Assembly (NCBI GenBank): GCA_017531765.1 | Contig: JAFXKJ010000118.1 | Span: 1 to 38,029 of the forward strand | DNA: 38,029 nucleotides | Origin: Clostridia bacterium | GTDB lineage: Bacteria; Bacillota; Clostridia; Oscillospirales; CAG-272 | Reading direction: 5' to 3' | Shown: positions 1 through 38,029 of the stretch, piece by piece | Numbering within the stretch: position 1 is the stretch's first letter | Layout: every line of letters starts with the position of its first letter | Position numbers and translations under genes: made by a program | The notes under the pieces: generated by a model | What the model was told of the DNA's origin: nothing | What the model saw: only the letters and a program-made list of their open reading frames with translations | Databases searched by the model: none

Positions 1-1
1 A

Positions 2-526
2 GAGGCTATGACCATGGCTACACGTATCGTAGTTATGAAGGACGGTCTCATTCAGCAGGTTGACACTCCTCAGAACCTCTATGACCTTCCCGTTAACCTC
101 TTCGTTGCAGGCTTCATCGGTACACCTCAGATGAACTTCGTAACCTGCACACTTGACAAGAAGAACGACGGTCTCTACGTAACATTCGGCTCCAACTCCC
201 TCAAGCTTCCCGAAGAAAAGGCTAAGAACGAAGCTCTTCAGGAATACATCGGCAAGGAAGTTATCATCGGTATCCGTCCCGAGTGTATCCACGACGACGA
301 CGCTAACCTCCGCAGAATGGCTGACTCCATCGTCGAGGCTGACGTTGAAGTTACTGAGCTTATGGGTGCTGAGATCTATCTCTACCTCCTCACAGACGAG
401 ACCAAGCTCATCGCTCGCGTATCTCCCAGAAGTAAGACTCGCGCAGGCGATATCGTAAACGTTGCTATCGATATGACTCGCGTTCACATCTTCGACAAGG
501 AAACCGAGAAGTGCATCGTTCACTAA
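2..526 (+). CDS. Sugar ABC transporter ATP-binding protein (MsmX/UgpC-like), C-terminal part
   Basis: Cut by the left edge of the window; the frame is open from base 2 and begins E-A-M-T-M-A, which matches the conserved segment after the H-loop of carbohydrate-importer ATPases of the MalK/MsmX/UgpC family (usual length about 370 aa). The Walker and signature motifs lie outside the window. What remains is the end of the nucleotide-binding domain ([20 protein letters not shown]) and the C-terminal TOBE/OB-fold domain (GIRPECIH) that senses regulators or substrate load. Such ATPases energise several sugar importers from the cytoplasmic face. No permease or binding protein is next to it here, which fits a shared ATPase, but upstream context is unseen. 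A strong terminator follows directly. Confidence 0.9.
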
Positions 527-537
527 TTTGAATACAT

Positions 538-570
538 AATGGGTTGCCAAAACGGCAACCCATTTTTCAT
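538..570 (+). terminator. Rho-independent terminator after the sugar ABC ATPase
   Basis: GGGTTGCC (541-548), a five-base loop, then GGCAACCC (554-561), extended by A-T pairs and followed by ATTTTTC. It ends the plus-strand ATPase transcript 12 bases after the stop codon and separates it from the convergent trmO gene. Confidence 0.9.
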
Positions 571-574
571 TTAT

Positions 575-1276
575 TCAGTTTCGCGTATCTCTCACTTCCA
601 CCACGGTAGCGTTTGACCCGACAACCGTAAAGTCGATTTCATATCCCGCGTAGACCATGGTGTACACTCTGTCGTCGGACTGATACGACGGGCGGGGATC
701 CTCTGCAAGGCAGCACACAGCCGCTTCCCTTTTGTCTTCGGGGATCATAGACAGAAGCTCTTCGGGGAAATCAACCTTAAGGCTGTGAGAGACCTCACTG
801 TCGGCATAGCCTCCGATGGCATCAGGACGGCAGTCTGCAAAGGGCAGATAGGGTTTTATGTCAACGATAGGCGTGTCGTCAAGTAGATCGACTCCCGAGA
901 CTTTCAGTACGTGTCCGTATTTCTCGGTTTTCTCCACACCTATAAGCTTCACGCAGGAAAGACCGATGGGGCTGGGGCGGAAGGGGGAACGACTTGCGAA
1001 AACACCAACCTTTCTGTTTCCGCCGAGACGGGGAGGACGGACCGTTGGCGACCATGAATCTGAGTTTTCCCTGTGCGCCATTGAAAAGTCGAAGATGATC
1101 CACAGATGGGAAAAGGATTCGATCTCGCGGAGGGCGTCGGGGTTACGATATTTCGGCTCAAAAATGACGGTTCCTGTGAGGGCATCAACTCTGCCGCTTT
1201 GACGGGGAATCCCGAATTTGTCCTTGAAATCCGTTTTAATATGAGCGATCACGTCATAAGTCAGCTTTTCTCCCAT
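575..1276 (-). CDS. trmO: tRNA (N6-threonylcarbamoyladenosine37-N6)-methyltransferase TrmO
   Basis: TrmO (TsaA/YaeB/VirR-like) uses S-adenosylmethionine to methylate t6A at position 37 of some tRNAs in the cytoplasm. The protein (233 aa) has the family pattern: an N-terminal beta-barrel domain with PPRLGGN then GVFASRSPFRPSPIGLS (about residues 81-107), and D-L-L-D-x-T-P-I-x-D-I-K-P-Y in the middle. Length is normal. The frame could open five codons earlier at a GTG, but a GGAGG sits five bases before the internal ATG at 1274-1276, so that start was chosen. The gene is monocistronic: it converges on the ABC ATPase gene, and a long AT-rich intergenic region lies upstream. Confidence 0.9.
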   Translation of the reverse strand: MGEKLTYDVIAHIKTDFKDKFGIPRQSGRVDALTGTVIFEPKYRNPDALREIESFSHLWIIFDFSMAHRENSDSWSPTVRPPRLGGNRKVGVFASRSPFRPSPIGLSCVKLIGVEKTEKYGHVLKVSGVDLLDDTPIVDIKPYLPFADCRPDAIGGYADSEVSHSLKVDFPEELLSMIPEDKREAAVCCLAEDPRPSYQSDDRVYTMVYAGYEIDFTVVGSNATVVEVRDTRN

Positions 1277-1404
1277 TGAAACCTCCGTCACGTCGCAGAA
1301 AAATCAAATAAAAATCGCGGCAAAAAACAGCCTATAGAATTATTTTATCACAAGACCCGAGGAAAGTCCATATGTCAGGACGATGAAAATCTTATTTTTC
1401 ATTG

Positions 1405-1450
1405 AAAAAACGAAAAAAACTAAAAAAAATCTAAAAAAACTTAAAAAAAA
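1405..1450 (+). promoter_or_regulatory. Phased A-tracts (predicted curved DNA / UP-like element)
   Basis: Five A-tracts of 6, 7, 8, 7 and 8 adenines start at 1405, 1413, 1422, 1433 and 1443. Their centres are about 8.5-10.5 bp apart, close to one helical turn. The array ends 14 bp before the -35 of the tRNA-Glu promoter. Helically phased A-tracts are known to bend DNA and, upstream of stable-RNA promoters, to raise transcription; that role here is inference. Confidence 0.6.
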
Positions 1451-1463
1451 TTCGATTTAGGTA

Positions 1464-1492
1464 TTGCAAAATAAAAACTTCTGTGATATAAT
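1464..1492 (+). promoter_or_regulatory. Sigma-A promoter of tRNA-Glu
   Basis: TTGCAA at 1464-1469, a 17-base spacer, then a perfect TATAAT at 1487-1492. The expected start point is near 1499, about 11 bases before the tRNA. Confidence 0.8.
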
Positions 1493-1509
1493 ATACGAGC
1501 ATTGAGCAA

Positions 1510-1581
1510 GGCCCGTTGGTCAAGCGGTCAAGACGCTAGCCTCTCACGCTGGAAACGGGGGTTCGATTCCCCCACGGGTCA
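1510..1581 (+). tRNA. tRNA-Glu (CTC anticodon)
   Basis: 72 bases fold into a full cloverleaf: acceptor GGCCCGT with ACGGGTC and discriminator A; anticodon stem CTAGC/GCTGG around the loop CTCTCAC, giving anticodon CTC, which reads GAG; T stem GGGGG/CCCCC around TTCGATT. The 3' CCA is not encoded. A consensus promoter lies just upstream and a terminator directly downstream, so it is a single-gene transcription unit. Confidence 0.93.
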
Positions 1582-1619
1582 AAAAAGAAAGCATCACGAT
1601 AGTGGTGCTTTTCTTTTTT
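1582..1619 (+). terminator. Terminator of tRNA-Glu
   Basis: An A-rich arm (AAAAAGAAA) leads into AGCATCAC, loop GATA, GTGGTGCT, and a T-rich tail TTTCTTTTTT. The flanking A and T tracts extend the stem. It begins right after the tRNA discriminator base. Confidence 0.85.
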
Positions 1620-1646
1620 AACTCATGGAGGCTATCGACAACCGGA

Positions 1647-1744
1647 CGCAGATTCCAATGAATCTGCGCGGCGAGATGCCCGCTACACTTCCACCCTTTG
1701 CTTTTCCCACGCATCTCGAGGTTTAATTGCGTCAGCAATTAAAC
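1647..1744. repeat. Structured non-coding segment with three stems
   Basis: Three perfect inverted repeats follow one another: CGCAGATTC-caat-GAATCTGCG (1647-1668); CGAGATGC (1672-1679) with GCATCTCG (1711-1718) around a C/T-rich loop; and GTTTAATTGC-gtca-GCAATTAAAC (1721-1744). No coding frame is credible. It lies between the intact tRNA-Glu unit and a degenerate copy of its 3' end. It may be a remnant of an inserted or mobile structured repeat; no known RNA family was recognised. Confidence 0.6.
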
Positions 1745-1745
1745 A

Positions 1746-1771
1746 GTGGATTCGATTCCCTCACGGGGTCA
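1746..1771 (+). pseudogene. Degenerate copy of the tRNA-Glu 3' end
   Basis: The stretch containing ATTCGATTCCCTCACGGGGT closely repeats the T-arm and acceptor 3' strand of the tRNA-Glu about 190 bases upstream, and both copies run into AAAAAAGAAA. The T stem no longer pairs properly and no 5' half of a tRNA is present, so it cannot be a functional tRNA. A duplicated tRNA 3' end is typical of an attachment site left by integration, though local tandem duplication is an alternative. Confidence 0.65.
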
Positions 1772-1810
1772 AAAAAGAAATCCGAGCAGAAAGGTTCGGA
1801 TTTCTTTTTT
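1771..1810 (+). terminator. Second terminator-like hairpin, parallel to the tRNA terminator
   Basis: AAAAAAGAAATCCGA, nine bases, then TTCGGATTTCTTTTTT. It has the same A-tract/T-tract design as the tRNA-Glu terminator but a different stem, and follows the degenerate tRNA 3' copy in the same relative position. Confidence 0.7.
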
Positions 1811-1971
1811 ATCCAATCCGCAGGATTGGTATGGAATCAATCGCTTGCAATTGCATGGAATCGCTGAAAGCGTATGGCATCACGCGCAAGCGTATATGTG
1901 TCCTTCCCTGCGGCTTGATTCCATACATCACTTTGTGATGATTATATACACGCTTTCAGCGTGATTTGGAT
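1811..1971. repeat. Multi-hairpin repeat element with inverted ends (REP/MITE-like)
   Basis: The ends are inverted (ATCCAA 1811-1816, TTGGAT 1966-1971). Inside, GTATGGAATCAA (1829-1840) pairs perfectly with TTGATTCCATAC (1915-1926), enclosing small hairpins such as CGCT-gaa-AGCG (1862-1872). Outside that stem are CAATCC-gca-GGATTG (1814-1828), CATCAC-ttt-GTGATG (1926-1940) and CACGCT-ttc-AGCGTG (1949-1963). The word TATGGMATCA recurs in the left half. There is no credible protein. The pattern suits a repetitive palindromic or miniature transposable element; family membership cannot be tested from one copy. Confidence 0.6.
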
Positions 1972-1974
1972 GCG

Positions 1975-2021
1975 AAAGTAGCTGTTACAACCCGAAAAAT
2001 TCGGGTTATAACAGCTACTTT
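1975..2021. terminator. Long terminator hairpin at the end of the ribF / carboxypeptidase operon
   Basis: A 22-base arm (1975-1996) starting AAAGTAGCTGTTA pairs with 2000-2021 around a three-base loop. The one non-Watson-Crick position is a U-G wobble in the minus-strand RNA but a C-A mismatch in the plus-strand RNA, pointing to use by the minus-strand gene that ends at 2026. The plus-strand side has the longer T run, so it may act in both directions. Confidence 0.75.
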
Positions 2022-2025
2022 TTTT

Positions 2026-3423
2026 TCATCTTCGATACTGTCTCGGCACGCGGCTGCGGAGTCTCTTCTGTCTCATTCTTGCATTAATCAGAACATATGC
2101 AACGGACAGCACCACGATAGAAACAACAGTCGCAATAAAGAACGTGCTCTTTGTAAACTCGCTTACCTGTTCAAGAGTATAAAGGAATTCGCTTCGCTCT
2201 ATATCCGCCGTTGCGATCAGCTCAACTCTGCCAAGCTCAACGTCTCCGTGCAGTACCTTTGCATAGCCCAACACATCCCCTTTTTTCACCGGTGCCTTGA
2301 CGTTTTCCTCCAAGGTGTTCGTTACTTTAATATCATTTTTCAGATCTATTTCCGATGAAAGGTACGCGGTGATGCTGTCCTTTGGCACGAGAGTCACGTA
2401 GTCCGACGTGGATGAAAGGCTGACAGGTACTTCGCAAACCACGGATTTCTGAGAGAGCACCTCTCTGTAGCCGTAGGTACAAAATGCCCATTCAAACAGC
2501 TCGATTGCCCCCGTGTAGTTGGTGAGGATCGTGTCGCTTCCGTCCTCAGGCTCCACGGCCACCGAATCCATGATAACGCAAAGATACGTCAGGTCTCCGT
2601 CCTTGTTGCGCGCTACCGTTACCGAGCAGTAGTTGCCCTGTACGGTACCTCCCGCATTCATGCCCAGTGCATTTTCGTAGTAGTAATCCCCTCTGTAGTA
2701 TTTCGAAAGAAGGCAGTTTCTGTTGTATATCTTGCGGAATCCCGAAAGATTCGTTTCCTCCATCAGATACATCTGAGTGCTTACTATCTCCATGAATTTC
2801 GGCATACCGTATGCGTATTTCGCTATCTTTATAATATCCGCGGTGGTGGTATACATGGCGTCATCGTGCATTCCCGTGGGATTTGTAAAATACGTTGCCT
2901 TGACTCCGATAACGTCACGCGCTTTGTCGTTCATCAGCTGCACAAAATCTTCGATAGAGCCCGAGATGCCGTATGCCAGGATAATCGCCGCATCGTTTGC
3001 ACTGTTTACAAGCATTGCGTAAAGCATCTGCTCAGCCGTAACTACCTCACCCTCCATAAAGCCGATCCTGTTGCCGCTTACGAGCTTCAGCATCTCAGCG
3101 TTTACGGTGATCTTACGATCCATGTCATCTCCCAGAGCTTCAATTGCCGTAATACCCGCCATGATCTTAACAGTTGACGTAGGATATACGGGAAGGTTTA
3201 TGTCACCCTTTCTGTACAGCTCGGTATCGTTCTCAAAATTGTACAGATAAGCATAGGTCGTCTCCTGGAGAGTCGGCGGAGCATACGGATCCGCAACCTC
3301 GGCATCGTCTCCGTCTGCATTTGCCAAGCCCCCTACCAAAGGGAGCACACAAAGAGCCGTCATACATCCCGAAATGAGCCTAACAATGCTCCTTTTATTT
3401 ATTTTTTTCAATATTCTTTTCAT
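2026..3423 (-). CDS. D-alanyl-D-alanine carboxypeptidase-like protein (peptidase S11) with altered KTG motif
   Basis: Family S11 penicillin-binding proteins (DacA/DacF type) trim the terminal D-Ala from peptidoglycan stem peptides outside the membrane. This 465-residue protein has a signal sequence or anchor (residues 11-36), the serine motif S83-T-V-K86, S141-A-N143, and a C-terminal hydrophobic segment followed by a basic tail (about residues 428-465) as membrane anchor. Where the family has K-T-G the sequence reads G-M-N256-A257-G258-G-T, so the lysine and threonine of the third motif are lost. Catalysis may be weak, altered or absent, while fold and anchor look intact. It lies six bases after ribF; a long hairpin terminator follows. 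Confidence 0.88.
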   Translation of the reverse strand: MKRILKKINKRSIVRLISGCMTALCVLPLVGGLANADGDDAEVADPYAPPTLQETTYAYLYNFENDTELYRKGDINLPVYPTSTVKIMAGITAIEALGDDMDRKITVNAEMLKLVSGNRIGFMEGEVVTAEQMLYAMLVNSANDAAIILAYGISGSIEDFVQLMNDKARDVIGVKATYFTNPTGMHDDAMYTTTADIIKIAKYAYGMPKFMEIVSTQMYLMEETNLSGFRKIYNRNCLLSKYYRGDYYYENALGMNAGGTVQGNYCSVTVARNKDGDLTYLCVIMDSVAVEPEDGSDTILTNYTGAIELFEWAFCTYGYREVLSQKSVVCEVPVSLSSTSDYVTLVPKDSITAYLSSEIDLKNDIKVTNTLEENVKAPVKKGDVLGYAKVLHGDVELGRVELIATADIERSEFLYTLEQVSEFTKSTFFIATVVSIVVLSVAYVLINARMRQKRLRSRVPRQYRR

Positions 3424-3429
3424 TACTCA

Positions 3430-4455
3430 TCACCGTTTTACCGAAAATGATCCGTAAATTTCTTCGTGGATATGCAAAGCCGCTTCGGCATCAAGGGAGA
3501 TCTGCTCCTTGAGGGCTCCAATACCGTCAAAGGCTTTCTCTCCGCGCAGTCGCCTCAAAAAGCTGATCTTTACGTCCTTGCCGTAAAGGTCGCCGCTATA
3601 CCCCACGATATACGTTTCGCATACGGCATATCCCTTTCCTGCCGCGCCGCCTTTACCCACCGCATCTGGGGAAACGCCCGCCTCAGAGATCTCCTCGTCG
3701 GTAAGCGTAGGGCAATATCCGATATTGGCGGCTCCCGGGAAAACCGTCCGCACTCCTTCGGACAAAAACTCAACCGACACGGCATACACTCCCCGCTTCG
3801 GTGTCAGTCTTCCCGAGGGGATCAGTTGATTTGCCGTGGGGTAGCCGAGACGTCTGCCGAGGTGTTTTCCGTGAAGCACCTTCGACGTGAAGGAATAGGG
3901 TCTGCCAAGCAGTATCCCCCCCGTCTCAACGTCACCGTCAGCTATAAGTCCCCTGATAAGGGTGGACGAAACAGCCCTCTCGCCGCCGTCAGTCACCGCA
4001 TCCACCGCGGTAACCCGTATACCTCGGGACACGCACAGCTCTCTGAGCTGGGCGACACCGCAGACGGCTCCTCTGCCGAATCTGTAATTATAGCCGCACA
4101 CCGCCTCCGACGCTCCGAGAGCATCTTTCAGAATACGGGAGACGAATTCTTCTCCCGTCATTTCTTTGATGTCGGAAAAGGCGCTGACCGCCGCATAATT
4201 GGCACCCGCATCCCGCAACAATGAAAGACGCTCCTCCTCATCGGTCAGAGCAAGTCTTCCTGTTTTATAGTCCCCACTTTCCTGAGAAATAGTCCAAACG
4301 GCAACTCCGCCGTCCTGAGCCTCGGAAAGCCTTCGGGCAGTATCTATTATCATTCTGTGGCCCAAGTGAACTCCGTCGAAAAATCCCAAAGCTACAACGC
4401 AACCGCGGGGCATCTCACGAATTTCAGTCATCGTGCCAAGATCGTATATGGTCAT
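3430..4455 (-). CDS. ribF: Bifunctional riboflavin kinase / FAD synthetase RibF
   Basis: RibF phosphorylates riboflavin to FMN and adenylates FMN to FAD in the cytoplasm. The N-terminal adenylyltransferase domain shows GFFDGVHLGH (residues 24-33) and the C-terminal kinase domain shows HLGRRLGYPTAN at roughly residue 195-205. Length, 341 aa, is close to the usual 310-330. GAGGA lies eight bases before the ATG. It is the third gene of a minus-strand run (ireB, aldo/keto reductase, ribF, carboxypeptidase), with a 51-base gap on its 5' side and six bases on its 3' side. Confidence 0.93.
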   Translation of the reverse strand: MTIYDLGTMTEIREMPRGCVVALGFFDGVHLGHRMIIDTARRLSEAQDGGVAVWTISQESGDYKTGRLALTDEEERLSLLRDAGANYAAVSAFSDIKEMTGEEFVSRILKDALGASEAVCGYNYRFGRGAVCGVAQLRELCVSRGIRVTAVDAVTDGGERAVSSTLIRGLIADGDVETGGILLGRPYSFTSKVLHGKHLGRRLGYPTANQLIPSGRLTPKRGVYAVSVEFLSEGVRTVFPGAANIGYCPTLTDEEISEAGVSPDAVGKGGAAGKGYAVCETYIVGYSGDLYGKDVKISFLRRLRGEKAFDGIGALKEQISLDAEAALHIHEEIYGSFSVKR

Positions 4456-4506
4456 ATCTGTTTTCCTCAGCTTGGGATTTTGTTGAAGGGTCGTCTTTTC
4501 ATCTCA

Positions 4507-5520
4507 TCAGTACACCTTCAGTGCGAACATGGGACACACCTTGGAGCAATATCCGCAAAGCACACACTTGTCGGTGTCACATTCCGCATGGTGGGTAAAC
4601 GTGCGCACGAACTCGCCTTCGATTTTCTCCGACGGAGGATTCTCCGCAAGACTTAGCGCGCCCACAGGGCACCTTGCAACACAGCTTCCGCACCCCTCGC
4701 AGTATTCTTCCACGTGGAGACGTCTTTTTTTCTCTCCGAGTCTCGCTTTAGCCTCGGGGGAAAAGCTGCGACGGGTAAAATACTCAATATTGGCGTCAAG
4801 CTCACTTTCGGACTGCATCCCCACGGCTACCGCATCTATAAAGCCGCTGTCAAGGACAAAATCAAATGCCTCCTCCGCAGAGGAGCAAAGATGTCCGCCC
4901 GCAAGAGCCTTCATTCCGAAAACTCCCACTCCTAAAGAGTGAGCCTCATCTATCGCCTGTGCCATATCAGATAGAGTGCCGTCAGCGATACCGATACCGC
5001 TTTTATTGTAAATCGGATGGATAACGTCAAGGGGAAGGCCGTTTTTCACCAGTCTCGACACTCCCCGCACCGCCGATATGTGGTGCATTGATGCGCCTAC
5101 GGCACGGATGATACCCTTTTCGCGGCAACTGAAGAAAAATTCAAGCGCCTCCATGTGCCCCCTGAGAGTCTCGTAGCTCTCCTGCTCGTGAAGCATGAAA
5201 ATGTCAATAACGTCCCGTCCCGTCTCACGCCTTGCCTTCTCAAGAGAGGCCTCAGCCGTGGCTCTGTCATAGGCATAGGTCTTCGTAGACAGCACAATAC
5301 CGTCGGACCCTTCAAACTTTTCAAAAGCCCGACGTATAATGTGATAGTTTTCATAATATTCTGCGGTATCGATGAAGTTTATCCCCTTTGAGAAGGAATA
5401 CGCGATGGTATCCGAGGCTTTTTCCACGTCACGCCCCGCCTGAAGAGGACTGAGAGTAAGAGAGCCGAAAGCCAGCCTCGTTACGGGAGGAAGTCTTCTG
5501 GACAGTATTACCTTTTCCAT
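4507..5520 (-). CDS. Aldo/keto reductase with C-terminal two-[4Fe-4S] ferredoxin domain
   Basis: The N-terminal TIM barrel carries the reductase residues D51-T-A-x-x-Y56, K80 and H111. The C-terminus has two clusters of the form CxxCxxCxxxC (CEGCGSCVARCP around 273-284 and CVLCGYCSKVCP around 320-331), typical of bacterial ferredoxins. Such fused proteins are common in strict anaerobes and are presumed to couple the oxidoreductase site to iron-sulphur electron transfer; the substrate is unknown. Length, 337 aa, fits the family. The start is only five bases after the ireB stop, so the two are co-transcribed. Confidence 0.88.
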   Translation of the reverse strand: MEKVILSRRLPPVTRLAFGSLTLSPLQAGRDVEKASDTIAYSFSKGINFIDTAEYYENYHIIRRAFEKFEGSDGIVLSTKTYAYDRATAEASLEKARRETGRDVIDIFMLHEQESYETLRGHMEALEFFFSCREKGIIRAVGASMHHISAVRGVSRLVKNGLPLDVIHPIYNKSGIGIADGTLSDMAQAIDEAHSLGVGVFGMKALAGGHLCSSAEEAFDFVLDSGFIDAVAVGMQSESELDANIEYFTRRSFSPEAKARLGEKKRRLHVEEYCEGCGSCVARCPVGALSLAENPPSEKIEGEFVRTFTHHAECDTDKCVLCGYCSKVCPMFALKVY

Positions 5521-5525
5521 GGGAC

Positions 5526-5786
5526 TCAGATGTGGAGATATTCCTTAAGAAGCGCATCGAGAAGCTCGTCGCGGTCGATCTTGCGCATGATGGCACGTGC
5601 ATTTCTGTGGTTTGTGATATAAGTGGGGTCTTCAGTCAGAATGTAGCCCGAGATCTGAGTAAGAGGATTGTACCCTTTCTCAGTGAGAGCATCGTAAACC
5701 GCGCGAAGCTTAGTTCTGCGGTCTCTGTCCTTCTCTGCCTCGCGGATAGAGAATGTTATAGTTTTATCGTTTTCGTACTTAGGCAT
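5526..5786 (-). CDS. ireB: IreB family regulatory phosphoprotein (UPF0297)
   Basis: The 86-residue sequence is a full match in length and pattern to the IreB/YrzL family: T-I-T-F near the N-terminus, then Y-x-A-L-x-E-K-G-Y-N-P-L-x-Q-I-x-G-Y-I-L-T-E-D-P-T-Y-I-T, then a C-terminal R-x-L-D-R-D-E-L-L-like helix. In Enterococcus, IreB is a substrate of the PASTA kinase IreK and damps cephalosporin resistance. The usual neighbours ruvX (yqgF) and a DUF1292 gene are absent here; instead it leads an operon with an aldo/keto reductase and ribF. AAAGGA lies before the ATG and a promoter is visible upstream. Confidence 0.92.
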   Translation of the reverse strand: MPKYENDKTITFSIREAEKDRDRRTKLRAVYDALTEKGYNPLTQISGYILTEDPTYITNHRNARAIMRKIDRDELLDALLKEYLHI

Positions 5787-5831
5787 ATTATTTACCGTCC
5801 TTTCGGCAGGATTATTTCTGATTTCAAATCT

Positions 5832-5860
5832 ATTATATGTTACTTCTCAGGTAAAATCAA
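5832..5860 (-). promoter_or_regulatory. Promoter of the ireB operon
   Basis: Read on the minus strand: TTGATT (5860-5855), 17-base spacer, TATAAT (5837-5832). It places the start about 40 bases before ireB. Confidence 0.65.
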
Positions 5861-5908
5861 GTGACATATGTTAATTAATTCACTATGGATCAAATTGTCA
5901 CCCGAAGC

Positions 5909-6304
5909 TTAATTCGGGAAAGCCGCGGAAAACAGCTCCCTGATACGGCAGGTCTGACACGTAAGATAAAGATAACCGAACAGGGTTTCAAGTCCCGTGG
6001 CTCTGCGGTACTGTGCGGGAGTGGCATGGCGCGGAACACCTGAATGAACACAGTTTCTTCCGCGTTTGTAGAAATCCTCCTCGGTTTCCGTCAGAAGAGG
6101 AAGTATTCTCTCCAAGGCATCGCTCTGATTCGGGGCAGTTACGTACTCAAGAGACTCAACACTGGGATTTTTAACGCCAAGTCTCACAAGTCTCTCTCTT
6201 ACCATGATCTCAAGCACACAGTCACCGAGATAAGCAAGAGAGGCGGCGGAAACAGACGTGACTTCCGTGTCCGTCATTTTATCACAGAGAAAATTTTCGC
6301 TCAT
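5909..6304 (-). CDS. mrnC: Mini-ribonuclease III (MrnC)
   Basis: Mini-III is an RNase III domain without a double-strand RNA-binding domain that matures 23S rRNA ends in Firmicutes. The 131-residue protein has the catalytic helix AYLGDCVLE (24-32, with D28) and the second acidic helix R-A-T-G-L-E106-T-L-F-G-Y-L-Y-L. Length fits. AAAGGA precedes the ATG. It follows ymdB by 26 bases on the same strand. A short hairpin, CCCGAA/TTCGGG (5901-5918), overlaps the stop codon but has no T tract, so termination here is uncertain. Confidence 0.92.
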   Translation of the reverse strand: MSENFLCDKMTDTEVTSVSAASLAYLGDCVLEIMVRERLVRLGVKNPSVESLEYVTAPNQSDALERILPLLTETEEDFYKRGRNCVHSGVPRHATPAQYRRATGLETLFGYLYLTCQTCRIRELFSAAFPN

Positions 6305-6330
6305 TTACAAAAATCCTTTCGGCATCTCAC

Positions 6331-7116
6331 TTAGAATCTGACTGCTTCCGCAGAAACACACTTACCGCTTGGAAGCTCTACGGTGAACAGCGCGCCTTGA
6401 CATTCAAGCTCTCCCTCAGCGGGTTGGAAGGTTACGGGCACCACGGAGAGGAATTTTCTTATCACCTCTTCGCTTCTCACACCCAGAACGCCCGCCTGAG
6501 AGCCGCACATACCGAGGTCGGTGATGTAGCCGGTATATGAATCAATAATACGCACGTCTGCGGTGGGAATGTGGGTATGTGTGCCCACAACGGCAGAAAC
6601 TCTGCCTGCAAAGTATCTTGCAAGAGCTAACTTTTCACTGGTGGCTTCAGCGTGAATGTCCACCACTACAGCATCATAGCGACCCGACTCCGACTCAAGA
6701 ATTCTTTCAAGACAGTCAAAGGGGGACGTGGCATGGGTATCCATGTACACCTGTCCCGCAAGGTTCACGACGAGAATTCGGTAACCGTACACGTCAACTG
6801 TAACGTATCCGACGCCCGGGGAACGGGAGGGGTAATTTGCGGGACGGATAAGAGTCCCTCCGTCGTCAAGCATGGTGTATATATTCTTTTTTCTCATGGT
6901 ATGGTTGCCGCCCGTGATAACGTCAACTCCCGCCTCAAAAAGGCTGTTTGCTGACGTTGGAGTAATTCCGTTGCCGTCAGCGGAGTTTTCTCCGTTGGCG
7001 ATGACAAGGGATACTCCGTTTTCGCGGACATACCTGCGAAGTCTGCCGCCTGACGTGAGATATTCACATCCCGCGACTCCAACCACGTCTCCAAGTGTCA
7101 AAATCTTTACGTTCAC
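6331..7116 (-). CDS. ymdB: YmdB-family metallophosphoesterase
   Basis: YmdB is a dinuclear-metal phosphodiesterase that acts on 2',3'-cyclic nucleotides and affects biofilm, motility and RNA turnover in Bacillus. Metal ligands are visible in order: D10 (GDVVG), E43-N44 (NGEN), N71-H72 (GGNHT), H155 (DIHAEATSEK), and H180 and H182 (GTHTHI). The protein is 261 aa, as in the family (about 264). An upstream TTG is possible, but its first codons contain the GGAG that sits seven bases before the GTG at 7116, so the GTG was chosen. mrnC follows on the same strand. Confidence 0.92.
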   Translation of the reverse strand: MNVKILTLGDVVGVAGCEYLTSGGRLRRYVRENGVSLVIANGENSADGNGITPTSANSLFEAGVDVITGGNHTMRKKNIYTMLDDGGTLIRPANYPSRSPGVGYVTVDVYGYRILVVNLAGQVYMDTHATSPFDCLERILESESGRYDAVVVDIHAEATSEKLALARYFAGRVSAVVGTHTHIPTADVRIIDSYTGYITDLGMCGSQAGVLGVRSEEVIRKFLSVVPVTFQPAEGELECQGALFTVELPSGKCVSAEAVRF

Positions 7117-7147
7117 TGTGTTCTCCAAGTTCTGAATGGTCTAAATA

Positions 7148-7193
7148 AATAAAAAAGGCAACGCCGCGCCGCAAAACGGGCACCGACGTTGCC
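7148..7193 (-). terminator. Terminator of the MinD-like / MGS-like / lipoprotein operon
   Basis: On the minus strand GGCAACGT pairs with GCGTTGCC around a GC-rich loop, followed by TTTTTTATTTATTT. It is positioned 19 bases after the lipoprotein stop codon and before ymdB. Confidence 0.8.
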
Positions 7194-7211
7194 CATCGGG
7201 CAGTTTTTTGC

Positions 7212-7826
7212 TTAATAAGTCGGGCTGTCAAGCCTCCAACCGTTTTCCGTCATTATCATGTTGAGCGTAACCTCACCCGCATTCTCTCCGTCAACGAAGG
7301 ACTGCACGGAAATGATAACAGTTCCACTCTTCTGTTTTACCACCTTGATACTTTCGACGTCGTAGGTGCGCTCAAGCTCCATTATATCCTCATCCGTCAA
7401 CGGGAGGATTACAAGCTCGTCGTTATAGGTAACAAATCTTGCATCCACAAGCTTTGTGGTGTCGATTCCGTCTTCGCCGTTCTCATCCAGCGAAAATCCG
7501 CTGAACGCTCTCTCGAAGAGAAGCGCGCAGTATCCTTCCGAGTACACCTTTAGGGCGGCTGCTTTTAGCTCTTCCTCAGTGTGGTACGGGCTATCCTCGG
7601 CAATTTTGAGATACTGCATAATGTCCTCGCCCTCAGGCTCTACCCCGGGGAGTCCTTCGCCGAAGAAAATTTCGTTGATCTCATAGGACTCTTCGATAAG
7701 CTCTGCGGCAGCAGTCTTTATCTCTTCCTCGCTATAAGTCTTACCGCAGGATGTAAAAGACAACAGTAGAACAACGGCAGCGACAAGAGCCGCTGCTCGC
7801 AGGATCGTTTTGGTTATTCTTTTCAT
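7212..7826 (-). CDS. Putative lipoprotein of unknown function
   Basis: No family was recognised. The N-terminus is a lipoprotein signal: basic MKRITK, a hydrophobic stretch and a lipobox F-T-S-C27-G. The mature part (about 178 aa) is acidic, rich in E and D, with no transmembrane segment, and should sit on the outer face of the membrane. The last third alternates beta-strand-like segments (VIISVQSFVDG, VTLNMIMTENGWRLDSPTY), resembling small secreted ligand-binding or NTF2-like folds, but this is a guess. It follows the methylglyoxal-synthase-like gene by 12 bases and ends the operon before a clear terminator. No strong Shine-Dalgarno is visible. Confidence 0.75.
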   Translation of the reverse strand: MKRITKTILRAAALVAAVVLLLSFTSCGKTYSEEEIKTAAAELIEESYEINEIFFGEGLPGVEPEGEDIMQYLKIAEDSPYHTEEELKAAALKVYSEGYCALLFERAFSGFSLDENGEDGIDTTKLVDARFVTYNDELVILPLTDEDIMELERTYDVESIKVVKQKSGTVIISVQSFVDGENAGEVTLNMIMTENGWRLDSPTY

Positions 7827-7838
7827 AGCGTCTTCAGA

Positions 7839-8282
7839 TCAATACAGAATCCCGCGGCGGCGGCGATTATAGTCCGAACGGGGATTTACGATCTCTCTCC
7901 AGTCAAGGTCGCCTCTGTCAAGGGCACAGATAAGTACCTCAGCCGTAGCGATATTGGTAGCAACGGGAACGTTGTGCACGTCGCACATACGGAGAAGATT
8001 GTAATCAGCTTCTTCAAGCTCGCGGTTTGCATTGGGAGTGGTACTGCGGAAGTAGAGAAGCACGTCTATCTCGTTATAGGAGATGCGGGACGTGATCTGC
8101 TGCTGACCGCCGTGTTCACCTGCCATAAGAAGATCAATTTCAAGTCCTGTGGCCTCGGATACATATCTACCGGTGGTGCTGGTCGCGCAAATATGATGCT
8201 TCGACAAAATTCCACAGTAAGCTATGCAAAATTGTGTCATTAATTCTTTTTTAGTATCGTCAGCTATAAGGGCGATGTCCAT
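7839..8282 (-). CDS. Methylglyoxal-synthase-like protein with altered active site
   Basis: Length (147 aa) and overall sequence match methylglyoxal synthase (MgsA), which converts dihydroxyacetone phosphate to methylglyoxal: IALIADD at the N-terminus, ATSTTGR, ATGLEI, GGxQQI and C-D-V-H-N-V-P-V-A-T-N-I-A-T-A-E. However, key residues of characterised enzymes are replaced. The A-H-D histidine is D8; the catalytic Asp of GGDQQ is Q60; and the RDPL...PHEPD loop (second Asp and the His) reads RSTTPNANRELEEAD. It may be a non-canonical or non-catalytic MGS-fold protein. AAAGGA precedes the ATG. It lies between a MinD-like ATPase and a lipoprotein in one operon. Confidence 0.85.
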   Translation of the reverse strand: MDIALIADDTKKELMTQFCIAYCGILSKHHICATSTTGRYVSEATGLEIDLLMAGEHGGQQQITSRISYNEIDVLLYFRSTTPNANRELEEADYNLLRMCDVHNVPVATNIATAEVLICALDRGDLDWREIVNPRSDYNRRRRGILY

Positions 8283-8340
8283 AGGTAAGTATCCTTTCTT
8301 TATTTATTTTGAATTTTTATAGTCAATTATACTTAACACG

Positions 8341-9159
8341 TCATAAAACGGTTCTGCGCCGTTCTTTTTTCATTCCGGTGAAAAGGGGAGTTTCAATTCC
8401 CTGAATACGCCTTGCAATATTGCGTGAGGCGGGAATCACGGGGGATGCTTTATGGGGAAGAAGCCCCGCATCCTGTCTTTCGGGCATACCTCTGTCCTCG
8501 GGAATTACACCGATACATCTGACGGAGCAACCGTCGATCATATCGAGAATACCCGCCCTGCCGCCGTGTCGCGCGGCATTGATATTAAAATTATTTATAA
8601 GAAGTCTGACCTCTCTCACCTTGGCACAGTCCGCAAGCCTTGCGGCTGTGGTCTCGGCGGCTCTGATGGCAGTTTTACTCTGTTCGGAAACTACAATTGC
8701 AAGCTCGGCAAAGCCGTTCCCCACCACAAGGGGGATTCTGCTGTCAGCACCCGTGTCACACACCACGTAATCCGCCCCCGACTCCTCGCAAAGTCTCAGG
8801 AGAGCCTCGGGGATCCTGTCATACGCGTCCTCACCCGCCGCCTCAAAGGCTGTCTCCGACGGGGCGGGGCAAAGGAGAAGCTTGCCCTCTCCGTGAGTTC
8901 TCTTCTGTTTTGCATATCCCGTCACAGGAATGAGCACTGCATCCGCACTGCATCTTTCAAGAAGATAATCGTCAAAGGTAAAGAGAACCTTGTCGCTGAC
9001 ACCCAAAATAAGGTCAAGGCTTCTGGATCTGAAATCAAGATCCACTATCACAGTGTTATATCCGTCCTCCGCAAGAGCAGTTGCCACAAGACACGCGGAG
9101 GTTGACTTACCGACTCCGCCCTTCAGCGAGGAAAAGAGTATTTTTCCGCCACATTTCAT
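8341..9159 (-). CDS. MinD/ParA-like P-loop ATPase
   Basis: The deviant Walker A motif KGGVGKST (13-20) and the D-L-D switch segment (39-41, followed by R-S-R-S-L-D-L-I-L-G) place it in the MinD/ParA/FlhG superfamily of ATPases, which cycle on membranes or DNA. Length, 272 aa, is similar to MinD. No minC, minE, parB, parS-like site or flagellar gene is nearby, and the basic C-terminus (M-K-K-E-R-R-R) is not a classical MinD amphipathic helix, so the cargo is unknown. It is first in an operon with the MGS-like protein and a lipoprotein. It has its own consensus promoter and a leader of about 100 bases. Confidence 0.85.
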   Translation of the reverse strand: MKCGGKILFSSLKGGVGKSTSACLVATALAEDGYNTVIVDLDFRSRSLDLILGVSDKVLFTFDDYLLERCSADAVLIPVTGYAKQKRTHGEGKLLLCPAPSETAFEAAGEDAYDRIPEALLRLCEESGADYVVCDTGADSRIPLVVGNGFAELAIVVSEQSKTAIRAAETTAARLADCAKVREVRLLINNFNINAARHGGRAGILDMIDGCSVRCIGVIPEDRGMPERQDAGLLPHKASPVIPASRNIARRIQGIETPLFTGMKKERRRTVL

Positions 9160-9202
9160 CTTTGTGAAACCGTCTCCTTCCGAGGTGATAGCTACTTGGC
9201 AC

Positions 9203-9259
9203 AGCCGACGTCTCCATACCTCAGTCTGCCGTCAGCCGAAGAAAAGTGCTTTTTCGCAC
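9203..9259 (-). promoter_or_regulatory. Potentially structured leader of the MinD-like operon
   Basis: In the minus-strand transcript, after the start near 9264, there is a hairpin GTGC-gaaaaa-GCAC (9259-9246). Next is an eight-pair stem GGCTGACG (9237-9230) with CGTCGGCT (9210-9203), including two wobbles, around a 19-base loop. The gene starts at 9159. I could not match this to a known riboswitch class. With the two divergent promoters, it accounts for most of the 306-base gap between the MinD-like gene and murJ. Confidence 0.4.
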
Positions 9260-9270
9260 CTTACCCTTAA

Positions 9271-9300
9271 ATTATATCACTAGTACATACATCATGTCAA
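9271..9300 (-). promoter_or_regulatory. Consensus promoter of the MinD-like operon
   Basis: On the minus strand: TTGACA (9300-9295), 18-base spacer, TATAAT (9276-9271). Both hexamers are perfect. It points away from the murJ promoter. Confidence 0.85.
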
Positions 9301-9395
9301 TAGGATTCCGCAATATTTTGTTACTCTTCACAAAAATATTATGAAATTCCCGCCTAATTTTACCTTCATTAAAGTGCCGAAGTTACCTTGAAACA

Positions 9396-9424
9396 TTGAC
9401 ATGGCATCAGTTTTGTGGTATATT
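9396..9424 (+). promoter_or_regulatory. Consensus promoter of the murJ operon
   Basis: TTGACA (9396-9401), 17-base spacer, TATATT (9419-9424), predicted start near 9431. This lies downstream of an in-frame ATG at 9415 and rules that codon out as the murJ start. Between this and the divergent promoter is an AT-rich inverted repeat (9312-9321 with 9330-9340). Confidence 0.85.
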
Positions 9425-9465
9425 GTATGTGGATAATTTTACTCTTTTTTACGGACGGTTTATTA

Positions 9466-11019
9466 ATGGGTATGGAAAACAAAGAAAACAAGAAAAAAGG
9501 ACTCCTTGGTTATGCCGCCATAATGGGCGTGATAATCATGCTTTCAAAGCTTCTCGGTCTGTTCCGCGATATTTTGGTTGCACGCTTTTACGGCATGGGC
9601 ACTGAGGCTGTGGCGTACGAGGCGGCGTCCCGTCTGCCCGTCACGGTTTTCGACCTTGTTATCGGCGGAGTCGTCACGTCTGCTTTCATCCCCGTGTTCA
9701 ACTCACTGATGGTCAAAAAAGGCAAAAAGGAAGCCATGGGATTTGCCAACGCCTACGTGAATTTCATTCTCATCGTCTGCATCGTCATTGCCGCTGTGGG
9801 AGTCATTTTCGCAAAGCAGCTCATGTGGCTTATCGCTCCCGAAATTTCCGGTGAAGCCGCCTCTCTTGCCGTTGATCTGACAAGGATCATGTTCCCCATG
9901 ATCATATTCACAGGGCTTGCCTTCTCCTTCGTCGGTATCCTTCAGTCAATGGGCGAATATAACATTCCCGCGCTGATCAGTCTCGTTTCAAACGTGATCA
10001 TGGTATGCTATCTTTTCACCCTCAACACTTTCTTCGGTGTTGTGGGACTTGCCGTGGCAATGGTCATCGGTTGGCTGGCGCAGGCTCTCGTTCAGGTGCC
10101 CAAAGCGTACTCTCTCGGCTTCAGATACAAGCCCACATTAAAAATCTTTGACGAAAACATCGGAAGAGCCGCAAAAAATGCGCTCCCCATTCTGATCGGC
10201 ACGTGGACCACTCCGGTGTGCAACCTTATCAACTCACGCTACGCCTCGGGAATCGAGGAAGGCCGCGGCATGACCGCCATCGGTTACGCCAACAGACTTT
10301 ATATCATGATAGTCGGCGTGTTCTCCTTTGTCGCCACTAACCTTCTCTTCCCCTACTTTTCGAGAGCCGAGGCTGAGGGTGACCGTGACGGAGCAAAGCG
10401 TATGATACGCACCTCTGTCAAGACCCTCGTTTACATCATCGCTCCCATCGCGGCAGGTATCATGCTCCTTTCCGTGCCGTTCACCTCACTTGTTTACGAA
10501 AGAGGTGCGTTCACCTCCTCCGATACCGCCCTCACCGCGACAGCACTCTCACGCTATGCCGTGGGTATGCTGTTCATGGCGGCTAACGAGGTAATAGTAA
10601 AGGCACTCTTCGCCGCTGAAAAGCCGAGGGTATCCATGATATCCTCCATCATCTCAATGACCTTCAACGTTGCCACTGTGATCCTTCTCGGCGAAAGACT
10701 GGGAGTCGGCGGTATCGCCCTCATATCAGCAGTTGCTACCCTTGTAAACCTGGCAATCAACGTGGCAGTGTCCCATAGACTTGGCATCTGCCGCTTTACC
10801 CTTCGGGATATTCTCGACTTTGGTGTTTCCGTGATCTCGGCGGCAGCTATGATACCCGCTGTGTTGTTTATTTCGGATAGTTTCACATCAAACATTGTTG
10901 TGATCCTGCTTTCCGTTGCCGCGGCAGCTCCCATCTACTTCGTCGTAAGCTTCCTTCTTCGCTCGGAGGAGGCGAAATTCGTAATGAGCGCAGTAAGAAA
11001 GAAGCTCCGCCGCATATAA
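9466..11019 (+). CDS. murJ: Lipid II flippase MurJ (MviN family)
   Basis: MurJ flips the peptidoglycan precursor lipid II across the cytoplasmic membrane. The protein (517 aa from this start) has the usual 14 hydrophobic segments of the MOP superfamily and the family's N-terminal pattern S-K-L-L-G-L-F-R-D-I-L-V-A-R-F-Y-G, then D-x-x-x-x-A-Y/A-R-L-P, V-I-G-G-V-V-T-S-A-F-I-P-V-F. Start choice: the frame opens at 9415, but the promoter start point lies after that, so the ATG at 9466 (or the one at 9472) is used. It opens the long plus-strand operon that runs to 18722. Confidence 0.92.
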   Translation: MGMENKENKKKGLLGYAAIMGVIIMLSKLLGLFRDILVARFYGMGTEAVAYEAASRLPVTVFDLVIGGVVTSAFIPVFNSLMVKKGKKEAMGFANAYVNFILIVCIVIAAVGVIFAKQLMWLIAPEISGEAASLAVDLTRIMFPMIIFTGLAFSFVGILQSMGEYNIPALISLVSNVIMVCYLFTLNTFFGVVGLAVAMVIGWLAQALVQVPKAYSLGFRYKPTLKIFDENIGRAAKNALPILIGTWTTPVCNLINSRYASGIEEGRGMTAIGYANRLYIMIVGVFSFVATNLLFPYFSRAEAEGDRDGAKRMIRTSVKTLVYIIAPIAAGIMLLSVPFTSLVYERGAFTSSDTALTATALSRYAVGMLFMAANEVIVKALFAAEKPRVSMISSIISMTFNVATVILLGERLGVGGIALISAVATLVNLAINVAVSHRLGICRFTLRDILDFGVSVISAAAMIPAVLFISDSFTSNIVVILLSVAAAAPIYFVVSFLLRSEEAKFVMSAVRKKLRRI

Positions 11020-11090
11020 GACGCCCTTTGCGAAAAGAATAAAGCAAGGCTTCAATTATTCAAAATTCAAGAAAAGGTTTGGCTATAAAA

Positions 11091-12224
11091 ATGAGAAAAA
11101 TCAAGGTCATTCACATTCTGACAGATACAAATATCGGCGGCGCCGGTACTCTCCTTATTAACTATCTCCGCTGTTTTGACAGAGAAAAATACGACATTTC
11201 CGTATGCCTTCCCGAGGGTGCGGCTCTGACTCCCAAGGTTGAGGAGGTAGGATACCGGGTTATCCCACTGAAGCACGGTCACGATAAATCCTTTGACATG
11301 GCAGGAGTGTCCGAATACAAAAAAATATTCAAAGCGGAAAAGCCCGATATAGTTCACACCCACTCCGCATTCTCCGCAAAGCTTGCGGCATTCCTCGGCG
11401 GAGTAAAGAGCCGTATCTACACCCGTCACTGCACCTTTGAGATGCCCCGAAAGCTGACCACCTTCCCCGGAAAGCAGATCAACGGCTTGATCAACAACAC
11501 CCTCGCTACACAGATCATCGCGGTAGCGGATTCCGCAAAAGACAATCTCACGGAAACGGGTATCTCCGAAAAGAAGATCACCGTTATCGTCAACGGAGTC
11601 CTTCCCCTGAGAGAGGTTACACCTGAAGAGGTGGAGGCAAAGAAACGTGAGCTGGGCATATGTGACGGTGACTTCGTATGCGGTATCGCCGCACGTCTTG
11701 AGCACTACAAGGGTCACGCATATCTCCTTGACACGGTAGCCGAGATCGCAAAAACACATAAAAACATCAAGGTCCTCATCATGGGACGCGGTACCGAGGA
11801 AGAAAATCTCAAGGCAAAGGCGAAGGAGCTTGGAATCGAAGACAATATCATCTTCACGGGCTTTATCACCGATCTTGCCCCCTATTATCACGTAATGGAT
11901 CTTGGACTTAACTGTTCCTACGGAACAGAGGCAACCTCTATGGCTCTCGGCGAGGGCATGAGCCTCAGCATTCCCGCGGTCGTTACCTCCTTCGGAGGCA
12001 ACCCCTACATGGTAGAGGATGACGTAAACGGATACCTCGTTCCCATCAAGGATCCTCACGCAATGGCTGAGGCTATCGTGAAGATCATGGACGATAAGGC
12101 TCTCAGAGATAAGCTGGGCGCAGGTGCGAGACGTATGTTTGAAGAAAGGTTCACCGCCGAAGCCATGACAAGGAAATTAGAAGCGATCTACGACGCGGAA
12201 GCAAAGAGGATCAAGGTAAAATAA
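11091..12224 (+). CDS. Glycosyltransferase family 4 protein
   Basis: A GT-B fold, retaining glycosyltransferase. The N-terminal domain has H-I-L-T-D-T-N-I-G-G-A-G-T (acceptor side). The C-terminal domain has A-A-R-L-E-H-Y-K-G-H-A-Y-L-L (nucleotide-sugar phosphate contacts), V-L-I-M-G-R-G-T-E-E, and the E-x7-E region G-T-E-A-T-S-M-A-L-G-E-G. Length, 377 aa, is usual for family GT4. The sugar and acceptor cannot be predicted; its place after murJ suggests cell-envelope polysaccharide or glycolipid. A TTG four codons upstream is possible, but AAGG would then be only two bases away, so the ATG at 11091 was chosen. Confidence 0.87.
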   Translation: MRKIKVIHILTDTNIGGAGTLLINYLRCFDREKYDISVCLPEGAALTPKVEEVGYRVIPLKHGHDKSFDMAGVSEYKKIFKAEKPDIVHTHSAFSAKLAAFLGGVKSRIYTRHCTFEMPRKLTTFPGKQINGLINNTLATQIIAVADSAKDNLTETGISEKKITVIVNGVLPLREVTPEEVEAKKRELGICDGDFVCGIAARLEHYKGHAYLLDTVAEIAKTHKNIKVLIMGRGTEEENLKAKAKELGIEDNIIFTGFITDLAPYYHVMDLGLNCSYGTEATSMALGEGMSLSIPAVVTSFGGNPYMVEDDVNGYLVPIKDPHAMAEAIVKIMDDKALRDKLGAGARRMFEERFTAEAMTRKLEAIYDAEAKRIKVK

Positions 12225-12228
12225 ACGT

Positions 12229-12558
12229 ATGGAAACCAAAAGATTCACTAAAAACGACAGCGGCTTTATATGCGCCGCCTGCGGACGGGAGGTCGAGCCT
12301 CTGGGATATACCTCACGAAACCACTGCCCATACTGTCTCGCCTCCCTCCACCTTGATATTAACCCCGGCGACCGTGCCGCTGACTGCGGCGGTGTTATGG
12401 ACGCGGTAAAGACTGATCCCGATCCCAAAAAGGGATTCATTATTTACCACAAATGCCGTAAGTGCGGCGAGATCAGGCGGAACAAGGCGGCTCTTGACCC
12501 ACGGGGTCAACAGGACAATATGGACCTGCTCATCTCTCTCACCGCAAAAGAGCTCTGA
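12229..12558 (+). CDS. RNHCP domain protein
   Basis: Short (109 aa) zinc-binding protein of the RNHCP family, named after the signature visible here as S29-R-N-H-C-P-Y-C36. Two further cysteine pairs, C15xxC18 and C76xxC79, complete likely zinc sites. The function of the family is not established; the cysteine pattern resembles small RNA-binding or ribosome-associated zinc ribbons. The gene begins four bases after the glycosyltransferase stop and is followed by a small membrane protein gene. Confidence 0.85.
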   Translation: METKRFTKNDSGFICAACGREVEPLGYTSRNHCPYCLASLHLDINPGDRAADCGGVMDAVKTDPDPKKGFIIYHKCRKCGEIRRNKAALDPRGQQDNMDLLISLTAKEL

Positions 12559-12622
12559 GCTCGCATATATCTCACCCCTTCGGTAATACTATGAAAAAGT
12601 ATTGCGTATTTTCGGAGAGAGT

Positions 12623-12745
12623 ATGAGAGCTTGGTATTTTATTCATAAATTTCTCAGAGGCATTGCACTCGGAATGGCTTGCGGAGGTATTTTCACTCTG
12701 CTTCTTGCCATAAGCGCCGTAGTCTGTATACGTATTCTCACGTAG
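12623..12745 (+). CDS. Small membrane protein (40 aa), unrecognised
   Basis: An ATG at 12623 with GGAG five bases upstream opens a 40-codon frame ending in TAG at 12743-12745. The product begins MRAWYFIHKFLRGIAL and continues as one strongly hydrophobic helix with two glycines after the cysteine (M-A-C-G-G-I-F-T-L-L-L-A-I-S-A-V-V-C-I-R), so a single-pass membrane peptide with a basic N-terminus is predicted. It fills the gap between the RNHCP gene and rsuA on the same strand. No homologue was recognised. The good ribosome binding site and membrane-type composition support it; length alone would not. Confidence 0.55.
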   Translation: MRAWYFIHKFLRGIALGMACGGIFTLLLAISAVVCIRILT

Positions 12746-12792
12746 ACCGAAGGCGCACTTCTGCCTCATGTGCATATATTTTGGAGAACACA

Positions 12793-13515
12793 ATGAGACT
12801 TGACAAATTTTTATCCGCCATCGGGGTTCTCTCCCGCAGAGAATCCTCGGGGGCGATCAGACACAAAAAAGTAACCGTAAACGGTCTTCCCGTAAGGTCG
12901 GGCGCGGTGCAGATCGATCCCGAGCGTGACGTTATTGCCTACAAGGGTGAAACTCTCCGCTGGAAGGCAAAGTTCTACGTTATGCTCAACAAGCCTGAGG
13001 GGACTATCAGCTCTACAGAGGACTCGGAACGCACCGTGATGAAGCTCCTTCCTCCCGAATACGAGAGGGCGGGATGCTTCCCCTGCGGACGGCTCGACGT
13101 TGACACGGTGGGACTCCTTCTCATCACCAACGACGGAGATACCGCCCACGCACTGCTCTCCCCCAAGCGCCACGTGGCAAAAAGCTACCGTTTCCGTTGC
13201 AGTGAGCCACTCACCGAGGAAATGATAGCACGTCTTGAAAACGGTGTCGACCTGGGGGACTTCAAAACAGCTCCCGCAAAGCTTGAGATGGACACTCCCA
13301 CTGAGGGTGTGATCAGCATTTCCGAGGGAAAATTTCATCAGATCAAGCGTATGCTCGCGAGCGTTGGAAGCGGAATCGAATTCCTTGAGAGGATCAAATT
13401 CGGTCCCCTTGAGCTTGACGGGTCTCTGGAGAGAGGAGCTTTCCGCGAGCTTACCGAGGAGGAAATTGACTCTCTTTTGGAGGCGGCAAATAATTCCCCG
13501 CAAGGCGCAATTTAA
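12793..13515 (+). CDS. Pseudouridine synthase, RsuA/RluB family
   Basis: Isomerises a specific uridine of rRNA to pseudouridine. It has an N-terminal S4 RNA-binding domain (residues 1-47, beginning MRLDKFLSAIGVLSRRE) and the catalytic motif G99-R-L-D102-V-D-T-V-G-L-L with D102 as nucleophile, then K-x-Y-R-F and F-H-Q-I-K-R-M-L. At 240 aa it resembles RsuA (16S position 516) more than the longer RluB, but the target is not proven. GGAG lies eight bases before the ATG at 12793. A longer in-frame extension upstream overlaps the small membrane protein gene and was not used. Confidence 0.9.
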   Translation: MRLDKFLSAIGVLSRRESSGAIRHKKVTVNGLPVRSGAVQIDPERDVIAYKGETLRWKAKFYVMLNKPEGTISSTEDSERTVMKLLPPEYERAGCFPCGRLDVDTVGLLLITNDGDTAHALLSPKRHVAKSYRFRCSEPLTEEMIARLENGVDLGDFKTAPAKLEMDTPTEGVISISEGKFHQIKRMLASVGSGIEFLERIKFGPLELDGSLERGAFRELTEEEIDSLLEAANNSPQGAI

Positions 13516-13536
13516 CTGAAACGAAGTGAAAAAGCA

Positions 13537-15921
13537 ATGAAAATTCTCGATTACATAAAAGACAATCTGCTGTTTCTTGACGGCGGTATGGGAACTCTTC
13601 TTCAGAAAAGCGGACTTCTCCCGGGTGAGGCTCCCGAAAGGTGGAATCTCACCAACCCCGACAAGATATGTGCAATACATAAAGCATATTTTGATGCAGG
13701 CTCAAACGTGGTGTCCACCAATACCTTCGGCGCAAATTCGCTGAAGTTTTCCCCCGACGAGCTTGAAGAGATCATCAAGGCGGCGGTGGAAAACGCACGA
13801 CGCGCCTCTGAAAGTTCAACCAACTGCGGAGAAAAATTCGTAGCACTCGACATCGGCCCCACGGGCAAATTACTGAAGCCCTTCGGGGATCTTGATTTTG
13901 AGGACGCGGTGTCAATTTTTGCGGAAACTGTCCGTCTCGGTGTAAAATACGGTGTTGACCTCATCTTCATTGAGACAATGAACGATCTCTACGAAACGAA
14001 AGCCGCCCTCCTTGCCGCAAAGGAAAACAGCACTCTCCCCGTATTCGTTTCCAACGCATACAGCGAAAACGGATGCCTCATGACTGGTGCTTCCCCCGAG
14101 GCTGTGTCGGCGACTCTTGAGGGTCTCGGCGCAGATGCAGTCGGTGTAAACTGCTCCTTCGGTCCCGACCATCTCGCCCCCGTGGTGGAAAGGCTCCTTG
14201 AGGTGTCAAGTGTCCCCGTGATACTGAAACCAAACGCGGGTCTGCCCTCGGTTTGCGGCTGTGAGACTCATTACGACGTGTCTCCCGAGGATTTCGCCGA
14301 AAGCGTATGCCGACTCATAAAGAAAGGTGTCCGCATTGCAGGCGGTTGTTGCGGCACCACTCCCGAATACATAAAGGCACTCACCGATACGGCAGGCTGC
14401 GTGACTCCCGTACCCGTAAGTGAAAAAAATATCACCCGCGTTGCGTCATACACCCACGCGGTTAAATTCGAAAACTACCCTCTCATCATCGGAGAAAGAA
14501 TAAATCCCACAGGTAAAAAGAAGCTGAAAGAGGCTCTCCGCGAGCATGATCTCGATTACATCCTATCGGAAGTATTCTCACAGCGTGATCTCGGCGCTCA
14601 CATCTTAGACGTGAACGTGGGTCTTCCCGAGATAGATGAAGTATCCCTTCTCACCGAAGCGGTATGTGAGATCCAGGCTGTGTGCGACCTGCCCCTACAG
14701 ATCGACACCTCCGACCCCATTGCCATGGAAAGCGCCCTGAGACGGTATTCGGGTAAAGCGATGATAAACTCCGTAAACGGAAAAGCATCCGTTATGGATG
14801 CGGTGTTCCCTCTTGCTAAAAAATACGGCGGAGTTGTCGTTGCGCTGACACTTGACGAAAACGGAATTCCGTCTACGGCGGAGGGCAGAGTCAAAATCGC
14901 AGAAAAGATCCTCCGCCGCGCGGAGGAATACGGCATAAAGAAGTGCGACGTGGTGTTCGACACATTAACCATGACTGTCAGCACCGACGAAAACGCCCCC
15001 GCAGTCACCCTCTCGGCTCTTGACACCGTGAAGCACACTCTCGGCTGCCACACCGTGCTTGGAGTTTCAAACGTCAGCTTCGGTCTGCCCTGCCGCGACA
15101 CCGTGAACAGCTACTTCTTCACCTGTGCCATGGAAAGAGGACTTTCAGCGGCTATAATGAACCCCACTTCGGAAGACATGATGCGCGCATACAGAAGCTT
15201 CATGGCTCTTCACGGGTTTGACCCCATGTGCGGCGAATATATAAGCTTTATGGCGGACAAGGTCGGCGCATCCTCAGTAGCAGGGGTAAAAGCCGCACAG
15301 ACCTCCGCAGATGCCGTAACCCTTGCAGGTGCCGTTGAGAAAGGCATGACCTCCCTCGCCGCAGAGCTTTGCACCGAGGCTCTGAAGGACTCCGACAGCA
15401 TGACCCTCGTGGAAAAAGAGATAATACCCGCCCTCGACAGAGTTGGCAAAGGCTTTGAAGAAAAGAGAGTTTATCTGCCTCAGCTTCTCATGAGCGCGGA
15501 AGCGGCAAAAGCGGCTTTCGAGGTAATAAAAGACCGCATGACAGGCGGCAGTGTCAGCACAAGATACGACTTCGTCCTTGCCACCGTAAAGGGTGACATT
15601 CACGACATCGGAAAGAACATAGTAAAGCTTCTCATGGAAAACTACGGCTACAAGGTACACGACCTCGGTCGTGACGTGCCTCCCGAGACGGTTGTCGCCA
15701 AGGTTATTGAAACCGGCGCGCCTCTTGTGGGACTTTCCGCCCTTATGACCACCACCGTTGTGGCAATGGAGGAAACCATAAAGCTCCTTCGGGAAAAGGC
15801 TCCCTTCTGTCGCATTATCGTAGGCGGTGCGGTGCTTACCGAGGATTACGCAAAGGCGATCGGCGCCGACTTCTACGCGGCAAGCGCAATGGATGCGGTA
15901 AGATATGCCGAAACACTTTGA
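13537..15921 (+). CDS. metH: Cobalamin-dependent methionine synthase, lacking the activation domain
   Basis: Transfers a methyl group from methyltetrahydrofolate via cobalamin to homocysteine. The order of domains is: homocysteine-binding barrel with zinc cysteines (V-N-C-S near 204 and G-G-C-C-G-T near 269-273); pterin-binding barrel starting with G-E-R-I-N-P-T-G-K near 318; cap and B12-binding domain with G-D-I-H-D-I-G-K near 686-693 (His is the lower cobalt ligand). It stops at 794 aa, so the SAM-dependent reactivation domain of E. coli MetH (about 1,227 aa) is missing; in many Clostridia that domain is a separate protein. None is in the window. It lies 21 bases after the rsuA-type gene. 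Confidence 0.92.
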   Translation: MKILDYIKDNLLFLDGGMGTLLQKSGLLPGEAPERWNLTNPDKICAIHKAYFDAGSNVVSTNTFGANSLKFSPDELEEIIKAAVENARRASESSTNCGEKFVALDIGPTGKLLKPFGDLDFEDAVSIFAETVRLGVKYGVDLIFIETMNDLYETKAALLAAKENSTLPVFVSNAYSENGCLMTGASPEAVSATLEGLGADAVGVNCSFGPDHLAPVVERLLEVSSVPVILKPNAGLPSVCGCETHYDVSPEDFAESVCRLIKKGVRIAGGCCGTTPEYIKALTDTAGCVTPVPVSEKNITRVASYTHAVKFENYPLIIGERINPTGKKKLKEALREHDLDYILSEVFSQRDLGAHILDVNVGLPEIDEVSLLTEAVCEIQAVCDLPLQIDTSDPIAMESALRRYSGKAMINSVNGKASVMDAVFPLAKKYGGVVVALTLDENGIPSTAEGRVKIAEKILRRAEEYGIKKCDVVFDTLTMTVSTDENAPAVTLSALDTVKHTLGCHTVLGVSNVSFGLPCRDTVNSYFFTCAMERGLSAAIMNPTSEDMMRAYRSFMALHGFDPMCGEYISFMADKVGASSVAGVKAAQTSADAVTLAGAVEKGMTSLAAELCTEALKDSDSMTLVEKEIIPALDRVGKGFEEKRVYLPQLLMSAEAAKAAFEVIKDRMTGGSVSTRYDFVLATVKGDIHDIGKNIVKLLMENYGYKVHDLGRDVPPETVVAKVIETGAPLVGLSALMTTTVVAMEETIKLLREKAPFCRIIVGGAVLTEDYAKAIGADFYAASAMDAVRYAETL

Positions 15922-15974
15922 ATAATTTGAATAATGAAAGATAAATCCCCCTTATAGAATTTTGGAGTACGAAA

Positions 15975-18119
15975 ATGACAATTAATGAAAAACTCGCCCT
16001 TGAACTTAATATAAAGGTAACACAGGTCAACGCCGCAGTGGAGCTTCTCGATGCGGGAAACACCGTTCCCTTTATCTCCCGTTACCGTAAGGAGGTTACG
16101 GGAAGCCTTGACGACGAACAGCTCCGCCGTCTCAGCGAACGTCTCACCTACCTCAGAAATCTTGAAGAAAAGCGTGAGGACACAAAGAAGCTCATCGATG
16201 CTCAGGGTAAGCTCACCGATGAGATAATTGAAGCCCTTGACAAGGCTGAAACAGTCACCGAGATCGACGACATTTACCGTCCCTTCCGCCCGAAGCGCCG
16301 CACCCGCGCATCCGTGGCAAGAGAAAGAGGTCTTGAAGGTCTTGCAAAGCTTATTATGGAGCAGAGAGACTCCTACGACGAGCCTCTTGATGTGTCAGCG
16401 GCAGCTTACATAAACGACGACGTACCCGACTCTGCCGCCGCAATCGCAGGTGCCTGCGACATCATCGCAGAGGACGTGTCCGACAACGCCGACCTGAGAC
16501 GGGGAATCAGAAATATCATAAATCAGTGGGGCATCATCGAGTCAAAGAAGCTTGCCGACGGCCCTGTTTACGAGCAATATTACGAGTACAGCGAGGCTGT
16601 ATCAAAAATCCCGTCCCACAGAATCCTCGCCCTTAACCGCGCCGAAAAGGAAGGCGTACTTAAGGTTACGGTAAACGCTGACCGCGATCGTATCCTCTCC
16701 TTCATGAACGCCGTGGTCACAAAAAACAAGAAATCCCCCATGGCAAGCCTTATTTCGGCTACCGTCGAAGACAGCTACGACAGACTTATCGCCTCTTCCG
16801 TTGAGCGTGAGATCCGCGCGGAAATGTTCGAGCGCGCAAGCGAAGCCGCTATCGGTCTTTTCTCAAAAAATCTCCGCGGACTTCTCATGAGTGCCCCCCT
16901 CAAGGGCAAGACCGTTCTCGGCTACGACCCAGGTTACCGTACGGGATGTAAGCTTGCGGTCATCACTCCCACGGGAAGCGTCCTTGACACCGCCGTGATC
17001 TACCCCACAAAGCCCCACGAAAAGATCGCGGAGGCAAAAAAAATCGTGGAAAGGCTCATCCGCCGCTACGGAGTTGATGTTGTTGCCATCGGTAACGGTA
17101 CCGCATCGGGCGAGAGCGAAATGTTCATCGCAGAGCTTCTTGGTGAGCTTAAGTGCGACACAAAATACATCGTCGTATCCGAGGCGGGGGCATCCGTTTA
17201 CTCCGCATCCAAGCTGGGCGCTGAAGAATTCCCCGATTTCGACGTTACTCAGCGTTCTGCGGTTTCCATCGCGCGTCGTCTTCAGGACCCCATGGCTGAG
17301 CTTGTAAAGATCGATCCCAAATCCATCGGTGTCGGTCAGTATCAGCACGACATGAAGGAATCCCGCCTTGACGAGGCTCTCTCGGGCGTGGTCGAGGACT
17401 GCGTAAACTCCGTTGGAGTTGACCTCAACACCGCCTCCTATTCTCTTCTTTCATACATTGCGGGCATCAACGTAACAAGTGCGAAAAACATTGTAAAATA
17501 CCGCGATGCCAACGGCGAATTCGCAACCCGCGCAGAGGTATTAAAGGTTCCCCGCTTTGGCGCGAAGGCATATGAGCAGGCGGCGGGATTCCTCAGAGTA
17601 CCTAACTCAGATGAAATTCTTGACAACACGGGTGTTCACCCCGAGTCATACGCCGCTACCAAAGCACTTCTCACAAAGTTCGGCTACAGCGAGTCTGACG
17701 TTGCCGCGGGCGGTCTCACCCGTCTTGCGGATGAAGTGAAGTCCTACGGTATCACAAAGCTCTCCGAGGAGCTTTCCTGCGGTGTTCCCACCCTTACGGA
17801 TATTATCGGGGAGCTTGCAAAACCCGGCCGTGACGTGAGAGACAGCCTCCCTCTCCCCGAGCTTAAGGAAAGAGTTCTCACCATGGAGGACCTCACCGAG
17901 GGCATGGAGCTGTCGGGTGTTGTCAGAAACGTTATCGATTTCGGCGCATTCGTTGACATCGGTGTTCATCAGGACGGTCTTCTCCATATTTCCGAGATAT
18001 CTGATAAATTCATAAAGCATCCCTCCGAAGTTCTGTCCGTGGGAATGCCCGTAAAGGTAAGAGTCAAGAGCGTTGACGTTCAGCGAAAACGCATCGGACT
18101 CACCATGAAGAAAAAATGA
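15975..18119 (+). CDS. tex: Tex-family transcription accessory / RNA-binding protein
   Basis: Tex is a conserved cytoplasmic nucleic-acid-binding protein implicated in transcription and RNA metabolism. The 714-residue protein has the full domain set: helical N-terminus (V-P-F-I-S-R-Y-R-K-E near 31-40), YqgF-like domain starting G-Y-D-P-G-Y-R-T-G near 315, helix-hairpin-helix segments (about 490-560, N-T-A-S-Y-S-L-L-S-Y-I-A-G-I), and a C-terminal S1 domain (D-F-G-A-F-V-D-I-G-V-H-Q-D-G-L-L-H-I-S). Length is typical. GGAG lies seven bases before the ATG. Its stop overlaps the next start by four bases (ATGA). Confidence 0.95.
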   Translation: MTINEKLALELNIKVTQVNAAVELLDAGNTVPFISRYRKEVTGSLDDEQLRRLSERLTYLRNLEEKREDTKKLIDAQGKLTDEIIEALDKAETVTEIDDIYRPFRPKRRTRASVARERGLEGLAKLIMEQRDSYDEPLDVSAAAYINDDVPDSAAAIAGACDIIAEDVSDNADLRRGIRNIINQWGIIESKKLADGPVYEQYYEYSEAVSKIPSHRILALNRAEKEGVLKVTVNADRDRILSFMNAVVTKNKKSPMASLISATVEDSYDRLIASSVEREIRAEMFERASEAAIGLFSKNLRGLLMSAPLKGKTVLGYDPGYRTGCKLAVITPTGSVLDTAVIYPTKPHEKIAEAKKIVERLIRRYGVDVVAIGNGTASGESEMFIAELLGELKCDTKYIVVSEAGASVYSASKLGAEEFPDFDVTQRSAVSIARRLQDPMAELVKIDPKSIGVGQYQHDMKESRLDEALSGVVEDCVNSVGVDLNTASYSLLSYIAGINVTSAKNIVKYRDANGEFATRAEVLKVPRFGAKAYEQAAGFLRVPNSDEILDNTGVHPESYAATKALLTKFGYSESDVAAGGLTRLADEVKSYGITKLSEELSCGVPTLTDIIGELAKPGRDVRDSLPLPELKERVLTMEDLTEGMELSGVVRNVIDFGAFVDIGVHQDGLLHISEISDKFIKHPSEVLSVGMPVKVRVKSVDVQRKRIGLTMKKK

Positions 18120-18679
18120 CCGTCGTCTATTTCATAAGGCACGCCGAGCCTGATTTTTCAAACCACGATGACAGAACAAGAGGTCTCTCGGAAAAAGGTA
18201 TGGCTGACCGCGAAAGGGTGACCGCATATCTCAAGGACAAGAAGATAGATGCCGTGCTGTCAAGTCCTTATCTCAGAGCTGTTCAAACAGTGGAGCATTA
18301 CGCCAAAGGGGCAGGTCTTGAGGTCATACTCCACGAAGGCTTCAGAGAAAGACGGATCACCGACAGGTGGATCGACGATTTCGCCGACTTCTGCCGCAGA
18401 CAGTGGGACGATTTCGCTTACAAATACCCCGACGGCGAAAATCTCTACGAGGTTCAGACGAGAAACATTTCCGCTCTCAACGAGGTGCTGAGACGGTTCT
18501 GCGGAAAGTCTATCGTTATCGGTACTCACGGTACATCTCTCGCAACGATCATCAATTTCTATGACTCCCATTACGATTTCGATGATTTCAACCGTCTGCG
18601 CCCAAAGATGCCCTACGGAATCAAAATGGTATTCCACGGCTTCAACCTTGTTGCAAAAGAAGAGTTTGATATCATATAA
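18116..18679 (+). CDS. Histidine phosphatase family protein
   Basis: Phosphoglycerate-mutase-like fold. The catalytic R-H-A motif is at residues 8-10 (phospho-acceptor H9). The second conserved histidine is in I-G-T-H-G-T-S near 138, and an R-E-R near 73 supplies an acidic residue. At 187 aa it is a compact branch-2-like phosphatase; the substrate is unknown. It overlaps tex by four bases and is the last gene of the operon, immediately before a strong terminator. Confidence 0.88.
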   Translation: MTVVYFIRHAEPDFSNHDDRTRGLSEKGMADRERVTAYLKDKKIDAVLSSPYLRAVQTVEHYAKGAGLEVILHEGFRERRITDRWIDDFADFCRRQWDDFAYKYPDGENLYEVQTRNISALNEVLRRFCGKSIVIGTHGTSLATIINFYDSHYDFDDFNRLRPKMPYGIKMVFHGFNLVAKEEFDII

Positions 18680-18722
18680 AAAGCTTGCCGCAGACCCGTG
18701 AGGGCGTGCGGCAAGCTTTTTT
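18678..18722. terminator. Bidirectional terminator between two convergent genes
   Basis: AAAAAGCTTGCCGCA, a 14-base GC-rich loop, then TGCGGCAAGCTTTTTT. The A and T flanks give a good U tract in both directions. It serves the murJ-to-phosphatase operon and the convergent binding-protein gene. Confidence 0.93.
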
Positions 18723-18733
18723 ACTTGTCTTTA

Positions 18734-19510
18734 TTATTTTTCTTTAATGATCAGGTCCTGCAAATTATACTTTTTCGCAAGCTTTACCACGGTACCGTCA
18801 AGCATCAGCTCATCTATTGCTTTCTGGAATTCGTCACGGAGCTCCGTGTTATCCTTGGCAAAGGCCACACCGTACTGCTCATCCTCAAATTCATAGGAAT
18901 CGAGAATCACAAGGTTTTCGTAATCGGAGCCTTCGCCTATCATGTCGATCGCAACCACATAGTCGATCAGCGCACAAGTGACTGTGCCCGACGCCACCTC
19001 TTTTAAGGTATCTGCCTGAGTTCTTACCCCAACCGTGCTGCAGCCTGAGAAGATACCGTCCGTAGACACTACGTTCTCGCCGTTGCTTCCCGTCTCCACT
19101 GCAATTTTTGCCTCGTGGGGATTGAAGCCCTCTACCTTATCCGCCATGACAACGATCACCTGCTTGTTTATCATGTACGGCTCGGTAAAGCTGAGATATT
19201 TTTCTCTTTCCTCGGTAACTGTCACACCGTTCCACACGCAGTCAACATGATAGTCGGAAAACTCCGACTCAAGCTTACTCCAATCCTTTATCTTGTGGAA
19301 CTCCACTTCATATCCCAATTTCTCGCATACAGCCTTTGCAAATTCCGTCTCAAACCCCACAAGATTTCCGTCTTCATCCTTGTAGTTCAGCGGCCTTGCT
19401 TCCGTATACCCGATGGTAATCTTTTTACTTCCGCATGACGTCAGTATCAAGGTGCAGGAAACGAGCATTGCAAGTGCAAGTAATAAAGAAATTATTCTTT
19501 TGATAAACAT
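18734..19510 (-). CDS. Amino-acid ABC transporter substrate-binding lipoprotein (SBP family 3)
   Basis: Extracellular solute-binding protein of the polar amino acid family. The N-terminus is a lipoprotein signal with lipobox L-T-S-C26-G (a second cysteine at 19 lies inside the hydrophobic core). The mature protein starts with I-T-I-G-Y-T-E-A-R-P-L-N-Y, then G-F-E-T-E-F-A-K-A-V-C-E-K-L-G-Y, and W-N-G-V-T-V-T-E-E-R, the usual ligand-site pattern of cystine/glutamine/histidine-type receptors. At 258 aa it is of normal length. No permease or ATPase gene is adjacent, so it is an orphan that must pair with a transporter elsewhere. It has its own promoter and a structured leader. Confidence 0.9.
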   Translation of the reverse strand: MFIKRIISLLLALAMLVSCTLILTSCGSKKITIGYTEARPLNYKDEDGNLVGFETEFAKAVCEKLGYEVEFHKIKDWSKLESEFSDYHVDCVWNGVTVTEEREKYLSFTEPYMINKQVIVVMADKVEGFNPHEAKIAVETGSNGENVVSTDGIFSGCSTVGVRTQADTLKEVASGTVTCALIDYVVAIDMIGEGSDYENLVILDSYEFEDEQYGVAFAKDNTELRDEFQKAIDELMLDGTVVKLAKKYNLQDLIIKEK

Positions 19511-19541
19511 ACTGTTCTCCGATATAAAAAACTGTTTGTCC

Positions 19542-19579
19542 GACTCGGCCTATTTGCTTTTCCAAGCAAAATCCAAGTC
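19542..19579 (-). promoter_or_regulatory. Stem-loop in the leader of the binding-protein gene
   Basis: In the minus-strand RNA GACTTGG pairs with CCGAGTC (seven pairs, one wobble) around an inner hairpin TTTGCTT-gga-AAGCAAA. A TTTTTT run follows about 11 bases later. It may be an mRNA-stabilising 5' structure or a weak attenuator; no known class was recognised. Confidence 0.4.
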
Positions 19580-19609
19580 TCAGTAGTTTTAGTTTATTAA
19601 AGTAATTTT

Positions 19610-19639
19610 ATGATAACACAAAAAGCGGTCCTCTGTCAA
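19610..19639 (-). promoter_or_regulatory. Promoter of the binding-protein gene
   Basis: On the minus strand: perfect TTGACA (19639-19634), 18-base spacer, TATCAT (19615-19610). It is divergent from the zinc operon promoter. Confidence 0.65.
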
Positions 19640-19667
19640 CCGTTTGAGTAAAATTTCCTGTTTCTTA

Positions 19668-19696
19668 TTGAATTTCCTTGCAATTTGTGATAAAAT
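19668..19696 (+). promoter_or_regulatory. Promoter of the tmk-fur-znu operon
   Basis: TTGAAT (19668-19673), 17-base spacer, TAAAAT (19691-19696). The predicted start point is near 19703, inside the left arm of the operator that follows. Confidence 0.7.
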
Positions 19697-19701
19697 TTAA
19701 T

Positions 19702-19736
19702 GGTAATTTGAAAATGATTATCAGTTTCAAATTACC
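19702..19736 (+). promoter_or_regulatory. Fur/Zur-type operator within a 12-bp inverted repeat
   Basis: TGAAAATGATTATCA (19709-19723) matches the Fur-family 7-1-7 box TGATAATNATTATCA at all but one position. It sits inside a perfect inverted repeat, GGTAATTTGAAA (19702-19713) with TTTCAAATTACC (19725-19736), placed right at the transcription start. Since the second gene of the operon is a Fur-family regulator and the next three are zinc uptake genes, autoregulation by metal is likely. The box is closer to the iron (Fur) than to the Bacillus zinc (Zur, TCGTAAT) consensus. Confidence 0.75.
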
Positions 19737-19765
19737 GCAACTCTTTCCGAAAGGCAACAATAAGC

Positions 19766-20440
19766 ATGAAAGCAAAGTTAATAGTTATAGAAGGTGCCTG
19801 CGACGGCATCGGAAAATCAACTCAGTTTACACTTCTCAAGGAAAAGCTTCACAGGCTGGGCAGGGACGTTGTGACCCATCACTTCCCCTCATACGGCACA
19901 CCGAGAGCAGCCCTCGTGGAAGCATATCTGAAGGGGGAGCTCGGTTCACCCGACACACTCTCTCCCTATCTTGTCAATACTCTGTATGCCACTGACCGCG
20001 CACTCACGTGGAGAGAGGTGATCGTGCCGAAACTCCGGGACGCTTCCCCCCTTGTACTGCTTGACCGCTATACCACATCAAGTATTATATATCAGTCCGC
20101 GCTTATCACCGACGAGGATGAAAAATGCAGGTTTATTGATTACGTTACAGATTACGAATATGAAAAGCTGGGTATTCCAAAGCCCGACCTTGTTATCTTC
20201 CTTGATGCGCCCTACTCCACCGCCAAAGCCCTCCGCGCGGCAAGACTCTCCAACGAGGGAATTGCCGACGACATTCACGAGTCCAGCGACGGATTTATGA
20301 AAAGTGTATACGACAGTGCGCAGTTCTCCTGCGACAGACTGTGCTGGACACGAATAAACTGTGCCGACAGCCACGGCGCAATGAGGAGTCGCGAGGAGAT
20401 CCATGCCGACATTGTCGCCGCCGTGGAAAAGATATTTTGA
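19766..20440 (+). CDS. tmk: Thymidylate kinase-like protein
   Basis: Phosphorylates dTMP to dTDP, or a related nucleotide. It has the P-loop E9-G-A-C-D-G-I-G-K17-S-T, the D100-R-Y motif for the base/phosphate site, P-D-L-V-I-F-L-D (Walker-B-like) and a lid region near 150-165. Compared with the usual E-G-x-D-G-x-G-K-S/T the P-loop has an extra residue before D13, so the first Walker glycine is shifted. Length (224 aa) is slightly above the usual 205-215. It is the first gene behind the Fur-type operator, 36 bases before the regulator gene. It could be a paralogue with another nucleotide specificity. Confidence 0.8.
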   Translation: MKAKLIVIEGACDGIGKSTQFTLLKEKLHRLGRDVVTHHFPSYGTPRAALVEAYLKGELGSPDTLSPYLVNTLYATDRALTWREVIVPKLRDASPLVLLDRYTTSSIIYQSALITDEDEKCRFIDYVTDYEYEKLGIPKPDLVIFLDAPYSTAKALRAARLSNEGIADDIHESSDGFMKSVYDSAQFSCDRLCWTRINCADSHGAMRSREEIHADIVAAVEKIF

Positions 20441-20476
20441 TAAAGTCTGAGAATAAAGAGAGGCTTTGCCCCAAAT

Positions 20477-20866
20477 ATGAGAAAATACAATACCAAACAA
20501 CGCCACACCATCCTCGAGGTTTTCAAAGAGCATCCCTCAAAATGCTTTTCCGTCAAGGATCTGACCGATGTGTGTCCCACGGTAGGCCTGGCTACCGTAT
20601 ACCGCACACTCTCGGTATTGGAATCTGAAGGCACCATCCGCCGCTATACGGGTACCGACAGCGATCTTTTCAAGCTTACCGACAACAGCGACATCCGTCA
20701 TATGCACATAGTCTGCCGCGCTTGCGGCGATATGTTCCACTCGGAATGCTCATTTATCGGCGAAATGGAAAAACATCTGAAATCGGAACACGACTTTTCC
20801 CTTGATACCGCCTCTACCGTGATCTACGGACTTTGCGGCAAGTGTCAGAGAGGTGAAACGGTATGA
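20477..20866 (+). CDS. Fur-family metalloregulator, probably Zur
   Basis: A metal-dependent DNA-binding repressor. The winged helix has recognition region P-T-V-G-L-A-T-V-Y-R-T-L-S-V-L-E (34-49). H75 and H77 are likely sensing ligands, and C80xxC83 with C120xxC123 form the structural zinc site. Length 129 aa is normal. It overlaps the start of the zinc-binding protein gene by four bases (ATGA). Linkage to znuA, znuC and znuB argues for zinc rather than iron or peroxide sensing; sequence alone does not separate these. A Fur-type box at the operon promoter suggests that it represses its own operon. Confidence 0.88.
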   Translation: MRKYNTKQRHTILEVFKEHPSKCFSVKDLTDVCPTVGLATVYRTLSVLESEGTIRRYTGTDSDLFKLTDNSDIRHMHIVCRACGDMFHSECSFIGEMEKHLKSEHDFSLDTASTVIYGLCGKCQRGETV

Positions 20867-21861
20867 GAATACTGATTCGAGCCGCCGCGGCGTTGCTCCT
20901 TGTTTCCATTTTTCTGTGCATCGTGTCTTGCTCCGATACTCAAAGCGAAGATGATGCACCTTTGTCTGTCGTCACCACCATTTTCCCTCCCTACGACATA
21001 GCTCGTAATATCGCGCAGGGGACGGACGGAGTGGAGATAACGATGCTGCTTCCCCCGGGAAGTGAAAGCCACGACTATGAGCCCTCCGTCAGCGATATCG
21101 CCGCTGTGGGTAAAGCAGACCTTGTGATCTGCGTTGGCGGCGAGACCGACGAGTGGATCGACAATATCTTGGCTGTGTCCCAAAGCAAAGCATCCGTTCT
21201 GCGCCTCACCGATATGACAGAACTGCTTGAAGAGGACGAAAGTGTCCTTGTCACAAAGGATGCTTCACATCACTCCCACTCCCATGAGCACACCCATGAA
21301 CACACCCATGAGCATGGAGAAGACTGCGTCTTCGACGAGCACGTGTGGACGTCCCCCGAAAACGCCGCAAAAATCACCGAAACAATAGCGGAAGAAATGT
21401 GCCGTCTGTCCGGTGAGGACAAGGATACATTCAAGACAAACGCCGCCGCATACGCCGCCTCCCTCAGGGAGGTGCAAAGGGAAATGAACTCCCTCGCGAA
21501 AGAAAGCGACACTGAGATGCTTATCTTTGCCGACAGATTCCCCTTCAGATACCTGGCAGATAGCATAGGTATAGATTGCCGCGCCGCTTTTTCGGGATGC
21601 GCATCGGATTCGGAGGTAACTCTCGAAGCGGTATACCGTCTCATGTCTCTTGTCAGAGAAACCGAAGCACGGGCGATATTCACCTGCGAATTTTCTTCAC
21701 GAAACGCGGCAAATTTGATCGCCGAGGAAACGGGATGCCGTGTACTTGAGCTTCATTCCTGCCATAACGTATCAAAAGAGGATTTTGACAGCGGTGTCAC
21801 TTGTCTCACCCTTATGAGGCGTAACCTCGACTGCCTCAAAGAAGTCCTCCTCGGGAACTAA
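20863..21861 (+). CDS. znuA: Zinc ABC transporter substrate-binding lipoprotein ZnuA/AdcA
   Basis: Captures zinc outside the membrane for import. Features: lipobox I-V-S-C23; cluster A-I family ligand H70 (E-S-H-D-Y-E-P-S); a histidine-rich mobile loop at 136-151 built from repeated H-x-H and EHTH units (nine histidines); H160 in D-E-H-V-W-T-S-P-E-N-A; and a conserved C-terminal E-x-x-S segment. A His-rich loop is typical of zinc rather than manganese receptors. Length 332 aa is normal. The loop is encoded by short near-identical tandem repeats (about 21280-21315), which may vary in copy number. It is followed by znuC after 20 bases. Confidence 0.92.
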   Translation: MRILIRAAAALLLVSIFLCIVSCSDTQSEDDAPLSVVTTIFPPYDIARNIAQGTDGVEITMLLPPGSESHDYEPSVSDIAAVGKADLVICVGGETDEWIDNILAVSQSKASVLRLTDMTELLEEDESVLVTKDASHHSHSHEHTHEHTHEHGEDCVFDEHVWTSPENAAKITETIAEEMCRLSGEDKDTFKTNAAAYAASLREVQREMNSLAKESDTEMLIFADRFPFRYLADSIGIDCRAAFSGCASDSEVTLEAVYRLMSLVRETEARAIFTCEFSSRNAANLIAEETGCRVLELHSCHNVSKEDFDSGVTCLTLMRRNLDCLKEVLLGN

Positions 21862-21881
21862 AAAAAGAAAGGCATACTACA

Positions 21882-22652
21882 TTGAACAACATAGCAGAAA
21901 TAAAAAAACTAACGCTCGCCTACGACGGTTCGACCGTTATACGTGATCTGTCCTTCGACATCAAAAAAGGAGAGATCCTGCTTATCACGGGAGAAAACGG
22001 AAGCGGCAAGTCTACACTCATCAAAGCTCTTCTCGGACTGATAAAGCCCGTTTCGGGGAAAGTCAGCTTTACCTGTAACGTCAAAGGCGGGATCGGCTAT
22101 CTCCCTCAGACATCACAAAACGAAAAAAGCTTTCCCGCCACGGTGAGGGAAGTCGTGTATTCAGGCTTTGTGGGCAATCTCCGACACGGTATGTTCCTGC
22201 CGAAGGATGCTGAAGGAATTTACCGTCGCGCTTTGGAGCTTACCGGAATATCTTCCGTTGAGAAGCGGTGCTTTTCGGAGCTTTCGGGCGGTCAACAGCA
22301 GAGAGTTCTTCTCTCACGGGCACTGTGCGCCTCCCGCCATGCGCTTATTCTGGACGAGCCAACCAACGGTCTCGACCCCGAATCCGCATCCCATATGTAC
22401 TCTATCATAACCTCCTTAAAGCATCACGAGGGACTGACCGTTGTCATGGTCAGCCACGATCTTGAAACAAGCGTATCCCTCGCAGACAGAGTTCTCCATC
22501 TGTGCTGTGACGGCGCATTCTGTTGCCGTGCCGAGGAATATTTCGAAAGAGTCCGTGCAGTACACAGAGAAAACCGCGGCGGTACCGCCCACGAATGTAA
22601 TTGCGGTCTCCCCCACGAGCACCACACTGACACAGAAAGGCAGGAAAACTAA
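21882..22652 (+). CDS. znuC: Zinc ABC transporter ATP-binding protein ZnuC
   Basis: ATPase subunit of the zinc importer. Walker A G37-E-N-G-S-G-K43-S-T, Q-loop (L-P-Q-T-S near 75), signature L-S-G-G-Q-Q-Q-R, Walker B L-I-L-D-E-P-T-N-G-L-D-P, and the H-loop histidine in V-S-H-D. The start is a TTG at 21882 with AAAGG nine bases upstream; no ATG fits the conserved N-terminus. The C-terminal tail is unusual, with A-H-E-C-N-C-G-L-P-H-E-H-H, a Cys/His cluster that could bind zinc at the cytoplasmic side. It ends one base before znuB. Confidence 0.9.
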   Translation: MNNIAEIKKLTLAYDGSTVIRDLSFDIKKGEILLITGENGSGKSTLIKALLGLIKPVSGKVSFTCNVKGGIGYLPQTSQNEKSFPATVREVVYSGFVGNLRHGMFLPKDAEGIYRRALELTGISSVEKRCFSELSGGQQQRVLLSRALCASRHALILDEPTNGLDPESASHMYSIITSLKHHEGLTVVMVSHDLETSVSLADRVLHLCCDGAFCCRAEEYFERVRAVHRENRGGTAHECNCGLPHEHHTDTERQEN

Positions 22653-22653
22653 A

Positions 22654-23517
22654 ATGACACTGAGTGAGATCTTCGCATCTGATTTTCTCCGTGAGATAAT
22701 CCTGCGCGCCACGGTAGTCGGGATCCTCATTTCCGTCTGCTCCGCCCTTCTCGGCGTGTGTCTCGTTATGCGCCGCTATTCCATGATCGGTGACGGTCTG
22801 TCTCATGTGGGATATTTCGCTCTGGCTCTCGGTACCCTTGCAGGGGTCAGCAGTGAATTTTCCATGGAAGCCGCAGTCCCCGTTGTAATCGTTGCCGCGA
22901 TACTTATACTTAAGATGGATTCCTCCCCCAAGATAAGCGGAGACGCCGCCTGCGCCATCGTTTCCACGGGATCAGTAGCTCTCGGCACCATAATTTTCAG
23001 CATTATCGGTAGTTCAAGCTCCGACATATGCGCAAGTCTCTTCGGCTCTTCCTCCGTTTTGACAGTCACCTCAAAGGATATGCTCCTCAGCGTTCTTCTT
23101 TCAGCGACAGTTATACTTTGGTTCGTACTGTTCTCCCGTCAGATATTCGCACTTTCCTTCGACTCTCAATTTGCCGCCTCCGCGGGATGTAAAACCGGAG
23201 CCTTCGGAACGACTCTGGCGATCCTTACCGCAGTCACAATAGTTATCGGAATGAAAATGATGGGTGCCATCATGATATCCGCCCTCATAGTATTCCCGGC
23301 AATGTGTGCAGTCCAGGTCTGCCGAAGCTTCAAGGGAGTTGTGATCTGCGCCGCCGCAGTATCTCTTGTAACCTTCATTGCGGGCTTTAGCGTGGCTTGC
23401 CTCATGTCTCTTCAGACGGGAGCCGCCGTTGTCGCCTGCCAGCTTGCCGTTTTCATAATTTTCGCCGTATATGCGTCTCTGAAGCGTTATTTTACAAATA
23501 AAAAAGCAAAAAGCTAA
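22654..23517 (+). CDS. znuB: Zinc ABC transporter permease ZnuB
   Basis: Membrane channel of the zinc importer, ABC-3 family, with about eight hydrophobic helices and the family pattern R-R-Y-S-M-I-G-D-G-L-S-H-V near the N-terminus and G-M-K-M-M-G-A-I-M-I-S-A-L-I-V-F-P-A late in the protein. Length 287 aa is as expected. The ATG at 22654, one base after the znuC stop and just after AGGA, was chosen; the same frame is open further upstream inside znuC but gives no family sequence there. Confidence 0.92.
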   Translation: MTLSEIFASDFLREIILRATVVGILISVCSALLGVCLVMRRYSMIGDGLSHVGYFALALGTLAGVSSEFSMEAAVPVVIVAAILILKMDSSPKISGDAACAIVSTGSVALGTIIFSIIGSSSSDICASLFGSSSVLTVTSKDMLLSVLLSATVILWFVLFSRQIFALSFDSQFAASAGCKTGAFGTTLAILTAVTIVIGMKMMGAIMISALIVFPAMCAVQVCRSFKGVVICAAAVSLVTFIAGFSVACLMSLQTGAAVVACQLAVFIIFAVYASLKRYFTNKKAKS

Positions 23518-23592
23518 AGGAATATCAGCCTGAAAGGTATTTGTCTTTTATAAGCTTTCGGCTTTTCAGACGGGAAAGGAATACAAATTACA

Positions 23593-24351
23593 ATGAAGAT
23601 CGACGGACATACACATCCAAATCTGCTCAAGGTCCCCTCTCAGGGTGACGACTTCATCCGCCGCGCGGCGGAGCTTGGCTTTGACAGCATAATTTTTACC
23701 GATCATATGCCCTTTACAGTCACGGGAGACGAGCACGACCGAATCCCTTTCGGCATGGTAAGCGACTACTGCCTGGCAGTAAAAGAATTGTCAGAAAAAT
23801 ACCGTAACATTATCGGCGTGGCTTGCGGCATTGAGATCGATTACAGAAAAAGCTGTGAGGACGAGATCCGTGAGGTGTTGTCCTGCGGAAGCTTCGTGCG
23901 GGTCCTCGGCTCATCTCACCTTAACATAAAAGGCTTCAGCATCCCCTTCGGCAAGCTTACACGGAGCGAGTATGCCGCCCGTGTTATTGAAAACTACATT
24001 GACGCTGCTGACTCGGGACTCTTTGACGTTATGACTCATATCGATGTTTACCGATGGGTGTTCTCCGAGTCTGAGACCTATCCTCTTGCAGACGACGGCT
24101 TTTACGTAAACGCCGCCCTCGAAAATCTGCTGAGACATCTGTTCCTGTCAATGGAAAAGAGAAACATCGCTCTTGAATACAACACATCCCCGCTGTTCAA
24201 GAAATTCGACTCTGACGGCGCGTACCCCGCAAGGGAAATTTTGAATATCGCATCGGATTACACCCTGAGATACACCTACGGTTCCGATGCCCACGCCGCA
24301 CACCACGTAGGATTTGCCTACGACAGCTTTGAAAAAATATTCAAGCCATAA
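23593..24351 (+). CDS. PHP-domain metal-dependent phosphoesterase (histidinol-phosphatase-like)
   Basis: The PHP fold binds three metal ions; the visible ligand motifs are D-G-H-T-H-P (4-9), F-T-D-H-M-P, E-I-D, S-S-H, M-T-H-I-D and Y-G-S-D-A-H. HisK-type histidinol-phosphate phosphatases have this arrangement and length (about 250-270 aa), but no other histidine biosynthesis gene is present, so the substrate is open. AAAGGA precedes the ATG. The gene follows znuB by 75 bases, within which a partial inverted repeat is visible. It is probably the last gene of the zinc-linked run; a metal-dependent hydrolase fits such a run but is not proof of a link. Confidence 0.83.
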   Translation: MKIDGHTHPNLLKVPSQGDDFIRRAAELGFDSIIFTDHMPFTVTGDEHDRIPFGMVSDYCLAVKELSEKYRNIIGVACGIEIDYRKSCEDEIREVLSCGSFVRVLGSSHLNIKGFSIPFGKLTRSEYAARVIENYIDAADSGLFDVMTHIDVYRWVFSESETYPLADDGFYVNAALENLLRHLFLSMEKRNIALEYNTSPLFKKFDSDGAYPAREILNIASDYTLRYTYGSDAHAAHHVGFAYDSFEKIFKP

Positions 24352-24390
24352 AAAAACCACCCGTGTCCTGCCTGACACGGGTGGTTTTTT
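24352..24390. terminator. Bidirectional terminator
   Basis: AAAAACCACCCGTGTC, loop CTGCCT, GACACGGGTGGTTTTTT. The first arm overlaps the PHP gene stop codon. It ends the zinc operon on the plus strand and the abrB-like gene on the minus strand. Confidence 0.95.
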
Positions 24391-24397
24391 GGGGGTG

Positions 24398-24619
24398 TTA
24401 CTTAAGAAGCTGTCTGCACTCTTCGCAAACGTACTTGCCCTTCACCTCAGTAAGATTCTTGTCCGCATTGCAGATAATGCAAGTGGGGCAAGCCTTTCTG
24501 AGCATGATGCCGCCGTCCACAACCTCAAACTTGATGGGAGTCTTGGTTTCAAAACCAACTGCTCTTCTCATATGGCTGGGAATAACGATTCTTCCAAGCT
24601 CGTCTATACGTCTGTCCAT
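24398..24619 (-). CDS. AbrB/SpoVT-like transcription regulator with C-terminal zinc ribbon
   Basis: The N-terminal swapped-hairpin DNA-binding domain has the AbrB pattern M-D-R-R-I-D-E-L-G-R-I-V-I-P-S-H-M-R-R. The C-terminal half carries C47xxC50 and C65xxC68, a treble-clef or ribbon-like zinc site seen in clostridial AbrB homologues. Length 73 aa. It has its own perfect promoter. It lies directly downstream of the phage-type cluster on the same strand with no clear terminator between them, so it may also be raised when that cluster is induced. Confidence 0.87.
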   Translation of the reverse strand: MDRRIDELGRIVIPSHMRRAVGFETKTPIKFEVVDGGIMLRKACPTCIICNADKNLTEVKGKYVCEECRQLLK

Positions 24620-24701
24620 ATTCGTACTCCTTGATCATGACAGAATTTCTTTGGGATCCTTTCGTGGGTCAGAAAAACGTCACAAAAAGATCTCTGAGTT
24701 A

Positions 24702-24730
24702 ATTATAAACCATTATTTTCCCTTTGTCAA
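24702..24730 (-). promoter_or_regulatory. Consensus promoter of the abrB-like gene
   Basis: On the minus strand: TTGACA (24730-24725), 17-base spacer, TATAAT (24707-24702). Both hexamers are perfect. Confidence 0.85.
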
Positions 24731-24775
24731 GACAATTTTTCCGATTAGCCGACAAAATCCGTTGATTTTTCAATA

Positions 24776-25624
24776 TCACACCAACCCGATCCTGTCTAAT
24801 ATGACAAAAATTCTCAGCATATCTTCCCTCAGCGACAGTTTTGTGCCGTCACCCATCAGATATTTTTTGTTTGTCAGCTTCAAAACAGTGTCCCTTGCCC
24901 ACTCGGGACAGTCCTCAATTCGGTCATAGCTTTTGTTTTCCTCAATAAGTCTGTCCACGTTCCGTTTAAGCTTAGAAAGATCGGCTCTTTCACTTTCTGT
25001 CATGTCCTTTTCACCTCCAACGCCGAAATACTCCAAAAGCACCTCTGCTTCCGCTTCGGCAAGTTTCTCAAGATTTTCCTCCGACATGAGCCAGAGTGTT
25101 GCTTCTCTGTTGGTGTGAAAGCTATGCTCCACGATCACACCGGGAACCCCCACGCTTTTCGCCCCGAACAGCACGCCGTAATACTCATCATCAAGAAGTC
25201 CGTTGCCGTCGCGGTCGAAATCCGTCATCTTGGTGTAGATCACAGATTCTGTCACACCCATGATACGGCTTACCGTATCTCCGATAAGTCTTCCCACTTC
25301 CCTTGATATGTCGTCTGAGTCCGTGTTCACGTCATCCGAAAAGCATATCATCCACGGAGAGGTAGCCGCCTCATTATTTGACGCATTTGAGTGAAGTGAC
25401 AAAAAAAGGTCATACCCCGCACTCCGCCTGCCGCGTTCAACGAGAGGCGGATCATCGTCAATATTCTCCCTGGTCAAGCCCACGTAAAACCCACGCCTTT
25501 CCAGAGAAAGCTTCAGCTTTTGAGCAAGACTCCAGGTCATTTCGGACTCAAAGTATCCGCTTACTGCGGGAGAAGCGTTATAATACCTACCCGCGTGCCC
25601 GGGATCAAGCATAATTTTTACCAT
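24776..25624 (-). CDS. N-acetylmuramoyl-L-alanine amidase (Amidase_3), endolysin-like
   Basis: Zinc amidase that cleaves the bond between muramic acid and the stem peptide. Zinc ligands: H10 (L-D-P-G-H), a glutamate near 26-28 and H78 (S-L-H-S-N); the catalytic glutamate is in V-I-V-E-H-S-F-H. The last 75 residues form a separate domain, probably wall-binding, with P-E-W-A-R-D-T-V-L-K-L and S-L-R-E-D-M-L-R-I. No signal peptide is present, as for phage endolysins, which normally need a holin; none is seen. It is the last gene of the phage-type cluster. GGAG is 11 bases before the ATG. Confidence 0.9.
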   Translation of the reverse strand: MVKIMLDPGHAGRYYNASPAVSGYFESEMTWSLAQKLKLSLERRGFYVGLTRENIDDDPPLVERGRRSAGYDLFLSLHSNASNNEAATSPWMICFSDDVNTDSDDISREVGRLIGDTVSRIMGVTESVIYTKMTDFDRDGNGLLDDEYYGVLFGAKSVGVPGVIVEHSFHTNREATLWLMSEENLEKLAEAEAEVLLEYFGVGGEKDMTESERADLSKLKRNVDRLIEENKSYDRIEDCPEWARDTVLKLTNKKYLMGDGTKLSLREDMLRIFVILDRIGLV

Positions 25625-25661
25625 CTGAACCGATTCTCCTTTCCGTCAGTCAAAATACGCG

Positions 25662-26171
25662 TCAGATCCTCGACTTTACAAATCCGCAAAGACTCGCTTC
25701 ATCCCTTGTGTCTTCTATCATCACGTCAGTAATATCGACGGTATCCTCACCCACCGTAACCTTAGCTAAAACAAGGTCGCAAAGAGAAGGACTTCTCATA
25801 GGTATGACTCCGTGATCGTCTTCATACACCATCAGCTCCGCTTTGCCGTGAGTCCCGTTGAATCTGAGGAAAACAGTGTACTCGTGACCGTTTTCAAGCT
25901 CAAAATACACGTCCTCCTCAAGAGTTGCCATATATCCGTTACCCCATGCGATACCCGGAGTCACGGCTATGGACAGGTCCCCGCCGGGGTAAACCTTAAA
26001 CTCCTCTCCCTCGCCCTTCACAATGCCGTGTGAAATAATGCAGGAGAGCATTTTTGCAAAGAATGCGGCGTCCACTGCCTTGTCTCCCTTGGGGAAGCCG
26101 TTGAGTGTATCCACCACTCTTGTGGAATTAAAAAGTCCGCCGCTGATCTCTTCGGTTGCAATAATCGCCAT
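25662..26171 (-). CDS. Phage-type accessory tail / baseplate protein, unrecognised
   Basis: 169 aa, no firm family. The N-terminus resembles phage baseplate or receptor-region proteins (S-G-G-L-F-N-S-T-R-V-V-D-T-L-N-G-F-P-K-G-D-K-A-V-D-A), followed by beta-rich segments (V-T-P-G-I-A-W-G-N-G-Y-M and Y-T-V-F-L-R-F-N). Position between the Gp37-like protein and the amidase suits a small tail-tip or fibre-base protein. The frame opens three codons earlier, but AAAGG abuts that ATG; the ATG at 26171 is nine bases from it and was preferred. Confidence 0.7.
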   Translation of the reverse strand: MAIIATEEISGGLFNSTRVVDTLNGFPKGDKAVDAAFFAKMLSCIISHGIVKGEGEEFKVYPGGDLSIAVTPGIAWGNGYMATLEEDVYFELENGHEYTVFLRFNGTHGKAELMVYEDDHGVIPMRSPSLCDLVLAKVTVGEDTVDITDVMIEDTRDEASLCGFVKSRI

Positions 26172-26217
26172 ATCATTCATCCTTTCATTCTGTTATTTTC
26201 TTAACGTACCGGTCTTC

Positions 26218-27246
26218 TCAGACTTGACGGACACTGTCTCTGATGTACTCGTCAAGACTGACTGAAAAGCCGCCAAATAAGGGTGTTACCGTGAGAGTAT
26301 CTCTGCCGTGGAAGGTGTATTTCACCTCCGTTATCCTCTCAGTCAAAGTCATCCCCGATGACGTGTCTATTTCGCATATATCACCGAGATCGTAATCCAC
26401 CCCAAAACGTAACCCCCCCGAGGCACACCCGCTGTATGTAACAGCTCCGCCGTACCTTGAAAGTGTCTCAAGCCCACGGCTTTTAAGCGCCTCGAAATAT
26501 TCGTCCTCAGTGGCGAAATCCTCGGGGTACAGGTCACGTCCGCTGACGAAAAGCTCTCGTCTGTCAAAAGGTGAAGCCTCAGTTACAACGGTAACGCTTC
26601 TGCCATCTGCACCCAATACGTACGCCGTATTTTTATGTTCGGAAATATCGATCTTCACCCGACCGTCGGTCACGTTTCCCATAGACTCGGAAAATACAGC
26701 GGGAGTGTTCTGCGTTTGATTTCTGCTTCTGTCCTTTCCCGTGACAACAATGAACACGGGAGTATTCCCCGACAGCTCCACCCTATAGGCGGCGCCGAAG
26801 GTGCGGAGAGTGGAGTAAGCAAATTCCGACAGATTTCTGTAGTCGCTCTCAAAATATCCCTCTCCCTCAAGCCCCGACACGTCCCCGAGGATCATACCCG
26901 AAAGGCTTCTTTCCCCCGACGTACTTTTTTCAACGGCAAGCCGTACCGCCTTCTCAGCGTTTCCCGAATAACGTCCCCTGCCGTCAAGAATTCTCTTTTC
27001 AAGCAGTGCTTCCAGACTCCTTCCGCTGAGAGTCGTCTTGCCGCCCTCTTCTTCATACCCCTCTATGATAAAACAGCTTTTGCTTACGGGTTCGTACAGA
27101 GCATAAGCCGAGGAAAGGTGCGCTTTTCCCTTAAGTGTCATCCTGAATTCACCGGGAGAAAAGAATCTTTTCGCCGCCTCTAAAGTTATACAATTGTCTA
27201 TAATACCCACTGTATTAAATGAATTGTCCAATAAATATACTTCCAT
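26218..27246 (-). CDS. Phage tail protein, siphovirus ReqiPepy6 Gp37-like
   Basis: The 342-residue protein matches the Gp37-like family of tail-tip (Tal/baseplate-hub type) proteins: an N-terminal E-V-Y-L-L-D-x-x-x-x-x-V-G-I-I-D segment, G-E-F-R-M-T-L, S-G-R-S-L-E-A-L-L-E-K-R-I-L near 85, and a C-terminal beta region with D-Y-D-L-G-D-I-C-E-I-D. These proteins follow Dit in siphophage tails. GGAGG lies four bases from the second of two adjacent ATG codons, so 27246 was used rather than upstream codons. Confidence 0.85.
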   Translation of the reverse strand: MEVYLLDNSFNTVGIIDNCITLEAAKRFFSPGEFRMTLKGKAHLSSAYALYEPVSKSCFIIEGYEEEGGKTTLSGRSLEALLEKRILDGRGRYSGNAEKAVRLAVEKSTSGERSLSGMILGDVSGLEGEGYFESDYRNLSEFAYSTLRTFGAAYRVELSGNTPVFIVVTGKDRSRNQTQNTPAVFSESMGNVTDGRVKIDISEHKNTAYVLGADGRSVTVVTEASPFDRRELFVSGRDLYPEDFATEDEYFEALKSRGLETLSRYGGAVTYSGCASGGLRFGVDYDLGDICEIDTSSGMTLTERITEVKYTFHGRDTLTVTPLFGGFSVSLDEYIRDSVRQV

Positions 27247-27282
27247 CATGCCTCCGAAACCTGTTTTTATGGTGTTTTGCAC

Positions 27283-28140
27283 TTAGACGCCTGCATAATA
27301 CGGCGTAAAGCATATCTCCGCCAACAGATTTTTCGTGTCTCCCACCGACATAACGGTCAGGCGATTTTCGCCGGGTTCAAGGGAGAAGAAATTGCTCTCG
27401 CGGGAGAAATTATACCTCACCACACCGTTAACGCTCACTCCGCACTTACCGCGCCGCGTGTCGAAAACCGCAACGTCACCGATCTTCAAGGTCTCCATAA
27501 GCTGAAGCCTCTTTCCGTTCAGAAGAAGTGCCGGGTCAGTCACGTTTCCGCCAACGGCGCTGACCTTTACCGAAAAGCCGCAGGGCACGTCTCCCGGGTT
27601 ATATATCTTGTGCACTGTTCCCACCGAAGCGAAGGACGGAACGAATCCCGCCTCCTCCATGACGTTAAGCGGGAATGTGAAAAGTCCCTCTGACGAAGGC
27701 AGAGTCAGCGCCTCCGTTTTATTTTCGGTAAAATAAGGCTCGGGACAGACAAAATGAAGTCTCACCTCGGGGAATGAGTTCACGTTTTCTCTGATAAACT
27801 CCGCTTTACCCGCAGGATATGCCCCAATGCTTCTCCGTCTGCCGAACAGATCCGCCGTGATATTCACTTCGCGGCGACTGCTCATTATCTTCAGTATCTG
27901 GTCCCGAACACTCCTATACTCTCCTCTGTCCGTCACTTCAAAATGTATGGACAGCTCCCTGGGTACGCAGTCATACTTCACCACGACCCCGCCGTCCCCA
28001 AAAGCGGAGGGTACCACCTCACATTTGAGCTCGGGAGGAGACTCAAAGCCTTTAAGTCCTCCCTCAAGTATTCTGCACACGGTATATGGAGCAAGTGTCA
28101 GCTTCCCCTCGTCTGCACGGATCCGAATAATACTTCTCAT
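27283..28140 (-). CDS. Distal tail (Dit-like) phage tail protein
   Basis: 285 aa. N-terminal domain with F-E-S-P-P-E-L-K-C-E and D-R-G-E-Y-R-S-V-R-D-Q-I-L-K-I, then Y-P-A-G-K-A-E-F and a C-terminal galectin-like beta domain, the arrangement of siphovirus distal tail proteins that form the hub between tube and tip. The start overlaps the previous gene by four bases (ATGA). In ordinary siphophages a tape measure gene of 2-5 kb would lie immediately upstream; here there is none. Confidence 0.82.
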   Translation of the reverse strand: MRSIIRIRADEGKLTLAPYTVCRILEGGLKGFESPPELKCEVVPSAFGDGGVVVKYDCVPRELSIHFEVTDRGEYRSVRDQILKIMSSRREVNITADLFGRRRSIGAYPAGKAEFIRENVNSFPEVRLHFVCPEPYFTENKTEALTLPSSEGLFTFPLNVMEEAGFVPSFASVGTVHKIYNPGDVPCGFSVKVSAVGGNVTDPALLLNGKRLQLMETLKIGDVAVFDTRRGKCGVSVNGVVRYNFSRESNFFSLEPGENRLTVMSVGDTKNLLAEICFTPYYAGV

Positions 28141-28973
28141 ACGCTCACACTCCCCTCACACGTAAACTCTCCCGTTTCAGAGTTAAAGATACCGCTGACC
28201 GCTTCTCCGTCACGCATAAGTTTTCCCTTGCATAAAGCATCGGTAACGTACAGCTCCGACAGCTCATACCGTGCCATCTCACCTCTTCCATCGGGGAACA
28301 CGGTATACAATGTCACCTTCTGCTTGTCATAAAAAATTGGAGCAAGAGCGCATCGCTTCACCGTAGTCTCGAATTCAAAATCAACGCTTCGACACTCCCC
28401 CGTTTTGCGGTAAAGTAAAGAATCGCCGTCAAAATACCGTCTCGCGTGCAGTACATTCTCACCGTATTCTCTGAAAAGAGTACACCCGACTCCAATGGGA
28501 ACGGGAGCTTCATTGTCGAATGAGACGTAATACAAAGCTCCGTCAACGGGAGTGACCTCATAGGTAAACAAAGTAAACTCAGCGAAAAACTCCCACACCG
28601 TGCCGTCCGTGGCAACTCTCTTCAGTGCCCCCTCTTCAAGTGTGAATCCGTCGGTATCCAAAAGAAAGTCGGATAACCTTTTCACGTATCGGATCAATAT
28701 CCCCTCAGCCTTGAATATATCCTCCGCAGTCGCGGCTCTGTGTCTGAGATAAAGTCTGAAGCCCTCACTGACCCGATGAATACCGCCCACGTACTTCGTG
28801 ACCACACGTCTGCCGTCAGTCATTGGCACAAGCCACAGATCGTATCTGCTGACAGCCTTGGCAGATCTGTACGGCACCACCGCCGCAGTTTCGTCAAAGG
28901 AAGTCATAAGACGGCAAAGGCGCAGTGTCAGACTGCCGCTGTCACTTAAAAACTCGTCCTTTGTATATTCCAC
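28137..28973 (-). CDS. Phage-type structural protein of unknown role (neck or tail)
   Basis: 278 aa, not recognised. It is located where siphophages encode tail terminator, tail tube and tape measure. The sequence is beta-rich, with a middle alpha segment (D-I-F-K-A-E-G-I-L-I-R-Y-V-K-R-L). The first 140 residues and the last 130 look like two domains. The second has V-D-F-E-F-E-T-T-V-K-R and short strands consistent with a tube-like or Ig-like fold. A fusion of neck and tail-tube functions is possible but only inferred. The start is GTG with GGAGG five bases upstream. It overlaps the Dit-like gene by four bases. Confidence 0.72.
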   Translation of the reverse strand: MEYTKDEFLSDSGSLTLRLCRLMTSFDETAAVVPYRSAKAVSRYDLWLVPMTDGRRVVTKYVGGIHRVSEGFRLYLRHRAATAEDIFKAEGILIRYVKRLSDFLLDTDGFTLEEGALKRVATDGTVWEFFAEFTLFTYEVTPVDGALYYVSFDNEAPVPIGVGCTLFREYGENVLHARRYFDGDSLLYRKTGECRSVDFEFETTVKRCALAPIFYDKQKVTLYTVFPDGRGEMARYELSELYVTDALCKGKLMRDGEAVSGIFNSETGEFTCEGSVSV

Positions 28974-28986
28974 ATAATCCTCCTTT

Positions 28987-29328
28987 CTACTTCAAAAGAA
29001 GGCGTGTGTGGTGTACGTTAAGATTTCCCGCGACGTAATGCTCCGCCGACGTCACACGCATTGACGAGGCGGGAGGTGCAAAAGCAAATGCTTCACTGCT
29101 CGGCGACACCTCTCCTAAAAGAATAAACGAGCCTTCTCGGATCTTAAATGGAGGGATGTGCTTACCGCTAAAGAAGAATTTTGCTCTGTCATAGAAAACG
29201 TAAAGGCAGACTTCTCCCTTGGAAGCCGAGCACAGACTTACGTTTTTCAGAGAAAATTTTCGAAAGATAACTTCAAGTCCGTCTCTGTCAACGGGCACGT
29301 ATAAAGTAACGTTTTTTCGGTTAAGCAT
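28987..29328 (-). CDS. Small phage-type protein after the connector, unrecognised
   Basis: 113 aa, beginning MLNRKNVTLYVPVDRDGLEV. Mostly beta-strand-like, in the place of a head-tail joining or stopper protein. The ATG overlaps the stop of the preceding connector gene by one base (TGATG) with GAGGTG six bases upstream; a longer open frame upstream runs through the connector gene and gives arginine-rich sequence unlike the rest, so it was not used. A role as head-closure protein is inference from position. Confidence 0.72.
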   Translation of the reverse strand: MLNRKNVTLYVPVDRDGLEVIFRKFSLKNVSLCSASKGEVCLYVFYDRAKFFFSGKHIPPFKIREGSFILLGEVSPSSEAFAFAPPASSMRVTSAEHYVAGNLNVHHTRLLLK

Positions 29329-29669
29329 CACGCCCACCTCGTAATAAGCCCTGCACGGGTAAGAGCAGTCACAGCCTCGGAAGACACAGGCAGAGACGAG
29401 GCGGCGACTGTGCCCGCCTTGCCGTAGCTTACGGAATAATCCCCGAGAGATTCCTTTGTAATACCGCATTCCGTCTGAGCGTTTGAGATAAGATGATCCA
29501 CCTCAGCGGCGAGTGCTCTCAGTACCGCAGGCTCGGTGAAGCCTTCCGCATCACGTCCAATGAGAAGTGAGATAACATCAAAAGCGGACGGCGCATAGCG
29601 GCTAAACTCATCCTCCCCTGCCTTGCCTCCGAAAACGTCGCAGTAATATGAATAATCAAACTTTACCAA
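29328..29669 (-). CDS. Phage head-tail connector-like protein
   Basis: 113 aa. The helical N-terminal half (S-A-F-D-V-I-S-L-L-I-G, A-L-A-A-E-V-D-H-L-I-S-N) and a G-D-Y-S-V-S-Y segment resemble adaptor proteins (gp6/gp15 type) that bind the portal ring below the capsid. It lies directly after the coat gene, as in siphophages. The start is TTG with GGAAGG eight bases before it. It is translationally coupled to the next gene (TGATG). Confidence 0.75.
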   Translation of the reverse strand: MVKFDYSYYCDVFGGKAGEDEFSRYAPSAFDVISLLIGRDAEGFTEPAVLRALAAEVDHLISNAQTECGITKESLGDYSVSYGKAGTVAASSLPVSSEAVTALTRAGLITRWA

Positions 29670-29735
29670 AATAATCGCCTTCCTTTCCTCTGCCGCCCCC
29701 GTTTGGGGAGGCGGCAGAACTTAAAAGAATACTTA

Positions 29736-30842
29736 TCAGCCCATATAACGGCAAGCAAGCTCGGGATAGAGCGTTGCGAAGGAATAAAGCACATCCATGG
29801 AGAGCATTTCTCTCTTGTACTTCATGTCGTAACCGCGAACGACTCTCAGTGAGATGCCGTTGTAGGTTGTAACGTAGCTCTCAACACCCGCGGGAGTGGG
29901 GAGAGGACGGGAAACAAAGCCGAATGCGCTGGGATGGAACACGAGGTTCGCACTGTGGGAGGGAGCAACCGTCACGATCTCACCTGCTGTTGCGGTGACT
30001 GCAGGATAAAGCTTCACAGTGATCCTGCCGCCTTCCGACGCGGCATCCTCCTTCACCGTGTAAGTCTTAACGCCCACGGTCACAACGTCACCCTTGACTA
30101 CGCCGCCATTAAGTCCGGTGCCGACAAGGGTGACTGTATCTTCACCTGCCACGTCACTCTCAACAGTGATCTTGCCGCTGTCCGCAGAAAGATCACCCGC
30201 CTCATGATGTCTTACCGCCTGAGTCATGTAGTTTGAGATGCCGAATACGTCACCGATGGAACCGCTTCTGAGAGCAGTGCAGTCACCACTCTTCTCGGCG
30301 TTCACAAGTGCGGGGATCTGCTTGAACGCCGCTGTAGCCTCGGGAGACCACACAGCGCTTCTTGAGCTTGAAGGCACCTTGTTGCTGTCAAGAATATACG
30401 CCGCAAGGGCAAAGTCGGAGAGAGACGAGGGGGTCTTGCCCGCTTCACCTCCGACGTAGGGAATGTCACGGTAGAGATCAAGTCCGTCGTTGTTGATCTT
30501 CTCCGCGAGGGCCGCCGCCGCAGGCTCGATAAAGAGTCTCTTGACAGAGTCAAAGTCAAGAGCACCCTCAAGAGCTGAGATCTCCGCATCGACCGTTGCA
30601 ATGCGGTCAAGCTTAACGTTTACGGATTCCTCCGCAATGTTCTGTGTGCTGACGCCGTCAGCAGCTGAAAAGTCCTGGGCAGTCAGCTTAACGGGACGGC
30701 GGATGGCAACGGTGTCACCCTTTTTGGCGCATCCTGCCTGTCCCATGTCTCTGTAGATAAGATTGGGAAACACGAGATTGTCGATAAGTCTCGGAAGAGT
30801 TTCCCTTGCGATCTGTTTTACTGAAATAAATGTGTTTGCCAT
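29736..30842 (-). CDS. Major capsid protein, P22 coat-like
   Basis: 368 aa. The N-terminal arm (M-A-N-T-F-I-S-V-K-Q-I-A-R-E-T-L-P-R-L), a K-G-D-T-V-A-I-R-R-P segment, and late Y-x-x-x-Y-N-G-I-S-L-R-V-V-R-G-Y-D fit the P22 coat branch of the HK97 fold. A beta-rich insertion around residues 225-305 (V-E-S-D-V-A-G-E-D-T-V-T-L-V-G ...) resembles an inserted domain. No protease gene precedes it, consistent with scaffold-only assembly as in P22. AAAGGA precedes the ATG. Confidence 0.85.
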   Translation of the reverse strand: MANTFISVKQIARETLPRLIDNLVFPNLIYRDMGQAGCAKKGDTVAIRRPVKLTAQDFSAADGVSTQNIAEESVNVKLDRIATVDAEISALEGALDFDSVKRLFIEPAAAALAEKINNDGLDLYRDIPYVGGEAGKTPSSLSDFALAAYILDSNKVPSSSRSAVWSPEATAAFKQIPALVNAEKSGDCTALRSGSIGDVFGISNYMTQAVRHHEAGDLSADSGKITVESDVAGEDTVTLVGTGLNGGVVKGDVVTVGVKTYTVKEDAASEGGRITVKLYPAVTATAGEIVTVAPSHSANLVFHPSAFGFVSRPLPTPAGVESYVTTYNGISLRVVRGYDMKYKREMLSMDVLYSFATLYPELACRYMG

Positions 30843-30924
30843 AGTTTAACCATTCCTTTCTTTTGTTTCGGGTAAAATCTCACCCTGAGTTGAAATTTCC
30901 TTTCGATTTCGACCTTGTCTGCCA

Positions 30925-31395
30925 TCACAGCATCTTTCTGTAGCTGTAATATTCGCTGTCACTCATAGAATCGGTATCAAGCACCGCCCCCGTGTGGGTA
31001 CTTCCCGTTGAAAACGAAGGCTCGGGAGCACCCTTGAACATATAAGGCTCTGACTTCATCAGAAGCCTTACTCTGTCCTCCGCGGCAAGCCTTATTTCCT
31101 CATCACTGCCGCCGATTCCGTCACAGCCGATCACACCCGCCGCAAGCTCGGGGTTAATAGCTCCCCTTTTGGCAAGCTCCAACTTCACGGCATAACTCAC
31201 GCGATGTGCATCAAGCTTCCTTTCAAGCTCATCGCGGACACTCTGCAGCTCCCCCTGAAGCTCCGCCTCACGACTTGCCGAAACAAAGTCGTCTGCACTG
31301 CCCTCAAGGATCACAAGCCCCGCCGCGGCAAGCTTTTCGGTGAATTCTTCACAGCTCAGACTTCCGCCGCCGAACAGCTCTTTAATATCTGCCAA
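30925..31395 (-). CDS. Phage capsid scaffolding protein
   Basis: 156 aa, highly charged, with a coiled-coil-like central part (E-A-E-L-Q-G-E-L-Q-S-V-R-D-E-L-E-R-K-L) and an L-A-K-R-G-A-I-N-P-E-L motif typical of GP20/DUF4355-type scaffolds. It sits between portal and coat genes, the normal place. The start is TTG with GGAGG seven bases upstream; an ATG in the gap is in another frame. About 140 bases separate it from the portal gene; nothing was recognised in that gap. Confidence 0.82.
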   Translation of the reverse strand: MADIKELFGGGSLSCEEFTEKLAAAGLVILEGSADDFVSASREAELQGELQSVRDELERKLDAHRVSYAVKLELAKRGAINPELAAGVIGCDGIGGSDEEIRLAAEDRVRLLMKSEPYMFKGAPEPSFSTGSTHTGAVLDTDSMSDSEYYSYRKML

Positions 31396-31537
31396 CTCAT
31401 ATCCTCCTTTCAGTTAATTTTATATGAAACTGCCTTTCGACAGCCAACCCGGACATATTAATCTCCATTCAGCCTACGACTGCATCAAAATACGTGAAAT
31501 CACAGCGGCTTAGATCAAAACTGTCTAAACCTTCACG

Positions 31538-32962
31538 CTATTTATCTTCTCCCGTCATCAGCCTTGCCATCTCCTCGCTCTCCCCGCGCCACTTCATTCT
31601 GAATTCAAAGGGCTTCATAAGTCCCGCCTCCACTTCAGCGCGGTCTCTCGTTCTCTCCGACTCCGAATCAATAAAATAACTGTCGTCAAAACGTACCGAC
31701 ACCTCGCAGTCCTCGTCAAGCTCTGCACCTATCACGTGCTTTCCCGCCCAAAGAGCGGCACGGATGATACTGACGAGAAACTCCGTAACGTTTACTCTGT
31801 GACGTGCGGTGTTCTGAATGAGGTCCTGCATCTCTCCGGTATACTGAGTTGCCGTAAGCTGAGCCTTACCCTGAACTCCCGAGAAAAGGTAGTGCCTGGT
31901 GCCGAGACCGCATCTGAATGACAGATAATCAAGCTGATGCTGAACCGCCACGGCGTTCTCCTCGGCGCGAAGCGAGGGATTATGCTCCTTTATCATGGTC
32001 TCGCCATCGATATCACCGTCACCCACGGTAACAAAAAGCTGCTGAGCCACGTCGTCGGGGGTATATGTGACACCGTCCTCCCCTCTCATCACAAGACTGC
32101 GGTTCACGAATACCTTTTTGCCCCCAAGCTTCAGATCCCTGCAGAAATTGTTGAACGCAAGGTCAACCCCCCTCAGACAGTCCGTAGCCTGCGCGAAAAC
32201 GGACACGCCAAGTCCCGAGAGCTCGTCGATATAATTGGTGATACACGGTGTCAGAACGGCGAAAAGAGGTACAAAGCTTCCCGTTCTCACAACGGAGGCA
32301 ACGCCTCTCTTGGGCGGCACGGCTTCAAGCTCACCGTTTTTCATGCAAAGCCACTCGTTTGTGATAACGTATCCGTCCTCCTCAAGTCTGTGAAGCTCCA
32401 CGTATACCGTATCACACCCGTCCTTCCTTGCTTCGGAGATAAATGCCGCCTCGGTGATCCTGCCGCCTTGGGTGGATATGGGCACGATATGCGCCGCATC
32501 CACGAAATCCACTCTCAGCTTAGTGTTCCCGTCACCCGTCAGCCTTCCGTCGCGGAGCTTTACCCCGTCAAGGCGAAGCAGTGCCGCACCGCTGCCGAGA
32601 CCGAACACCTTTTCGATCATCCTCGTCATTCCGCGAAGAAGTCCCGTCTCACCGATAAAGCCGTGCTGACCGTCACTGCCGCCCAGCCACTCATCACTTT
32701 TTGAGTCCGAAGCTTTAATATAGGTCTTCTCACCCATAATGAGACTCGCCCAGTCCTCGCAGATCTTCTTCGCCATATTCAGACTGTAAAGACGGCGCTT
32801 TATGGGAAAGCCGCCGTTTCCGTTTTCATAAAACTCGTGGAAGCTCCTGAGATGCCCCTTCATCCATGCCCCCCACTCATCAATGCGGGCGTAATACTCA
32901 CGGGGAGAGGTGATCCCATGTGCCCTCTCAAGATAATCAAGTATTTCGTTGTTCATTTTCAT
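31538..32962 (-). CDS. Phage portal protein (SPP1 gp6-like)
   Basis: 474 aa. The portal ring is the DNA entry channel of the capsid. Recognised from N-terminal L-Y-S-L-N-M-A-K-K-I-C-E-D-W-A-S-L-I-M-G-E, central beta segments, G-L-G-T-R-H-Y-L-F-S-G-V-Q-G-K-A-Q-L-T-A-T-Q, and the long helical region near the C-terminus, as in Firmicute phage portals. Full length, no frameshift. AAGG lies four to five bases before the ATG. The acidic C-terminus and length agree with the family. Confidence 0.87.
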   Translation of the reverse strand: MKMNNEILDYLERAHGITSPREYYARIDEWGAWMKGHLRSFHEFYENGNGGFPIKRRLYSLNMAKKICEDWASLIMGEKTYIKASDSKSDEWLGGSDGQHGFIGETGLLRGMTRMIEKVFGLGSGAALLRLDGVKLRDGRLTGDGNTKLRVDFVDAAHIVPISTQGGRITEAAFISEARKDGCDTVYVELHRLEEDGYVITNEWLCMKNGELEAVPPKRGVASVVRTGSFVPLFAVLTPCITNYIDELSGLGVSVFAQATDCLRGVDLAFNNFCRDLKLGGKKVFVNRSLVMRGEDGVTYTPDDVAQQLFVTVGDGDIDGETMIKEHNPSLRAEENAVAVQHQLDYLSFRCGLGTRHYLFSGVQGKAQLTATQYTGEMQDLIQNTARHRVNVTEFLVSIIRAALWAGKHVIGAELDEDCEVSVRFDDSYFIDSESERTRDRAEVEAGLMKPFEFRMKWRGESEEMARLMTGEDK

Positions 32963-33011
32963 GACCCTTCCTTTTTTTACTTTGTATTTCTCTTTTTATT
33001 TTATATTTCTC

Positions 33012-34328
33012 TCATCCGCCCTTGACAAGCTTCCCCATGTACCTTTCAAAGGAATATTCCACAGCATCAAGTATGTCAATATCGGATGTAAAGTTGTCAA
33101 GTCTTACGTCGTCCTCCCTTGACGGGTCCCAGATCGCTTCCGCAAATCCGCGCACGGTAGCTCTGCAGTCCTCCAAAACGTGGAACCTGCCCTGCACCAT
33201 CAGAGAGTTCACACAGTCTATTCTGTCTCGGATGCGCCGCTTTGCACACTCTCCCACACTTACGGGGTCTCCCGATCTTTTCATAAACGTCCGCAGACCG
33301 TTGATCAGATACTGCGCCTCGCTGTCGCAGAATGCGTAGCGTATCTCCACGCCCGGAAAATCCCGCCTCAGCTCTCTCACGAAGGATAAGAACTCTTCAT
33401 TCACTCTCACGGGATCGATTTCACCCTTGCCTCCATTTATCGCATGATCCTTTATAACGCACAGCGAGTCTCCGATAAATGCAGTTGCCGCAAAGGTGGT
33501 AAGAGACCTGTTCCCGCCGAAATCCACACCGATGTTGATAAAATCCATCCGTTTTCCCGAAATCGCATCGCGGGGTAAAATCACCTTGTCCCTGTTTTTT
33601 GCAAAGTATGTATATATAAGTCCCTCTGCGGCACATCTCTCCCCGAGAATGTCACGTCTGTACCACACCGAGTTTTTCTCGTACTGCGACTCTATCTCGC
33701 GGAGTCTCTCGGGAGTTACATTGGGGTTGTCGTATATGGTAAAATGCCCGTAATTGTAAAAGTCGCAGCTGTATTTTCCACTCTCCATCCCCTCGGCATA
33801 TCGGTCTATGTACTCGGTGTATATGGGAGAAGTGGGCGAGGAAGGGTTAAGGTCCCAGAACACCCTTCTGTCCCGTGCGGCAAGCTGACGGTTGAAAGCC
33901 TCCCGTATCATGGTCTCATGGTGAAGATTTATTTCTGTGGCTATCCACATTCCGTAGGAATTACCGCGGATCTTTTTGTAAGAATCTGCATTCTTCCCTC
34001 CCGCGAATACGATTATCTTCTCCCCCGACTGTGTGTTTACCTTCATACATTCACAGCCGCGGTAAAGACACCACTTGAATCTCCCCTCGAACCGTTTTTC
34101 AAGTCCCAGCCCATTGCAGTCTCCGATGGTTATCTTGGCACTTGAAGCAGTAGCTCCCGTTGCAAGGTGGTACCTGTCGGGACTTCGCTCAAGAAGATGC
34201 CCGAACACGTACACGTTATCTACGGTCTTGCCCGCGCGGACCGCACCTTCCGCAACGTTGATCTTCGACATAAGGCACCGTTTCATGTAACCGAGATGCT
34301 TTTCACCGAAATTATAGCCGTCAGACAT
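33012..34328 (-). CDS. Phage terminase large subunit (PBSX-type)
   Basis: Motor ATPase and nuclease for packaging DNA into the capsid. Walker A G28-A-V-R-A-G-K34-T35, Walker B region M-W-I-A-T-E131 with catalytic glutamate, and RNase H-like nuclease aspartates D268 (I-G-V-D-F-G-G-N), D334 (F-C-D-S-E) and D421 (D-I-L-D-A-V-E-Y). All key residues are present at the usual length (438 aa), so a functional enzyme is expected. Its ATG overlaps the small-subunit stop by one base (TAATG). Confidence 0.92.
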   Translation of the reverse strand: MSDGYNFGEKHLGYMKRCLMSKINVAEGAVRAGKTVDNVYVFGHLLERSPDRYHLATGATASSAKITIGDCNGLGLEKRFEGRFKWCLYRGCECMKVNTQSGEKIIVFAGGKNADSYKKIRGNSYGMWIATEINLHHETMIREAFNRQLAARDRRVFWDLNPSSPTSPIYTEYIDRYAEGMESGKYSCDFYNYGHFTIYDNPNVTPERLREIESQYEKNSVWYRRDILGERCAAEGLIYTYFAKNRDKVILPRDAISGKRMDFINIGVDFGGNRSLTTFAATAFIGDSLCVIKDHAINGGKGEIDPVRVNEEFLSFVRELRRDFPGVEIRYAFCDSEAQYLINGLRTFMKRSGDPVSVGECAKRRIRDRIDCVNSLMVQGRFHVLEDCRATVRGFAEAIWDPSREDDVRLDNFTSDIDILDAVEYSFERYMGKLVKGG

Positions 34329-34708
34329 TACCCGTCAACTCCGAGAATCTCTCTGTCAAGATCCTTGAATTTTTCAATAAGTGTCCCGTTACCGCCGAGC
34401 ACCGCACTTCCTCCCGGTTCTCCGATAAGCTCCCTCAGGGTCTTCGCCGCCCTGACGTCTCCCCCTCTTGCCACCGAGGCGAGGCATTTCATGATTCGCG
34501 CCATCTCTGCTTCACCCGCCCTCGAGGACAACTCACGCACCTCTGAAACGTATCCGTCCTCGCTGAGCCATCTTGCAAACTCACTGCGTTCCACTCCGTA
34601 CTTGTCAAGTATTTCGTAGGTCGACACAGCCTCAGCGGAAAAGACAAGCTCCAGCATCACCGCCGCCTTCTTTTCCTCCTCACTGAATTCGCGCTTTTCA
34701 TTCTCCAT
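34328..34708 (-). CDS. Phage terminase small subunit-like protein
   Basis: 126 aa. The N-terminal helix-turn-helix (Y-E-I-L-D-K-Y-G-V-E-R-S-E-F-A-R-W-L near 30-48) and a helical oligomerisation region with A-R-G-G-D-V-R-A-A-K-T-L-R-E-L-I-G fit small terminases that select the DNA substrate. The family is diverse, so the call rests partly on its place immediately upstream of the large subunit. It overlaps the preceding gene by 11 bases. Confidence 0.8.
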   Translation of the reverse strand: MENEKREFSEEEKKAAVMLELVFSAEAVSTYEILDKYGVERSEFARWLSEDGYVSEVRELSSRAGEAEMARIMKCLASVARGGDVRAAKTLRELIGEPGGSAVLGGNGTLIEKFKDLDREILGVDG

Positions 34709-35036
34709 CGCCGTACATCCTCAGAACAAATTTATTCATGGCGGCACGCTTCATTCGGTACACCGTGCTTGCCGCGCAGTCGTATTTACTGCTGAGCCTT
34801 TCTGCGGCGTGAGGCTCACCCTCGATATAAAAGGAATTCAGTATATCCCTTTCCTTGTAGTCAAGCCCCGAAAACGCCGCCTCCGTCACCTCAACGTCTA
34901 CCTTCGCTCTCTTATATCGCTCCAAAAGCCCACCTTCTCCGCAGGCTATCAGCCTTTTCATGCTTTCAAGAGCATTCTTTTTGCCGTTTAATTCTCTCAG
35001 CATCTTTTTCGCATCCTTCATCAGTTTTACGTTCAC
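34698..35036 (-). CDS. Phage-type sigma-70 region 4-like regulator
   Basis: 112 aa. The C-terminal half (F-S-G-L-D-Y-K-E-R-D-I-L-N-S-F-Y, then E-R-L-S-S-K-Y-D-C-A-A-S-T-V-Y-R-M-K-R-A-A-M) is a helix-turn-helix of the sigma region 4 / ArpU-RinA type found in phage late-gene activators. The N-terminal half is lysine-rich and helical. The start is GTG at 35036, with GGAAGG six bases upstream and a four-base overlap (GTGA) with the previous stop; an ATG seven codons earlier lies inside the preceding gene. It may activate the structural genes or act in DNA recognition with the small terminase. Confidence 0.75.
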   Translation of the reverse strand: MNVKLMKDAKKMLRELNGKKNALESMKRLIACGEGGLLERYKRAKVDVEVTEAAFSGLDYKERDILNSFYIEGEPHAAERLSSKYDCAASTVYRMKRAAMNKFVLRMYGDGE

Positions 35037-35257
35037 GTTTTTCCTTCCTTTCTGCATTCGCCACAGTCATTATCAAACAAATGTTCGCCTGAGCTTTCAA
35101 AAAATAAATTGCCGCTGCCGTCGGCGACGTAGGCTGAGCGGTCAATGCACCCGTAGCAACAGCTTCGACCGAAAACGAAGTACGCAAGCTCCCCCACGTA
35201 GATCGTCTCACCGCAAAGACTGCACCTGCCTGCCTTGGCGCTTTCCCTCATGGGCAT
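35033..35257 (-). CDS. Small zinc-finger protein, first gene of the phage-type cluster
   Basis: 74 aa. Cysteines C-S-L-C, then S-C-C-Y-G-C, and C-G-E-C near the end suggest one or two zinc sites. No named family was recognised. It is the first gene after the LexA-controlled promoter and overlaps the sigma-like gene by four bases. Start uncertain: a GTG at 35272 or ATG codons at 35257 and 35251 are possible; 35257 is the better distance from GGTGAG. Confidence 0.6.
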   Translation of the reverse strand: MPMRESAKAGRCSLCGETIYVGELAYFVFGRSCCYGCIDRSAYVADGSGNLFFESSGEHLFDNDCGECRKEGKT

Positions 35258-35295
35258 TGGTATTTGTCTCACCTTTTTTCAGAACGCCTCCCGTC

Positions 35296-35307
35296 GAACA
35301 CTTGTTC
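35296..35307 (-). promoter_or_regulatory. LexA (SOS) box 1, downstream of the start point
   Basis: GAAC-ACTT-GTTC, with an outer C on the left (CGAAC), matches the Firmicute LexA consensus CGAACNNNNGTTCG in all eight core positions. It lies about 8 to 19 bases after the predicted start of the phage-type cluster transcript, where a bound repressor would block elongation or initiation. Confidence 0.85.
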
Positions 35308-35321
35308 TTTTCTATGGCTGT

Positions 35322-35350
35322 ATTATACCACCGAACGCTTGTTCTGTCAA
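35322..35350 (-). promoter_or_regulatory. Consensus promoter of the phage-type cluster
   Basis: On the minus strand: TTGACA (35350-35345), 17-base spacer, TATAAT (35327-35322), both perfect. It would be a very strong sigma-A promoter unless repressed. Predicted start near 35315, about 58 bases before the first gene. LexA box 2 fills the spacer. Confidence 0.92.
35333..35344 (-). promoter_or_regulatory. LexA (SOS) box 2, in the promoter spacer
   Basis: GAAC-GCTT-GTTC with flanking C on the left, a full match to the core GAACNNNNGTTC. It lies between -35 and -10, the classic position for exclusion of RNA polymerase. A weaker third candidate with one mismatch (AAAC-AAAT-GTTC, 35075-35086) is inside the first gene. 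Confidence 0.88.
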
Positions 35351-35388
35351 GCATTTTTCCAAAATTGACCGAGAATCGGCAAAACTGC

Positions 35389-35417
35389 GATAAAATAGTG
35401 ATAAAATCGCGATAAAA
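35389..35417. repeat. Three GATAAAA direct repeats at 11-bp spacing
   Basis: GATAAAA starts at 35389, 35400 and 35411, exactly 11 bp apart, each preceded by a variable two- or three-base G/C-containing spacer. They lie between the divergent cluster and RluA-type gene promoters. A short inverted repeat, CCGA-gaa-TCGG, precedes them. One-turn spacing is typical of cooperative protein binding sites. Confidence 0.45.
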
Positions 35418-35460
35418 GGGAAAAACAGCCATTTTTTAATGTCAAAAGCATAGTTGAAAC

Positions 35461-35489
35461 TTGACGAAATGGGGCAAATAAGCTATACT
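35461..35489 (+). promoter_or_regulatory. Promoter of the RluA-type gene
   Basis: TTGACG (35461-35466), 17-base spacer, TATACT (35484-35489), start near 35496. This excludes an in-frame start at 35454 for the downstream gene. Confidence 0.75.
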
Positions 35490-35525
35490 AAACAAAAAGC
35501 CATAAAGAAAGGAACGGTCATAAGA

Positions 35526-36254
35526 ATGGAAGAAACGGTAATTCAGGCAGACAATATCACTGTTCTTTATGAGGACCGTGACGTGATCTCTTTTGTAAAA
35601 CCGTGGGGCGTTTTGTCTCAGAAGGCTGAAAACTCAGAGGAAGACAGCATCCTCGAGCTCCTCGAAGCCTCAAGGGAAGCCTTAAAGCTCTTCCCCGTCC
35701 ACAGACTTGACAGAACCACGGGCGGAGTTATGATCGCCGCCAAGACAAAGGAGGCGGCGGCAGTCCTCAGCAGCCTAATCACCGACGGCGGAATGAAAAA
35801 AGAATACCTTGCGGCAGTCCACGGAAGATGCGGCGCAGGTATTCTTGAAGACGATCTCTATTTCGATAAAAGAAAGAACAAATCCTTTGTTGTGAAAAAG
35901 GCATCCGAACGCAAGGGCGTAAAAAAAGCTATCCTTGAGTATGAGAGCATTGGATGTACCAACCATCCCTCGGGGGACGTTTCCCTTGTTCGGGTGAAGC
36001 TGAAAACAGGACGCACCCATCAGATAAGAGTGCAGATGTCAAACGCGGGACACCCTCTCCTTGGTGACGGAAAGTACGGAGGGCGGGACAACAGATGCCG
36101 CTGTGCTCTGTGGTCGTCAAAGATAGGCTTTGACATCGACAAGCTGAAAAAAACTCGCCTCGGAAGATCCCCCTTTGCCCGCGAGATAACAGTTTCCCCC
36201 GACACCTTTACAGCAATGCCCGAGGGCTACCCTTGGGAGCTTTTCTCGTTATGA
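35526..36254 (+). CDS. Pseudouridine synthase, RluA family
   Basis: Isomerises uridine in rRNA or tRNA. The catalytic motif is H-R-L-D-R-T-T-G-G (Asp nucleophile near residue 63), followed by Y-L-A-A-V-H-G and the family's T-G-R-T-H-Q-I-R-V and G-H-P-L-L-G-D-x-K-Y-G. At 242 aa without an S4 domain it resembles the short RluA/TruC-like members; the target site is unknown. The ATG at 35526 was chosen because the promoter start lies at about 35496 and GGAA follows it. It diverges from the phage-type cluster. No clear terminator is visible before the TetR promoter. Confidence 0.88.
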   Translation: MEETVIQADNITVLYEDRDVISFVKPWGVLSQKAENSEEDSILELLEASREALKLFPVHRLDRTTGGVMIAAKTKEAAAVLSSLITDGGMKKEYLAAVHGRCGAGILEDDLYFDKRKNKSFVVKKASERKGVKKAILEYESIGCTNHPSGDVSLVRVKLKTGRTHQIRVQMSNAGHPLLGDGKYGGRDNRCRCALWSSKIGFDIDKLKKTRLGRSPFAREITVSPDTFTAMPEGYPWELFSL

Positions 36255-36387
36255 ATGGACCCCGCACCGCAGATCAGCGCCGCAGATACCTGTAAAACAA
36301 GGATTACAGCGCATCTGCTGTCTTTTCAAATTTCGCGGCTGTCTCCCGGTTCTGTTTAATTTTTCAACTTAATTTTCCATATATGTA

Positions 36388-36416
36388 TTGACAAATCCGA
36401 AAAAATCGTGTATACT
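36388..36416 (+). promoter_or_regulatory. Consensus promoter of the tetR-type gene
   Basis: TTGACA (36388-36393), 17-base spacer, TATACT (36411-36416), start near 36423. The 250-base gap before the gene otherwise holds no coding frame of note. Confidence 0.82.
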
Positions 36417-36418
36417 GT

Positions 36419-36443
36419 GTTTGCAAGCAAGCAAATTGCAAAC
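36419..36443 (+). promoter_or_regulatory. Palindromic operator, probably for the TetR regulator
   Basis: GTTTGCAA (36419-36426), nine bases, TTGCAAAC (36436-36443): an 8-bp perfect inverted repeat just after the -10, overlapping the start point. The spacer adds GCAA repeats. The position fits negative autoregulation by the following gene. Confidence 0.7.
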
Positions 36444-36505
36444 GAGCAACACTGCCTTGGCTGCAGAATATTTTAACATTATCTCACATTCAAGGAGACT
36501 TTCAC

Positions 36506-37219
36506 GTGTCGCACATCAACAAAAAACGTCCGAACACCCGACTTCAGATCATTCAGCTTGCGGCTAAGATGTTCATTGAAGAGGGCTACGATGCAACCTC
36601 ACTGTCGAAAATCGCCAAGACACTTGACCTCAGCACCGGAAACATCACCTTTTATTTCAAATCAAAAGATCACCTTCTTGCGGTTTTGGTCAACGAACTT
36701 TTTGACTTCCAGAATCTGATGTTTGAGCACGCCACCGACGAGGGAAAGACCTCACTGCTTGCATACTGTCTTGAGCTTACAGCCATAGCGGCGATTTGCG
36801 AAGAGGACGAAGCGGCGAGAAGCTTTTATACTGCGGCATACAGCTCCCCTGTCACGCTTGACCTTATCCGCGGCAACGACACTGAAAAAACCAAGACAGT
36901 GTTCGGTGAATTCCGCCCCGAGTGGACGGATGAGGAATGGATCGCTACCGAAAATATAGTTTCGGGTATCGAATACGCCACAATTATGACCCGTGAGGAG
37001 GACACTCCCCTCCCCGTACAGATAGAAACTGCCCTGGATGCCATCATGCTTCTGTATCGGATTCCCGCAGACCTTCGTAAAACAAAGATCGCAAAGGTAC
37101 TCGCAATGGATTACCGTGCCCTCGGCAGGCGTATTCTCAGTGAATTCAAGGAATATATCCACAAGGTAAACGAAGAAAATCTGAAAAAATCAGTAAACCG
37201 CAAGCAAAAGAAATACTAA
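36506..37219 (+). CDS. TetR-family transcription regulator
   Basis: 237 aa. The N-terminal DNA-binding domain is clear: R-L-Q-I-I-Q-L-A-A-K-M-F-I-E-E-G-Y-D-A-T-S-L-S-K-I-A-K-T-L, then G-N-I-T-F-Y-F-K-S-K-D-H-L-L. The ligand domain is unlike well-known members and acidic; the C-terminus is lysine-rich. The start is GTG with AAGGAG eight bases upstream. A palindromic operator overlaps its promoter. It converges with the dehydratase activase-like gene, a possible but unproven target. Confidence 0.9.
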   Translation: MSHINKKRPNTRLQIIQLAAKMFIEEGYDATSLSKIAKTLDLSTGNITFYFKSKDHLLAVLVNELFDFQNLMFEHATDEGKTSLLAYCLELTAIAAICEEDEAARSFYTAAYSSPVTLDLIRGNDTEKTKTVFGEFRPEWTDEEWIATENIVSGIEYATIMTREEDTPLPVQIETALDAIMLLYRIPADLRKTKIAKVLAMDYRALGRRILSEFKEYIHKVNEENLKKSVNRKQKKY

Positions 37220-37248
37220 GACCCTTTCTGATGCTATTTATAGCACAA

Positions 37249-37292
37249 CCCCGAGCCGGGACGATCAAACGTCCCGGCTCGGGGATCTTTTT
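37249..37292 (+). terminator. Strong terminator of the tetR-type gene
   Basis: CCCCGAGCCGGGACG, loop ATCAAA, CGTCCCGGCTCGGGG, then ATCTTTTT. It has a 15-bp perfect GC-rich stem. Confidence 0.93.
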
Positions 37293-37302
37293 AGGTCTTT
37301 TT

Positions 37303-38028
37303 TTATACCAAAGCCGCTTCTTTATTTTCCTTTTCTTCCCCTGTAGCCTCGGTGTTTCTTTTCGCTCCCGCAAGCATCAGCTTGATTCTGTTCTGCTGAT
37401 TTACCACGGAAGCTCCCGTGTCGTAGTCGATGGCAATTATATTAAGCTCGGGATTTGCAGCCTTCAAGGGCTTCATCATACCCTTACCGCAAATGTGATT
37501 GGGCAGACATCCGAAGGGCTGTGTACAAACGATATTGTTTACTCCCGACTCCGCAAGCTCAAGCATCTCCGCTGTGAGAAGCCAACCCTCCCCCATCTTG
37601 ACTCCGCGGTTAATGATACCCCGAGTAAGCTGTACCGTGTGGTCAAAGGATGAAAGAGGCTTAAACACGCCCGTTGATGCGATAGCCTCACGAAGATCGG
37701 TCTGCTTCTTAAGAAGGAAATTGTATACGAACTTCCAAAGAGGCTTGATCTTCTTGTTCATGCCGTAAAGCTCGTTATCGACAAGAATGTTGTAAACACA
37801 GTACATACAGAAGTCGACAAGTCCGGGAACTACCACCTCAGCTCCCTCGGAAACCAGGAAATCCTCGAGATTGTTGTTACCGAGAGGTGAGAATTTAACG
37901 AAGATCTCACCAACGACACCGACCTTGACCTTGTCGGACTTTTCCATGGGAATAGCGGAAAACTCCTCCACGATGGCGCGGTAATTCTTCAATACCTTTT
38001 TATAAGAGATACGGTTGCTCGTCATCTC
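37303..38028 (-). CDS. Acyl-CoA dehydratase activase-related protein, C-terminal part
   Basis: The frame is open to the right edge of the window, so only the last 242 codons are seen of what is usually a protein of about 1,400 aa. The end of the family is recognisable: H-T-V-Q-L-T-R-G-I-I-N-R-G-V-K-M-G-E-G-W, C-T-Q-P-F-G-C-L-P-N-H-I-C-G-K-G, and A-I-D-Y-D-T-G-A-S. The cysteines suggest iron-sulphur binding. The full family joins a BadF/HgdC-like ATPase domain to 2-hydroxyacyl-CoA dehydratase-like domains (DUF2229) in anaerobes; its exact reaction is unsettled. The methionine at 38025 is internal, not a start. Confidence 0.87.
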   Translation of the reverse strand, partial: EMTSNRISYKKVLKNYRAIVEEFSAIPMEKSDKVKVGVVGEIFVKFSPLGNNNLEDFLVSEGAEVVVPGLVDFCMYCVYNILVDNELYGMNKKIKPLWKFVYNFLLKKQTDLREAIASTGVFKPLSSFDHTVQLTRGIINRGVKMGEGWLLTAEMLELAESGVNNIVCTQPFGCLPNHICGKGMMKPLKAANPELNIIAIDYDTGASVVNQQNRIKLMLAGAKRNTEATGEEKENKEAALV

Positions 38029-38029
38029 A

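Follow-up and report, generated by a model that had tools for sequence, protein, structure and literature searches.

A phage-derived particle operon with paired LexA-type boxes and a terminator-tube fusion in uncultured Clostridia, probably domesticated and of gene-transfer-agent type

The window analyzed here (the whole stretch of 38,029 nucleotides, contig JAFXKJ010000118.1 of assembly GCA_017531765.1) is one entire contig of a metagenome assembly that is 75% complete, so that little weight can be put on the absence of a gene from the rest of the genome. Between positions 24776 and 35272 it carries 14 intact, tightly packed genes, all on the minus strand, and an open-reading-frame check returned the same frames, order, strand and overlaps as the first-pass annotation. 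In the direction of transcription, the cluster starts with a small Cys-rich protein, zinc-finger-like by eye (35033..35272; 74–79 aa), with homologues at the same place in 6/6 genus relatives (5/6 by blastp), followed by a Sigma/ArpU-like phage regulator of 112–119 aa (34698..35057; phrog_36, E 1.8e-6; phrog_248, E 4.4e-6). The terminase small subunit (TerS, 126 aa, 34328..34708) matches phrog_24579 (E 2.2e-6), with PF13022 just under the cut-off, and retains an HTH-like N-terminus; therefore, non-specific packaging is not implied. The TerS of a family f10 member (L033) aligns to positions 145–255 of 310 of phrog_2606 only. The terminase large subunit (TerL, 33012..34328; phrog_2, E 2.2e-26) keeps its active-site residues as first described: the Walker A motif (GxxRxGKT), E132 and three acids (D269, D335 and D421) do not vary across the aligned rows (13/13). 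Then come the portal protein (31538..32962; phrog_533, E 8e-83), the scaffold protein (30925..31395; phrog_194, E 2.6e-5, PF06810 under the cut-off), a major coat protein of the P22 coat family (29736..30842; phrog_283, E 4e-79; PF11651, E 4e-41) and a head-tail adaptor (29328..29669; phrog_541, E 4.9e-12). The distal side of the cluster comprises the distal tail protein Dit (27283..28140; phrog_33, E 2.7e-20; PF22768), a Gp37-like tail hub (26218..27282; PF14594, E 1e-37; phrog_538), a virion structural protein of 172 aa which PHROG labels 'head protein' (25662..26180; phrog_9534, E 4.5e-15) and an N-acetylmuramoyl-L-alanine amidase, or endolysin (24776..25624; PF01520, E 5e-20; phrog_435). 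The earlier assignments of both terminase subunits, portal, scaffold, coat, adaptor, Dit, Gp37-like protein and amidase thus have profile support, in the case of TerS and scaffold through PHROGs, since the curated Pfam cut-offs were missed.

Two genes between the adaptor and Dit required revision. The one first given as 160 aa more likely starts at 29328 and encodes a 113-aa stopper or head-closure-like protein (28987..29328) that found no match in the Pfam or PHROG profile search; its role is assigned by position, homology to the same-place gene in relatives and start choice. The tail tube, first considered absent, is present as the C half of a 278-aa protein (28137..28973) whose N half is the tail terminator. 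In profile searches, neither Pfam nor PHROG matched the fusion protein directly; with hhalign, a five-member fusion profile matched terminator at 95.7% and tube at 98.0%, against 0.4% in the control comparison of terminator with tube. Alignments are further evidence for the fusion. The AlphaFold model of the window protein is weak (pLDDT 63) and that of the homologue in G005 is good (pLDDT 87.5, pTM 0.76). It is the profile comparison that carries the assignment of the two halves, because the Foldseek matches of both models are a mixture of tail tubes and terminators or necks, given without ranges. A literature search of titles and abstract openings found no report of a terminator-tube fusion. 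As the fusion would supply one tube subunit per terminator subunit in the hexamer, the tail probably consists of one capped ring. In L058, a 332-aa protein without assignment occupies the tube place.

No tape-measure gene lies in the cluster: the Dit gene begins before the fusion gene has ended, with an overlap of 4 nt (gap -4), which leaves no room for one. Tape measures in relatives are of 967, 330, 236, 147 and 115 residues, followed by remnants of 47–55 residues and then by none, and judged by these sequences the relatives are graded stages from a long-tailed phage to a near-tailless form. Left out of this series were L024, L025, L115, L116 and L125 and, in part, L122–L124 and L140, all GC-rich and with genes called in wrong frames, as well as unlabelled genes of 795–1339 aa at the tape-measure place in L135–L137, L155 and L156, and labelled tape-measure matches in odd context (L139, 195 aa; L142, 293 aa; L141, 728 aa). 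The series bears on the control of tail length by the tape measure: for the lactococcal phage TP901-1, extrapolation is described as leaving no tail length once the tape measure is down to 127 residues (PMC5099701), and the natural sizes of 147, 115 and 47–55 residues and none pass through this point.

The operon is headed by a consensus promoter, TTGACA-17-TATAAT (35322..35350, minus strand), that matches the consensus at 12/12 positions and is the same in 7/7 genus clusters. A first LexA/SOS-type box, GAACNNNNGTTC, lies within the promoter spacer (35333..35344; 7/7 genus clusters, with one mismatch in L028), and a second just downstream of the -10 element, 37 bp from the first (35296..35307; 7/7), the pair being 36–37 bp apart in all seven genus promoters. 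The form GAACNNNNGTTT is found upstream of lexA itself in 8 of the 11 loci read and is the one given for lexA of C. difficile (PMC4234289). Box count was rejected as evidence by itself: the window has two strict matches, and at least two occur in 17/100 shuffles; the weight of the boxes comes from their position and their 7/7 conservation. In the f10 loci scored outside g128 (0/7), the sequence up to 350 bp from TerS contains no strict LexA box. From the LexA-type boxes, induction by DNA damage is predicted, and the operon is thus probably switched on in this way.

Rather than being confined to one strain, the P22-type (A-type) coat is found in 7/12 genus genomes (55–96% complete), and the backbone order is identical in all seven. 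In another family, f10, a related coat is present in 16/20 genomes, as a single copy in each and without stops. Trees of the head genes and of RpoB for 19 genomes have 12 of 16 splits in common, whereas shuffling within the two groups, repeated 1000 times, gave 2.4 on average and never more than 6, so the cluster seems to have been passed from parent to offspring; within the genus, the branch orders of the two trees are not fully identical. For G007–G011, dN/dS is 0.08 for TerL, 0.10 for portal, 0.15 for coat, 0.12 for tube and 0.13 for the 147-aa tape measure, and TerL is among the most constrained genes (0.03–0.08 over the four pairs with a TerL). Selection on the cluster genes, as read from these ratios, is purifying, with values far below 1. 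Speaking against the reading given below, several tail genes show a higher dS than adjoining host genes.

The holin reported as missing is indeed absent from the cluster, but a PF05105 holin is found elsewhere in the same genome, on contig C116, together with fibre-like genes. A separate fibre/holin locus was read in G005 and partly in G000, and its proteins differ between the two; in G000 it is interrupted by the contig end, no promoter was seen for it, and it is probably a second locus of the G005 kind. G009 gave no PF05105 match. The five genus species that do not possess the window-type cluster all carry another compact particle cluster, with a Phage_capsid_3 coat distantly related to the window coat (27% over 122 residues). 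The possibility that this second coat is unrelated was rejected by profiles: a search with the coat profile recovers it with E 2e-9 and 7e-7, and both coats match phrog_267.

Taken together, the cluster is probably a domesticated phage-derived particle operon of gene-transfer-agent (GTA) type, run by the host SOS response, with packaging of host DNA and its delivery, or killing, predicted from sequence. In the 14 genes of this 75%-complete genome and the 51 flanking proteins examined in the window and four relatives, phage-derived structural genes sit in the chromosome without integrase or replication genes, as in GTAs. In the proposed sequence of events, DNA damage would lead to LexA cleavage and the operon would fire, perhaps boosted by its own small regulator; scaffold, coat and portal would then build the head, into which terminase would pack chromosomal DNA by a headful mechanism. 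The neck would be capped by the hexamer, with one tube subunit per terminator subunit making a single tail ring, to which Dit and the Gp37-like hub would bind directly. The second locus would supply fibres and holin, the amidase would lyse the cell, and the released particle would deliver DNA to kin (as a GTA) or harm neighbours. The first-pass annotation had proposed a retained DNA-packaging particle rather than a decaying prophage, which is supported here, none of the contrary results it named having appeared; of the forms it offered, the GTA-like and the defence or competition particle stay and a capsid-forming satellite is unlikely.

A rather improbable alternative is a killing or competition particle similar to PBSX, which would pack chromosomal DNA without delivering it and harm rival strains by adsorption or lysis. 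PBSX has a contractile tail and is under Xre control, and a profile search of the 14 genes gave no match to a sheath, other contractile-tail component or Xre. The strong constraint on TerL also argues against a pure killer, which needs no DNA and would not require it. On the other hand, the SOS-type boxes, the retained hub and amidase and a separate fibre/holin locus whose proteins differ between G005 and G000 are consistent with such a particle. So is the missing tape measure: TP901-1 is described as requiring its tape measure for infectivity (PMC5099701), and without one, delivery of DNA into a cell may fail. The authors of FpGTA, the GTA of Faecalibacterium considered below, likewise leave room for this option (PMC12946183).

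Much less probable is a still-mobile tiny phage or satellite whose integration and replication genes lie elsewhere in the genome or come from a helper. The genus genomes are incomplete, the cluster occupies differing sites between genus members, and relatives are entered in IMG/VR as viruses, with the top 21 (57–64% identity) on contigs of 4.6–14.2 kb. However, no integration family was named by the profile scan among 51 proteins that flank the cluster in the window and in four relatives (of the 17 PHROGs matched, 10 are without description, and the flanks read are short for some relatives). No bracketing direct repeat of at least 16 nt was found around the cluster by the repeat search, in agreement with the earlier statement that att-like repeats are absent at its borders; the only repeat pair with a copy just outside the 3' end (D4) has its other copy inside TerS. 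Within the flanks read, neither the integrase, repressor, replication genes and att sites of an intact prophage nor the features of capsid-forming satellites (cf-PICI), which possess their own integrase and replication module, were found. The trees are largely congruent with the host, and one site is common to six of the nine g78 carriers and another to two, the ninth contig being too short to tell. A site between an abrB-like gene and an rluA-type gene, expected in related genomes by the first-pass annotation, was recovered on the rluA side in G009 only and not otherwise. In G003, rluA has an abrB-like gene as its neighbour and the cluster is missing; this was rejected as a clean empty site because the two genes are convergent there and point apart in the window, which indicates a rearranged neighbourhood. 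A decaying prophage remnant, to which the short length and the lack of lysogeny and replication genes would point, is highly improbable given that all frames are open, catalytic residues are retained, dN/dS is well below 1 and promoter and boxes are conserved between species.

The GTA-type reading can be extended to a broader proposal, for and against which we find the balance about even. SOS-triggered DNA packaging might be an always-filled host trait of the genus, carried in each genome by one of two domesticated phage types (seven with the P22-type coat, five with Phage_capsid_3) with at least two independent switches between them; the siphophage tail would have been worn to zero by erosion of the tape measure and locked at one ring by the terminator-tube fusion, a natural route from long-tailed to near-tailless. 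If true, a genus slot always filled by interchangeable domesticated phages argues for host benefit. GTAs outside the alphaproteobacteria are barely described, and the relatives of this cluster, single-copy and tracking their hosts in several families of uncultured Clostridia, open this kind of system to comparative study. The LexA-type boxes represent a testable switch.

Among phages, the coat is homologous to those of a Mogibacterium pumilum element (L021; 56% identity) and Gordonia phage VanLee (38% identity). In L021, the nearest full phage relative read, the shared genes for TerL, portal, scaffold, coat, tube, chaperones, Dit and hub follow the cluster order but, unlike in the window cluster, there is a tape measure, of 967 residues, and the tube has a gene to itself. 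PBSX of Bacillus subtilis is described as mitomycin-induced, with host DNA inside, GTA-like and yet acting as a tailocin (PMC12946183). The alphaproteobacterial GTAs, including RcGTA, are reported to be mostly vertically inherited (PMC10883770), as the window cluster seems to be, with genes dispersed over operons (PMC12946183). They keep a tail, in contrast to the near-tailless form predicted for the window cluster, and the RcGTA structures in the PDB include tail-neck parts. Their known direct regulators, in the parts of the sources consulted, are GafA/RogA and CtrA/quorum sensing (PMC9632790; PMC6473078); LexA is linked to the GTA of R. capsulatus via cckA, and for Dinoroseobacter shibae, LexA sites are predicted in the promoter of its GTA cluster (PMC6473078). 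The nearest precedent, by description, is FpGTA (Borodovich et al., 2026, PMC12946183), with coordinates given as 2536737–2546346 and 2672270–2677176 of Faecalibacterium CP030777. As far as the portions of that article used here go, it belongs, like the window lineage, to gut Clostridia and has a head operon of ~10.5 kb without replication genes and a second operon that encodes a fibre, a receptor-binding protein and a holin, comparable to the separate fibre/holin locus described above. Its heads are ~40 nm and hold ~8.5–9 kb of host DNA. It is termed podovirus-like, with no identifiable tail, and FpGTA I is likened by its authors to short-tailed phages, whereas L021 is long-tailed; the terms 'tape measure' and 'LexA' do not occur in those portions, and the discussion states that SOS can induce GTAs. 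For Christensenellaceae, too, GTA-like packaging is reported in the same article (January 2026), where FpGTA is presented as the first of the human gut and, among Gram-positives, as the second GTA-like system.

The metagenome-assembled genome to which the window belongs, as its entire contig C78, measures 2.23 Mb and is 74.8% complete. The particle gene cluster (24776-35272, minus strand) comprises fourteen genes, among which profile searches named the terminase small and large subunits (TerS and TerL), portal, scaffold, P22-type coat, head-tail adaptor, Dit, Gp37-like hub, a virion structural protein and an amidase. Its G+C content is close to that of its surroundings. Host genes adjoin it at both ends: one flank holds PHP and ABC-3 genes together with an AbrB-like gene that carries a consensus promoter of its own, and the opposite flank encodes a pseudouridine synthase and a TetR regulator. 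The AbrB-like gene, which adjoins the 3' end of the cluster, is preceded by this 12/12 consensus promoter (24702-24730) and followed by a perfect 17-bp inverted repeat (24351-24390). No integration function was found among the descriptions of the 17 PHROGs matched (E 1e-10 or better) by 51 flank proteins of the window and four relatives, 10 of the 17 being undescribed; of the 56 proteins listed, five were left out, namely three truncated at a contig end or close to one and two nearly identical to proteins of one relative (L030).

A coat homologue (70-75% identity) occurs in 6 of 11 same-genus relatives, and PF11651 is present in 7/12 genus genomes, the window's included. The first-pass annotation had proposed searching related genomes for the same gene order at a common chromosomal site: the order held, the backbone being identical in all seven carriers (tail genes separate in G007 and G011, one fused gene in the other five), and the common site did not, since it differs within the genus. 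The rluA side is common to the window and G009, rpmH-rnpA-yidC-jag to G009 and G006, and the Ca-ATPase/hpf side to G007 and G011. In evenly drawn genome samples, the coat profile was found in 19/394 for the order and 7/391 for the class, and the distribution is therefore patchy. The cluster is near-universal in another family, f10, with the coat in 16 of 20 genomes, always as a single copy with no stops. Among the nine carriers of its genus g78, six have one site in common (bounded by c25 and c26 at one end and by acetate kinase at the other) and two a second site, the ninth contig being too short to tell. In the six, a GH18-like gene (by eye) flanks the cluster (L033:4701-5720 and 13596-15336), as do lipoprotein-like genes in most; these may be recruited accessories.

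A terminase, portal and coat tree (terminase absent for G448) has 12/16 splits in common with an RpoB tree built for the identical set of 19 genomes, compared with a mean of 2.4 and a maximum of 6 in 1000 label shuffles within genus and within family. The four RpoB splits absent from the cluster tree have bootstrap values of 50-69 and SH-aLRT of 56-97. Of the four cluster-tree splits absent from the RpoB tree, two are well supported (95/95, 98/99), so that the two trees leave the branching within the genus unsettled. The cluster is conserved and largely vertical in its descent. Selection, for which dN/dS had been proposed as the check, was borne out by simple counting, with ratios of 0.03-0.41 for cluster genes of the G007-G011 pair and 0.05-0.27 for labelled cluster genes of the G111-G164 pair. 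By the same method, dS in the latter pair was 0.39-0.93 for cluster genes and 0.26-0.73 for adjacent host genes, ranges that overlap; several tail genes exceed host genes, the excess being larger in the wider pair L033-L057.

The 278-aa gene at 28137-28973 (minus strand) has no Pfam or PHROG match, and the cluster had been described as having no recognisable tail tube. This has to be revised, as the tube is the C half of this gene: in a profile built from five genus members (window, G005, G006, G009, G010), the C half matches the separate tube family at 98.0% (E 2.5e-13; 95.6% with f10 added) and the N half the family of stand-alone terminators from close relatives at 95.7% (94.1% with f10 added), against 0.4% for the control of terminator versus tube profile. 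The separate tube is phrog_3099 (function blank), additionally phrog_820 'major tail protein' in f10, and the stand-alone terminator of the relative L017 gave a weak hit (E 0.009) to phrog_3266 'tail completion'. The two genes of L017 lie 1 nt apart (gene caller) or overlap by 8 nt (longest frame); L117 and L119, which are related to L017, encode both as one 282-283-aa protein. The G005 fusion is modelled as two domains (pLDDT 87.5, pTM 0.76), and Foldseek with the G005 and window models retrieved tail tubes (monocin, NF5, lambda, T1) as well as terminator/neck proteins (SaPI1 neck, RcGTA neck, R4C stopper-terminator). Fusion to the terminator would give one tube subunit per terminator subunit, therefore one ring, to which the tail would be limited.

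By sequence, the tape measure, read between chaperone or tube and Dit, wears away across relatives, from 967 aa in the Mogibacterium pumilum element (L021) through 330 aa (L018), 286 aa (L020), 259-262 aa (L126, L129, L130, L131, L133), 236 aa (L019, L022) and 147 aa (G007, G011) to 115 aa (L134). In L017, L120, L117 and L119 a small gene of 47-48 aa at this place has the C-terminal motif only (PYxxAxxIRRxSE-like), which also occurs in a 55-aa frame of G005. No tape measure is left in the window, G009 and G010, where the end of the fusion gene and the beginning of Dit share 4-8 nt; G006 has a 113-nt gap before Dit, and the motif is absent. The genus cluster tree (midpoint root; support 95/95 and 98/99) branches into G007 and G011, then G005, then the four with none, an order that the RpoB tree did not recover. 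Tube is directly followed by Dit in L081 (family f44) and by the hub, with no gene between, in 9 of 15 f10 loci. Five others (L066-L070, genus g128) retain a Phage_Gp15-type chaperone (L066:7414-7887 and relatives) with no tape measure seen, three having a 48-58 aa gene between chaperone and hub. In the remaining one, the tube place holds a 332-aa protein without assignment (L058:3873-4871), which has a long low-complexity C-terminal part and does not match the tube profile. Tape measures account for some 1.5 angstrom of tail length per residue. In TP901-1, a tape measure of 127 residues is the point at which the extrapolated tail length reaches zero (PMC5099701). The 147-aa protein would therefore leave about 20 residues, about 3 nm, which is less than one ring.

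All seven genus clusters are headed by TTGACA-17-TATAAT with a spacer starting with GAACNNNNGTTC, from which G005 departs by one mismatch; in each, a second such box lies 36-37 bp downstream. The B. subtilis LexA operator is described as GAACN4GTTC and clostridial LexA-site searches as using GAACNNNNGTTT/C (PMC4234289); GAACNNNNGTTT lies upstream of lexA in 8 of the 11 genus loci read, the twelfth genome's weak match being left out. A single strict box precedes TerS by 55 bp in L017. In g128, the strict box of L068, L069 and L070 lies 195-294 bp upstream, and a GTTT form is present in L066 and L067; no strict box was found within 350 bp in the seven other f10 loci scored (L032, L033, L057, L058, L061, L063, L064), L033 having a one-mismatch form. 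LexA links are described as known or predicted for alphaproteobacterial gene transfer agents (GTAs) (PMC6473078).

A PF05105 holin lies within the cluster in four carriers and is missing from it in the window, G005 and G009. In the window's genome it adjoins fibre-like genes at the end of contig C116 (L194:4808-7189); this end falls within a repeated segment and is likely an assembly break. In the small G005 fibre/holin operon (L195:9384-13167), the PF05105 holin is accompanied by a small protein (phrog_1084) and by two further proteins, of 175 aa and 725 aa, the second with a metallophosphoesterase domain. Host genes bound this operon, with arginine genes and asnA at one end and a pduL-like gene at the other. 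The operon's consensus promoter (by eye) is immediately preceded by AAACAAATGTTC, a one-mismatch LexA-type box. The G009 genome (82% complete) gave no PF05105 match.

The five genus genomes without the window's cluster (G001, G002, G003, G004, G008) all have another compact cluster (L035:6566-20000, L198:1-3608, L205:6887-19421, L206, L036, L196:4716-15560) with a Phage_capsid_3-type coat, TerL, portal, internal virion protein, fibre, holin-like and amidase genes; this coat was found in 0/7 carriers of the window's cluster at E 1e-8. Its identity is 41% for G003 and 87-100% for the rest. The two coat types are distant kin, and portal, tail and internal proteins match different families. The five genomes occupy two positions on the RpoB tree, four of them forming a clade and G003 being sister to the window's genome, which implies at least two switches between cluster types; as two independent events only, they are suggestive of replacement of one type by the other. 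The second coat occurs in 35/118 genomes of the wider family, some with several matches, and therefore also as something less fixed. The G003 version has a strict box upstream of the coat gene; XRE-like and ImmA-like genes (by eye) stand in front of those of G001, G004 and G008.

The particle operon is intact, conserved and under selection. It carries no recognised integration genes, starts from a promoter with LexA-type boxes, and encodes a terminator-tube fusion that replaces tube and tape measure. It would be induced by SOS, package host DNA by headful into particles with a one-ring tail, and release them for delivery or killing. In IMG/VR, relatives of these chromosomal clusters (L114-L153) appear as viral contigs, from a few kb to 14 kb long, and virus catalogues may therefore count fixed host clusters as phages. 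The cluster seems to work like a GTA and is GTA-like rather than a proven GTA. The nearest described system, likened by description, is FpGTA, the gene-transfer agent of Faecalibacterium, which is likewise described as having a second operon, with genes for holin, fibre and receptor (PMC12946183).
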